A stretch of DNA of 44,863 bases from Planctomycetaceae bacterium (lineage in GTDB: Bacteria; Planctomycetota; Planctomycetia; Planctomycetales; Planctomycetaceae), in the NCBI GenBank assembly GCA_002726205.1, contig PBSL01000002.1:26999-71861 (forward strand). The letters are read 5' to 3'. Position 1 is the stretch's first letter; every line of letters starts with the position of its first letter. The position numbers were made by a program, and so were the translations under genes. Of the stretch, positions 1 to 44,863 are shown piece by piece. The notes below the pieces were generated by a model. That model was not told the DNA's origin, did not search any database, and saw only the letters and a list, made by a program, of their open reading frames with translations.

Positions 1-310
1 TGAGGGCAGTTCCGTGTGATCGGGACCGCTGGCCACTCGTGCTATCGCGACACCCCTGCGAAGCGGGGAGCTCGGTCCAGAAAGTCCTGCCCGGTGAGTC
101 GCCGCATTGTGCGGAGCTAAGCATGGCCGGTTGCCGATCACCGGCACATCCAGTCCATTCTCAGGCTCCCGATGCCGGGCAGATCGCACACACCTTGCTG
201 GATTTTCTGCACCGCGGGTCCTGAAACCGCGAACACAAACGCGAAAAACCGAGCAGAAAAAGTGGATCAACTCCGGACACCGGTGGTTCTGTGGCGTTAG
301 AGGGGGCACG
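1..310. other. Intergenic / unassigned 5' edge
   Basis: I find no convincing gene in this stretch. The open frames here (one at 39-224 and an upstream extension of the small ORF that starts at 311) have no ribosome binding site and no recognisable protein character. A 6-bp GC-rich hairpin (GCCGGT 126-131 with ACCGGC 140-145) has no following T-run, so I do not call it a terminator. The first three bases, TGA, could be the stop of a gene outside the window, but this cannot be tested here. Confidence 0.4.
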
Positions 311-481
311 ATGCTCGAATCGATCGACTGGACCACGATCCTGGTTGTCGGAATGGTCCTGCTGGCCGGCTATGGCTGGCTGCAGATGCGACGAAGGAAA
401 CGCACCTGGCCGATGCCGTATCCACCGCATCACCCGTGGCAACACGCTTCCAGTGAAAATCACGAAGGGGCCGGTCGATGA
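311..481 (+). CDS. Small single-pass membrane protein (56 aa)
   Basis: A short ORF whose product is mostly one hydrophobic helix (about residues 9-24, WTTILVVGMVLLAGYGWL) followed by a basic RRRKR stretch, as in an inside-positive membrane anchor. The C-terminal half is rich in Pro and His. I chose the ATG at 311 because AGGGGG lies about 5-6 nt upstream; the same frame is open further upstream but with no ribosome site and poor protein character. The stop TGA overlaps the ATG of the next tiny ORF (ATGA at 478-481), which suggests translational coupling. I do not recognise a family. It may be a genuine small membrane protein or a chance ORF. Confidence 0.4.
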   Translation: MLESIDWTTILVVGMVLLAGYGWLQMRRRKRTWPMPYPPHHPWQHASSENHEGAGR

Positions 482-612
482 AGACGCGGTTAACCATTTC
501 CGAATGCCTTGCCATCCAGGTGATGCAGGCGCGGGATACTGATCCCCCCAGGTCCTGTGGATCGCGGAAAGTCATGCAGGAAGTCAGGATCTGGAAGGTC
601 AAGGACGACTAA
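478..612 (+). CDS. Tiny ORF coupled to the small membrane protein (44 aa)
   Basis: A 44-residue ORF that starts MKTRLTISECLAIQVMQ and ends WKVKDD, followed by TAA at 610-612. Its ATG lies in an ATGA overlap with the stop of the preceding ORF, the standard geometry for translational coupling, which is the main reason for listing it. The protein is charged and soluble-looking with two Cys, and I recognise no family. The next structures are a 7-bp inverted repeat (633-650) and the candidate parA promoter, so the two small ORFs appear to be a transcription unit separate from parA. Chance occurrence cannot be excluded. Confidence 0.3.
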   Translation: MKTRLTISECLAIQVMQARDTDPPRSCGSRKVMQEVRIWKVKDD

Positions 613-632
613 CACCCGAGTTTGCCACCATT

Positions 633-650
633 GGTGACTCCCAAGTCACC
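633..650. promoter_or_regulatory. 7-bp inverted repeat upstream of parA
   Basis: GGTGACT (633-639) and AGTCACC (644-650) form a perfect inverted repeat around a CCCA loop. It lies 20 nt after the stop of the tiny ORF and directly abuts the candidate parA -35 box. It could be an operator or part of a factor-independent stop signal. There is no T-run after it, so an operator is slightly favoured. Confidence 0.35.
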
Positions 651-680
651 TTCGCGCCGTCGTGATTCCGGAGATATACT
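651..680 (+). promoter_or_regulatory. Candidate sigma70-type promoter for parA
   Basis: The -10 box TATACT (675-680) matches consensus at five of six positions. The -35 position 18 nt upstream is TTCGCG (651-656), which is weak. Transcription would start near 687, about 40 nt before the GTG start of parA. The adjacent inverted repeat at 633-650 suggests regulation. Confidence 0.3.
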
Positions 681-725
681 CCCACGGACTGGGACCGGGA
701 ATCATGCGTCGAGCGAGATGATCGG

Positions 726-1544
726 GTGCGGACGATCGCTGTGATGAACCAGAAGGGGGGCGTCGGCAAGACGACCACCAGCGTCAACCTGGCCGCCGGG
801 TTGGCCGACGCCGGTCGTCGCGTCTGCCTGATCGATCTCGATCCGCAGGCTCACGCCTCGCTCCACCTGGGTGTCGAGGCCCCGCCCGGCACGCCCAGCC
901 TGTATGACGTCATGCTCGGTCGACGTCGATTGATCGAGGTCCGACGCGAGATCAGTCCGTCATTGTCGGTCGTTCCGGGAAACGTGGACCTGGTGGGGAC
1001 CGAACGCGAGCTGGTCGATGTGGACGGGCGTGAAACCGTGTTGCGAGACGCGATGAACGAACTTGTCGCCGGCGGCGACCTGGACTACTGCCTGGTTGAC
1101 TGCCCTCCCTCGCTGGGCGTGCTGACCGTCAATGCACTGGCGTCGGTGGGGGAGGTCTTCATACCGCTGCAGCCACATTTCCTGGCCCTGCAGGGACTCT
1201 CGAAGCTTCTGGAAACCACCGCCCTGGTCACCCGTCGGCTGAACCGGGGCCTGAAGGTCAGCGGCATTGTCCTGTGCCTCTTCGAAACCGGCACCCGCCT
1301 GGCAGCCGACATCGCCGAGGACCTGGCCGCCTTCTTTGCTGCCAGTGATCCACAGGCACCGTGGGCCGGCGCCTGTATCTTCGAGTCACGAATCCGGCGC
1401 AACATCCGCCTTGCCGAAGCGGCAGGGTTTGGTCGGTCGATCTTCGGCTATGACCCCGACTGCAACGGATCCCTCGACTACAGGGCACTGGTCGAGGAGG
1501 TGATCGCCCAGGAACCCGGCCTGCTGATGGCACGGGCCGGCTGA
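726..1544 (+). CDS. ParA/Soj/MinD-family ATPase (orphan)
   Basis: This 272-aa protein is a deviant-Walker P-loop ATPase of the ParA family, cytoplasmic ATP-driven switches that position plasmids, chromosome origins or protein machines on the nucleoid or membrane. The deviant Walker A motif KGGVGKTT is at residues 10-17, the A' region is DLDPQAHAS near residue 38, and the Walker B segment is [10 protein letters not shown] near residue 120. Length is typical. It starts with GTG at 726; the nearby ATG at 718 is out of frame. No ParB-like gene or parS-like cluster is visible next to it, and the downstream gene encodes an exported protein, so it looks like an orphan ParA. A role in chromosome segregation or in positioning an envelope complex is equally possible. 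Confidence 0.88.
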
Positions 1545-1814
1545 CATCGCCGGCAAGAGCCGCTTTCTCGCCCATACAACCGCGCCAACCCGAACGTGTC
1601 GGGATCTGCCGGAACCAGAAATTCCGACAAATGGCTGCAACCTCTGGTGAGGATTCAGCGTCCTAAAGTAACATGGCGGTTGGAATCCCTTGCCTGGGTT
1701 TCCCAAACCGCATAACCACACCAGTTTTCCAGGGGACCTTGGTCCGGCGACCGGTCAACACGGAGCCGTGGGTTCGGTTGTCGGAAGGTGTGAGAATACA
1801 GGGGAGGCTCTTGG

Positions 1815-4800
1815 ATGAATCTTGGTGTGAAGGCCACGGTGGTGGTGATGTGCCTGGCGTCGTTGACGACGTCTGCAACAGCCCAAGGCCCGGAGAAATC
1901 GACCTCCAAAACGGCGGCAGCCCAACCAGCCACCCGTCCGGTACAACCGGCCGCAGCCGCTTCGGATGTGTGGGAGCAGCTGATCTATGTCCCGTACCGC
2001 AACCTGAAGTCGGTTTTCGAGAAACATCCCTCGACGGTGTTCCTGCCGTACCTGGAGTACTTGAAGTTGTGGGAGCGTGCCGGCGGTGCGGCTCGCACTG
2101 CCCAGGGGCCCCCGGTTCCGGGCGTGATCACCCAGGCAGGCTACGTGGCGACGGTTGATGAGAATCTGGCGCGGATCACCGTGAAGCTGAAGATCCAGGT
2201 GCTCGGGACAAAGTGGTCGGAGATTCCGGTCAGTTTCGGGCAGGCAGCGATCGGGAAGATCAGTTCGACCAGTGGCAAGGAGGCCAGCGGTGTGTTGTTG
2301 CGTGGCACGGGTGCGGGCAAGTACGCGTTGCTGTTTCCTGAACCGGGAACACACGAGGTGACGCTGGAGTTGACCACGCGAATCCGCACCTCGGCCGACG
2401 GCCACTCGTTTGAACTCGACTGCCCGACGGTCGGGATGACGACGTTCGAGTTGTCGATTCCGCGACCCGCACAGGCCGTCGATCTGACGCCTCGACTGGT
2501 GGCATTGCCGATCGAGGCTGCCGAAGGACAGACGCGGATCCGGGCTCGCCTGGGAGCAACGCCGAAGATCGCTGCCTTGTGGTACCCGCGGGTCGGACAG
2601 AAACCCGACATGGACCTGCTCTCGAGTGTCAACAACTACCAGCACGTATCGATTCGCGATGGCCTGGTGCACACCGATGCGCACCTGCATCACGAGGTGC
2701 TGCGTGGCGAGTTGAACCAGTTACGGATCGCCGTTCCCGTTGGCCACCGCATCCTCGACATCGCTTCGACCCAGGCGAAGATCAAGAGCTGGAAGGCGGT
2801 CGCCGAAAAAAACCGCCAGGTGGTGACCGTCGAGTTCATCGGTGCGGTCCGGGGCAAGTTCATTCTCGAGGTCCACACCGAGCGGCCGGCCCCGGCGGTG
2901 GGGCAGGTGTTCCCGGTGTCGGGAGTCGATGTGGCCGGCATCGCCAAATCAACGATCGACGATGCCGGCATGAAGATCCACGGGATCCACTCGCTGGATG
3001 CGGTCCGCGAAAGTGGGCAGGTCGTGTTGACCCACGGTCCGGACCTGACGCTCAATGTTGCCCCACCGCGGGGCCTGGTCCGAATCGAGCCGGCGGAAGT
3101 TCTGCAGACGATCCGTCGTCCGGGGGGCCGGTCCTACAAGTACTACAGTCCCCGCTTCGACCTGGGGGTTTCCTACGAACCGGTTCAGCCCCGGATCACC
3201 GTCGATCAGGTCTCCCGATTGATCTTTCGCGACGACGAACTGCGATTGACGTCGCAGCTGAAATACACGGTCGAGCGAGCCGGGGTCTTCGAGTGGAAGC
3301 TGAGGTTGCCGGCCGGACTGGAACTCGACGACGTCAAGGGTGACGGTTACAAGGAGCACGGGTTCGACAAGGCTTCGCGGATCCTGACCGTTTCGTTGGC
3401 GCAACGACGGCAGGGTGCGGTCGGACTGAGAATCACTGCCCATCAACCGTTCGACGGCGAGGCCGATACGGTCAACGTGGCCTTGCCGGTGATCGAGCCG
3501 CTGGGCGTGATTCGTGAAAACGGATCGGTGGCCGTCTACGCTCCGAATGCCTACGAGATCGTGACCGACGAGGGCAAGCTGTCGGGGGTCCAGCCGGACC
3601 GTTCCAGTCGCCAGGCCGCTGCCGTCGGCTTTGCCCGGCTCGCCAGCGCCTGGCAGTACACGTCGTACCCGACCACCGACGTCGCCCGCAAGCTGTCGCT
3701 GCCGGTGACGACACGCCGTCGGCCAACCAGGCTCTCGGCCACCGTCGCCACCATCGCGACCGCCCGCCAGCAACTTGTCGAACTCGAATCACACGTGGTG
3801 TTCCTGGTCGAGTATGCCGGCAAGGACACCTTCCGAATCCAGGTTCCCGAGGCGGTTGGGGATCAGGCCCAGATCACCGTCATGACGGCCGATCGCAGAC
3901 GCCCTGTCACGGTGCCGATTCGCGAGAAGACCGCCGGTGACGCCGTCGATGGTTGGGTCACCTGGACGATCGTGATGCAGAGGGAACGGACCGGGCCGGT
4001 CGCGTTCCGGGTGGTGTGGGACCTGAAGTCAGCAGAAAGCAAGGGAGAAGCGGGGGGCAGTCGCGAGGTCCTGCTGCAGCCCCCGCGACCGCTCGATCTC
4101 GACAACGACAACATCATCGGTGAGATCGTCATCAGGAAGGACCGTTCGCTGGAAGTGAGGACATCGGAACCCGGGCAGCCAGAGGAGGGACTCGAGAGAA
4201 TTGATGTGCGGGAACTGCAGTTGATTCCGAGTACCGGGTCGGCCGCTTTTCGCTATCACCACCGCAAACCCGTCGGCCTGCAGATCATCACGCAGCAGTT
4301 CGAGGCCGAGCAGGTCGTCGAAACTGTCGTCTCCCGCGGCCTGGTCGAGGTCGTGATCAACAAGGAGGGCCGGGCCGGCGTCCGTTGCCGCTATCGGCTC
4401 AAGAGCAGTGAACGCCAGAGACTGAGAGTCGATCTTCCCCGCGGGAGCAGGACACCCGACGTTTTTGTTGGTCGGCGACAGGTACCCGCTGAACTGTTTG
4501 AAGGCGAGAAAAACGAGGACGAGGACTGGAAGTCGTACTCGATCAACGTCTCGGGCACGAAGACCGACGAGGAATTCACCCTGACCCTGCGGTACGACCT
4601 GGATCTCGACAGTTTCTTTGGCAGCTGGTTCGGGGGTACCGAATCGATTGCCCTGCCCCAGATCGGTGGAGTCGCTTCCGGGGACGGTGTCGACGTGGTG
4701 ACACAGGAACTGAAAGTGGCGGTCTGGGTTCCCGAGGAATACGGGCTGGTCGGGGCACCAGAAAAATTTGTCATCCTCTCGACCAACTCCGGTCAACTCG

Positions 4801-5324
4801 AGCGATGGTTTGACCGCCAGGGCCGCGGTGGCGATCCCGGCCATTTTCCGACCCAGGGAAGGGAGTTCATTTATGGCAACCTCGGTGGCAGCGAGTCGGT
4901 CGAGGTGACCTGGTGGAAGAACTGGTCGATGACCGCGGGGATCAGTATCCCGATCTTTGCCATCGGTTGCGTGCTGCTCTGGACTCCCTGGACCAACCGG
5001 GCAGGTGTCGTGCTTGTCGTCTCGTTTATCGTCTCGCTGTGGTCTCGCAAGGATATCGACGGTGTAACCGAAGCCCTGCTGGCGGCTCGCTGGGGAATTG
5101 GCTTTGTGATCGCCGTGTGGCTGTTGGCCGCTGTTGTTGGATTCCAACGCACCAGTCTCTTCTCGCTGCCGTGGTCGAAGTCGACCGAACCCGGCGAGGA
5201 TCTCCCGCCGGACTCGACCGACCAACCGCCGGCCACCGACGAAGATGTCTCGACGGACGCGGTTTCGGGCGATGAGCCGGATGCTGACGGGCCAGGTGCT
5301 GACGAGCCGGAGGACGCATCGTGA
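1815..5324 (+). CDS. Giant exported membrane-anchored beta-rich protein (1169 aa)
   Basis: Not a named family that I recognise. The protein has a clear Sec signal peptide (hydrophobic about residues 6-20, TSATAQ cleavage region near 24) and a head motif near residues 58-90 (IYVPYRNLKSVFEK ... FLPYLEYLKLWERA). About 900 residues of alternating beta-strand-like sequence follow. Two or three transmembrane helices lie at about 1038-1110, then a highly acidic Asp/Glu/Pro tail to 1169. Most of it should face the periplasm or cell surface, anchored near the C terminus. The ATG at 1815 has a GGGGAGG ribosome site. Its stop overlaps the GTG of the next gene (GTGA, 5321-5324), so the two are coupled. 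The head motif recurs twice in the downstream protein, making them paralogues. From memory, similar heads occur in other planctomycete exoproteins; the function is unknown. Confidence 0.85.
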   Translation: MNLGVKATVVVMCLASLTTSATAQGPEKSTSKTAAAQPATRPVQPAAAASDVWEQLIYVPYRNLKSVFEKHPSTVFLPYLEYLKLWERAGGAARTAQGPPVPGVITQAGYVATVDENLARITVKLKIQVLGTKWSEIPVSFGQAAIGKISSTSGKEASGVLLRGTGAGKYALLFPEPGTHEVTLELTTRIRTSADGHSFELDCPTVGMTTFELSIPRPAQAVDLTPRLVALPIEAAEGQTRIRARLGATPKIAALWYPRVGQKPDMDLLSSVNNYQHVSIRDGLVHTDAHLHHEVLRGELNQLRIAVPVGHRILDIASTQAKIKSWKAVAEKNRQVVTVEFIGAVRGKFILEVHTERPAPAVGQVFPVSGVDVAGIAKSTIDDAGMKIHGIHSLDAVRESGQVVLTHGPDLTLNVAPPRGLVRIEPAEVLQTIRRPGGRSYKYYSPRFDLGVSYEPVQPRITVDQVSRLIFRDDELRLTSQLKYTVERAGVFEWKLRLPAGLELDDVKGDGYKEHGFDKASRILTVSLAQRRQGAVGLRITAHQPFDGEADTVNVALPVIEPLGVIRENGSVAVYAPNAYEIVTDEGKLSGVQPDRSSRQAAAVGFARLASAWQYTSYPTTDVARKLSLPVTTRRRPTRLSATVATIATARQQLVELESHVVFLVEYAGKDTFRIQVPEAVGDQAQITVMTADRRRPVTVPIREKTAGDAVDGWVTWTIVMQRERTGPVAFRVVWDLKSAESKGEAGGSREVLLQPPRPLDLDNDNIIGEIVIRKDRSLEVRTSEPGQPEEGLERIDVRELQLIPSTGSAAFRYHHRKPVGLQIITQQFEAEQVVETVVSRGLVEVVINKEGRAGVRCRYRLKSSERQRLRVDLPRGSRTPDVFVGRRQVPAELFEGEKNEDEDWKSYSINVSGTKTDEEFTLTLRYDLDLDSFFGSWFGGTESIALPQIGGVASGDGVDVVTQELKVAVWVPEEYGLVGAPEKFVILSTNSGQLERWFDRQGRGGDPGHFPTQGREFIYGNLGGSESVEVTWWKNWSMTAGISIPIFAIGCVLLWTPWTNRAGVVLVVSFIVSLWSRKDIDGVTEALLAARWGIGFVIAVWLLAAVVGFQRTSLFSLPWSKSTEPGEDLPPDSTDQPPATDEDVSTDAVSGDEPDADGPGADEPEDAS

Positions 5325-8300
5325 GCGTGTTTTTCGGTAGCGGCCGCTGGTCGATCAGGTTGGTGGTGCTCTTGTGGCTGATCGCCGGTTCGGTTTCGGC
5401 CCAGTCGACGGCAACACCGCCACGTTCGCGGCGGGTGTTTGTTCCGATCGAGGACCTGGACGTTGTGCTTGCCGGTGATCGGCGCGGGGTGTTGCTCGAG
5501 AAGGACGAGTTCCGGAAATTGCAGAAGTTGGCGGCAAGCAACGAGGCGACGCGTCCGCGGGTACCGGTCCCGTTGGTTCTACGAGAAGTTCTCTACACGG
5601 CCCGGCTCAGCGGCGATCACCTGCTGATCGACACGACGGTTCGGTTCCACCAGTTTGCCCGTGGTTGGCAGACCCTGTCGTTGCCACTGCGTGGTGTATC
5701 GGTCGAGCGTGCAGTCCTGTCGGGGCGGCCGGCGCGGATGGCACGTTTTCGACTGCCGGGAAAAAAAGGGCAGCCCACCGTCTCGGGCCTGGAGTTGTTC
5801 CATGACAGGCCGGGGCCTGCCAGACTGGAACTGGGCCTTTCGGCCCCGCTGGCCTCGCTTGGCAGCGACAAGGTCGCGGCCTTCGGGTTGATTCCCGCGG
5901 CCACCGCATCACTGGTCGTCCACTTGCCGGCGGGCAAGCATCTGCTGGTGGATGGCCTGGCGGTCCGCCGGCCGGCGGCAACCGAAAAACCGGCGACTTA
6001 CACCTTGCCCGTCGGTGGTCGCAGCGAGGTACGGCTGGCCGTAACCGATCGGCGGGCCGAACGCAGTGGCGACAAGCTGGCCTTTGCCTCGACCGCATTC
6101 GGCATCGGCGTGGCTCCCGGTGAGGTCACCTGGCAGGCGGTGACGAGACTGGATGTGTTCGGGCAAGCGCATAATCGGCTGGTGGCGACGGTCCCACGAT
6201 CACTGGAAATCACCGACGTCGAGTCCAGTGGGTTGCAGGGTTGGGTGCTGGCCGACGATCCAGGGGACGAACGGCTGACCCAGATCACCCTGGATTATCG
6301 CCAGCCATTCACCGGTTCGCGTCGCGTGGTGTTCAAGGGTGTCATGACCACGGTGGTGGGACAATTGTGGCAGGTACCCCGGCTTCGACTTCCCGGCGTC
6401 ACCTCTCATGTCGGACAGGTCCTGGTCCAGTATCCACCCGGCGTTCGCCTGCAGGTGACCACGGCGAGCGGAGTTCGTCGGGTGGCGGGCGTGGTGGCTC
6501 TGAAGGGGGTTGCGGCCGGAGGCGGGGCGTTGAGGTTCGATGCCTGGCGCGAGGATTTTTCACTGTCGTTTGCGACCGAGACCAAGCGGCAGGAGTTGCA
6601 GGCGGGATTGGCAACGATCCTGGAGATCGGTGACCAGGGCCTGGACCTGGTCGCTGAAGCGACGATCGAGAGTCGGTTTTCACCGTTGTTCCAGGTCGAC
6701 CTGTCGACTCCGGTCGACTGGAACGTCACCGGCGTCCGGGTCGCCGGCAAGTCGATCCCCTGGCAGAGACTGCCCGATGCCGATCAGCGGCACCGGTTAC
6801 GAATCGGATTCGAGAAAGCGTTGCCGGAGGGGACTGAGGTTCGCGTGACCGTACTGGCTCATCGTGACCTGCCCGATTGGCCGTTGGCCAGCGACCGGCA
6901 ACACGTGGTGCCCCTGCCTGACGTGGCGTTGGAGGTCGGTGGCGATGGCAACGCCGGCGGCAGGTCGGGCTTGATTGTCGAGGGGACCTACGTGATCAAG
7001 GCGCCCGAGGAATACGACGTGGTCGCCGACGACCTGGTCGGTCTTGACGAGTCCCGTCTGGAACTCACCGGACAGCGGCTGGGCTACACCTACCAGGGTC
7101 TGAAAATCGGGGGCACGCTGCGGGTGATCCGTCGACCGGTGAGGCTGTCGGCCGAATCGCTGACCGTCGCGCGGCTCGATCGTGGAACCCTTGCGACTCA
7201 CTACGAGACCCGACTGGATATCCAGGGCGGAGGCACCCGCACGGTCGTGATCGACCTGCCCGAGCAGGCTGGTCTCGATCTCAGGTTCCGCCTGTTGCAG
7301 TCGCCGTACCGGATCATCGAACAACTGCCCGCGGCTGCGATCGATGGCCGCCGACGCTGGGCCTTGAAGTTCGACGAGTTCGTCCGGGGCCGGGTGTCCC
7401 TGGCGGTGGATCTGACGATGGCTCGCGAGCAGGCTGCCGAGAAGAGCGAGGCTGTCGACGGGACCTCCAGGACTTTCCGGCTGCCGACGCTGGCGGTGAT
7501 TGGTGCCGAGCGGGAAAACGGTTACGTGGCGATCGAGTCGGCCGATGATCAGCAGATCGAAGTCGATGCCTTTGAAACCGGGGATCGGCAGACAAAACTT
7601 TCCGAGGTCGATCCCATCGACTTGCCCGCGACCACCTACCGGCCGCGCGAGCAGATCGTGGCCGCCTATCGCTACCTGGTGGCTGGTTACCGGGTGGCGG
7701 TTACCGAGACGCGGTTCGATCACGGATCGGTGATGGCGGCGGTTTGCCACCACAGCACCGTGACCAGCGTGTTGGCACGGACCGGCGAGTTCCAGCACCG
7801 GGCGTCGTTCGACCTGACCGCCGCCGGCGTGCAGAGCCTGCTGGTCAATCTCGGCGGCACGTCCGCACAAGCCCGGACTCTCTGGGCGGTAACCATCGAT
7901 GGCCAACCGATCAAGGCACGTCGCCGGGACGAAAAGACGTTTGTCGTTTCCTGGCCGACCGACGAGGCGGGAAGCGGACGGCACAGCCTGGCGATCTTCT
8001 ACAAGTCGCAGGTTCCCCCGCTGACGGGTTCGGGGCGACTGAGTCAGACGGCGCCGCTGGTGTCGTTGGTGGAAGGAACCGGCCGGGAACAGCCGCCGAT
8101 CGAGGTTCTCGAACAAAGCTGGACCCTGCATCATCCCGGGCAGACCCTTGTGGTCGAGAGCGAGGGAGAATTTGTTCCCGCCGCCGCGCTGGATCGGGTC
8201 AGCCTGCTCGGGCGAATGAAGGAGTCGTTCCGGGTCACCTCGCCCCGCAACCTCCTGATGCGGGCAGTCCTGCTGCTGGTGGTTCTCGGCGGGCTGGCCG

Positions 8301-11300
8301 TTTTGACGCTGGCTTTTCGCCGCCGTCGCTACCTGGGACTGGCCGCCGCCACAATGGCACTGCTGGCGGTTGGTGTGATGACCTCAGTGATCATGTACAG
8401 CGGTCTTCGCTCCGATATGTCCAGAGGATTGGTTCAATCGATGGCAATGCCGACCAGCTCGGAGGGTGCCGATTTCGACTCCGCTGTCGAAATGGAAGCC
8501 GCGGTGGCTGAGGATGCTCGCAGCCGGAGCAACACGCTCGGTGACGCACTACCACAGGGCAGGGAGCTGGTGGAGGAGAAACTGGCTGATATTGCGGAGA
8601 AATCAAAAGAGACACCCAGCCAGGGAGCCAAGCCCGCGTTACCCGCCGCTCCGGGAGACCCCGGGAACGGGCCGTTTGGCGGCGTTGATCCAACAAATCG
8701 TCCCGCTTCCGAATCGAGGCAGCCGCCGCCGCCGGTTCCTACCGAAAATGACGAGCAGGCCGCCAGTGGCAAGCCGGCCAGGAAGCTCTCGAGAAGTGAA
8801 GGGGCCGTGTTGTCGCTGGCGTTGGAGATTCAGCCGCCGGCCGGCAGTGTCTCGCGTCACTTCCATTTTCTTGGCAGCAACGATTTTCCCGGAAGCGAAG
8901 GTGACCGACCGCCGGCTGCGCTGGAGATTGGCTACCAGGACCTCGGGGCGCAGGCCACCGAACGCTGGTTCTGGATCGTGCTTGTTGTCGGGTGCTGCTG
9001 GTTCCTGCGCTCCCGGTCGCTGACACAGCGGTGTGTTGCGGCGATCGCCGCGGTGATTGGTCCCCTGGCCCTGGTCACTGTTCTGCCGGTTTCGTGGAAC
9101 ATCTTCCTGGATGGTCTTTTCCTGGGCGCCGTGGCCGGTTCTGGACTCTGGTTGACGATCGGTGCGGTCGGAAATCTGCCGTCGGCCTGGTCGTGGTGCC
9201 GATCCCGTCTTCCCGGCGGCATTGTGCGTACGGGTGGCTTGTTGCTGGCCGTTTCATTGATGGCATTTTCCTCCCGGACGGCAATTGCCCAGCAGCCGGC
9301 TGCGAAGGTGTCGGCGGCAGCAAAGAGGCCACCGCTGGCGAAATCCGGACTGCCCAGAGAGGTGATTCCCTTCGATTCCAAGTCCGACCCTCTCAAGGCG
9401 TCGCGGGTGTTGATTCCCCAGAGAGAATTCCTGCGCCTGTGGAACCTGGCCCATCCCGATCGCCAGGTCCTGCCTGCTGCTCCGCGGCCCGCTGTCGTGG
9501 CCGGAGCGGCGTGGGAGGCGCGGGTGGTGGCCGGGGCCGAGGGCGTGCCCAACCGGGTGGCGGTCCGCGGCGTATTGCAGTTGTATAGTTTCCGCGACGG
9601 ACAGGTCGTGTTGTCGTTGCCACTGGGTTCGGTTGCCCTGGGCGGGGCCCGGCTCGACGGGAAACCGGCGCCGGTCGTGACCCGGGCCCGCGCTGCCGCG
9701 CCGTTGGCCGTGGTTCTCAACGGCCGGGGGGCTCACCGTCTTGAAATCGAATTCGATGTGGCCCTCAGGCAAACGGGTCCAGCCGGGCGGTTCACCGTCC
9801 CGTTGCTGGCGGTCCCGGCGGGTCGATTCCGTTTCCTGCTTCCCGCGAAGGACTTGCTCGTGCGGGTCAATGGATCAACGACCCGGCACCGTCGCAGCGT
9901 AACCGACGGAAACGAGTCGATCGACATCGGTGTGGATGCCGGTGGCCCGTTGCTGATTTCCTGGCAGCCGCGACAGTCGCTGGCCGCTGCCGACGGGCTT
10001 ATCCAACTGGAGTCGTACACCTCGGTTCGTGTTGCCGACAACGGGGTGCATCGTCGTGGCCACTATCGCTTCCGCGTTCGCCAGGGCGGGCTTCCCGAGG
10101 TGGCCTTTGAATTGCCCGCGACCGTTCGTCTCCAGCGAGTGAGCGGAATCGACGTGGGGGGATGGGATCTTGATGAAGTCGATAAGCAGCGTCGGTTGCG
10201 GGTCTTTTTCCGTCGTCGCGTGACCGATGAGACCAGCGTGGAACTCGAGTTGTTCCAGGACCAGCGAGTGGGTGCAAACTCAACCCGGCTTGCGGTGGAT
10301 GCCATTCGCGTGGTCGGGCACGAACGCGACAGCGGGCTGCTGGCCCTGTTTGTCGAGGACCAGTTTGCCGTCGGCGTGGCCACCAGTACCGGTCTCAAGC
10401 AGGTTGACCTCAAGCAACATGCCCGTCCTGGCTGGATCAGCCGCAGGCCCGGTTCCCCGGAGCGGCCGGCGGTGATGGCACCCCCGCAGTTGGCCTTCAA
10501 GTACATCAGCCGTCCGTTTGGCCTGGCATTGCAAGTGAGACGACGGATTCCGGTGGCCACCTCGGTGGCCCGGCACGCGGTGCGGGTCGAGCATCGCAAG
10601 GTTCGAATTGCTTCGCGAATTCGTTGGCATCTCAGCCAGGCCGCTCGATCCGGAGTCACGTTTGATCTGCCGATCGACTATCTGCCCGTCGGCGTGGCTG
10701 CCACGGGGCTGGCCGACTGGTTCGTGCACGTCAACGACGATGGCCGCAGACGGCTGACCGTCAAGTTTGATGCGCCGCGGACGGGCACCGTCGACGTGGT
10801 CCTCGACGGCGTACTGCCTCGATCGCCGGAAAAGGAAGAGTTGAAATTGTCGTTGCCGCGGCCTCTGGATACGGGTCGATTGCTGGGGCAGTTAGCCGTC
10901 TGGATCGACGAAGCCTACACCGCGAGAATTTCCAGTCGTGGTGGCTGGCGGTCGCTTGATCCGTCGCGGGTCGATCCGGACCTGGGACGTCGCGATCCCC
11001 GCAAAGCCCGCTTCGCGTTTGATTCGAACAGCTCCTCGCCGGACCCGGTCTCGCTGCAGGTCACCAAGGCGATTGCGGGATTGCAGGCTGCGGTGGTCAC
11101 CGTGATCACGGTCACCGACACGTTGGTGGACTATTCGCTGGCCTTGTCCTGGAAAATCACCCAGGCCGCCGCCGACGAGTTTGTCTTCACGACTCCGGGC
11201 CGACTCAAGGGCAGCCTCCAGTTTCGTGACGGCCGAATTCGCGAGGTCCGCAGCGAACCGATTGCCGCCGATCCGCAGGGCCGTGTGCGATGGACCATCA

Positions 11301-13336
11301 CGCTCAACGAGCCGGTCCGCAAACAACTGTTTCTGATCGCCCAGGCCACGCTGCCGCCCCCGTCCGCGAACTCGAAGAGCCTTTCGGCTCCCCAGACCAT
11401 TTTCGAACGAACGGTGGTCCCGGGAAGTGATGACGAAGCGGGGGGGCAGTACCAGCCGCTGGCAACACAGGAACGCTACGTGGTCCTGATCAACCAATCG
11501 CGTCGGCAGCTCCTGCGGGAAGAGGTTCCCGGTGTGGAGCGGATCGAAAAGGACGATCTCGACGACGTGAAAGTGCGGGTTGACCGGCAGTTGTTCGACC
11601 AGGCCACCGAGATGCTGCAGGTGGCGTCGACGGCCGCGACACCACAGTGGACGCTGGCCTCGGCAACGACCGAGCAGGGGACCACTGCCGAGGTGCAATT
11701 GGCCGAGCTTGTGACCGTGTTGGCCGCCGACGGCAGTTGGCGAACGCGTGCGTCGTACACGATTCGTAATCGTTCGCATCAGTTCCTGGCCGTGCGGATG
11801 CCGGAGAAGGCCCGGGTGCTGGCGGTGATCGTCGCCGGACGGCCATCGCGACCGGTAGAATCCGCCGCGTCCCGGAAGGAGAACATCGTCCTGGTCGCGT
11901 TGCCCAACACCAGCGAGGGCGATCGGTCATTCCAGGTCGTCTTGATCCTCTCGGGACGCCTGGCCGATGGACCGCTTCCGCGTGGTTTTCATCTCTTCGC
12001 CGATCAACGGCGTCTTCCCGTGCCTCACGTGGTCAAGCCCGCCGAGGACGATGCGGTGGAAGTGCCGGGAGTGTTTCAGGAATTCGAAATGCCCGTCCGC
12101 AGGATCTCCTGGTCGGTCCATGTTCCCGATGATCTCGATGTCGAACCGATCGATGATGAACAAACCAACCTGTCATTAGTCGGCAGTGATCGCCTCAAAC
12201 TCAACCAGCAACACGCGATTCTCGACGAGGCCAATTACCTGTTGAACGTGCTCGAGGGACGAGCCAGCAGCAAGGCGAAGTACAAGGCGGCCGCCAATCT
12301 CAAGGGGCTCGGGACAGCCCTGCTGGATTACACCAGCGAGCAGCGCGGACTTCGGTCGGTTCAATCCGGGAATGACCGGGAAGATTTTCAGAGAATGAAC
12401 GAGCAGTTCCAGGGCCGATACAAGAAGGCCCTCGAGCGGGTCAAGGTGGACCAGGGCCAGCAGACGCTGACGATTGTCGATGATTCCGGAAACCTGGCGG
12501 GACAGGATGAGAGTTTGCAGAAGGCCCAGATCCTCAGGAACAACAGCCGGCTGCTCAGAGAAAATCGCGACGTTGTGCAACAGCAGGGCCAGCAGCAGCA
12601 GACCGGGAAATTCGCTTTCACCCTGAAAGTGCCGGCGGCAAAACCGAGGCCGACCAAGGGGAAGGCTGGCAAGAAGAACAAGGACGTCGCTTCGAAGAAA
12701 CGGGACACATCCCAGTTGCGGCAGAAGCGACGCAGCCAGAGCCTGAAACAGGCCAAGGAGCTCAACACGGCGCTCGAGAATCAAAGGGCACTACAGCAAC
12801 AAAACGTGATGCCTCAACAAGAACGTCCCTTCGATCAGTCTTTGAACCAGATCGTGGGATCCCCTGGAGAGCAGTCGCCGATGGGGGGTCTTGGCGCAGC
12901 AGGTATGGGTGGTGGAGCCTCTGGAGAAGATGGAGAGGTTGCTCTGATCGGTGATCCGACCGCAGGAGACACTGCGGGGGGACTGTCGGTTGAATTCGAT
13001 ATTCCGACCGGGGGCCAGATGCTGCAGTTTGCCACGACCCGGGGCGGCCCCAAGCTGGGCCTGGCGATCCGGCCCCGCGAGTCGATCAAGTTGGGATTGA
13101 ACCTGTTGTGGACGGTTGCCTGGTTGGCCGTCGCCGCCGGGATCATCGTGGCCTGCCGGCGTCCCGAGACCCTGGCCGCCCTGCAACGCCACTTCGCCAA
13201 GGGATTGGTCGGCGTCGGGCTGGTCGGGTTTCTGTTGTTGCCCGGGTTGCTGGCCTGGTCGGGATTCCTGGTCTTCGTGGTCGGCGGGGTAACTTTCGCC
13301 GTGCAACACCGGGTGGTTCGTGTCGACGCCGCCTGA
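5321..13336 (+). CDS. Giant exported protein made of two fused family copies (2671 aa)
   Basis: A 2671-residue protein that reads as two homologous exoproteins joined head to tail. The first half has a signal peptide (hydrophobic 14-25, then SVSAQ), a head motif at about 40-65 (VFVPIEDLDVV ... EKDEFRKLQKLA), a long beta-rich body, a hydrophobic hairpin at about 977-1028, a tail motif (SLALEIQPPAGSVSRHFHF) and more helices at about 1216-1290. At about 1299-1323 there is a second, internal signal-peptide-like stretch ending in an AxA site (AIA, 1321-1323). A second head motif follows at 1361 (SRVLIPQREFLRLW), then another beta-rich body and a Gln-rich, charged coiled-coil-like region at about 2250-2520. 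The second tail motif (LSVEFDIPTGGQMLQF) precedes C-terminal helices at about 2593-2665. It starts with GTG inside a GTGA overlap with the upstream paralogue. No catalytic motif is visible; a surface or envelope structural or adhesive role is only an inference. Confidence 0.85.
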   Translation: MSVFFGSGRWSIRLVVLLWLIAGSVSAQSTATPPRSRRVFVPIEDLDVVLAGDRRGVLLEKDEFRKLQKLAASNEATRPRVPVPLVLREVLYTARLSGDHLLIDTTVRFHQFARGWQTLSLPLRGVSVERAVLSGRPARMARFRLPGKKGQPTVSGLELFHDRPGPARLELGLSAPLASLGSDKVAAFGLIPAATASLVVHLPAGKHLLVDGLAVRRPAATEKPATYTLPVGGRSEVRLAVTDRRAERSGDKLAFASTAFGIGVAPGEVTWQAVTRLDVFGQAHNRLVATVPRSLEITDVESSGLQGWVLADDPGDERLTQITLDYRQPFTGSRRVVFKGVMTTVVGQLWQVPRLRLPGVTSHVGQVLVQYPPGVRLQVTTASGVRRVAGVVALKGVAAGGGALRFDAWREDFSLSFATETKRQELQAGLATILEIGDQGLDLVAEATIESRFSPLFQVDLSTPVDWNVTGVRVAGKSIPWQRLPDADQRHRLRIGFEKALPEGTEVRVTVLAHRDLPDWPLASDRQHVVPLPDVALEVGGDGNAGGRSGLIVEGTYVIKAPEEYDVVADDLVGLDESRLELTGQRLGYTYQGLKIGGTLRVIRRPVRLSAESLTVARLDRGTLATHYETRLDIQGGGTRTVVIDLPEQAGLDLRFRLLQSPYRIIEQLPAAAIDGRRRWALKFDEFVRGRVSLAVDLTMAREQAAEKSEAVDGTSRTFRLPTLAVIGAERENGYVAIESADDQQIEVDAFETGDRQTKLSEVDPIDLPATTYRPREQIVAAYRYLVAGYRVAVTETRFDHGSVMAAVCHHSTVTSVLARTGEFQHRASFDLTAAGVQSLLVNLGGTSAQARTLWAVTIDGQPIKARRRDEKTFVVSWPTDEAGSGRHSLAIFYKSQVPPLTGSGRLSQTAPLVSLVEGTGREQPPIEVLEQSWTLHHPGQTLVVESEGEFVPAAALDRVSLLGRMKESFRVTSPRNLLMRAVLLLVVLGGLAVLTLAFRRRRYLGLAAATMALLAVGVMTSVIMYSGLRSDMSRGLVQSMAMPTSSEGADFDSAVEMEAAVAEDARSRSNTLGDALPQGRELVEEKLADIAEKSKETPSQGAKPALPAAPGDPGNGPFGGVDPTNRPASESRQPPPPVPTENDEQAASGKPARKLSRSEGAVLSLALEIQPPAGSVSRHFHFLGSNDFPGSEGDRPPAALEIGYQDLGAQATERWFWIVLVVGCCWFLRSRSLTQRCVAAIAAVIGPLALVTVLPVSWNIFLDGLFLGAVAGSGLWLTIGAVGNLPSAWSWCRSRLPGGIVRTGGLLLAVSLMAFSSRTAIAQQPAAKVSAAAKRPPLAKSGLPREVIPFDSKSDPLKASRVLIPQREFLRLWNLAHPDRQVLPAAPRPAVVAGAAWEARVVAGAEGVPNRVAVRGVLQLYSFRDGQVVLSLPLGSVALGGARLDGKPAPVVTRARAAAPLAVVLNGRGAHRLEIEFDVALRQTGPAGRFTVPLLAVPAGRFRFLLPAKDLLVRVNGSTTRHRRSVTDGNESIDIGVDAGGPLLISWQPRQSLAAADGLIQLESYTSVRVADNGVHRRGHYRFRVRQGGLPEVAFELPATVRLQRVSGIDVGGWDLDEVDKQRRLRVFFRRRVTDETSVELELFQDQRVGANSTRLAVDAIRVVGHERDSGLLALFVEDQFAVGVATSTGLKQVDLKQHARPGWISRRPGSPERPAVMAPPQLAFKYISRPFGLALQVRRRIPVATSVARHAVRVEHRKVRIASRIRWHLSQAARSGVTFDLPIDYLPVGVAATGLADWFVHVNDDGRRRLTVKFDAPRTGTVDVVLDGVLPRSPEKEELKLSLPRPLDTGRLLGQLAVWIDEAYTARISSRGGWRSLDPSRVDPDLGRRDPRKARFAFDSNSSSPDPVSLQVTKAIAGLQAAVVTVITVTDTLVDYSLALSWKITQAAADEFVFTTPGRLKGSLQFRDGRIREVRSEPIAADPQGRVRWTITLNEPVRKQLFLIAQATLPPPSANSKSLSAPQTIFERTVVPGSDDEAGGQYQPLATQERYVVLINQSRRQLLREEVPGVERIEKDDLDDVKVRVDRQLFDQATEMLQVASTAATPQWTLASATTEQGTTAEVQLAELVTVLAADGSWRTRASYTIRNRSHQFLAVRMPEKARVLAVIVAGRPSRPVESAASRKENIVLVALPNTSEGDRSFQVVLILSGRLADGPLPRGFHLFADQRRLPVPHVVKPAEDDAVEVPGVFQEFEMPVRRISWSVHVPDDLDVEPIDDEQTNLSLVGSDRLKLNQQHAILDEANYLLNVLEGRASSKAKYKAAANLKGLGTALLDYTSEQRGLRSVQSGNDREDFQRMNEQFQGRYKKALERVKVDQGQQTLTIVDDSGNLAGQDESLQKAQILRNNSRLLRENRDVVQQQGQQQQTGKFAFTLKVPAAKPRPTKGKAGKKNKDVASKKRDTSQLRQKRRSQSLKQAKELNTALENQRALQQQNVMPQQERPFDQSLNQIVGSPGEQSPMGGLGAAGMGGGASGEDGEVALIGDPTAGDTAGGLSVEFDIPTGGQMLQFATTRGGPKLGLAIRPRESIKLGLNLLWTVAWLAVAAGIIVACRRPETLAALQRHFAKGLVGVGLVGFLLLPGLLAWSGFLVFVVGGVTFAVQHRVVRVDAA

Positions 13337-14710
13337 TCAGGGTGTCGGCGGGCGGATTGTCCAACGCGGGAAGCTGAGTGGAACCGGGACCTTGATGATC
13401 AGCGTGGCGGCTTCGAACACGAAGTCCCAGTCGGCCGGTCGCCCGTCGAGTTCCTTGAAATGGTAGGTGATCTGGGCCGTGCCGTCTCCGAGCCGGGGTG
13501 TTTCCAACCGGCTGAATTTCACACGCTGTTTTGCGGTGTTGGCAAGGTGAGCCCGGTTGTACAGCAGCCCGATACGATGGGATTCGAAGGCCGGTCCGCC
13601 CGATTCGTAGTTGACCTGGATCTGCACGACGGCGTTGAACCGGTCGTTTTCGATCGGCAGGAACTTTGCCGACTGCAGCACGACCGCGACACCGGCTCGT
13701 CGGCTGGTCGACTTGCTGGATTGCGACGGTCGCGGAAAACGGAAGGCCTGGGTCCCGGCCGCCAGCCAGACATTGGCCCGACCCACCAGGGTAATTTCTT
13801 TCAGCGGTGTGGCCGCGGCAGACTGGAAGTCCAGTCGCAGTTGCAGGCGCGGATCGTCGCTGCCCAGGGGCAACTCCAACGTGGCATCGGGACTGCGTGG
13901 AGCGAGCGGCCGGGAGGATCCGTCCCGGAAATGGCCCCGGGCCCGAAAGTCGGCCGGTCGGCAGACCAGGTAGAGGGGGCGCAACCGCGGTTCGGCCGCC
14001 CAGGCCAACCGTAACGGGATCAGCAGTTGGTCGCTGCCGGGGATCTTGCGTGGAGTTCGCGAGGTGGCGACCACGCGAAACGGGCCCGGCCTGGCGATCG
14101 ATCCGACCGGATCCGGAGTGGGCCCCGGCGTCAGTGCGGCGGTGCCCGGTCGGCTGATCAGTCCCGTCCGCGCTGCCAGACGATCGAGAACGTCCCAGTA
14201 GGTCTGCTTGTCGAAGCGAACCGGAAAAGACCTCGACCGCAGGGCGCCAGGAACGGCGACCAGTTTCAAGGGGTTTCCGGATTGCCGACTGATGGCCTCG
14301 ACGATCTTCTCCAGGGGAAAAGTGCCCTCGAGGGTCACACGGGAGGCTTCGGCCGAGCGGATGGCCTGGGTCTGTTCGAGCGATCGCCGGATGCGACGCA
14401 CGGCCGCCCTGGTTGCCACATTCTTCAGCGACGACGGGGGTGGCAGGTGATCGAGTATCCCAGGACCGAGTGACAGCAGTTTTCTTCGTGCCCGCTCACG
14501 GGTGGCCCGCCGGTTGTTGCCCAGTTCGACGACCAGCTGTTGGATTTCACGAGCCAGTTGCTTGGTCTTTGCAGTCGACTTTGTTGATTGGCCCCGGGCC
14601 GAAGACAACGGGACGATGATGGCCACGAAAAGCGTGATCCCGCCCAGGAACCGACCGACGCCTCCACGGCGTGGCGTTTTGCGTCGGGAAATTCGTGGCG
14701 TGACGAACAT
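13337..14710 (-). CDS. Secreted STN-like domain protein
   Basis: A 457-aa exported protein of unknown function. The N terminus has a basic region then a hydrophobic core (FLGGITLFVAIIVPL), giving a Sec signal peptide. Next comes a helical segment resembling a HEAT-type repeat (ATRERARRKLLSLGPG). The region FPLEKIVEAISRQSG ... KQTYWDVLDRLAARTG resembles the short secretin/TonB N-terminal (STN) fold. The C-terminal half is beta-rich. I placed the start at the ATG at 14710, which gives a clean signal peptide; an in-frame ATG at 14755 would add 15 residues, and neither has a strong ribosome site. Its stop abuts that of the giant 2671-aa gene (TGATCA, 13334-13339), so the two converge with no spacer. 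A link with the giant exoproteins is suggested only by proximity and shared export. Confidence 0.7.
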   Translation of the reverse strand: MFVTPRISRRKTPRRGGVGRFLGGITLFVAIIVPLSSARGQSTKSTAKTKQLAREIQQLVVELGNNRRATRERARRKLLSLGPGILDHLPPPSSLKNVATRAAVRRIRRSLEQTQAIRSAEASRVTLEGTFPLEKIVEAISRQSGNPLKLVAVPGALRSRSFPVRFDKQTYWDVLDRLAARTGLISRPGTAALTPGPTPDPVGSIARPGPFRVVATSRTPRKIPGSDQLLIPLRLAWAAEPRLRPLYLVCRPADFRARGHFRDGSSRPLAPRSPDATLELPLGSDDPRLQLRLDFQSAAATPLKEITLVGRANVWLAAGTQAFRFPRPSQSSKSTSRRAGVAVVLQSAKFLPIENDRFNAVVQIQVNYESGGPAFESHRIGLLYNRAHLANTAKQRVKFSRLETPRLGDGTAQITYHFKELDGRPADWDFVFEAATLIIKVPVPLSFPRWTIRPPTP

Positions 14711-14808
14711 TGGCTGGATCGACGTTGACGCTGGCGGCCGAGAGAACCTGGTCATTCGAGTGTACGTGAGATGGAGACGAGTTGCACGAATCGGGAACCA
14801 GGGGTCGA

Positions 14809-14837
14809 TTGACTCGGTGTTGTCCAGGAGATGTAAT
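14809..14837 (+). promoter_or_regulatory. Sigma70-type promoter of the metalloregulator gene
   Basis: TTGACT (14809-14814), a 17-nt spacer and TGTAAT (14832-14837) match the consensus at five of six positions in each box. Transcription would begin near 14844, just before the GAGGAG ribosome site (14846-14851) and the ATG at 14860. This supports that start over the longer frame beginning at 14782. A DtxR-type protein could autoregulate here, but no clear palindromic operator is visible. Confidence 0.5.
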
Positions 14838-14859
14838 CAATGGGCGAGGAGTGGTGCTG

Positions 14860-15525
14860 ATGCCGAGCCTGACCGTCGAAAATTATCTCAAGGCAATCCT
14901 GCAGATCGGCTTGCGGGAGCAGGTGACGTGGGTGTCAACCGGGCAATTGTCCCTGGCGCTGAGTGTTTCGCCGGGTACGGTAACCAGCATGCAGAAGACG
15001 CTGTCGGATGCGGGACTGGCGGAATACCGGCCCTACGAGGGAGTGTGCCTGACGGAGGCCGGGCGGACGCTGGCGGTACGGATGTTGCGGCGTCACCGGT
15101 TGATTGAACAGTTCCTGGTCGAGACGCTGGGGTTGTCGTGGGACCAGGTTCACGAGGAAGCCGAGCACATGGAGCATGCAGTCAGCGATGTCCTGGTTGA
15201 CCGCATCGACGAATTTCTTGGCCGTCCGCATTCGGATCCACACGGTGATCCGATTCCGACGGCTGACGGGAAATTGCCCGAACACGTTTCCGATGCAGTG
15301 ACGCTGGATTCCTGTACGGTTGGCAGTGGCGTCCGCATCGTGCGGGTGATCAACCAGGGCACCGAGTTTCTTCAGTTCCTGACTCACAATGGCGTGGCCC
15401 TGGGCGTGGAAGGCCGGGTGTTGTCGAACAACCGCGAGGCGGGCCTGGTGACACTGGAGATCGATGGTGCCGCGGTGGTGCTGGGACAGCAGGCGGCCGA
15501 GCAGTTGCTTGTCGACCAGGTGTAG
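14860..15525 (+). CDS. DtxR/MntR-family metal-dependent transcriptional regulator
   Basis: This 221-aa protein matches the DtxR/MntR/IdeR family, cytoplasmic repressors that bind DNA when loaded with Fe(II) or Mn(II). The N-terminal winged helix-turn-helix covers about residues 1-65 (TVENYLKAI, then VSPGTVTSMQKTLSDAGL). The metal-binding dimerisation domain follows (RRHRLIEQFLVETLGL, then EEAEHMEHAVSD) with the family hallmark DPHGDPIP near residue 130. The last 70 residues form an SH3-like/FeoA-type domain. The ATG at 14860 is favoured by GAGGAG 8 nt upstream and by the promoter position. The convergent HflK-type gene ends 19 nt away. A metal ATPase operon lies just beyond that, so control of metal export is a reasonable but unproven guess. 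Confidence 0.88.
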   Translation: MPSLTVENYLKAILQIGLREQVTWVSTGQLSLALSVSPGTVTSMQKTLSDAGLAEYRPYEGVCLTEAGRTLAVRMLRRHRLIEQFLVETLGLSWDQVHEEAEHMEHAVSDVLVDRIDEFLGRPHSDPHGDPIPTADGKLPEHVSDAVTLDSCTVGSGVRIVRVINQGTEFLQFLTHNGVALGVEGRVLSNNREAGLVTLEIDGAAVVLGQQAAEQLLVDQV

Positions 15526-15544
15526 TTGCCGGGTCACGCTACGG

Positions 15545-16552
15545 TTACTGTTGCGGATCCTTGAGGATCGTCAGGTCGACGGCCCGTCCCGAGTCGAGCA
15601 GGACCTTGGCGGCGACGCGTGAGAAGACTGTCTGCATGGTATCGAGGTACATGCGTCGCATGGCCAGGTGGCGTGTTGCCAGGTAGTCCTGGGGGCCGCT
15701 GTCGGCTTCGCGATGGATTTGCGACACGAGTTGGTTGAATCGTGACGCCTCGCCCCGGGCGGATGAAATCAACCGGCTCTTGTACGCGGCGGCTTCGAAC
15801 TGGATCCGTTGTGCCTCGGCCTCGCGTTGAAAAGTCCGTTTCCCGGCGTATGCCGTGGCATTGTTGATGTGGGTCTGGCGTTCGGCCCGGGCGTTCATCA
15901 CTTCCAGGAATTCCGACTTGACCTGGATTGGCGGGTAGACGGCGCCCACGGTGACGTCATCGATGACGAGACCGAGTTGCTGAACGGGCTCCTGGGCAAG
16001 CCGTTCCACCAGGAGGCTCTTGAGCCGGTTTCGGCCGAGGACGTGGACGAAGTCCACGCCGCATCGCGTGACAGTGTCGGCGACCAGCGATTCGGCAAGC
16101 AATCGCAACCGGGTCTCGGGCGTGGCGATGCCGAAAAGAAATTGAGCGATGTCGTCGACGTGGTAATGGATGGTGACCTGGAGGTTGAGGATATTTCGGT
16201 CGCCGGTCAGGAACTGGGACTGCAGGGCCGGATCGACGGGTACAAGGAACTCGTCTGGATTTCCTTCTTCCAGGGTCGCATCGAACTCGGGTTGGCCGAT
16301 CGACATCGTGCGAACTTCGTGGGTGTTGATACGGTCAACCCGTGTCAATGGCCAGGGCAAATCCCAGCGGAGTCCGCTCGATCTCACCGCGACGCCTCCA
16401 CCCGGGTTGCGGTCCAGTTGTCCAAAGCGGCGAATCACGGCCTGTTCATTGCCACGGACGATATAGAATCCACTGACCAGCCAGGCCAGCAGCAGGACGA
16501 CCAGCGGAACTGCAGTTCGGCCGGCGGCGGTGAAGAACGTGGTGCGACTCAT
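15545..16552 (-). CDS. hflK: HflK-like SPFH/band-7 protein
   Basis: A 335-aa membrane-anchored SPFH (stomatin/prohibitin/HflK) protein. One N-terminal transmembrane helix (about 14-32) is followed by the typical entry YIVRGNEQAVIRRFG and GLRWDLPWPLTRVDR. The SPFH body is next, then an Ala/Glu/Arg-rich helical region (AYAGKRTFQREAEAQR) typical of HflK/HflC stalk helices. In other bacteria HflK and HflC form a large cage in the inner membrane around the FtsH protease and modulate its activity. It is the last gene of a minus-strand operon. Its ATG overlaps the stop of the preceding HflC-like gene (TGATG), and AAGGAGG lies about 10 nt upstream. FtsH is encoded elsewhere in this window. Assignment to HflK rather than HflC is by sequence pattern and order. 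Confidence 0.82.
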   Translation of the reverse strand: MSRTTFFTAAGRTAVPLVVLLLAWLVSGFYIVRGNEQAVIRRFGQLDRNPGGGVAVRSSGLRWDLPWPLTRVDRINTHEVRTMSIGQPEFDATLEEGNPDEFLVPVDPALQSQFLTGDRNILNLQVTIHYHVDDIAQFLFGIATPETRLRLLAESLVADTVTRCGVDFVHVLGRNRLKSLLVERLAQEPVQQLGLVIDDVTVGAVYPPIQVKSEFLEVMNARAERQTHINNATAYAGKRTFQREAEAQRIQFEAAAYKSRLISSARGEASRFNQLVSQIHREADSGPQDYLATRHLAMRRMYLDTMQTVFSRVAAKVLLDSGRAVDLTILKDPQQ

Positions 16553-17601
16553 CAGCGACTTCCCTCCTTGCCTGCCGATGTGGCCCGCGGGGCGGGAGCG
16601 TCGGTCGGTTCGGCACGAACACCCTCGGTCAGCAGTTTCAGCAGGCTGTTCGAGGCCGAGAGGACCAGCGTGGTTCGATCGTTGAGGATGAGGCGATAAC
16701 TGTCGAGAGTCCGGGTGAAACGGTAAAACTCCGGATCGCGGCGGTGGGCCTGATTGAGGATCGACAGGCTCTCGGCATCGGCCCGGCCGCGAATCACGTC
16801 GGCTTCCTGTTGCGCGTTGGCGATGATCTCGCTGTACTGCAGATCCGCCCGGCTCTTGATCTTGGTGTTTTCAGCCAATCCGTCACTGCGGTATTCCTCG
16901 GCAATCTTCTTGCGTTCCGTCTTCATCCGTTCGAAGACGGCGACCTGGTTTTGCCGGGGAAAGTTCAGTCGCTTGATCCTGACATCGATCAACTCGATCC
17001 CGTAGCGTTCCAGGACCAGGGCGGCGAGTTCCTTGCGGACGGCCTTGGGAATCGTGACCAGCAATCCGGGCCGGGCGACGTCCGGGCCCGACCCCGAGTC
17101 GTGAACATCGACCAGTTGACCGAATTCGGTTTCTCCCAACCGCGTTCTCAGTGCCGGCAGCACGTGCTCGGCCAGGCGGGTCCTCGCGGTGTCGTGATCT
17201 CCCAGCGCGGTAAAAAACCGGTAGAGGGGCGGTTTGTTTTTCGTGGTGTCGGCTGCGGTGTCGGGGGTGGCAATTCGCCAGCAGAGGAAGGAATCGACGG
17301 TGACGTTTTTCTTGTCGGCTGTCACCATTTCACCACCCGGGGGGTCATGAAGTTGTACACGGGCGTCGAAGCGTCGCACGGCGTCCAGGGGCCAGGGCAG
17401 CTTGAATTTCAGGCCCCGGTCGGCGGGTTGGTCGTAGATCGCGGCGATCTTCCCGAGTCTTTCGACAAGCACCCATTCGGATTCGTCGACAAAGGTGCAC
17501 GAGGATCCGGCCAGGCCACAGACGACTGTGAGTCCGGCCAGTCCCAGGAGGAATCGGGAGGAGGGCGTGCCCGGGCGGGCCGATTTCTGTTCATCGTTCA
17601 T
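16552..17601 (-). CDS. hflC: HflC-like SPFH/band-7 protein
   Basis: A 349-aa SPFH protein resembling HflC. The N-terminal hydrophobic segment (about 17-35) precedes the entry EWVLVERLGKI and LKFKLPWPLDAVRRFDAR, then TADKKNVTVDSFLCWRI, typical of HflC. The C-terminal helices contain ERMKTERKKIAEEYRSDG and DVIRGRADAESL, close to classical HflC wording. The helix contains one Cys (SSC), but the lipobox is poor, so a membrane anchor is preferred over a lipoprotein. The start overlaps the end of the ATPase-SPFH gene by 11 nt and the stop overlaps the HflK start (TGATG), so the three proteins are probably made in fixed ratio and form one membrane complex. Confidence 0.84.
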   Translation of the reverse strand: MNDEQKSARPGTPSSRFLLGLAGLTVVCGLAGSSCTFVDESEWVLVERLGKIAAIYDQPADRGLKFKLPWPLDAVRRFDARVQLHDPPGGEMVTADKKNVTVDSFLCWRIATPDTAADTTKNKPPLYRFFTALGDHDTARTRLAEHVLPALRTRLGETEFGQLVDVHDSGSGPDVARPGLLVTIPKAVRKELAALVLERYGIELIDVRIKRLNFPRQNQVAVFERMKTERKKIAEEYRSDGLAENTKIKSRADLQYSEIIANAQQEADVIRGRADAESLSILNQAHRRDPEFYRFTRTLDSYRLILNDRTTLVLSASNSLLKLLTEGVRAEPTDAPAPRATSAGKEGSR

Positions 17602-20600
17602 CGGGAGTCTTCCGGTCGGTCTTGGATTTGCGTGGCGGCGAGACGATCTGTTCTTCCTCGTCGCCGGGTAGAAGAGGGGCCAGCAGCGGTGGTCCGCCGC
17701 TTCGAGGGTTGGTCAGCATCAGGTGTTTTCGGCCGGCGGCCTTGGGGTCGAGGATCGTGAGTGGGCGACCGGCGAGTGCCTGTTCGATGGCCTTGAAGTA
17801 GAGATGGAGCTTGGAGACCTCGGTGGTCTGGTCGGAGCCGGTGCCGTTGGCGAGCAGCGAGAGGAAGCGATCGGCCTGGCCCCGGGCCGTGGTTGTCGTG
17901 ATTGTCGATTTGGCACGAGCCGCATCCAGTGTGGCGGCGGCCTCTCCGGAGAGCAGCTTGCCTTTCATCAGCGCCTTCCAGGTGGCGGGATCATCGAGTG
18001 ACCAGTTCGAGACCGTCAGTCGATGACGTTGAGTGGTGGTCGGTGCCGTGGGTGGTTTCGGGACGACGTGGTCGGGTTGGCCGGTTTCTGACAGGAAGGC
18101 GATGGCGCGGGCACCGGCGGCGGCCAGCAATCGGCGCGCATAATAGGCCTCGGCCTCGTTGATCAACTGCTCGCGTTCTTCGAGAGCATCGGCGACTTGT
18201 CGGTAGGCCGCGATCACCTGCCGGGGCGGGTGAATATCGAGCAGGTGGAGGTCGATGATCTCGAGGCCGAGCCGGTAGGCTGTGACTGCATCACGGGTGG
18301 CGACCAGGCAGTCACGTTCGATTTCGCGACGTCGGTCAGCAAGCAGGTCGGCGAGCGAGGCGGTGGCGGCCACCTGTCGAATCGCGGACTCGGTCGTGGC
18401 CTTGAGCAGGCTTTCGGGCTCCGCGACGCCGAAGGTGTAGCGCCGAAGGTCCCCGATGCGATATTCGACGACCGCGGTCAGTTCGACCAGGACCTCGTCA
18501 CCGGTGACCACCTGGGCTTCGGCCATCAGCGGTGAATCGGTCCGTTGATCGTGTTGGCTGTTCCACTCGATCGGTGCAACGGCAACGTCCTGGGGATTGG
18601 AATCCTCGACCGTTCGGAATCCGATCGGCAGCGAGCGGACTTCAAAGATCCGCTGGCGATGAATTGTCTCCAGCGGCTCGGGCCATCTCCAGTGCCATCC
18701 TGCCGGCAGCGTTTCCCGGTAGCGGCCGTAGCGGGCCACGACGGCTCGTTCGTTCTCCGGGAGGATCACGATTCCCGAAACGCACCAGGCAAATAGCAGG
18801 CCGGCGGCGATGAGTTTCAGGCCCGATTGCCGGTAACGGAGGGCGGCGTAGGTCAGCCGTGATGGCGAGAGTGTCTCGGTGAGTCGTGCGGCGGCGTTGG
18901 AGATCCGGTGGCTGAGGATGCCCCAGCGGGTTTCGTCCCAGCGTTGGAACCACAGCAGCCTCATCGCGTTGAGCATCACCGCCAACGACGAGATCTCGTG
19001 GAACACGGCGGCGGCGGCCGGCGACAGGAATCCCGTGGCGCCGAGCAGGATGCCCAGACCGTTCATGCCGAAGGCGAAGAGCCAGATACTCTGACGGATC
19101 ACGGTGACAAGTTGTCTTGAGAGTTGAAAGAGGCCCGGCAGGGGTTTCAGCGGATCTCCCATCAGGACCAGGTCCCCGGCCTCGGCCGCGAGATCGCTGC
19201 CGACTCCCCCCAGGGCGATTCCCACCGTCGAGGTGGCCAGGGCGGGCGCGTCGTTGACGCCATCACCGACCATCGCCACGCGGCCGCCGTCTCGTTCGGC
19301 CTCGGAAACCCAGGCGGCCTTGTCGGCCGGGAGCAGATCACTTTGGACCAGGTCGAGCGTTGGGAGTTTTGCCGCGACGGCCTCGGCGGGTTCGAGACGA
19401 TCGCCGGTCAAGAGAACGATTCGTTGGATACCGTTGTCCTTGAGAGCCGAGAGCACCTCGGTGGCTTCTTCTCGGGCCACATCGGTGACACCCAGCCCGC
19501 CGACCCAGGTGCCATCAACGGCAACCAGGATCGCCGACTGTCCGGCGGTGGCCAGTTGCCGCAGCAGCGCCTCGAGTTCTTCGGTGATGGGCACGCCGTG
19601 TTGTTCGAGCAACCGGCGATTTCCCACGGTGATCTTGTTGCCGTTGGAATCGAGGGTATGCGGTGCGACGCTGGCCACGACTCCGAAGCCGGGTTCGGAG
19701 GAGAAGTTCTCCGGAGCCGGAACGACCATTCCCCGTTTCTCGGCCTCGCGAACGACCAGACGTGCCAGCACGTGTTCGCTGGAATGCTCGGCCACCGCGG
19801 CGGTGCGTATCAGTTCGTCGGCGGTCAAGCCGCTGTCGGCACTGGGAGCGACAATTCCCAGCACGGGTTCTCCGCGAGTCAGCGTTCCGGTCTTGTCGAA
19901 AACGAATGTGTCGACACTGGCGAGTCGCTCGAGCGCGGCCGAACCCTTGACGACAATTCCGGCTCGTGCCAGCCAGGCCATCGCGGCCATCACGGCGCTG
20001 GGAGTCGCCAGGATCAGCGGACAGGGGCAGGCCACGACCAGCACGGCCAGCGCCGGCAGGAATCCCGATTCCCATGTCCTGGCCTCACCGAGAAATCTCC
20101 AGCCGACCAGTGTTGCCAGTGCCGCGCCCAGGACGAATGGGAGGAACAGGCGGGCAAGTCGATCGGCGGTGCGTTCGAGAGGCGCTTTTCGCTGTGTCGC
20201 CTCGGCCACCAGGTTGATCACCTGGCCCAGGGTTGTCTGCTCACCGATGCTCTCGGTTCGAACGACGAGTGCTCCGAACTGATTGAGCGTACCGCTGAAG
20301 ACTGGTTCCCCGGGTTCCTTGTCGATCGGCAGGCTTTCGCCGGTCAACGCCGACTGGTCGACGGCCGAGCGGCCCGAATCGACGGTGCCGTCAACCGGCA
20401 GCCTTTCTCCGGGTCGGACGACGACGAGGTCACCGGCCTGGAGGTCTTCGACGGGGACATCGGTTTCCACGTCGCCAACGAGCCGGTGTGCGATGGCTGG
20501 GCAGAGCTGGAAAATGCGTCGGATGGCCTGTTGAGCGCGATCGACCGTGTAGCCCTCGATGCTCTCACCACACAGGGCCACAAAGACCACCAGTGCCGCG

Positions 20601-20998
20601 GTGACCGGCTCGCGGAGCAGGATGGCGGCCAGGCAGGCAAGCGTCAGGGCCAGGTCGGCTCCGATCCGCCCGGCGAACAAACCCTCGAGTGACTGGAAGA
20701 GGATGCGGGCACCGCCGAGCACGGCGGCCAGCAAGGCGAGACGGAAACCGAACAGCGATTGGGCATCGGCCCAGCCGGGTGCGCCGGTCGAGGCGACGGC
20801 GCCGACGACCAGGTCACAACCAAGCAACAGGCCGACCAGGACCGTCAGCAGGTAGATCGGTGCCGAGCGGTAGTGGAATCCGGCTTCGTCGGACGACACC
20901 GTGCCGGCCAACGACGCCTCATCCTGCAGGAACTCCCGAGCGGATTCGGGGATGTAGTGCATGGGGCTTCCGCAAGGAAAAACACGTGCGGCCTCCAT
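17591..20998 (-). CDS. P1B-type metal-transporting ATPase fused to an HflK-like SPFH domain
   Basis: An 1135-aa two-part membrane protein. Residues about 1-710 are a heavy-metal P-type ATPase: TGES in the actuator domain, a CPC metal-site motif at 324-326, the phosphorylated Asp368 in DKTGTLT, and GDGVNDAPAL from 578. About eight helices are present and there is no N-terminal CxxC metal-binding domain. The usual His-Pro of the nucleotide domain is His-Val here (SSEHVLARL), and the last helix carries HEISS. Residues about 730-1010 start with a new transmembrane helix, then PENERAVVARYGRYRE and an SPFH domain like HflK, followed by a tail. It is first in the operon with hflC and hflK. The metal is uncertain: CPC suggests Cu(I) or Zn/Cd. 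The start at 20998 is the longest option; an ATG at 20962 with GGAAG just upstream is nearly as good. Confidence 0.85.
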   Translation of the reverse strand: MEAARVFPCGSPMHYIPESAREFLQDEASLAGTVSSDEAGFHYRSAPIYLLTVLVGLLLGCDLVVGAVASTGAPGWADAQSLFGFRLALLAAVLGGARILFQSLEGLFAGRIGADLALTLACLAAILLREPVTAALVVFVALCGESIEGYTVDRAQQAIRRIFQLCPAIAHRLVGDVETDVPVEDLQAGDLVVVRPGERLPVDGTVDSGRSAVDQSALTGESLPIDKEPGEPVFSGTLNQFGALVVRTESIGEQTTLGQVINLVAEATQRKAPLERTADRLARLFLPFVLGAALATLVGWRFLGEARTWESGFLPALAVLVVACPCPLILATPSAVMAAMAWLARAGIVVKGSAALERLASVDTFVFDKTGTLTRGEPVLGIVAPSADSGLTADELIRTAAVAEHSSEHVLARLVVREAEKRGMVVPAPENFSSEPGFGVVASVAPHTLDSNGNKITVGNRRLLEQHGVPITEELEALLRQLATAGQSAILVAVDGTWVGGLGVTDVAREEATEVLSALKDNGIQRIVLLTGDRLEPAEAVAAKLPTLDLVQSDLLPADKAAWVSEAERDGGRVAMVGDGVNDAPALATSTVGIALGGVGSDLAAEAGDLVLMGDPLKPLPGLFQLSRQLVTVIRQSIWLFAFGMNGLGILLGATGFLSPAAAAVFHEISSLAVMLNAMRLLWFQRWDETRWGILSHRISNAAARLTETLSPSRLTYAALRYRQSGLKLIAAGLLFAWCVSGIVILPENERAVVARYGRYRETLPAGWHWRWPEPLETIHRQRIFEVRSLPIGFRTVEDSNPQDVAVAPIEWNSQHDQRTDSPLMAEAQVVTGDEVLVELTAVVEYRIGDLRRYTFGVAEPESLLKATTESAIRQVAATASLADLLADRRREIERDCLVATRDAVTAYRLGLEIIDLHLLDIHPPRQVIAAYRQVADALEEREQLINEAEAYYARRLLAAAGARAIAFLSETGQPDHVVPKPPTAPTTTQRHRLTVSNWSLDDPATWKALMKGKLLSGEAAATLDAARAKSTITTTTARGQADRFLSLLANGTGSDQTTEVSKLHLYFKAIEQALAGRPLTILDPKAAGRKHLMLTNPRSGGPPLLAPLLPGDEEEQIVSPPRKSKTDRKTPDER

Positions 20999-21122
20999 GC
21001 ACTCAACGGTGCCCTTCGAACACCGTCACTCCATCGTAAACCCCGGCCCGAGCCGTTACCAGACGCGTGTTGTCCCGGTCCAAGGACTCGGGTTGATCAT
21101 CCCCCGTGGACCGTGTGTTCGC

Positions 21123-21128
21123 TACAAT
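21123..21128 (+). promoter_or_regulatory. Candidate -10 box upstream of purB
   Basis: TACAAT (21123-21128) matches the -10 consensus at five of six positions, but no acceptable -35 box lies 16-19 nt upstream (TTGATC at 21093 is too far). If used, the purB leader would be about 85 nt. This is a weak call, based on the same TACAAT-type box recurring at other starts in this window. Confidence 0.22.
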
Positions 21129-21220
21129 GGGCCTGGAGAGAGTGGTGATTCGCATGGCGGCGTGGCCTCGATCAATTCCGCTGCGAGCACCCTTGTCATC
21201 AACCGTGGTGGAGCCAAACG

Positions 21221-22669
21221 GTGAGTGAAGGCGACGGGCAGGAACACGCGAATTACCAGAACCCGCTGGTTTCCAGGTACGCGTCGAAGGAAATGAGCGG
21301 CATGTGGTCGTCCCAGGTTCGCCATACGACCTGGCGTCGCTTGTGGGTGGCCCTGGCCGAATCACAGCAGGAGCTGGGGCTGGACATCTCCAATGAACAA
21401 CTCGCCGAGTTGAGCGGGGCGATCGAGGACATTGATTTCGACGTGGCGGGGCGCTACGAACGCGAACTGCGGCACGATGTCATGGCCCACGTCCATGCTT
21501 ACGGTGACCGCTGTCCCGATGCCCGTGGGATCATCCACCTGGGAGCTACCAGTTGCTTTGTGACCGATAATACTGACCTGCTGCTGGTGCGGCAGTCACT
21601 GGAGTTGATCCGCGATCGCCTGGTGGGCGTGATCCATCACCTGGCGACGTTTGCGTCACAGCATCGTGATTTGCCGTGCCTGGGTTTTACGCACCTGCAA
21701 CCGGCTCAGCCGACAACGGTCGGCAAGCGGGCGTCGCTGTGGTGCTATGATCTCGTCCTCGACCTCGAGGAACTTGAACACCGCCTTGCGCAGTTGAAGC
21801 TGCGGGGTGTGAAAGGTACGACGGGGTCGCAGGCCTCTTTCCTGTCCTTGTTCGACGGCGATCACCAGCGGGTCTGCCAGCTCGAGGCACTGGTGTCGAA
21901 GAAGATGGGGCTGTCCGACGTTTACCCGGTCACCGGTCAGACGTATTCCCGCAAGGTCGACGCCCAGGTCCTGGACCTGCTGGCCGGGATCGGGATCTCG
22001 GCTCACAAGGCCGGAAGCGACATCCGCCTGCTGCAGCATCGCAAGGAGATCGAGGAACCGTTCGGCAAGCAGCAGGTGGGTTCATCGGCGATGGCCTACA
22101 AGCGGAACCCGATGCGGTCGGAACGCATGTGTGGTCTCGCCCGTTTTGCGGTTTCGTTGGCCGACAGCGGGGGACAGACCGCGGCGACACAGTGGATGGA
22201 ACGAACGCTCGACGACAGCGCCAATCGTCGCCTGACCCTGCCGCAGTCCTTCCTGGCGATCGACGCGGTGCTGATTCTCTATCGCAACATCGTGGATGGT
22301 CTGGTCGTGTATCCCCGGGTGATCGCGCGGCGGTTGGCCGAGGAGTTGCCGTTCATGGCGACCGAGGAGATCCTGATGGCGGGTGTTCGGGCCGGGGGCG
22401 ATCGGCAGGAACTGCACGAAGCAATTCGCGTGCACAGCCAGGCCGCCGGCGAACAGGTCAAGCAACACGGTCTGGAGAACGACCTGATCGAGCGATTGCA
22501 GGGCGACCCGTTGTTCGCCGACGTTGACCTTGCCGGCACGCTCGAGGCCGGGCAGTTCACCGGTCGAGCCGCCGAGCAGGTCGACGAGTTTATCGTCGGC
22601 GTGGTCGACCCGATCCGCGAGCGGTACGCCGGGTCGCTTGATGCTGATGGTGGGGAAGTGACCGTCTAG
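21221..22669 (+). CDS. purB: Adenylosuccinate lyase, eukaryotic-like type
   Basis: PurB catalyses two fumarate-releasing steps in purine synthesis: SAICAR to AICAR, and adenylosuccinate to AMP (EC 4.3.2.2). The 482-aa length and sequence fit. The fumarase/aspartase superfamily signature is at 287-297 ([11 protein letters not shown]), with [14 protein letters not shown] and [16 protein letters not shown] upstream and [10 protein letters not shown] downstream. The protein opens with [12 protein letters not shown] and keeps [13 protein letters not shown] and [13 protein letters not shown]. From memory this resembles the animal/yeast enzyme more than the shorter B. subtilis type. The start is GTG with GGAG about 8 nt upstream. 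It is monocistronic, divergent from the ATPase operon and convergent with the formate dehydrogenase operon, with a 9-nt gap between stops. Confidence 0.95.
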
Positions 22670-22678
22670 GCCAGCCGG

Positions 22679-25507
22679 TCAGGCCGGTTCCAGCCGGACC
22701 GCACAGACCTTGAACTCGGGGATCTTCCCCTGCGGGTCGAGTGCATCGTTGGTCAGCGTGTTGGCCGCGGCTTCGCGAAAGTGGAACGGGATGAACACCG
22801 AGCCGGGTTGGACATTCCTGTCGGCCCGGGCCGACAGCTGGATCGATCCACGGCGGCTCGTGACCTTCAACTCCTGGCCGTCGTCGGCTTTGAGCCGTTG
22901 GAGATCATCGGGATGAACGGCCACGAACGGTGCTGGTTCGATGGCGTCCAGTGCCTGGCTGCGTCGAGTCATGCTGCCGGTGTGCCAGTGGGCGAGGACT
23001 CGACCGGTGTTCAGGATGAACGGAAAATCGTCGTCGGGTAATTCGTCGGCTGGTCGATAAGGGCAGGGTACGAATCGGCCCCGGCCGCTGGTGGTGGGAA
23101 ATCCGTCCCCGAAGAGGATCTGAGTGCCGTCAGCGGTATCGGGATCGGGACAAGGCCAGAGCCGGCCGGTCAGGCCGAGATTCTCGTGTGTGAGTCCCTG
23201 GTAGTTGCGGGTCAACGCCGTGAATTCGTCAAAGACGGCGGATACGTCGGTGAAGGATGAATCGAGTCCCACCCGTCCCGACACCTCGCAGAGGATCTCC
23301 CAGTCCTGGCGGGCCAGGCCGGGGGGGGCGAGAACCGGTCGGCCCAGTTGGACACGGCGATCGGAATTGGTATAGGTCCCGGCCTTCTCGAAGTAGCTGC
23401 TGGCCGGCAGGATGACGTCGGCGAATTCCGCGGTTTCGGTCGGGAAGATGTCCTGGACGGCAAGAAAGTCAAGATTGGAGAGGGCCTGGCGCACCGTGTT
23501 GGAATCCGGGTCCGAGATGAAGGGGTTTTCGCCCATGATGTACATCCCGCGAATGCTACCCAGCAGTGCCCCCTTGATGATCTCGACGACGGTCAGACCC
23601 GGTTCCGGATCGAGCGGGCGACCCCAGGCGGTCTCGAACTTCCGGCGGCACTCTTCATTGGCGACCGACTGGTAGTCGGGATAGACGATCGGGATCAGAC
23701 CGGCGTCGCTGGCTCCCTGGACGTTGTTTTGACCACGAAGTGGATGGAGGCCGCTTCCGGGTCGACCGATGTTTCCGGTGGCCAGGCACAGCGAGATCAG
23801 GCAGCGGGCATTGTCGGTACCGGTGACGTGTTGTGAGACGCCCATGCCCCAGAAGACGATCATCGAGCCACCACCGCCGGTCGGTGTTGCTTTCCCGATC
23901 GTCCTGGCAATCGCTTCGATTTGCTCGGCGGGGACCCCGCAAATGGCCGAGGCGCGTTCGGGGCTGTAGTCGGTTTCGACGAGTTCCCTGAGCGATTCGA
24001 AGCCCTCGGTATGTCGGTCGATGTAATCCTTGTCGACGAGGTTGTCACGGCAGAGAACGTGCAACAACCCGTTGTAGAAGGCGACGTCGGTTCCAGAACG
24101 GATTTGTGCGAAATGGCTGGCGGCATTGGCGATGGCGTTGCGGCGGACGTCGACGACGATCAGTTCGGTGTTGGCCTTGGCGGCCTGCTTGATGAAAGTG
24201 GCAGCAACAGGGTGATTGGTGGTCGTGTTGGAACCGGTGACCAGTGCCACGTCGGCACGGGCGACGTCGGCGAAGATATTGGTGACTGCCCCGGACCCGA
24301 TCGTTTCCATCAGTGCCGCCACGCTCGACGCGTGACACAATCGCGTGCAGTGATCGACGTTATTGGTTCCCAGGCCGGCCCGGATGAACTTCTGGAAGAG
24401 ATAGGCTTCCTCGTTGGATCCCTTGGCTGATCCGAATCCGGCCAGGGTGTTGCTGCCATGGCTGTCGCGGATGGCGGTCAACCGCGACCCCACCAGGTCG
24501 AGTGCTTCTTCCCAGGTCGCTTCGCGGAAGGCGGGCAGGACGTCGTCGAGATCGACCACTCCGCCGGGCTTGCGTCCCCGGTCGCCGGGCAGGGAACTGG
24601 CGACGGCCGGTGAGAGCGGACCCTTGGGGTAGGCCGACTCACGCCGGATCAGCGGTGTCGTCAGGCGGTGCGGGTGCAGGGTGTAGTCCCAGCCGTAGCG
24701 TCCCTTGACGCACAATCGCCCCTGGTTGACCGGGCTTTCTCGGCCCTCGCATTCGACAATCGTTTCGTCGCGGACCCAGGCCGTCACCGCGCAGCCCACC
24801 CCGCAGTAGGGACACACGGTGTCGGTTCGTGTCATGTCCTCCCGCCTGATGACCGGCAAGGTGAGCACCTTCCCGACCAGGGCACCGGTCGGGCAGACCG
24901 CGGCACACTCGCCGCAAGCCACGCAGGTACTCTGACCCAGTGGCCGATCCAGATCGAAGGCGATCCGGACATCGGCACCCTTGCCGGTTCGGCCGATCAC
25001 CTCGTTGGATTGAATATCGTTGCAGGCACGGATACAGCGATCACAGAGGATGCAGGCCTGGTGGTCGACGGCGATGACCGGCGAGGAGAGGTCTGGAGGC
25101 GGCGGGGCAGGGGAGCTGGCCGCGGTGGGCGGAACCTCCAGGTGAAAATGACGACCGAGTTGTTCCAGTTGGCAGTCGCCGGTACGGGTTTCTCTCGCGC
25201 AGGGCGTGGGGTGCTCGGACAGCAGCAACCCGGTCAATCGTCGGCGATGCGATTGCACGTTCTCAGAATCGGTGCGGACCTCCAGCCCGTCGCTGCACTC
25301 GCGGACGCACGAGGCGGCCAGGACACGTTCGCCGACATCGACAACACACATTCGGCAAACACCGGCTGCCGCCAGCCGAGGGTCGTGGCAGAGCGAGGGG
25401 ATCTCGATTCCCGCCTGCTCGGCGGCTTCCCAGATCGTCGTTCCCACGGGGACACGGACCGACCGGCCGTCGATCGTCAATTCGACCATCGCTGTGTCGA
25501 CAATCAC
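22679..25507 (-). CDS. fdsA: NAD-linked formate dehydrogenase, molybdopterin catalytic (alpha) subunit
   Basis: A 942-aa catalytic subunit of a cytoplasmic formate dehydrogenase oxidising formate to CO2. Domain order: an N-terminal NuoG-like [2Fe-2S] domain with Cys ligands around CHDP and CRMC; a degenerate HisCys3 site at H99-C112; two ferredoxin-type [4Fe-4S] motifs (CILCDRCIRAC and CVACGECAAVC); a CPYCGVGC [4Fe-4S] motif; and the bis-MGD domains. The catalytic residue is Cys391 in CTRLCHASS, so this is a Cys rather than selenocysteine enzyme. In the HisCys3 site the middle Cys is Glu106 (HPTPCARE). The start is the GTG at 25507, which makes a GTGA overlap with the stop of the NAD-binding subunit; an ATG at 25489 is possible. 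No fdhD-like maturase or small fdsG/fdsD gene is adjacent. Confidence 0.9.
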   Translation of the reverse strand: MIVDTAMVELTIDGRSVRVPVGTTIWEAAEQAGIEIPSLCHDPRLAAAGVCRMCVVDVGERVLAASCVRECSDGLEVRTDSENVQSHRRRLTGLLLSEHPTPCARETRTGDCQLEQLGRHFHLEVPPTAASSPAPPPPDLSSPVIAVDHQACILCDRCIRACNDIQSNEVIGRTGKGADVRIAFDLDRPLGQSTCVACGECAAVCPTGALVGKVLTLPVIRREDMTRTDTVCPYCGVGCAVTAWVRDETIVECEGRESPVNQGRLCVKGRYGWDYTLHPHRLTTPLIRRESAYPKGPLSPAVASSLPGDRGRKPGGVVDLDDVLPAFREATWEEALDLVGSRLTAIRDSHGSNTLAGFGSAKGSNEEAYLFQKFIRAGLGTNNVDHCTRLCHASSVAALMETIGSGAVTNIFADVARADVALVTGSNTTTNHPVAATFIKQAAKANTELIVVDVRRNAIANAASHFAQIRSGTDVAFYNGLLHVLCRDNLVDKDYIDRHTEGFESLRELVETDYSPERASAICGVPAEQIEAIARTIGKATPTGGGGSMIVFWGMGVSQHVTGTDNARCLISLCLATGNIGRPGSGLHPLRGQNNVQGASDAGLIPIVYPDYQSVANEECRRKFETAWGRPLDPEPGLTVVEIIKGALLGSIRGMYIMGENPFISDPDSNTVRQALSNLDFLAVQDIFPTETAEFADVILPASSYFEKAGTYTNSDRRVQLGRPVLAPPGLARQDWEILCEVSGRVGLDSSFTDVSAVFDEFTALTRNYQGLTHENLGLTGRLWPCPDPDTADGTQILFGDGFPTTSGRGRFVPCPYRPADELPDDDFPFILNTGRVLAHWHTGSMTRRSQALDAIEPAPFVAVHPDDLQRLKADDGQELKVTSRRGSIQLSARADRNVQPGSVFIPFHFREAAANTLTNDALDPQGKIPEFKVCAVRLEPA

Positions 25508-27108
25508 GGCGCGGGTACCTCGGCGGGGAAGTGTTCGAGCATCGAGAGAATCGGGGCCAGGGCCACCTGGCCGAGACCACACAGGGAGGTCTGTTCGAGC
25601 GTGTCACCCAGTGGTGTCAATTCTTCGAGAACGTCGGGGCCGGCTGAACCTGCGGCGACCGATTCCAACAGGCCGACCGCCCGGTGGCTGCCGATGCGGC
25701 AGGGAACGCACTTGCCGCATGACTCGTTGCGAAAGAACCGGACCAGGCCGGTGGCCAGCTCGAAGAGGTTTCTTCCCTCGGCGACGACGACAACGGCCCC
25801 GCTGCCCAGCATGCTGCCGGCGGCGGCGATGGTGTCGAAATCCAGTGGTGTGTCGAGCCGGTCGGCCGGCAGAAAGCGGGAACTGGCACCACCCGGAAGG
25901 AAGGCCTTCACTGATCGTCCGCCGTCCATCCCCCCGGCCCGCTCGATCAACTCGGCAACGGTCGTACCGACCGGCAACTCGTAAACGCCGGGTTCGACAA
26001 CATCGCCGGAGATCGAGACGAACTTCAGCCCGTCAAACCCCGGACGGCCCTGGTCGCTCCACCACGTGGATCCGTGATGGATGATCGGCACGGCCAGGGC
26101 GAGGGTCTCGACGTTGTTGATCAGCGTCGGCTGGCCGAACAGGCCGTGTTGGCCGGGGTAGGGCGGTTTGTTTCTCGGTTCACCGCGACGATCCTCGAGA
26201 GCCTCGAGCAACGCCGTCTCTTCTCCGAGAATATAACCGCCGGGCGACACGAAGATCTCGATCTCGAATGACCGTCCGGATCCCGCCGCGTTTTCACCGA
26301 GAATTCCTCGCGCGGCGGCTGTCTGCAACGCTGCTGCCAGTACCTGTTGTTCGAGTGAATATTCGTGGCGGAGGAAGAGGATGCCGCGATCGGCGCCGAC
26401 GGTCAGGCCGGCGAGAACCATGCCCTCGATGACCAGATGCGGCACGGTCGAGAGCAGGACGCGATCCTTGAAGGAGCCCGGTTCACTTTCATCAGCGTTG
26501 CAGATGACGTACTTGGAGTCCGCCGTTTCCGTGGCGACCAGTTGCCACTTTCGGCCGGTGGGGAATCCCGCGCCCCCCATGCCTCGCAGCCCGGAATCCT
26601 GCAGTCGTTCGAGACAGGTGCCGGCCAGTGTTGGCGGGTCCGAGGCGAGGGCAAGCAGGGTGGCGTAGTGATCTGCGGGGGAGGCATAGGGGTCGGCAAG
26701 CCAGTCACACCGATCGTGGGCGGTCAACCAGGGAACGGTGGAATCATCGAGCAGGGCATCAGCGTTTGCCGGATCGACCCGGCCGGCGGGTTGTCCGTTG
26801 ATGCTGACCGCGGGAGCGTGGTCGCAGCGTCCGAGGCAAGAGACCCCGGTAACCTCAAGCCCTTCAACGGCGTGCTCGGCCACCGCCTCGCGAAGTCGGG
26901 GGCCACCATGCATCGTGCAGACCACATCGCGGCAGATGGCGATTTCGCGGCGAGGCGGCGGGGTCCGCCGCAAGTGGGTGTAGAAGCTGACCAGTTCCTC
27001 GATCCGGTACCGCGGGACGCCTCGCCTTTCCGCCAGTTCTTCGAGGCAACCGTCATCGAGGCAGCCGTGCTGCTGCTGCAGGGCTGCCAGTTCGCGCAAC
27101 AACTCCAA
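25504..27108 (-). CDS. fdsB: NAD-linked formate dehydrogenase, FMN/NAD-binding subunit (NuoE-NuoF fusion)
   Basis: A 534-aa electron-transfer subunit that passes electrons from the catalytic subunit to NAD+. The first ~140 residues are a NuoE-like thioredoxin-fold [2Fe-2S] domain (CRDVVC and CLGRC supply four Cys). The rest is NuoF-like: the glycine-rich FMN/NAD site MGGAGFPTGRKW, NADESEPGSFKDR, a GEETALLEALE segment, and the C-terminal [4Fe-4S] site SCGKCVPC plus a later Cys (SLCGLG). The fusion arrangement matches FdsB-type subunits. The start is uncertain. The frame opens with TTG at 27108, 7 nt after a run of eight G (8 C on the + strand at 27116-27123). A GTG overlapping the upstream stop is one base out of frame. 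It is coupled to fdsA by GTGA. Confidence 0.88.
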   Translation of the reverse strand: MELLRELAALQQQHGCLDDGCLEELAERRGVPRYRIEELVSFYTHLRRTPPPRREIAICRDVVCTMHGGPRLREAVAEHAVEGLEVTGVSCLGRCDHAPAVSINGQPAGRVDPANADALLDDSTVPWLTAHDRCDWLADPYASPADHYATLLALASDPPTLAGTCLERLQDSGLRGMGGAGFPTGRKWQLVATETADSKYVICNADESEPGSFKDRVLLSTVPHLVIEGMVLAGLTVGADRGILFLRHEYSLEQQVLAAALQTAAARGILGENAAGSGRSFEIEIFVSPGGYILGEETALLEALEDRRGEPRNKPPYPGQHGLFGQPTLINNVETLALAVPIIHHGSTWWSDQGRPGFDGLKFVSISGDVVEPGVYELPVGTTVAELIERAGGMDGGRSVKAFLPGGASSRFLPADRLDTPLDFDTIAAAGSMLGSGAVVVVAEGRNLFELATGLVRFFRNESCGKCVPCRIGSHRAVGLLESVAAGSAGPDVLEELTPLGDTLEQTSLCGLGQVALAPILSMLEHFPAEVPAP

Positions 27109-27130
27109 CGCGGCACCCCCCCCGAGGGAT

Positions 27131-28306
27131 TCACTCAGGCTTTCCCTTGGAAGGCTTTGTCTTCAGGGGCCGTGATCGGCAGTAACGCAGTGCCAGCAGG
27201 ACGTAGGCGGTCGAGAGGTTGGGATCTCCCTCGTACCAGCGGGGCGCCCGGTTGACCCAACTCCCGTTGGGTTTTTGCAGCTTCCGCAGTTGATCGAACA
27301 ACTCGGATCGCCAGTCGTGTTTGACTCCGGCACTGTCCTCGAGAAGTCCGACGTCGAGTACGGAGAGTGACTTGGCGAAGGTGTGATAGTAATAGTACAG
27401 GCCTTGCTGGCCGAGACCGGGATTGAGCCGGGTCGTGTAGTTGCGACGGATCCAGGTGAGCGCGGCCTGGACGCGGGGATCTTTCCTGTCGACACCGGCA
27501 TAGATCATGCTCTTCAGCCCCGCGTAGGTCATCGACCCGTAGGATCTCAGGCCACCGTTGGCAGCCAACCCGGCCTGCGAGGTGCCTCCGGCGGCGGGCG
27601 TGTAATAGAAGCCGCCGTCGCCGATCTTGCCGGCGAACGGGGTGGTGTTGTTCTCGGACTCGAGGTTCTGGCAGCGACTGACGAAAATCAACACGTTCTT
27701 CATTGCCGGGTCGTCCTTCTTGACGCCGGCCGAACGCAGTGCTTCCTGGAAGAACTGCGTGTTGGAGAGGTCGGGACGCTGGTGCTTGCCGTAGCCGGCG
27801 CCACCAAATCCCGGGTCGGTGGTTTCCAGGCCCTCGCCCTTGTCCCACTGCAGGTGCTTGAGAAAGTCGCGGGCTGCCTTGACATGTTTGGCGAAACGGT
27901 TGGGCGGCCGGGCGGTCCGGGCCGCAACGTGGAAGGCAAGCATCGCGATGCTGGTCTCGTAGTTGCGGTGCAGCGTTCGAGGATGATAGATCCCACCGTC
28001 CTTCTGGACGAGTGATTCGAGGTACTTGAGGCTGCGGGAGACGACCGGATCGCTGGCAGGAATCCCGCTCTCCAGCAGTGCCGTCGTGGCCAGGGCGGTC
28101 AGCCCGGTGGCCTGGGGGGACGTCCAGCTGCCGTCGTCATCCTGGGCTGACTTCAGGAAGTTGATGGCCCGGGTGCGAACTTTCAGCCACTGCACCGGGT
28201 CGGGACCGATCCGCTTGGATTCGCCAGCCTGCAAATTCCCGGGAGCGGGAAGCACGACGAACGCGGCCAGGAACGCGAGAAGCGAACCGTTGAGGAGCTT
28301 GATCAT
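27131..28306 (-). CDS. Secreted prenyltransferase/squalene-cyclase-fold protein
   Basis: A 391-aa exported protein with a Sec signal peptide (LLNGSLLAFLAAFVVLPAP, cleavage near residue 25) and a repeated alpha/alpha-barrel typical of the terpenoid cyclase/prenyltransferase superfamily. QW-like repeats are visible: QDDDGSW, KDGGIYHP, GDGGFYYTP and KPNGSW. It lacks the DxDD acid motif of a squalene-hopene cyclase and the zinc site of protein prenyltransferases as far as I can see, so enzymatic activity is doubtful. Such secreted repeat proteins are common in planctomycetes (family knowledge). The ATG at 28306 is chosen for AAGGAAA 8 nt upstream and because a promoter lies at 28372-28400; the open frame to 28546 runs through it. 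It precedes fdsB by 22 nt and may be cotranscribed with formate dehydrogenase. Confidence 0.78.
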   Translation of the reverse strand: MIKLLNGSLLAFLAAFVVLPAPGNLQAGESKRIGPDPVQWLKVRTRAINFLKSAQDDDGSWTSPQATGLTALATTALLESGIPASDPVVSRSLKYLESLVQKDGGIYHPRTLHRNYETSIAMLAFHVAARTARPPNRFAKHVKAARDFLKHLQWDKGEGLETTDPGFGGAGYGKHQRPDLSNTQFFQEALRSAGVKKDDPAMKNVLIFVSRCQNLESENNTTPFAGKIGDGGFYYTPAAGGTSQAGLAANGGLRSYGSMTYAGLKSMIYAGVDRKDPRVQAALTWIRRNYTTRLNPGLGQQGLYYYYHTFAKSLSVLDVGLLEDSAGVKHDWRSELFDQLRKLQKPNGSWVNRAPRWYEGDPNLSTAYVLLALRYCRSRPLKTKPSKGKPE

Positions 28307-28371
28307 GGACCGGTTTCCTTGCGGACCCTCAGAACCTGGAGGTTGGAAGAACGTGGCTGCCAACACCACCC

Positions 28372-28400
28372 ATTCTAGCACAACCGGAGTGAGCTGTCTT
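28372..28400 (-). promoter_or_regulatory. Sigma70-type promoter of the cyclase-fold/fdsBA operon
   Basis: Read on the minus strand: AAGACA (28400-28395), a 17-nt spacer, then TAGAAT (28377-28372). The -10 matches at five of six and the -35 at four of six positions. It leaves a leader of about 60 nt before the ATG at 28306. Confidence 0.48.
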
Positions 28401-28424
28401 TGCCCGAAGTGGATCGCGGAAATT

Positions 28425-28844
28425 TCAGCGGGGCGGTCGATCGGACGTGCGGTTTGGCACCCAGGTACTGGCATGGTCGCGCAGATCACGAACCTGTTCG
28501 GCCGCCGGCGGCGTGTTGCTTCCCGTTGCCGGGACCGTTTCATCACTGCGACGCTTGACGACGATCGTTGGTTCGGGGGAGCGTTTCCGGCGGCGGAAGG
28601 CGTGGAGCAGAGGGCTGCGATCAGCGGTGTCGGACCGGTCTCTGAGCAGGAACATCAGGAGGCCCAGGAGGGAAAAACCTCCGGCGACGATGGCGAGTAC
28701 CGGTCCGGGGCGCCGTGTTCCGGAGATGATCAGGAACGTCAGTACCACGGCCCCGCCGACGAACACCGCGGCGGTTGCCAGGACACTGACAGCCTCGCGT
28801 CCCTGTTCATTGCGAGGGGGCATGGTGGGGTTACCCAAAGACAC
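28425..28844 (-). CDS. Small two-helix membrane protein
   Basis: A 139-aa protein with two transmembrane helices (about 20-43, SVLATAAVFVGGAVVLTFL, and 50-67, PVLAIVAGGFSLLGLLMFLL). A basic, Pro-rich cytoplasmic-looking tail containing RRRKR follows. I do not recognise the family. The frame starts with GTG at 28844, overlapping the 3' end of rseP by 14 nt; an ATG at 28823 after the rseP stop is an alternative. Neither has a strong ribosome site. The overlap makes it the third gene of the dxr-rseP operon, and it is separated from the next minus-strand gene by a promoter. Confidence 0.6.
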   Translation of the reverse strand: MSLGNPTMPPRNEQGREAVSVLATAAVFVGGAVVLTFLIISGTRRPGPVLAIVAGGFSLLGLLMFLLRDRSDTADRSPLLHAFRRRKRSPEPTIVVKRRSDETVPATGSNTPPAAEQVRDLRDHASTWVPNRTSDRPPR

Positions 28845-31065
28845 TTTCGACGACCTGCTTGATGGCGGGAATCCGCTCGAGGTCGATGAAGATGACGGTG
28901 ACCATCAGGGTCAGGACAAAGGCCACTCCACAGTATGTTGCCGCCACCAGGACGCGTTCGTTGGGACGGCGGCGGGTGATGGCTTCCCAGGCCAGAAAGA
29001 CCATGTGCCCGCCGTCGAGAACGGGGATCGGCAGGAAGTTGATCACGGCGAGGTTGAAGCTGAGAAAACCCAGGAACAGCAGCAACCGGGAAAGGCTGTG
29101 TTCGGCGACCGAATAGGCGGCACGGGCGATGCCAATCGGACCGTGGAGTTCGGTGACCGAGATGTCACCGGTAAAGAGACTGCGGAGCGTCAACCAGATC
29201 CGCAACAGGGTCGTTTTGGCCTGGTCGACGGACAACCGCGCCGCGGCGACGACGCCGGTGGCCTGCTGGATCTCGGTCAGCGTGTAGTGTCGGGTTCCCC
29301 GTTGCGGCAGGAACCAGGCCCGGTCGGGATTGCGCTGAGGTGTTAACTGGACATCCCGGGTCTGGCCGTTCTCACCGACCACCTGCAATGTCACCGGGCC
29401 GTCGTGAGTGAACTGCATCATCCACACGGCGTGGGCCCAGTTCGTCTTCGAATCGGCAAACTCGATCACCCGGGTTTCCTTGTTCTTGGTGTCGAGGGTG
29501 GGCAGTCGCAGCGTCAGTTCGACCCGGCGGATCTGTTCCCCGGGCTTGATTTTCGCCTTGGCCGCGGGGCTGTCGGGGACGACGGCCAGGACATTGACGG
29601 TGCAGTGACAGGCAATACCCAGGGCGGGGATCGAGAGTGACACGTTGGGAGTCTCGGGACGATCGAGCCAACCCGGTCGGTTTTCGGGCGTGACGCTGAC
29701 CTTGACGGTCTGGGGTTCCCCGGTGGGTTGCTCCCGCAGGACTTCGATCTCGACCTTCTCTCCCTGCAGCCTGGCAAAGTCGTTGGGAAGTTCCAGCGGA
29801 TTGACATCCTTGCCGACATCGCGACCGTTGACGGTGATCAGCTTGTCACCGACCTTGATTCCGGCCAGGTCGGCTGGCGACTTGTCCTGGATCGCGGTGA
29901 TCCGGCCGATATCCATCGAGAGTCCCAGGGTGCGGAATCGTCGCGCTGGCACCCTGATCGGCATCAGGCCCTGTGATCCCTCGCGTTCGACGTGGTATAC
30001 CAGTTCCTGGTCGGCGTGGCGGGCAAGGTGGTCTCGCATCTCGGCAACCGAGCCGATCGGGGTCTCACCAAGTTGGCGGAGACGGTCGTTGTTCTGGAAG
30101 GCGGGTTGGGCCTCGTCGGCAGCCCAACCAGGAAAAGCCGGACCACCGACCTCGTCGCCTCCGAACAGGCGGATGTCGTACTCGGAACCGAGTCCGATCT
30201 TGCGGCGGGTGCCCTTGCCGTCGGGGAGTACGTTCCATGACATTTCCCGGCCCTCGCGCAGGCCCTCGATCGCCAGCAGGTTGCCGGCCACGTGCACGCC
30301 TTCGGCGGTTTTCGTCAGTGTGAACAACCGGGTCGTGCCACTCTTGACGAACCATCGGCCCGGCGTGTCGGTCACGACAATCGTGTTGTGGGGCAACCGG
30401 ATCTGCTGTCGAGAGAACTCGGCCCGCAGCAATTCGCCGGCCGGACCGGGGGCCAGTCCGTCGGCGAGTGTCGCGGGGGCAAGGAAGAGGTCGCGGTTGC
30501 TGGGAGAGAGTGCGACACCCAGGATGATGTCGTCGAACGAGGCGATTCGCTCGCCGTTGATTCGCGTGATCCGATCCCCTCGCTGGATCCCCGCCTGCCA
30601 GGCCGGCAAGCCGGTCTGGACAAGTCCGACAATCGGCTGCGAGCTTTCCACACCCAGCCCGTACGCGCCGGCGTAGAAGAACAATCCGGTGATCAGGTTC
30701 ATGATCACGCCGGCGGAGATGATTGCCATCCGCGCGAAAACCGACTTGGCGGAATAGCTGCGAGGATCCTCGGCGATTTCGTCGCTGGTGAGCTGGCTGG
30801 GATCGATGTCGTCCTGGCCGAGCATCTTGACATAACCCCCGAAGGGGATCCACGAGATGACGTACTCGGTCTCACCGTGCTTGATTCGCCACAGGACCGG
30901 TCCGAAACCGATGCTGAACCGTTCGACGTTGACGTCGCAGCACTTCGCCACGGCGAAGTGACCCAGTTCGTGAAAGAAGATGACCAGCCCCAGCCCCAGC
31001 ACCACGTAGGAGACATTGAGGATGGCATCCAGAGAGAAGGCGAGCAGAAAAGCCAGGCTCACCAT
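28831..31065 (-). CDS. rseP: RseP-type site-2 intramembrane metalloprotease with multiple PDZ domains
   Basis: A 744-aa M50 family zinc protease that cuts membrane segments of anti-sigma factors and leftover signal peptides. The zinc motif HELGH is at residues 32-36 inside the first helix (LVIFFHELGH). The third-ligand motif NFLPIPVLDGGH lies near the C terminus, between the last helices. Between them are several PDZ-like units, for example PAWQAGIQRGDRITRING and PADLAGIKVGDKLITVNG, plus a third near SPAAKAKIKPGEQI. E. coli RseP is about 450 residues, so the periplasmic part is greatly enlarged. The ATG at 31065 has GGAGG 7 nt upstream and overlaps the end of dxr by 7 nt; the frame upstream of it is not needed. 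A dxr-rseP order is common in bacteria. Confidence 0.93.
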   Translation of the reverse strand: MVSLAFLLAFSLDAILNVSYVVLGLGLVIFFHELGHFAVAKCCDVNVERFSIGFGPVLWRIKHGETEYVISWIPFGGYVKMLGQDDIDPSQLTSDEIAEDPRSYSAKSVFARMAIISAGVIMNLITGLFFYAGAYGLGVESSQPIVGLVQTGLPAWQAGIQRGDRITRINGERIASFDDIILGVALSPSNRDLFLAPATLADGLAPGPAGELLRAEFSRQQIRLPHNTIVVTDTPGRWFVKSGTTRLFTLTKTAEGVHVAGNLLAIEGLREGREMSWNVLPDGKGTRRKIGLGSEYDIRLFGGDEVGGPAFPGWAADEAQPAFQNNDRLRQLGETPIGSVAEMRDHLARHADQELVYHVEREGSQGLMPIRVPARRFRTLGLSMDIGRITAIQDKSPADLAGIKVGDKLITVNGRDVGKDVNPLELPNDFARLQGEKVEIEVLREQPTGEPQTVKVSVTPENRPGWLDRPETPNVSLSIPALGIACHCTVNVLAVVPDSPAAKAKIKPGEQIRRVELTLRLPTLDTKNKETRVIEFADSKTNWAHAVWMMQFTHDGPVTLQVVGENGQTRDVQLTPQRNPDRAWFLPQRGTRHYTLTEIQQATGVVAAARLSVDQAKTTLLRIWLTLRSLFTGDISVTELHGPIGIARAAYSVAEHSLSRLLLFLGFLSFNLAVINFLPIPVLDGGHMVFLAWEAITRRRPNERVLVAATYCGVAFVLTLMVTVIFIDLERIPAIKQVVESVFG

Positions 31066-32201
31066 TGTTCCGCCTCCGTTCGAGCCCACCTGTCCTGCCG
31101 GAGCAGTTCGGCGAGATCCGGTGATCGACTGAAGTTGTGATTGTCCAGGACACCCCGGCACAATCGGGGAATGTCGTTGAATTCGAGTCGCCCGTCAAGG
31201 AAGCGTTCGACGGCGGTCTCGTTGGCCGCGTTGAGAACCGCCCCGGCCGTGCCGCCTCGGTCAGCCACCTCGAAACCCAGCGAGAGAGCCGGGAAGGCGT
31301 CGAGGTCGGGTGGCTCGAACTCGAGAGAAAAGGGAACGGAAAAATCCAGCGACGTCGTCGGACTCGACACGCGATCGGGGTAGGTCAGGGCGTACTGGAT
31401 CGGGAGTTTCATGTCGGGCGGCGAGAGCTGGGCGATGACCGCTCCGTCGACAAATTCGACCATCGAGTGGACGACTGACTGGGGATGAACGGCGACTTCG
31501 ATCTGCTCGACGTCGAGACCGAACAGCCACTTCGCTTCGATCACTTCCAGGGCCTTGTTCATCATTGTTGCGCTGTCGACGGTGATCTTCGGTCCCATCC
31601 GCCAGGTGGGATGCGTCAGCGCCTGTTCGGGTGTCACGGCGGCCAGTTGTGCGGCCGTCGCGCCGCGGAAGGGCCCCCCGCTGGATGTCAGCACGATCCG
31701 GCGGACATCCTGGAGCCGGCCCGCCTGCATTGCCTGGAAGACCGCGCTGTGTTCGCTGTCAACCGGGATCACCTCTCCGCCATGTCGCTCGGCCAGTTCC
31801 ATCACCAGTGGCCCGGCCACGACCAGGGTTTCCTTGTTCGCCACCGCCACGCGTTTTCCGCTCTCCAGGGCTGCCCAGGTCCCACGCAATCCGGCGGCAC
31901 CGACGATCCCGGTGACGACGATGTCGGTCTCGTCAGCGGTCACCAGCCTCTCGATACCCGCCTCTCCGAAGAGCAGCTCGGTTCCGTTGCCAAAGGCACT
32001 TGCGTCGACCTCGTCACGAATCGACTCGTCGCAGACCACCGCGAAGCGGGGGGCAAACGTGGCCGCCTGCTGCCCGAGCCGTTTCCAACGGCGGTTGGCC
32101 GACAGCCCCACCAGCCGCATTGCTGAGGGGTGCGAAGCGATGACTTCCAGGCAACTGGTTCCGATCGAGCCGGTGGAACCGAGAACGGCGATGCGGTTCA
32201 T
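31059..32201 (-). CDS. dxr: 1-deoxy-D-xylulose-5-phosphate reductoisomerase
   Basis: Dxr (EC 1.1.1.267) converts DXP to MEP with NADPH, the committed step of the MEP isoprenoid pathway. The 380-aa protein begins MNRIAVLGSTGSIG, the NADPH-binding loop. It carries ANKETLVVAG, PVDSEHSAVFQ (metal and substrate site), TSSGGPFRG, HPTWRMGPKITVDSATMMNK and VHPQSVVHSMVEF, all hallmarks of the family. The ATG at 32201 starts exactly at the conserved N terminus; an upstream extension to 32282 would run into the promoter. It is the first gene of the dxr-rseP-membrane protein operon and divergent from ftsH. The overlap with rseP implies coupled translation. Confidence 0.96.
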   Translation of the reverse strand: MNRIAVLGSTGSIGTSCLEVIASHPSAMRLVGLSANRRWKRLGQQAATFAPRFAVVCDESIRDEVDASAFGNGTELLFGEAGIERLVTADETDIVVTGIVGAAGLRGTWAALESGKRVAVANKETLVVAGPLVMELAERHGGEVIPVDSEHSAVFQAMQAGRLQDVRRIVLTSSGGPFRGATAAQLAAVTPEQALTHPTWRMGPKITVDSATMMNKALEVIEAKWLFGLDVEQIEVAVHPQSVVHSMVEFVDGAVIAQLSPPDMKLPIQYALTYPDRVSSPTTSLDFSVPFSLEFEPPDLDAFPALSLGFEVADRGGTAGAVLNAANETAVERFLDGRLEFNDIPRLCRGVLDNHNFSRSPDLAELLRQDRWARTEAEQW

Positions 32202-32253
32202 TCGCAGGGGTCGCGGAAGTTGCGATGACGATGTGGGTTGCCAACGGCAGGCC

Positions 32254-32282
32254 ATTCTAGGTCTGTTGTCCGGACCCAGCAA
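32254..32282 (-). promoter_or_regulatory. Sigma70-type promoter of dxr-rseP
   Basis: On the minus strand: TTGCTG (32282-32277), a 17-nt spacer, TAGAAT (32259-32254). The -10 is identical to that of the 28372 promoter. The leader would be about 45 nt to the dxr ATG at 32201. Confidence 0.4.
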
Positions 32283-32314
32283 GCGGCGTGGACCACCGGT
32301 GGCTCCAACGATGG

Positions 32315-32344
32315 TTGACCGGTCCCCCCCGTCGGTTCTACAGT
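32315..32344 (+). promoter_or_regulatory. Sigma70-type promoter of ftsH
   Basis: TTGACC (32315-32320), an 18-nt spacer and TACAGT (32339-32344). The start point would be near 32351, 22 nt before the ATG at 32373. An in-frame GTG at 32343 lies inside the -10 box, which argues against it as the start. No heat-shock-type element is obvious. Confidence 0.42.
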
Positions 32345-32372
32345 GGAATTGACCCGTTTCCTGGCGAGCGGC

Positions 32373-34439
32373 ATGAGCAATCCCGAGCAGCCTCCATCAG
32401 AACCCCCCAACGATTCCCCCGGTGGGTCTCCCCGGGGTGACGGTTCGCGGCGTCCCGAACAAAAACCTGCCAGCAACGTTTTCTGGTTCCTGATGATCGG
32501 CGGCGCCATCGCCGTGATCGTCTTCAGCTGGTCCAACCAGAACGGGTCGCGGACCGAGTTGACGTTCAGCGAGTTCTACAGCGAGCTTGCCAAGGGCCGG
32601 GACGCAAAGACGAACCGGCCTGTCGGAAAGTTTCACCAGGAAAATGTCTTTGAACTGGTGATCGGTCCCGATTTTCTTCTGTTCCAGGACAAGAAGAAGG
32701 AGAAGGACAAACCCGATTCATCCGAGACAAAGTACTTCCAGGTGCCCTTTGTCAAAGCGGCCGATGAAGACAAGGCGAACCTGACCGAGAAGCTCCGCGA
32801 GCAGCAGATTCCCTACGGCTATGCACGACCACCGTCGGAGTGGCAATCGCTGGCGATCTTCTTTCTGCCGATCGTGATCCTGCTGTTCCTGTTCCTGGTG
32901 CTCTTTCGCCGTGTCGGGGGAGCCGGTACGGCAATGTCGTTCGGTCGCAGCCGCGGACGGTTGTACGCACAGGAGGAGATTGATTCGTCGTTCCAGGAAG
33001 TGGCAGGGATTGACGAGGCCGTCGAGGAGTTGCGTGAGGTGGTGGAATTTCTGCGGACGCCGGCCAAGTACCAGGCGCTGGGCGGACGGATTCCTCGCGG
33101 CGTCCTGCTGGTCGGACCCCCGGGAACTGGCAAAACCCTGCTGGCCAAGGCGGTTGCCGGTGAGGCCGGTGTTCCCTTCTATGGGCTGTCGGGGTCGGAT
33201 TTCGTCGAGATGTTCGTCGGTGTCGGCGCCGCACGGGTTCGCGACATGTTCCAGCAGGCCGCCACCCGTTCGCCGGCGATCATCTTCATCGACGAACTCG
33301 ATGCCCTGGGCAAGGTTCGCGGCAGCGGCATGCCCGGAGGCCACGACGAACGCGAACAGACGCTCAACGCGCTGCTGGTCGAGATGGACGGGTTTTCGAC
33401 CGAGCAGAGCGTGATCGTGATGGGGGCGACCAACCGTCCCGAGACCCTCGATCCGGCATTGCTGCGACCCGGTCGCTTCGATCGGCACGTCCTGGTCGAT
33501 CGTCCCGATATCAAGGGCCGCGAGGCCATCCTCAAGGTCCATGTTGGCAAGATCAAGATGGATGACAGCGTTGACCTGTCCCGACTGGCGCGGATCACGC
33601 CGGGATTCGTCGGTGCCGACCTGGCCAACCTGGTCAACGAGGCGGCCCTGTTGGCCGCCCGGGCGGAAAAGAAGCGGGTGACGATGGCCGAGTTCGAGGA
33701 AGGAATCGAACGCGTCATTGCCGGGCTGGAGAAACAGACGCGGATCATTCACGAGGACGAGAAGCAGCGAGTGGCCTACCACGAGTGCGGTCACGCCCTG
33801 GTTGCCTGCCTGTTACCCAACACCGATCCAGTCCACAAGATCTCGATCATTCCCCGCGGGTTCGGTGCACTCGGTTACACCATGCATCGTCCCGACGACG
33901 AGAAACAGCTGGTGATGCAGTCGGAACTGGAGAACCAGATCTGTTGTCTGCTGGGCGGGATTCTCGCCGAGGAAGTCGTCTACCAGGAGACATCGACGGG
34001 TGCCCAGAACGATCTCCAGCGAGCCACCGACATCGCCCGACGGATGGTGACCGACTTTGGCATGAGCCGAAAGATGGGCCGCGTATTCTACGGAGACAAG
34101 AACGTCAGCCCGACATTTTCTGGGCCCCAGGCATTCCGCAACGAGGTCGTGCACAGTGCCGAGACGATTCGCGAGATCGACACCGAGGTGAAACGGATCA
34201 TCGAGGAGGCGTCGGTGACCGTTCGCGAAATCCTGGCGGATCGACGGGACCTGCTGGACCACATGGCCCGTGACCTGGTCGAGGTCGAGGTAATGGATTC
34301 CGATCACCTGAAGAGAATCCTCGACGAGCACGCGACCGGCCCGCAGATCAAGCCGGGAACGTTTTCCACGCCGACGGTTGAAGAGGACTCCGAGGGTTCC
34401 GACGAGGAGCCCGATGCGAGCGAGGTTGGCGGCGCCTGA
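32373..34439 (+). CDS. ftsH: ATP-dependent zinc metalloprotease FtsH
   Basis: A 688-aa membrane-anchored AAA+ protease that unfolds and degrades membrane and soluble proteins. It has an N-terminal helix (about 36-53), a periplasmic domain and a second helix ([19 protein letters not shown], about 165-185). The AAA module follows: Walker A GPPGTGKT at 248-255, Walker [12 protein letters not shown], and SRH region [19 protein letters not shown]. The zinc site is HECGH at 470-474 (Cys where HEAGH is usual). The C-terminal tail is acidic. The ATG at 32373 is chosen because the promoter lies just upstream. It is monocistronic and divergent from dxr-rseP. HflK/HflC-like proteins that may regulate it are encoded at 15.5-21 kb. 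Confidence 0.97.
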
Positions 34440-34462
34440 ACGGGTCCGCGATGCCTGGAGGG

Positions 34463-35695
34463 TCAACCGACCAGTTGCTGGAAACGGCGGACGGCCTCTT
34501 CGACGTTCGCTCGGCTGTTGAAGGCACTCAGCCGGAAATAGCCTTCGCCGGCTGCCCCGAACCCGCTCCCGGGTGTGCCGACCAGGTGGACTGTTTCGAG
34601 CAGCTGGTCGAAGAATGACCAGCTGTCGATGCCGCCGGGCGTCTTCAGCCAGGCGTAGGGAGCATTGACGCCGCCGTAGACGGTGATGCCGACGGCTTCC
34701 AGTCCCTCCCGGATCAGCCGGGCGTTCTCGAGATAGAACGAGACCAGCGACTGGACCTGTTCGCGGCCTTCGTCCCCGAATGCCGCCTCGGCACCACGCT
34801 GAACCGGATAGGAAACACCGTTGAACTTGGTGCTGTGCCGCCGGTTCCACAGTCGGTGAATGTCGACCCGGTTTCCGGCGGAATCGGAGCCGGTCAGGTC
34901 CCGGGGAATGACCGTGCAGGCACAGCGGATGCCGGTGAAACCGGCGTTCTTGCTGAAACTGCGGAACTCGATCGCCACCTCTCGCCCACCCTCGATTTCG
35001 TAGATCGAATGAGGAATCTCGGGATCGGTGATAAAGGCCTCGTAGGCCGCATCGAACAGGATGATCGCGTCGTGAGCACGAGCGTATTCGACCCATTCGG
35101 TCAGCGTCTCGCGGCTGGCAACCGTGCCGGTGGGATTGTTGGGGTAGCAGAGATAGATCAGGTCAACGGGCTGTTCGGGCAACGCGGGTACGAAGTTGTT
35201 TTCGGCGGTGACCGGCAGGTAGACCAGCCCGTCGTAGCGTCCCGATTCCAGAGCCTGGCCGGTTCGTCCGGTCATCACGTTGGTATCGACGTAGACCGGG
35301 TAGACCGGGTCGGTGACGGCGACGATGTTGTCGGCACCGAAGATGTCCAGGATATTTCCGGTATCGCACTTGGAGCCGTCCGAGATGAAGATCTCGTCGG
35401 CGGAGACATCGACTCCCCGCGCGGCAAACGCCTCCCGCGCCACCGCCTCGCGCAGAAACGGGTAGCCCTGTTCGGGTCCATAGCCACGGAAGGTGTCCCG
35501 GTTGGCCATTTCATCGACGGCGCCATGCATCGCTTCGATGATGGCCGCTGGCAGCGGTTCGGTGACGTCGCCGATTCCCAGGCGAATCACATCGGCGTCG
35601 GGATGGGCTTCGGTGAAGGCGGCCACCCGACGACCGATTTCGGGGAAGAGGTAACCGGCCTGGAGCTTGAGGAAATGGTCGTTGACCTTGGCCAT
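34463..35695 (-). CDS. dapL: LL-diaminopimelate aminotransferase
   Basis: DapL (EC 2.6.1.83) makes LL-diaminopimelate from tetrahydrodipicolinate and glutamate in one PLP-dependent step, replacing the succinylase route to lysine and peptidoglycan precursors. At 410 aa the length is typical. Family features: the N terminus [32 protein letters not shown], the pocket YPNNPTGT, and the PLP lysine Lys249 in [10 protein letters not shown]. DapL is characteristic of plants, chlamydiae and planctomycetes, so it supports the PVC assignment. It lies 87 nt downstream of the SPFH-GYF gene on the same strand, with a weak promoter candidate in that gap, and its stop is 23 nt from the ftsH stop. Confidence 0.95.
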
Positions 35696-35736
35696 GGCTG
35701 TTGCCCCGGGGAACCAGCGAGAAGGACGAACCGTCG

Positions 35737-35765
35737 GTTGTAGACCGCGTTCCCGGGCTGTGCAA
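35737..35765 (-). promoter_or_regulatory. Weak promoter candidate for dapL
   Basis: On the minus strand: TTGCAC (35765-35760), a 17-nt spacer, TACAAC (35742-35737), about 40 nt before the dapL ATG. Both boxes are imperfect; readthrough from the SPFH-GYF gene is an alternative. Confidence 0.25.
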
Positions 35766-35782
35766 CGCCGAGCGACGGTGGT

Positions 35783-36880
35783 CTAGTCGGCCGCTGGCGG
35801 CGCTGGCGGTGGTGGCGGTGGTGGCGGTGTGGCAAAGAGACCGGCCAGTTGAGGGACCTGGACCGCGGGGGTCCAGGCCGCCATGCCCTGGCTCCATACC
35901 AGCGTCTCGGGTGTGATCTGGCCACTGAGCTGGCTGGCCTGGAAGGGGCCTTTCGAGTCGCCTTCGACGGCGATATGAAAACTGGCCGGGACGGGGGGCG
36001 GGGCGTTTCCGGCAGGATCCTGGCCCATGGTGTTCATCATCCGACCGGCCATCGCCAGGCCCATGCCCAGGCCCATGCCATCGGCGGCGGAACCTCCACC
36101 GGGATTGTTGGCGATGTCGGGCATTGCCTTGCCCAACTGGTACTGCTGGTACTGTTGCATGTCGCCGATCGCGCCCATCGCCGATCGCGAGTCGATCGCC
36201 TTCTCGACTTCTTCGGGGAACGACACGTTGACGAGCATCAACTGGGGGATCTCGAGCCCGAATTCGTCGTCGATTTTCTCGCAGACCCGTTCGCGGACTC
36301 CCTCGGCGACTTCCGAGTAGTTGGCAGCCAGGTCGAAGACGGCGATCTTGGATTCCGCAACGTGTTCGGAGAAGGACTGCACGATCAGGTTTCGCAGCAG
36401 CGTATCGACCGCGTCGAAGTCGAATTCTTCCTGCGAGCCCGACATCTCGCTGAGCAGTGGCTTGGGATCGACCACCTTCAACGTGTAGCTGCCGAAGGCC
36501 CGAATGCGGATCGTGCCGAAATCCGAATCTCGCAACGGAATCGGATTCGGCGTGCCCCACTTCAGGTCGGTTGCCTGGCGGGTGCTGACGAAAAAGACAT
36601 CGCACTTGAACGGGCTGCTGAACCCGTGTTTCCAGCCCTGCAGCGTGCTGAGAACCGGGATGTTGTTCGTGTCGAGTTCGTAGCGACCCGGCTTGAGCAC
36701 GTCGGCGACCTGGCCCTCGTGCACGAAGATCGCCTCCTGGCCGGGTCGAACAATCAACTGGGCGCCGTGCTTGATCTCGTTGTTGTACCGGGGGAACTTC
36801 CAGACCAGCAGGTGTGGGGGCTGGTTGCTCCACTCGATAATGTCAATCAACTCGCCTTTGAGCTTGTCGAACAAACCCAT
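35783..36880 (-). CDS. SPFH-domain protein with C-terminal GYF-like domain
   Basis: A 365-aa protein of the soluble SPFH family often labelled virion-core-protein-like (YdjI type). It begins MGLFDKLKGELIDIIEW and contains LIVRPGQEAIFVHEGQ, typical of this group, followed by the SPFH body to about residue 220. A flexible Gly/Met-rich linker and a short Gln-rich stretch come next. A C-terminal domain (about 300-345, GPFQASQLSGQITPETLVW and GMAAWTPA) resembles the GYF_2 fold. It ends in an Ala/Pro tail with a run of eight or nine prolines, encoded by GGTGGCGGT-type repeats near 35797-35832. There is no transmembrane helix. The ATG at 36880 has AGGAGA about 9 nt upstream. The job is unknown; membrane-associated scaffolding is inferred from the family. 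Confidence 0.82.
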   Translation of the reverse strand: MGLFDKLKGELIDIIEWSNQPPHLLVWKFPRYNNEIKHGAQLIVRPGQEAIFVHEGQVADVLKPGRYELDTNNIPVLSTLQGWKHGFSSPFKCDVFFVSTRQATDLKWGTPNPIPLRDSDFGTIRIRAFGSYTLKVVDPKPLLSEMSGSQEEFDFDAVDTLLRNLIVQSFSEHVAESKIAVFDLAANYSEVAEGVRERVCEKIDDEFGLEIPQLMLVNVSFPEEVEKAIDSRSAMGAIGDMQQYQQYQLGKAMPDIANNPGGGSAADGMGLGMGLAMAGRMMNTMGQDPAGNAPPPVPASFHIAVEGDSKGPFQASQLSGQITPETLVWSQGMAAWTPAVQVPQLAGLFATPPPPPPPPAPPAAD

Positions 36881-36930
36881 GGTGGTCTTCTCCTGAAAAA
36901 AGCGAGGTCCGGTCATGCGGGGGCAGGCGG

Positions 36931-36960
36931 ATTGTATCGCCGTTGCGACACCGTCTTCAA
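36931..36960 (-). promoter_or_regulatory. Sigma70-type promoter of the SPFH-GYF gene
   Basis: On the minus strand: TTGAAG (36960-36955), an 18-nt spacer, TACAAT (36936-36931). Four and five of six positions match. The leader to the ATG at 36880 is about 45 nt. Confidence 0.48.
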
Positions 36961-37075
36961 TGTCTCAACTGAAGGAAAGCCGCTTCGACGTGCTGTCATT
37001 CGTTGCTGCGGGAGAAGAATTGCCGGTCAAACTGGAAAAGGAGAAACCGGTCCGGGAGTGGGCGGGCAAGCGATG

Positions 37076-37105
37076 TTGACCGCCAAAGGCGGACTGAACT
37101 ACATT
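37076..37105 (+). promoter_or_regulatory. Sigma70-type promoter of the parvulin gene
   Basis: TTGACC (37076-37081), an 18-nt spacer and TACATT (37100-37105). Transcription would start near 37112, within a GC-rich hairpin, leaving a 65-nt leader before the ATG at 37177. Confidence 0.45.
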
Positions 37106-37108
37106 TCG

Positions 37109-37127
37109 CCGGCCCGGGAAGGGCCGG
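37109..37127 (+). promoter_or_regulatory. GC-rich hairpin at the predicted transcript start
   Basis: CCGGCCC (37109-37115) and GGGCCGG (37121-37127) form a perfect 7-bp stem with a GGGAA loop. It sits exactly at the expected start of the parvulin-gene transcript, so it could be a 5'-end stabilising stem-loop or an operator. There is no T-run, so it is not a terminator. Confidence 0.3.
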
Positions 37128-37176
37128 GTTCGGCCGGAGGTGGCCGGTTGCGAGGACTGCTTGCAGAGGCGCTGTG

Positions 37177-38388
37177 ATGGATCCCAACGAATTGACCACC
37201 GAAACGCTTTCCCCGGATGAAAAGTCACTATCCGACCTGGATCCGCCTGGTGGCAGGACTGGCAGGCTGGTCGATCGGCTGAGGAGGTCGCCTCGCTGGA
37301 CACTGGCAGTTGGTGGCACCCTGGCAGTTGTCGTGATCGCCGTCGTGGTGATGCAACTGCGTCATCCGACCGAGGGGGTCGCCCAGGTGCGGGCACCGCA
37401 GTCGGCCACGACGGGCACGGCGCGGGTGAAACCGTTCCGCAAGGCTCGTCACATGGCCCGGATCAGTGGTGCGGGAAAAACCGTCGAGTACATCAGCCAC
37501 GACGAGTTGGCGAGAGAGTGTATTACGAGGATTGGCTCGGAGGTACTCGACGAGATGATCAACCGCAAGGTGATCGCGATCGAGTGCGGCCTTCGCGGAA
37601 TCAAGGTCACCTCTGCCGAGGTCAAGCAGGAGGTGGTACGGCTGTGCAAGGAAACCGGGATGGAACCGTCCAACTGGTACCAGATTCTCAAGGCCCGCCA
37701 CAACATGACGCCCGAGCAGTACCACCAGAATCGGATCTGGCCGGCCCTGGCGATGAAAAAACTGGCCGGAAAGTCAGTCCAGGTCACCCGGGATGAGTTG
37801 CAGAAGGCTTACGAGCATCACTTCGGTCCCCGGGTCAAGGTACGGCTGGTCGTCTACGACAACTTCCGGCGGGCCAACGAGGGTTGGAATGCGCTGCAGA
37901 AGGCTCCGGGTGATTTCGAACGGCTGGCCAAGCGGGACTCGATCGAACCCAACAGCCGGTCACTGGGTGGCCTGATTCCTCCCATTCGCAAGAACTCGCA
38001 GAACCCGAAGCTCGAGGCCGAGGCCTTCAAGTTGAAGGTCGGGGAGATCTCGGGCATCGTCCAGTACGGAACCCCGGCCCGTTTTGCGATCCTCAAGTGC
38101 GAGGGTCATACGAAGCCGGAATTCGTTCTCAAGGAAGTGCAGGAGTACCTGGTCAAGCAGTTGAAGGACCAGAAGTCGCAGGAGGCAATGGCCAAGCACC
38201 TGCTGGCCTTGAAGGACCGGACGCGGGTCGACAACTACCTGTTGAACAAGACCACCGGCGGCGTCGCTCGCCAGGCCGGCTTCACGCGACCGGCAACCGG
38301 TGCTGCCAAGGCCAAGGGTGTTCGCCCGGCCGCGGGCAGCACGCGGCGACAACTTCCGCCCCGGACGACTCCGGGCACGCGTCGCTGA
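37177..38388 (+). CDS. Membrane-anchored parvulin-type peptidyl-prolyl isomerase (SurA/PrsA-like)
   Basis: A 403-aa protein with a cytoplasmic N terminus of 40 residues, one membrane helix at 41-61 (WTLAVGGTLAVVVIAVVVMQ) and a large exported part. Residues about 115-240 are an all-helical SurA-like chaperone region. A diverged parvulin (rotamase) domain follows at about 230-330 (KVRLVVYDN, FERLAKRDSIE, SLGGLIPPI, FKLKVGEISGIVQYG, FAILKCEG). The C-terminal tail is basic and Ala/Pro-rich. Such proteins help fold exported proteins by isomerising prolyl bonds; activity here is inferred. The ATG at 37177 has AGAGG 7 nt upstream and fits the mapped promoter; a frame upstream to 37003 is discarded. 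It is monocistronic. Confidence 0.82.
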   Translation: MDPNELTTETLSPDEKSLSDLDPPGGRTGRLVDRLRRSPRWTLAVGGTLAVVVIAVVVMQLRHPTEGVAQVRAPQSATTGTARVKPFRKARHMARISGAGKTVEYISHDELARECITRIGSEVLDEMINRKVIAIECGLRGIKVTSAEVKQEVVRLCKETGMEPSNWYQILKARHNMTPEQYHQNRIWPALAMKKLAGKSVQVTRDELQKAYEHHFGPRVKVRLVVYDNFRRANEGWNALQKAPGDFERLAKRDSIEPNSRSLGGLIPPIRKNSQNPKLEAEAFKLKVGEISGIVQYGTPARFAILKCEGHTKPEFVLKEVQEYLVKQLKDQKSQEAMAKHLLALKDRTRVDNYLLNKTTGGVARQAGFTRPATGAAKAKGVRPAAGSTRRQLPPRTTPGTRR

Positions 38389-38477
38389 GCGAAGATCTCG
38401 CGGACTACCCGCGGGCGACAATCCGGTGTTTTGACTCGGGACTTCCCGGGAAACCAGGTCCTGCTGCTGGACCGGAG

Positions 38478-38552
38478 TGGACGATACTGGATTTGAACCA
38501 GTGACTTCCACGATGTCAACGTGGCGCTCTAACCGGGCTGAGCTAATCGTCC
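38478..38552 (-). tRNA. tRNA-Val (anticodon GAC)
   Basis: A full cloverleaf folds on the minus strand. Acceptor arms GGACGAT/ATCGTCC pair over 7 bp. The D-arm is GCTC/GAGC, the anticodon arm CCACG-TTGACAT-CGTGG gives anticodon GAC, the variable loop is AAGTC, and the T-arm is ACTGG-TTCAAAT-CCAGT. The discriminator is A. CCA is not encoded (ACTC follows). It reads GUC, and by wobble GUU, valine codons. It is divergent from thrS and convergent with the parvulin gene. Confidence 0.95.
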
Positions 38553-38556
38553 CTGA

Positions 38557-38582
38557 CCGCAAACCTAGCGTTTGGTTTGCGG
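38557..38582. promoter_or_regulatory. 9-bp perfect inverted repeat at the tRNA-Val promoter
   Basis: CCGCAAACC (38557-38565) and GGTTTGCGG (38574-38582) are perfect inverted copies around an 8-nt centre. The element overlaps the proposed tRNA -10 box and lies in the tRNA-Val/thrS divergent region, so it could be an operator or a stem at the 5' end of the tRNA precursor. Confidence 0.4.
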
Positions 38583-38591
38583 CGTCGTCAA
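38562..38591 (-). promoter_or_regulatory. Candidate promoter of tRNA-Val
   Basis: On the minus strand: TTGACG (38591-38586), an 18-nt spacer, TAGGTT (38567-38562). Transcription would start only a few bases before the mature 5' end of the tRNA at 38552. Confidence 0.33.
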
Positions 38592-38630
38592 GCGGGAAGT
38601 CGGCGACGACAATCGGTCCGGCAGACGGTG

Positions 38631-38660
38631 TTGACGGCCTCGCGGACACTCCTTTACATA
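38631..38660 (+). promoter_or_regulatory. Sigma70-type promoter of thrS
   Basis: TTGACG (38631-38636), an 18-nt spacer, TACATA (38655-38660). The leader to the ATG at 38745 is about 78 nt. I see no T-box motif or long leader structure of the kind that controls thrS in Firmicutes. Confidence 0.4.
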
Positions 38661-38744
38661 GATGTCTGACCCGAGAAACAGCTTGCCGGGTTGGCCTTTC
38701 GTAGCGGTCGACGGCAACTGTTAGAAGACCTCCTCGAGGCGACG

Positions 38745-40930
<2,186 letters not shown>

Positions 40931-40934
<4 letters not shown>

Positions 40935-41296
40935 GCTTGCCTGTCGCTGCGGTCGGGACGGACGGCCTGGCATTTCCAGCACAGTTCGAAACCGCTTTCG
41001 ACCTCGCTGCCACACGTTCCGCAGATCCAGGCCATCTCGTCGGCTCCGGTGGTCGCTTGATTCACGTCATCGAGCAGGCTGCGGGCACTGGCGGCGTCGG
41101 TATCGGAAACCTCCAGGCTGATGCCACCCAGGGCCAGGCCGACAGGAAACAACTGCCCATTGGAGAGTTCGCCCTGCAGCCAGGACCGGATCCCGGCTTC
41201 CTCGAGCCGGGCGCGGGCAATCGAGGCTTCGGTGATCGAGGCAAACACGCCGATCGTCTCGAGCGATCTGTCCGTCGATCTCTCTTCCGGATTCAC
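40931..41296 (-). CDS. DUF2007-type protein with zinc ribbon
   Basis: A 121-aa soluble protein. Residues about 14-80 ([24 protein letters not shown], then [20 protein letters not shown]) resemble DUF2007, a small alpha/beta domain related to PII-like signal folds. The C terminus carries a zinc ribbon, CGTCG followed by CWKC. It starts with GTG in a GTGA overlap with the STAS gene stop, so it is the second gene of a two-gene unit. It ends within thrS (shared CTAG). No function is assigned to the family; a signalling or adaptor role is only inferred. Confidence 0.75.
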
Positions 41297-41673
41297 TCGG
41301 TGGAATCCTTGTTCTCGACCACGGCCAGGGCTTCCTCCCGCGTGTCAAACAGTGGCCAGAGCCTGCCGATCTGGATGCACTTGAGCACTTCCTTGACGTC
41401 GTCGCTGGCACAGCAGAAGACACCCTTGCCGCCAAGTTGACGCGACTTGGTCAGAACACGCAGCAGCGAGCTGATGATGATCGAGTCGATGTAGTCGACG
41501 GCGCCCAGATCGATCAACACGTTCTTGATGTTGGGTTCGTCCAGGATCCGGAACAACTCGTTGGATTCGAGATGCACATCGGTGTACTGAAAATTCATCG
41601 TCGCACCCTGCGGGACAACCACCAGGGTGTTGGCGAGGCGGACAATCTGGAAGACCTTGCTCGGATCGGGCAT
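41293..41673 (-). CDS. STAS-domain protein (anti-anti-sigma factor-like)
   Basis: A 126-aa single STAS domain like SpoIIAA/RsbV, which bind anti-sigma factors and are controlled by serine phosphorylation in partner-switching systems. The core is IKNVLIDLGAVDYIDSIIISSLLRVL followed by GKGVFCCASDDVKEVLKCI (each cited for its fold, in two strands and two helices). The usual DSSG phosphoacceptor motif reads DSIIIS, so the standard second serine seems replaced by Ile, and regulation may differ. The ATG at 41673 is preferred over a much longer upstream frame (to 42042), which lacks STAS character and overlaps the divergent gene. It is coupled to the DUF2007 gene. No kinase or phosphatase gene is nearby. 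Confidence 0.83.
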   Translation of the reverse strand: MPDPSKVFQIVRLANTLVVVPQGATMNFQYTDVHLESNELFRILDEPNIKNVLIDLGAVDYIDSIIISSLLRVLTKSRQLGGKGVFCCASDDVKEVLKCIQIGRLWPLFDTREEALAVVENKDSTE

Positions 41674-41713
41674 ATCGGGTCTTGAATCAGTCGGGGGAAA
41701 GTGGCACTCGATA

Positions 41714-41742
41714 CCGGATCGATCGTGTTTCGGTCGATCCGG
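41714..41742. promoter_or_regulatory. 29-bp near-perfect palindrome between divergent genes
   Basis: CCGGATCGA (41714-41722) and TCGATCCGG (41734-41742) are perfect inverted repeats. Two further G-C pairs and one T/G position extend the arms to 12, leaving loop TGTTT. It lies between the STAS gene and the mannonate-dehydratase-like gene. There is no T-run, so an operator or an mRNA stem is more likely than a terminator. Confidence 0.4.
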
Positions 41743-41818
41743 CGTATCCACCCAATTCTGTACACGGACGGGTATGATGTCGAGGCGTGAACCAAGAGAA
41801 AATGGAGGGCCAACAGCG

Positions 41819-42958
41819 ATGACCGACCAACCACGGGACCAGGGAAACCAGACGCGACGGGGTTTTGTTCGCACGGCGGCACTGGGGGCGGCCGGCCTTG
41901 CAGCGGCCAGCGGTCGATCAGCGGCGACAGCCGACCAGCGGCCGACGAGATCGAAGCGACGACCGACGAAGATCCGGATCGGGACACGCGTCAGTCCGGC
42001 GTGGTTGAAGGGCAAGAACGACGATGACCTGCGATTCCTCAAGCAGATCGGTGTCGATCACGTGGACATCACGCTGGACATGATCGAGGGCTACGGCGAG
42101 CACGGCGTGTTCACCAGGAAAGCGCTCAAGGCGCTGATCGATCGGCTCGATGGCCTGGGCCTGAAGATCGAACGGGCCAATTCGCTGGGCTCGTTCTACC
42201 TCAACGCACACCTTGCCCGGCCGGAGGGACAAAAGGAAATCGACAAGCTCAAGACGATTGCCGGGCATCTGGTCGAATTCGACATCCCCGTCTATGGAAT
42301 CCAGGCCTGCCAGGCACGGCTGCACCTGGCCGGCGGCGGCAATCACTGGATTCGCCGTCGCGGACGCGGTGGCTACCGCTACCTGCACTTCGATCTCGAT
42401 CGGGTGCAGTCACTTGGCCTGAAACCCAAGTACAAGGTCAGCTCCGATCAATTGTGGAAGGGGCTGCTGAACATCTATCGCCAGGTGATCCCGCTGGTCG
42501 ATGGGTCAAAGACGCGGGTGGCAATGCACGGCAACGACCCGCCGCTTCACCAGTTTGTCGGCAGCCCACAGATTCTCTGCCGGTTCAAGGACTTTGATCG
42601 ACTGTTCAGCGAGGTACCCAGTGCCAACAACGGGATCACCTTCTGTTGCGGCACGCGGTACGAGTCGGGCGAGGATGTCCTGAAGGGGATCGAGCACTTC
42701 GGACGCCGCAAGCAGCTCTTTCACGTCCACTTCCGCAACGTCCGCGGCACGCTGCCGGCTGACCGGGGCTACTCGGAGATGTTCGTTGACGACGGCGACA
42801 TGAAGATGGGCCAGGTCGTGCGTGCACTCGACGCGGTCGATTACGACGGCGTGATCGACTTCGATCACCCGGTCGGCATCACCGGGGACACCCGCTTTTC
42901 GAAGCAGTACATTTCCTTCGCCGTCGGTTACATGCGGGGCTTGTTAGACAACCTGTGA
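41819..42958 (+). CDS. Tat-exported mannonate dehydratase (UxuA)-like TIM-barrel protein
   Basis: A 379-aa protein with a twin-arginine signal peptide (RRGFVRTAALGAAGLAAA, residues 13-30) followed by a UxuA-like xylose-isomerase-type TIM barrel. UxuA (EC 4.2.1.8) dehydrates D-mannonate in hexuronate breakdown using a divalent metal. Family-type segments: MHGNDPP (HPDDPP in many UxuA), GITFCCGTRYESGED, FHVHFRNVRG and FVDDGDMKMGQVVRAL. The ATG at 41819 has GGAGGG about 9 nt upstream; the frame upstream to 41627 is rejected. Export is odd for a central metabolic enzyme, so the true substrate may be a periplasmic sugar acid. There is a TATGAT -10-like box at 41773 without a good -35. It is convergent with the LemA-like gene, the stops abutting in TGATCA. 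Confidence 0.8.
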   Translation: MTDQPRDQGNQTRRGFVRTAALGAAGLAAASGRSAATADQRPTRSKRRPTKIRIGTRVSPAWLKGKNDDDLRFLKQIGVDHVDITLDMIEGYGEHGVFTRKALKALIDRLDGLGLKIERANSLGSFYLNAHLARPEGQKEIDKLKTIAGHLVEFDIPVYGIQACQARLHLAGGGNHWIRRRGRGGYRYLHFDLDRVQSLGLKPKYKVSSDQLWKGLLNIYRQVIPLVDGSKTRVAMHGNDPPLHQFVGSPQILCRFKDFDRLFSEVPSANNGITFCCGTRYESGEDVLKGIEHFGRRKQLFHVHFRNVRGTLPADRGYSEMFVDDGDMKMGQVVRALDAVDYDGVIDFDHPVGITGDTRFSKQYISFAVGYMRGLLDNL

Positions 42959-43543
42959 TCACTGGGTGTTGTCACCGCTTTTCTTCCCGAACGGGTCGAT
43001 CGTCTCGATGACGCCTGTCTCGCGGCCTTTGCGGGCCTTGGAACCGAGAATGAGCTTGTCGTGTTCCTCGAGGTCGATCGTCGGGAAGCCGCCCAGTCCC
43101 TTCGACAGCAGGTAGTGCGGCCGACGCAGGTGCTTGCGCAACGACTCGATCTTGGCGACCTTGGTTGACTGCGAAGCCGCCATCGACTCGTACTCGGCGT
43201 TCATCGTGGCAGCCATGTCCGACCACACCCCCGAGGGAACGTCTGGATAGCGTTCCGAAACGGCCTGGAAGAACTTGCCGCCAGAGGCAGCACGTCCGCC
43301 CTGGCCGATCGTCGTCGCCAACACCTCGATCAACGTCGACTTGAAGTTCGCGACGACGTAGCCCTGCCCTTCAATTTTCTTGATCATCTTGTCCATCGCG
43401 ATGTCGATCTGCTTTTCCTGGGCGCGGATGCCTTCTTCGTCGTCCACCAGGGTGTTGTAGGTGGTCAAGACGCATCCGCCGATGCCCAGGCCGGACACCA
43501 GCATGATCAGTCCGGCGGCAACCAGGAGCTTGGAACTTGTCAT
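42959..43543 (-). CDS. LemA-like membrane-anchored protein
   Basis: A 194-aa protein with one N-terminal hydrophobic segment (LLVAAGLIMLVSGLGIGGC) and a helical extracytoplasmic domain that begins TTYNTLVDDEEGIRAQEKQI. This resembles LemA proteins (YNxLV...E.V....QI), although later parts are diverged. The IGGC at the end of the helix could act as a weak lipobox, so a lipoprotein is possible. The ATG at 43543 has AGAGGAAG about 7 nt upstream. It lies 56 nt downstream of the membrane protein gene that runs off the window and is probably cotranscribed with it. LemA function is unclear in the literature I know. Confidence 0.65.
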   Translation of the reverse strand: MTSSKLLVAAGLIMLVSGLGIGGCVLTTYNTLVDDEEGIRAQEKQIDIAMDKMIKKIEGQGYVVANFKSTLIEVLATTIGQGGRAASGGKFFQAVSERYPDVPSGVWSDMAATMNAEYESMAASQSTKVAKIESLRKHLRRPHYLLSKGLGGFPTIDLEEHDKLILGSKARKGRETGVIETIDPFGKKSGDNTQ

Positions 43544-43599
43544 CGCGTTCTTCCTCTCGAGAAACAGTCAACAAACCGCTGAAAAAACAGAAAACCGGA

Positions 43600-44863
43600 C
43601 TAGTCACGAATACAGATCATCACGGTACAGGACAGCCAGGCACAGGCCCACAGAAAAGAACCCGTCAGCGTGTACCAGGGCATCTCGACGTCGGATGCCA
43701 GGAACTCATAATCCGCCATGGGTTTTCTCAGGTAACCCGCGTCGCCGGCAGCATTGATGTTCGAGAGGATGACCTTGACCAGGGCATCCCCTTTTCCCTC
43801 GAGCGTTTCCAGGTGCCGCACGTCACGTTCAAGGTTTTCGACGAACATCGTGTGGTCGGTGTAGGTCATGACCTTGCACCAGTGGATGGCCGCTCGCGTG
43901 TACCCGATACAGACACAGATGTCGTTCTTCTTTCCTTCCTTCCAGTGTTCGCGCAACGCCTGGAAAAGGCCGACGTTTTCGGTGCCGGCAACGAACACGA
44001 CGATGTTGCACTGTTTCTTGGAGCCGAGAGTCTGCAACGCCTTGTCCAGCCCCCGATCGACGACGTAGTGAAACGTGCCTCCCACCTTGACCTTGCTCTC
44101 GATCACGCGATCAAATTCGATATCGCCGTACGTGCCCGACGTGACCCGAGGGTAATCAACCAGGTAGTCCTGGTAGTCCTGCTTGACGCCCTTGATCTTC
44201 AGCGACGTGTCGGCGGCCTGCAGGTAATTTGCCTCGATGTGTTCCCGGCTGGTCGGGACTTCGGATTCTTCCCGGCCGTCCCACGTGATCGTGTGCACCT
44301 CGGGAATACCGTCTCCATCGGAACCCAACCTCCGGTTCTCTCGATCGGCCCCCATGTTACGACGCGAGTTCACACGTTTCCGGCCGCCGTTGAGCCCAAC
44401 GAAGGCGAGCCAGGCCTTCCTTGTCGTTGAAATTCTCTCGTCGGCGGCTGTCCGGATGTTGTACTCGGGTCCGTGGTGAGTGTCGGTATCATTCTTGCCA
44501 TCGGCCCTGTCGATCCACGCCTCTTTCCAGACCATCTCCTTGATCTTCGAGTTCCAGATGACGGCATGTCCCAGGTCGGTGAACCAGAGAAACGAGAGGC
44601 CAAGTGTGGTGTAGGAGCATGGCAGCGCGATGCACACGAACAGGACGAGTTCCACAGCCGTGAAGTTCTCGTGCTGAAACCAGAAAAGGATGCCCCCGAT
44701 AAGAATCAGTGAGGCGAGGATGTAGAATGGCATGGTTCCCGAGACAACCAACCAGGTTTCACGTCCCTGGCCGGACCCGAGGATGTAGACCAGCCCGGCC
44801 ACCATCAGGACAAGTGAGCCCAGGAAGAGCCGGAACAGGGTGTCCTGTTCCCCACGGACTCCC
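43600..44863 (-). CDS. Multi-pass membrane protein, 5' end outside window
   Basis: The frame stays open to the window edge, so the gene is partial at its 5' end; an internal ATG at 44805 is not necessarily the start. The visible part has about three N-terminal helices (LFRLFLGSLVLMVAGLVYIL, then MPFYILASLILIGGILFWF, then VELVLFVCIALPCS). A soluble, charged domain of about 250 residues follows, then a C-terminal helix (WYTLTGSFLWACAWLSCTV). I do not recognise the soluble domain. The neighbouring LemA-like gene, 56 nt downstream, suggests a shared membrane process. Confidence 0.65.
   Translation of the reverse strand, partial: GVRGEQDTLFRLFLGSLVLMVAGLVYILGSGQGRETWLVVSGTMPFYILASLILIGGILFWFQHENFTAVELVLFVCIALPCSYTTLGLSFLWFTDLGHAVIWNSKIKEMVWKEAWIDRADGKNDTDTHHGPEYNIRTAADERISTTRKAWLAFVGLNGGRKRVNSRRNMGADRENRRLGSDGDGIPEVHTITWDGREESEVPTSREHIEANYLQAADTSLKIKGVKQDYQDYLVDYPRVTSGTYGDIEFDRVIESKVKVGGTFHYVVDRGLDKALQTLGSKKQCNIVVFVAGTENVGLFQALREHWKEGKKNDICVCIGYTRAAIHWCKVMTYTDHTMFVENLERDVRHLETLEGKGDALVKVILSNINAAGDAGYLRKPMADYEFLASDVEMPWYTLTGSFLWACAWLSCTVMICIRD

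Follow-up and report, generated by a model that had tools for sequence, protein, structure and literature searches.

Organization of the locus

The window, i.e. the whole stretch of 44,863 nucleotides analysed here, belongs to contig PBSL01000002.1 of a Planctomycetaceae bacterium (assembly GCA_002726205.1) and contains a single long frame for a protein with two halves, A and B. In the ORF reading of the window, this frame begins with a GTG start codon, which overlaps the end of the upstream gene U by 4 nt (Table 1). An initial annotation, made from the letters alone, had described the encoded protein as a fusion of two secreted family members with a retained internal signal peptide. The elements on which it relied can be located: the head motif is present twice, as RRVFVPIEDLDVVL..GVLLEKDEFRKLQKLA from residue 37 in A and as SRVLIPQREFLRLWNLAHPDR at residue 1361 in B, the AIA preceding the second mature part occupies residues 1321-1323, and the membrane helices at the end of each half correspond to hydropathy segments TM1 to TM5 in A and to TM6 and a last segment in B. 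The N-terminal signal peptide SP1 ends with LVVLLWLIAGSVSA in front of Q, and the internal signal peptide SP2 with GGLLLAVSLMAFSSRTAIA in front of Q (1305-1324). Neither the fused protein (P0001) nor U (P0002) matches a family of Pfam or NCBIfam at E-values up to 1, and a Pfam search with 22 U proteins returned four weak families with one member each.

Table 1. Position of the fused gene, its predicted parts and its upstream neighbor in the window.
Feature	Position	Strand	Basis or remark
U, third paralogue of 1169 aa, encoded by its own gene immediately before the fused gene	1815..5324	+	profile comparison
Fused A-B gene	5321..13336	+	2671 aa
SP1, N-terminal signal peptide, predicted cut between A27 and Q28	5321..5401	+	top-scoring N-terminal site (13.5)
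A core (residues 36-975), made up of head helices plus beta-sandwich domains in a string	5426..8245	+	model pLDDT 82.9; VIA-align
TM1 and TM2 (981-998, 1009-1024) with the positive loop FRRRR in between	8261..8392	+	family-averaged hydropathy
TM3 (1217-1227) with the segment 1240-1283, interpreted as TM4-TM5 hairpin	8969..9169	+	family-averaged hydropathy
SP2, internal signal peptide spanning residues 1299-1323; signal peptidase I is predicted to cut between 1323 and 1324 (AIA before Q)	9215..9289	+	
B core, residues 1345-2287, fold of the same kind as the A core	9353..12181	+	profiles, model
Membrane segments at the C terminus of B: 2596-2609 and 2626-2659 (the second one possibly two helices)	13106..13297	+	hydropathy

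A gene for a ParA/MinD-type ATPase (726-1544, +) lies upstream of U. One family of same-strand upstream flanking genes, which includes a gene of the window locus, recurs in six loci; judged by length alone, its window member is the ParA-type gene. The fused gene is directly followed by a convergent gene (13337-14755, -) for a 472-aa protein with a signal-peptide-like start and without a Pfam match above the cut-off. Positions 17591-20998 (-) encode a protein of 1135 aa, which combines a P-type (E1-E2) ATPase, a HAD domain and an SPFH/Band_7 domain, and two more Band_7 genes come after it at 15545-17601. Conservation of the flanks is too low to derive a function from them, the commonest flank family being found in 12 of 121 loci examined.

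Homology and fold of the two halves

The relationship between the halves becomes apparent in profile-profile comparisons. A matches B with an E-value of 8.6e-58 over 852 columns at 18% identity, and U matches B and A with E-values of 6.7e-61 and 7.2e-57, respectively, each of the three comparisons covering 852-862 columns. Plain BLASTP yields weak similarity between A and B (E 2.3e-5 over 127 aa) and E-values of 5e-9 for A and 3e-13 for B against U; as proof of the homology of A and B it is too weak, and the profile comparison is decisive instead. DNA repeats between the halves were also considered as evidence, but are short and uninformative. Since profiles built from relatives match at such E-values, U, A and B are, as judged from their sequences, three paralogues, two of which share one frame, and the halves can indeed be regarded as two family members.

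Both halves have a long core that consists almost entirely of beta structure, and the two cores resemble the same solved folds. The AlphaFold2 model of A residues 36-975, based on 25 sequences, contains two helices in the head, and similar matches to solved folds are obtained with the model of B residues 1290-2289 (pLDDT 78.8, 18 sequences). Three tandem domains of A each align with the N-terminal beta domain of M1 aminopeptidases and LTA4 hydrolase (Z around 12-13, rmsd 3-4 Å, about 150-167 residues); however, it is this one domain alone that aligns, and the zinc-binding HExxH motif of M1 aminopeptidases is absent from P0001 and P0002 and present in just 2 of 88 long homologues. The tandem domains also align with ribophorin I, a membrane-anchored protein that faces away from the cytoplasm. 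The structural alignment of A to ribophorin I reaches a Z of 16.4 with an rmsd of 21.5 Å, and that of B to ribophorin I/OST1 a Z of 13.7. The likeness is limited by an rmsd of about 19-23 Å over the tandem and 8-14% identity, and there is no sequence match, including Pfam. Integrin alpha chains rank high in Foldseek for A and B with TM-scores below 0.2, and a sequence search of solved structures returned one match at chance level (E 0.27).

A signal-peptide-like segment at the A/B junction

Cleavage sites were scored with a home-made matrix of 15 columns (not SignalP), which was trained on 67 sequence windows preceding the heads of U proteins, the U of the studied locus and one duplicate locus among them. 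With this matrix, the site between residues 1323 and 1324 obtains 8.4, the top score among the 2583 positions that follow the N-terminal region; this value is lower than that of SP1. For the relatives, 106 ORFs of more than 1450 aa were collected and scored when the B match started at profile position 20 or before (75, then 73), so that distant families lacking a clear B head lie outside the 73-locus counts. L153 (a copy of L035) and L174 (part of L031) were dropped, and apparent duplicate records such as L063/G009:C148 were kept out of these counts. The junction site of each of the 73 unique loci, our own included, was taken as the best site within 110 aa before the B head; in five of them, this best site lies more than 60 aa from the head. 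The junction site ranks first in 43 and among the top three in 59 of the 73 loci, and another position outranks it in 30. Its median score is 9.8, compared to 12.3 for the N terminus of A itself in 65 loci. The ends of 328 other membrane segments have a median of 4.1, from which the junction sites differ with a Mann-Whitney p of 5e-28, uncorrected for relatedness.

In 68 loci, the site lies no more than 60 aa from the head; alanine occupies position -1 in 54 of them, 59 fit the -3/-1 rule and 49 carry Q, E or D at position +1. An alignment of the junction in 24 full-length proteins displays a short hydrophobic stretch, often preceded by K/R, which in many rows ends with a small-x-small motif followed by Q, E, D or A; the closest named relatives, L061 and L062, have GWA and GWS, each before Q. 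The internal site also outranks the N-terminal one in four of six further distant fused genes (L195, L196, L198 and L200), and the N-terminal site outranks the internal one in L197 and L199. With a hydrophobic peak of 1.37, SP2 of the window protein is close to SP1 (1.54) and below TM1 to TM4 (2.12, 2.39, 1.70 and 1.97). The initial annotation had named a structural model with residues 1299-1323 as an ordinary helix of one continuous domain among the findings that would speak against its interpretation. AlphaFold2 leaves the first 61 residues of 1290-2289, SP2 included, unpacked with a pLDDT of around 30, the alignment being thin there. By its matrix score the segment is signal-peptide-like, and it recurs at the same place in relatives.

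Two further observations concern the residues around SP2. In the signal peptides of U across loci, the predicted cut is usually followed by Q; together with the Q, E or D after SP2, this is reminiscent of the Q-rule of Bacteroidetes (PMC5837995). In 12 rows of the 24-protein alignment, the cytoplasmic loop between TM5 and SP2 contains two adjacent cysteines (CC), and often several cysteines in all, which are a possible metal or acylation site.

Membrane topology

Hydropathy averaged over 24 proteins of the family resolves SP1, TM1, TM2, TM3, the 44-residue stretch that is read as a TM4-TM5 hairpin, SP2 (1305-1315), TM6 and the last segment. The short loops 999-1007, 1229-1238 and the one before SP2 are positively charged, and the long loop 1025-1211 is acidic. 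Five helices after the A core put the beginning of SP2 in the cytoplasm, which is the orientation of a signal peptide. A crude count of helices between the A core and SP2 (Kyte-Doolittle value of at least 1.6) gives an odd number in 37 of 55 loci and an even one in the other 18; it puts the window locus among the even ones with four helices, its TM3 peaking at 1.35 and hence below the threshold. Helix counts on single sequences are noisy for parity, and the family average is therefore preferred.

Distribution and age of the fusion

At least 32 of 59 genomes, the one studied here included, match the fused protein; 25 of the 32 contain a frame of more than 2400 aa, and in the other seven the gene lies in pieces on short contigs. 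At most five candidates per genome were scored in this survey, and the 27 non-matching genomes are thus no proof of absence. The B core was matched in 215 of 297 genomes drawn from the class, and a draw from the phylum gave matches in 115 of 392 genomes. A frame of more than 2000 aa is found in 81 of the 89 class genomes with a listed match at E ≤1.1e-87, counting G269 and G294, which are cut by the contig end with the tail of A still present; of the other eight, six end at a contig edge (L057, L102-L105 and L107) and two are split (G177 and G272). Long frames also occur in single-contig genomes (G001, 2688 aa; G004, 2724 aa; G017, 2703 aa; G032, 2864 aa). The usual layout in the loci read is U followed by A-B. 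When frames are taken from the first possible start, 58 of 76 U/A-B pairs lie within 100 nt of each other and 19 overlap by exactly 4 nt. Weaker matches (families f2, f3 and others) are long frames adjoining a U-like gene, some of them shorter (1502-1965 aa), in which the placement of SP2 is uncertain. The fusion is old and widespread rather than a local event of this genome. The proposal of the initial annotation that two adjacent genes had fused is supported by the homology of the halves, by the signal-peptide-like segment at the junction and by the occurrence of the halves as separate genes in relatives.

An apparent triple fusion of U, A and B in G465 (a frame of 3726 aa) was rejected as an over-extended open frame. 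One copy of the family (L106, G268:C32) is broken into three short ORFs and is apparently decaying or affected by assembly errors.

Natural splits at the junction

Six loci are split at the A/B junction (L110, L114, L072, L086, L175 and L176), and B begins with a signal-peptide-like stretch in these separate genes, weakly so in L176; relatives with separate halves, which the initial annotation had proposed to look for, are therefore at hand. The tree has 72 tips (66 fused, 6 split), two of which, L085 and L115, stand for one and the same protein, leaving 71 distinct loci (65 fused); the splits occupy four positions in it. As loci were partly picked for looking split, the proportion of 6 in 71 should not be read as a frequency. 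The contigs of L110 and L114 start inside A, so that this half is incomplete for both loci in the tree. In L110 (G177) and L114 (G272), A stops after TM5, and 325 nt and 394 nt further on come the signal-like stretches VVRCAYLLVALFSFAAITQA and LVVQRPCSTETSSVGVLALLCFLMLLATGSAFA, respectively, each in front of QEP and B. The gap DNA yields 60 match rows in its own genome for L110 and 82 for L114 and none in the genome of the other; these rows include the site itself, count many places on both strands and contain other copies that match in part. The restriction to the own genome points to repeat elements of different kinds and hence to separate events. L072 and L086, relatives of L114, have 369 and 258 nt between the stop of A and the signal stretch of B, and the fused loci beside these split relatives include L115 (= L085) and, to judge from its junction, L069. 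Outside the class, L175 and L176 encode U, A and B as three genes with A-B gaps of 47 and 57 nt. B of L175 starts with MNRVIVRVCVLAACLAVVLRSAVRA before E (site score 9.4), and B of L176 has a hydrophobic N terminus with a weak site score of 2.2. L110 groups with the fused L155 with a support of 1.0, and L176 with the fused L180 with 0.97; the node of L190, L176 and L180 is supported with 0.44. The split of L110 is best read as fission, i.e. as secondary.

Proposed processing of the fused protein

The computed homology of the halves, the recurring SP2-like segment, a topology compatible with export and the natural splits lead to the following reading: the A-B gene probably encodes a polyprotein, from which signal peptidase I would release two proteins, each anchored in the membrane and carrying ribophorin-I/M1-N-like beta domains in a string. 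SP1 would send A through Sec, the beta core of A would fold outside the inner membrane, and the five helices would return the chain to the cytoplasmic side just before SP2. SP2 would then enter with its N terminus inside, thereby starting the export of B, and would be cut by signal peptidase I at the predicted site between residues 1323 and 1324 in the same way as SP1. Mature A would comprise about 1296 aa with an outer beta core, five membrane helices and a stub of SP2, and mature B about 1348 aa with an outer beta core and the C-terminal helices. The fusion and the 4-nt overlap with U could provide U, A and B at equal dose, and the three proteins would probably form one envelope complex of ribophorin-I/M1-N-type beta-domain strings, which may serve as a scaffold or in binding rather than as an enzyme.

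The main rival, which we consider rather unlikely, is that SP2 acts as an uncut signal anchor, so that the product would remain a single giant chain, its two outward-facing beta arms tied together in the membrane. SP2 does follow membrane helices, its orientation would suit a sixth helix, and the fused state is that of the majority (81 of the 89 strong class matches). However, SP2 has a much higher cleavage-site score than other helix ends, it is less hydrophobic than TM1 to TM4 and close to SP1, and in the natural splits a separate B begins with a signal-peptide-like stretch. The recurrence of a signal-peptidase-type site at the end of SP2 across loci makes it very improbable that another protease cuts elsewhere in the junction loops and that the motif is incidental.

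Still more doubtful is a separate synthesis of B from a translation start inside the gene, just before SP2. In-frame GTG, TTG or ATG codons are found near SP2 of the window protein at residues 1302, 1307, 1308, 1313 and 1314, and an ATG alone precedes SP2 in 22 of 68 fused loci, slightly above the 26% at random positions; however, with the pattern used, none of these window codons has a Shine-Dalgarno-like stretch, and a start together with such a stretch precedes SP2 in 6 of the 68 loci versus 12% at random positions. Many of the records come from metagenome assemblies, contig ends truncate several loci and the L106 copy lies in short ORFs, which could raise the suspicion that the fused frame is an artefact of assembly or annotation. 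An artefact is excluded, as the fused frame recurs in single-contig genomes, and long frames are found in 81 of the 89 strong class matches; the profile E-value of A against B speaks equally against unrelated halves, so that we give next to no weight to either objection.

Comparison to known systems

To our knowledge, bacterial polyproteins cut by signal peptidase are rare exceptions. One of them is FbcH of Bradyrhizobium japonicum, a polyprotein of cytochrome b and cytochrome c1, whose internal signal peptide is said to be cut by signal peptidase and whose parts are encoded by separate genes in other bacteria. The fused A-B protein resembles FbcH in that a membrane protein and a following exported protein share one frame with a predicted internal signal peptide in between, in that a conserved site of the signal peptidase I type lies at the junction (by the home-made matrix and the 73-locus ranks given above), and in that the parts occur as separate genes in relatives. 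In contrast to FbcH, which joins two unrelated subunits of a known enzyme, the frame described here joins two paralogues of an unnamed family, is found in many genomes of one phylum and has repeatedly been split. In viral polyproteins such as bunyavirus Gn/Gc and those of Flaviviridae, signal peptidase frees a second exported protein at an internal signal; these cases differ from the planctomycete one in that they involve viral genes and the signal peptidase complex of the eukaryotic ER. A literature search at the level of titles and abstract starts returned no paper on this family or on a planctomycete polyprotein, and FbcH did not appear by name among its results.

A broader reading, for and against which we see about equal weight, is that of a phylum-wide polyprotein system, in which an envelope machine would contain U, A and B as three subunits in stoichiometric amounts, A and B would be delivered within a single chain and set free from each other by the ordinary signal peptidase, and the junction would have switched several times between the fused and the split state, because the mature proteins remain unchanged by such a switch. 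A conserved case with natural splits as built-in controls would offer a clean system in which to study Sec, topology and signal peptidase at an internal signal, and it is a warning for annotation, since two mature proteins may be counted as one giant hypothetical protein. As U, A and B are widespread in planctomycetes, the window proteins match no Pfam or NCBIfam family and the fold of the family may be ribophorin-I-like, they are a good target for envelope biology.

Some genomes (G245, G220, G175, G238, G072 and G268) contain a second, more distant locus of U and a long frame, as exemplified by L136 and L146 in G245; the system is thus present there as two paralogous copies.
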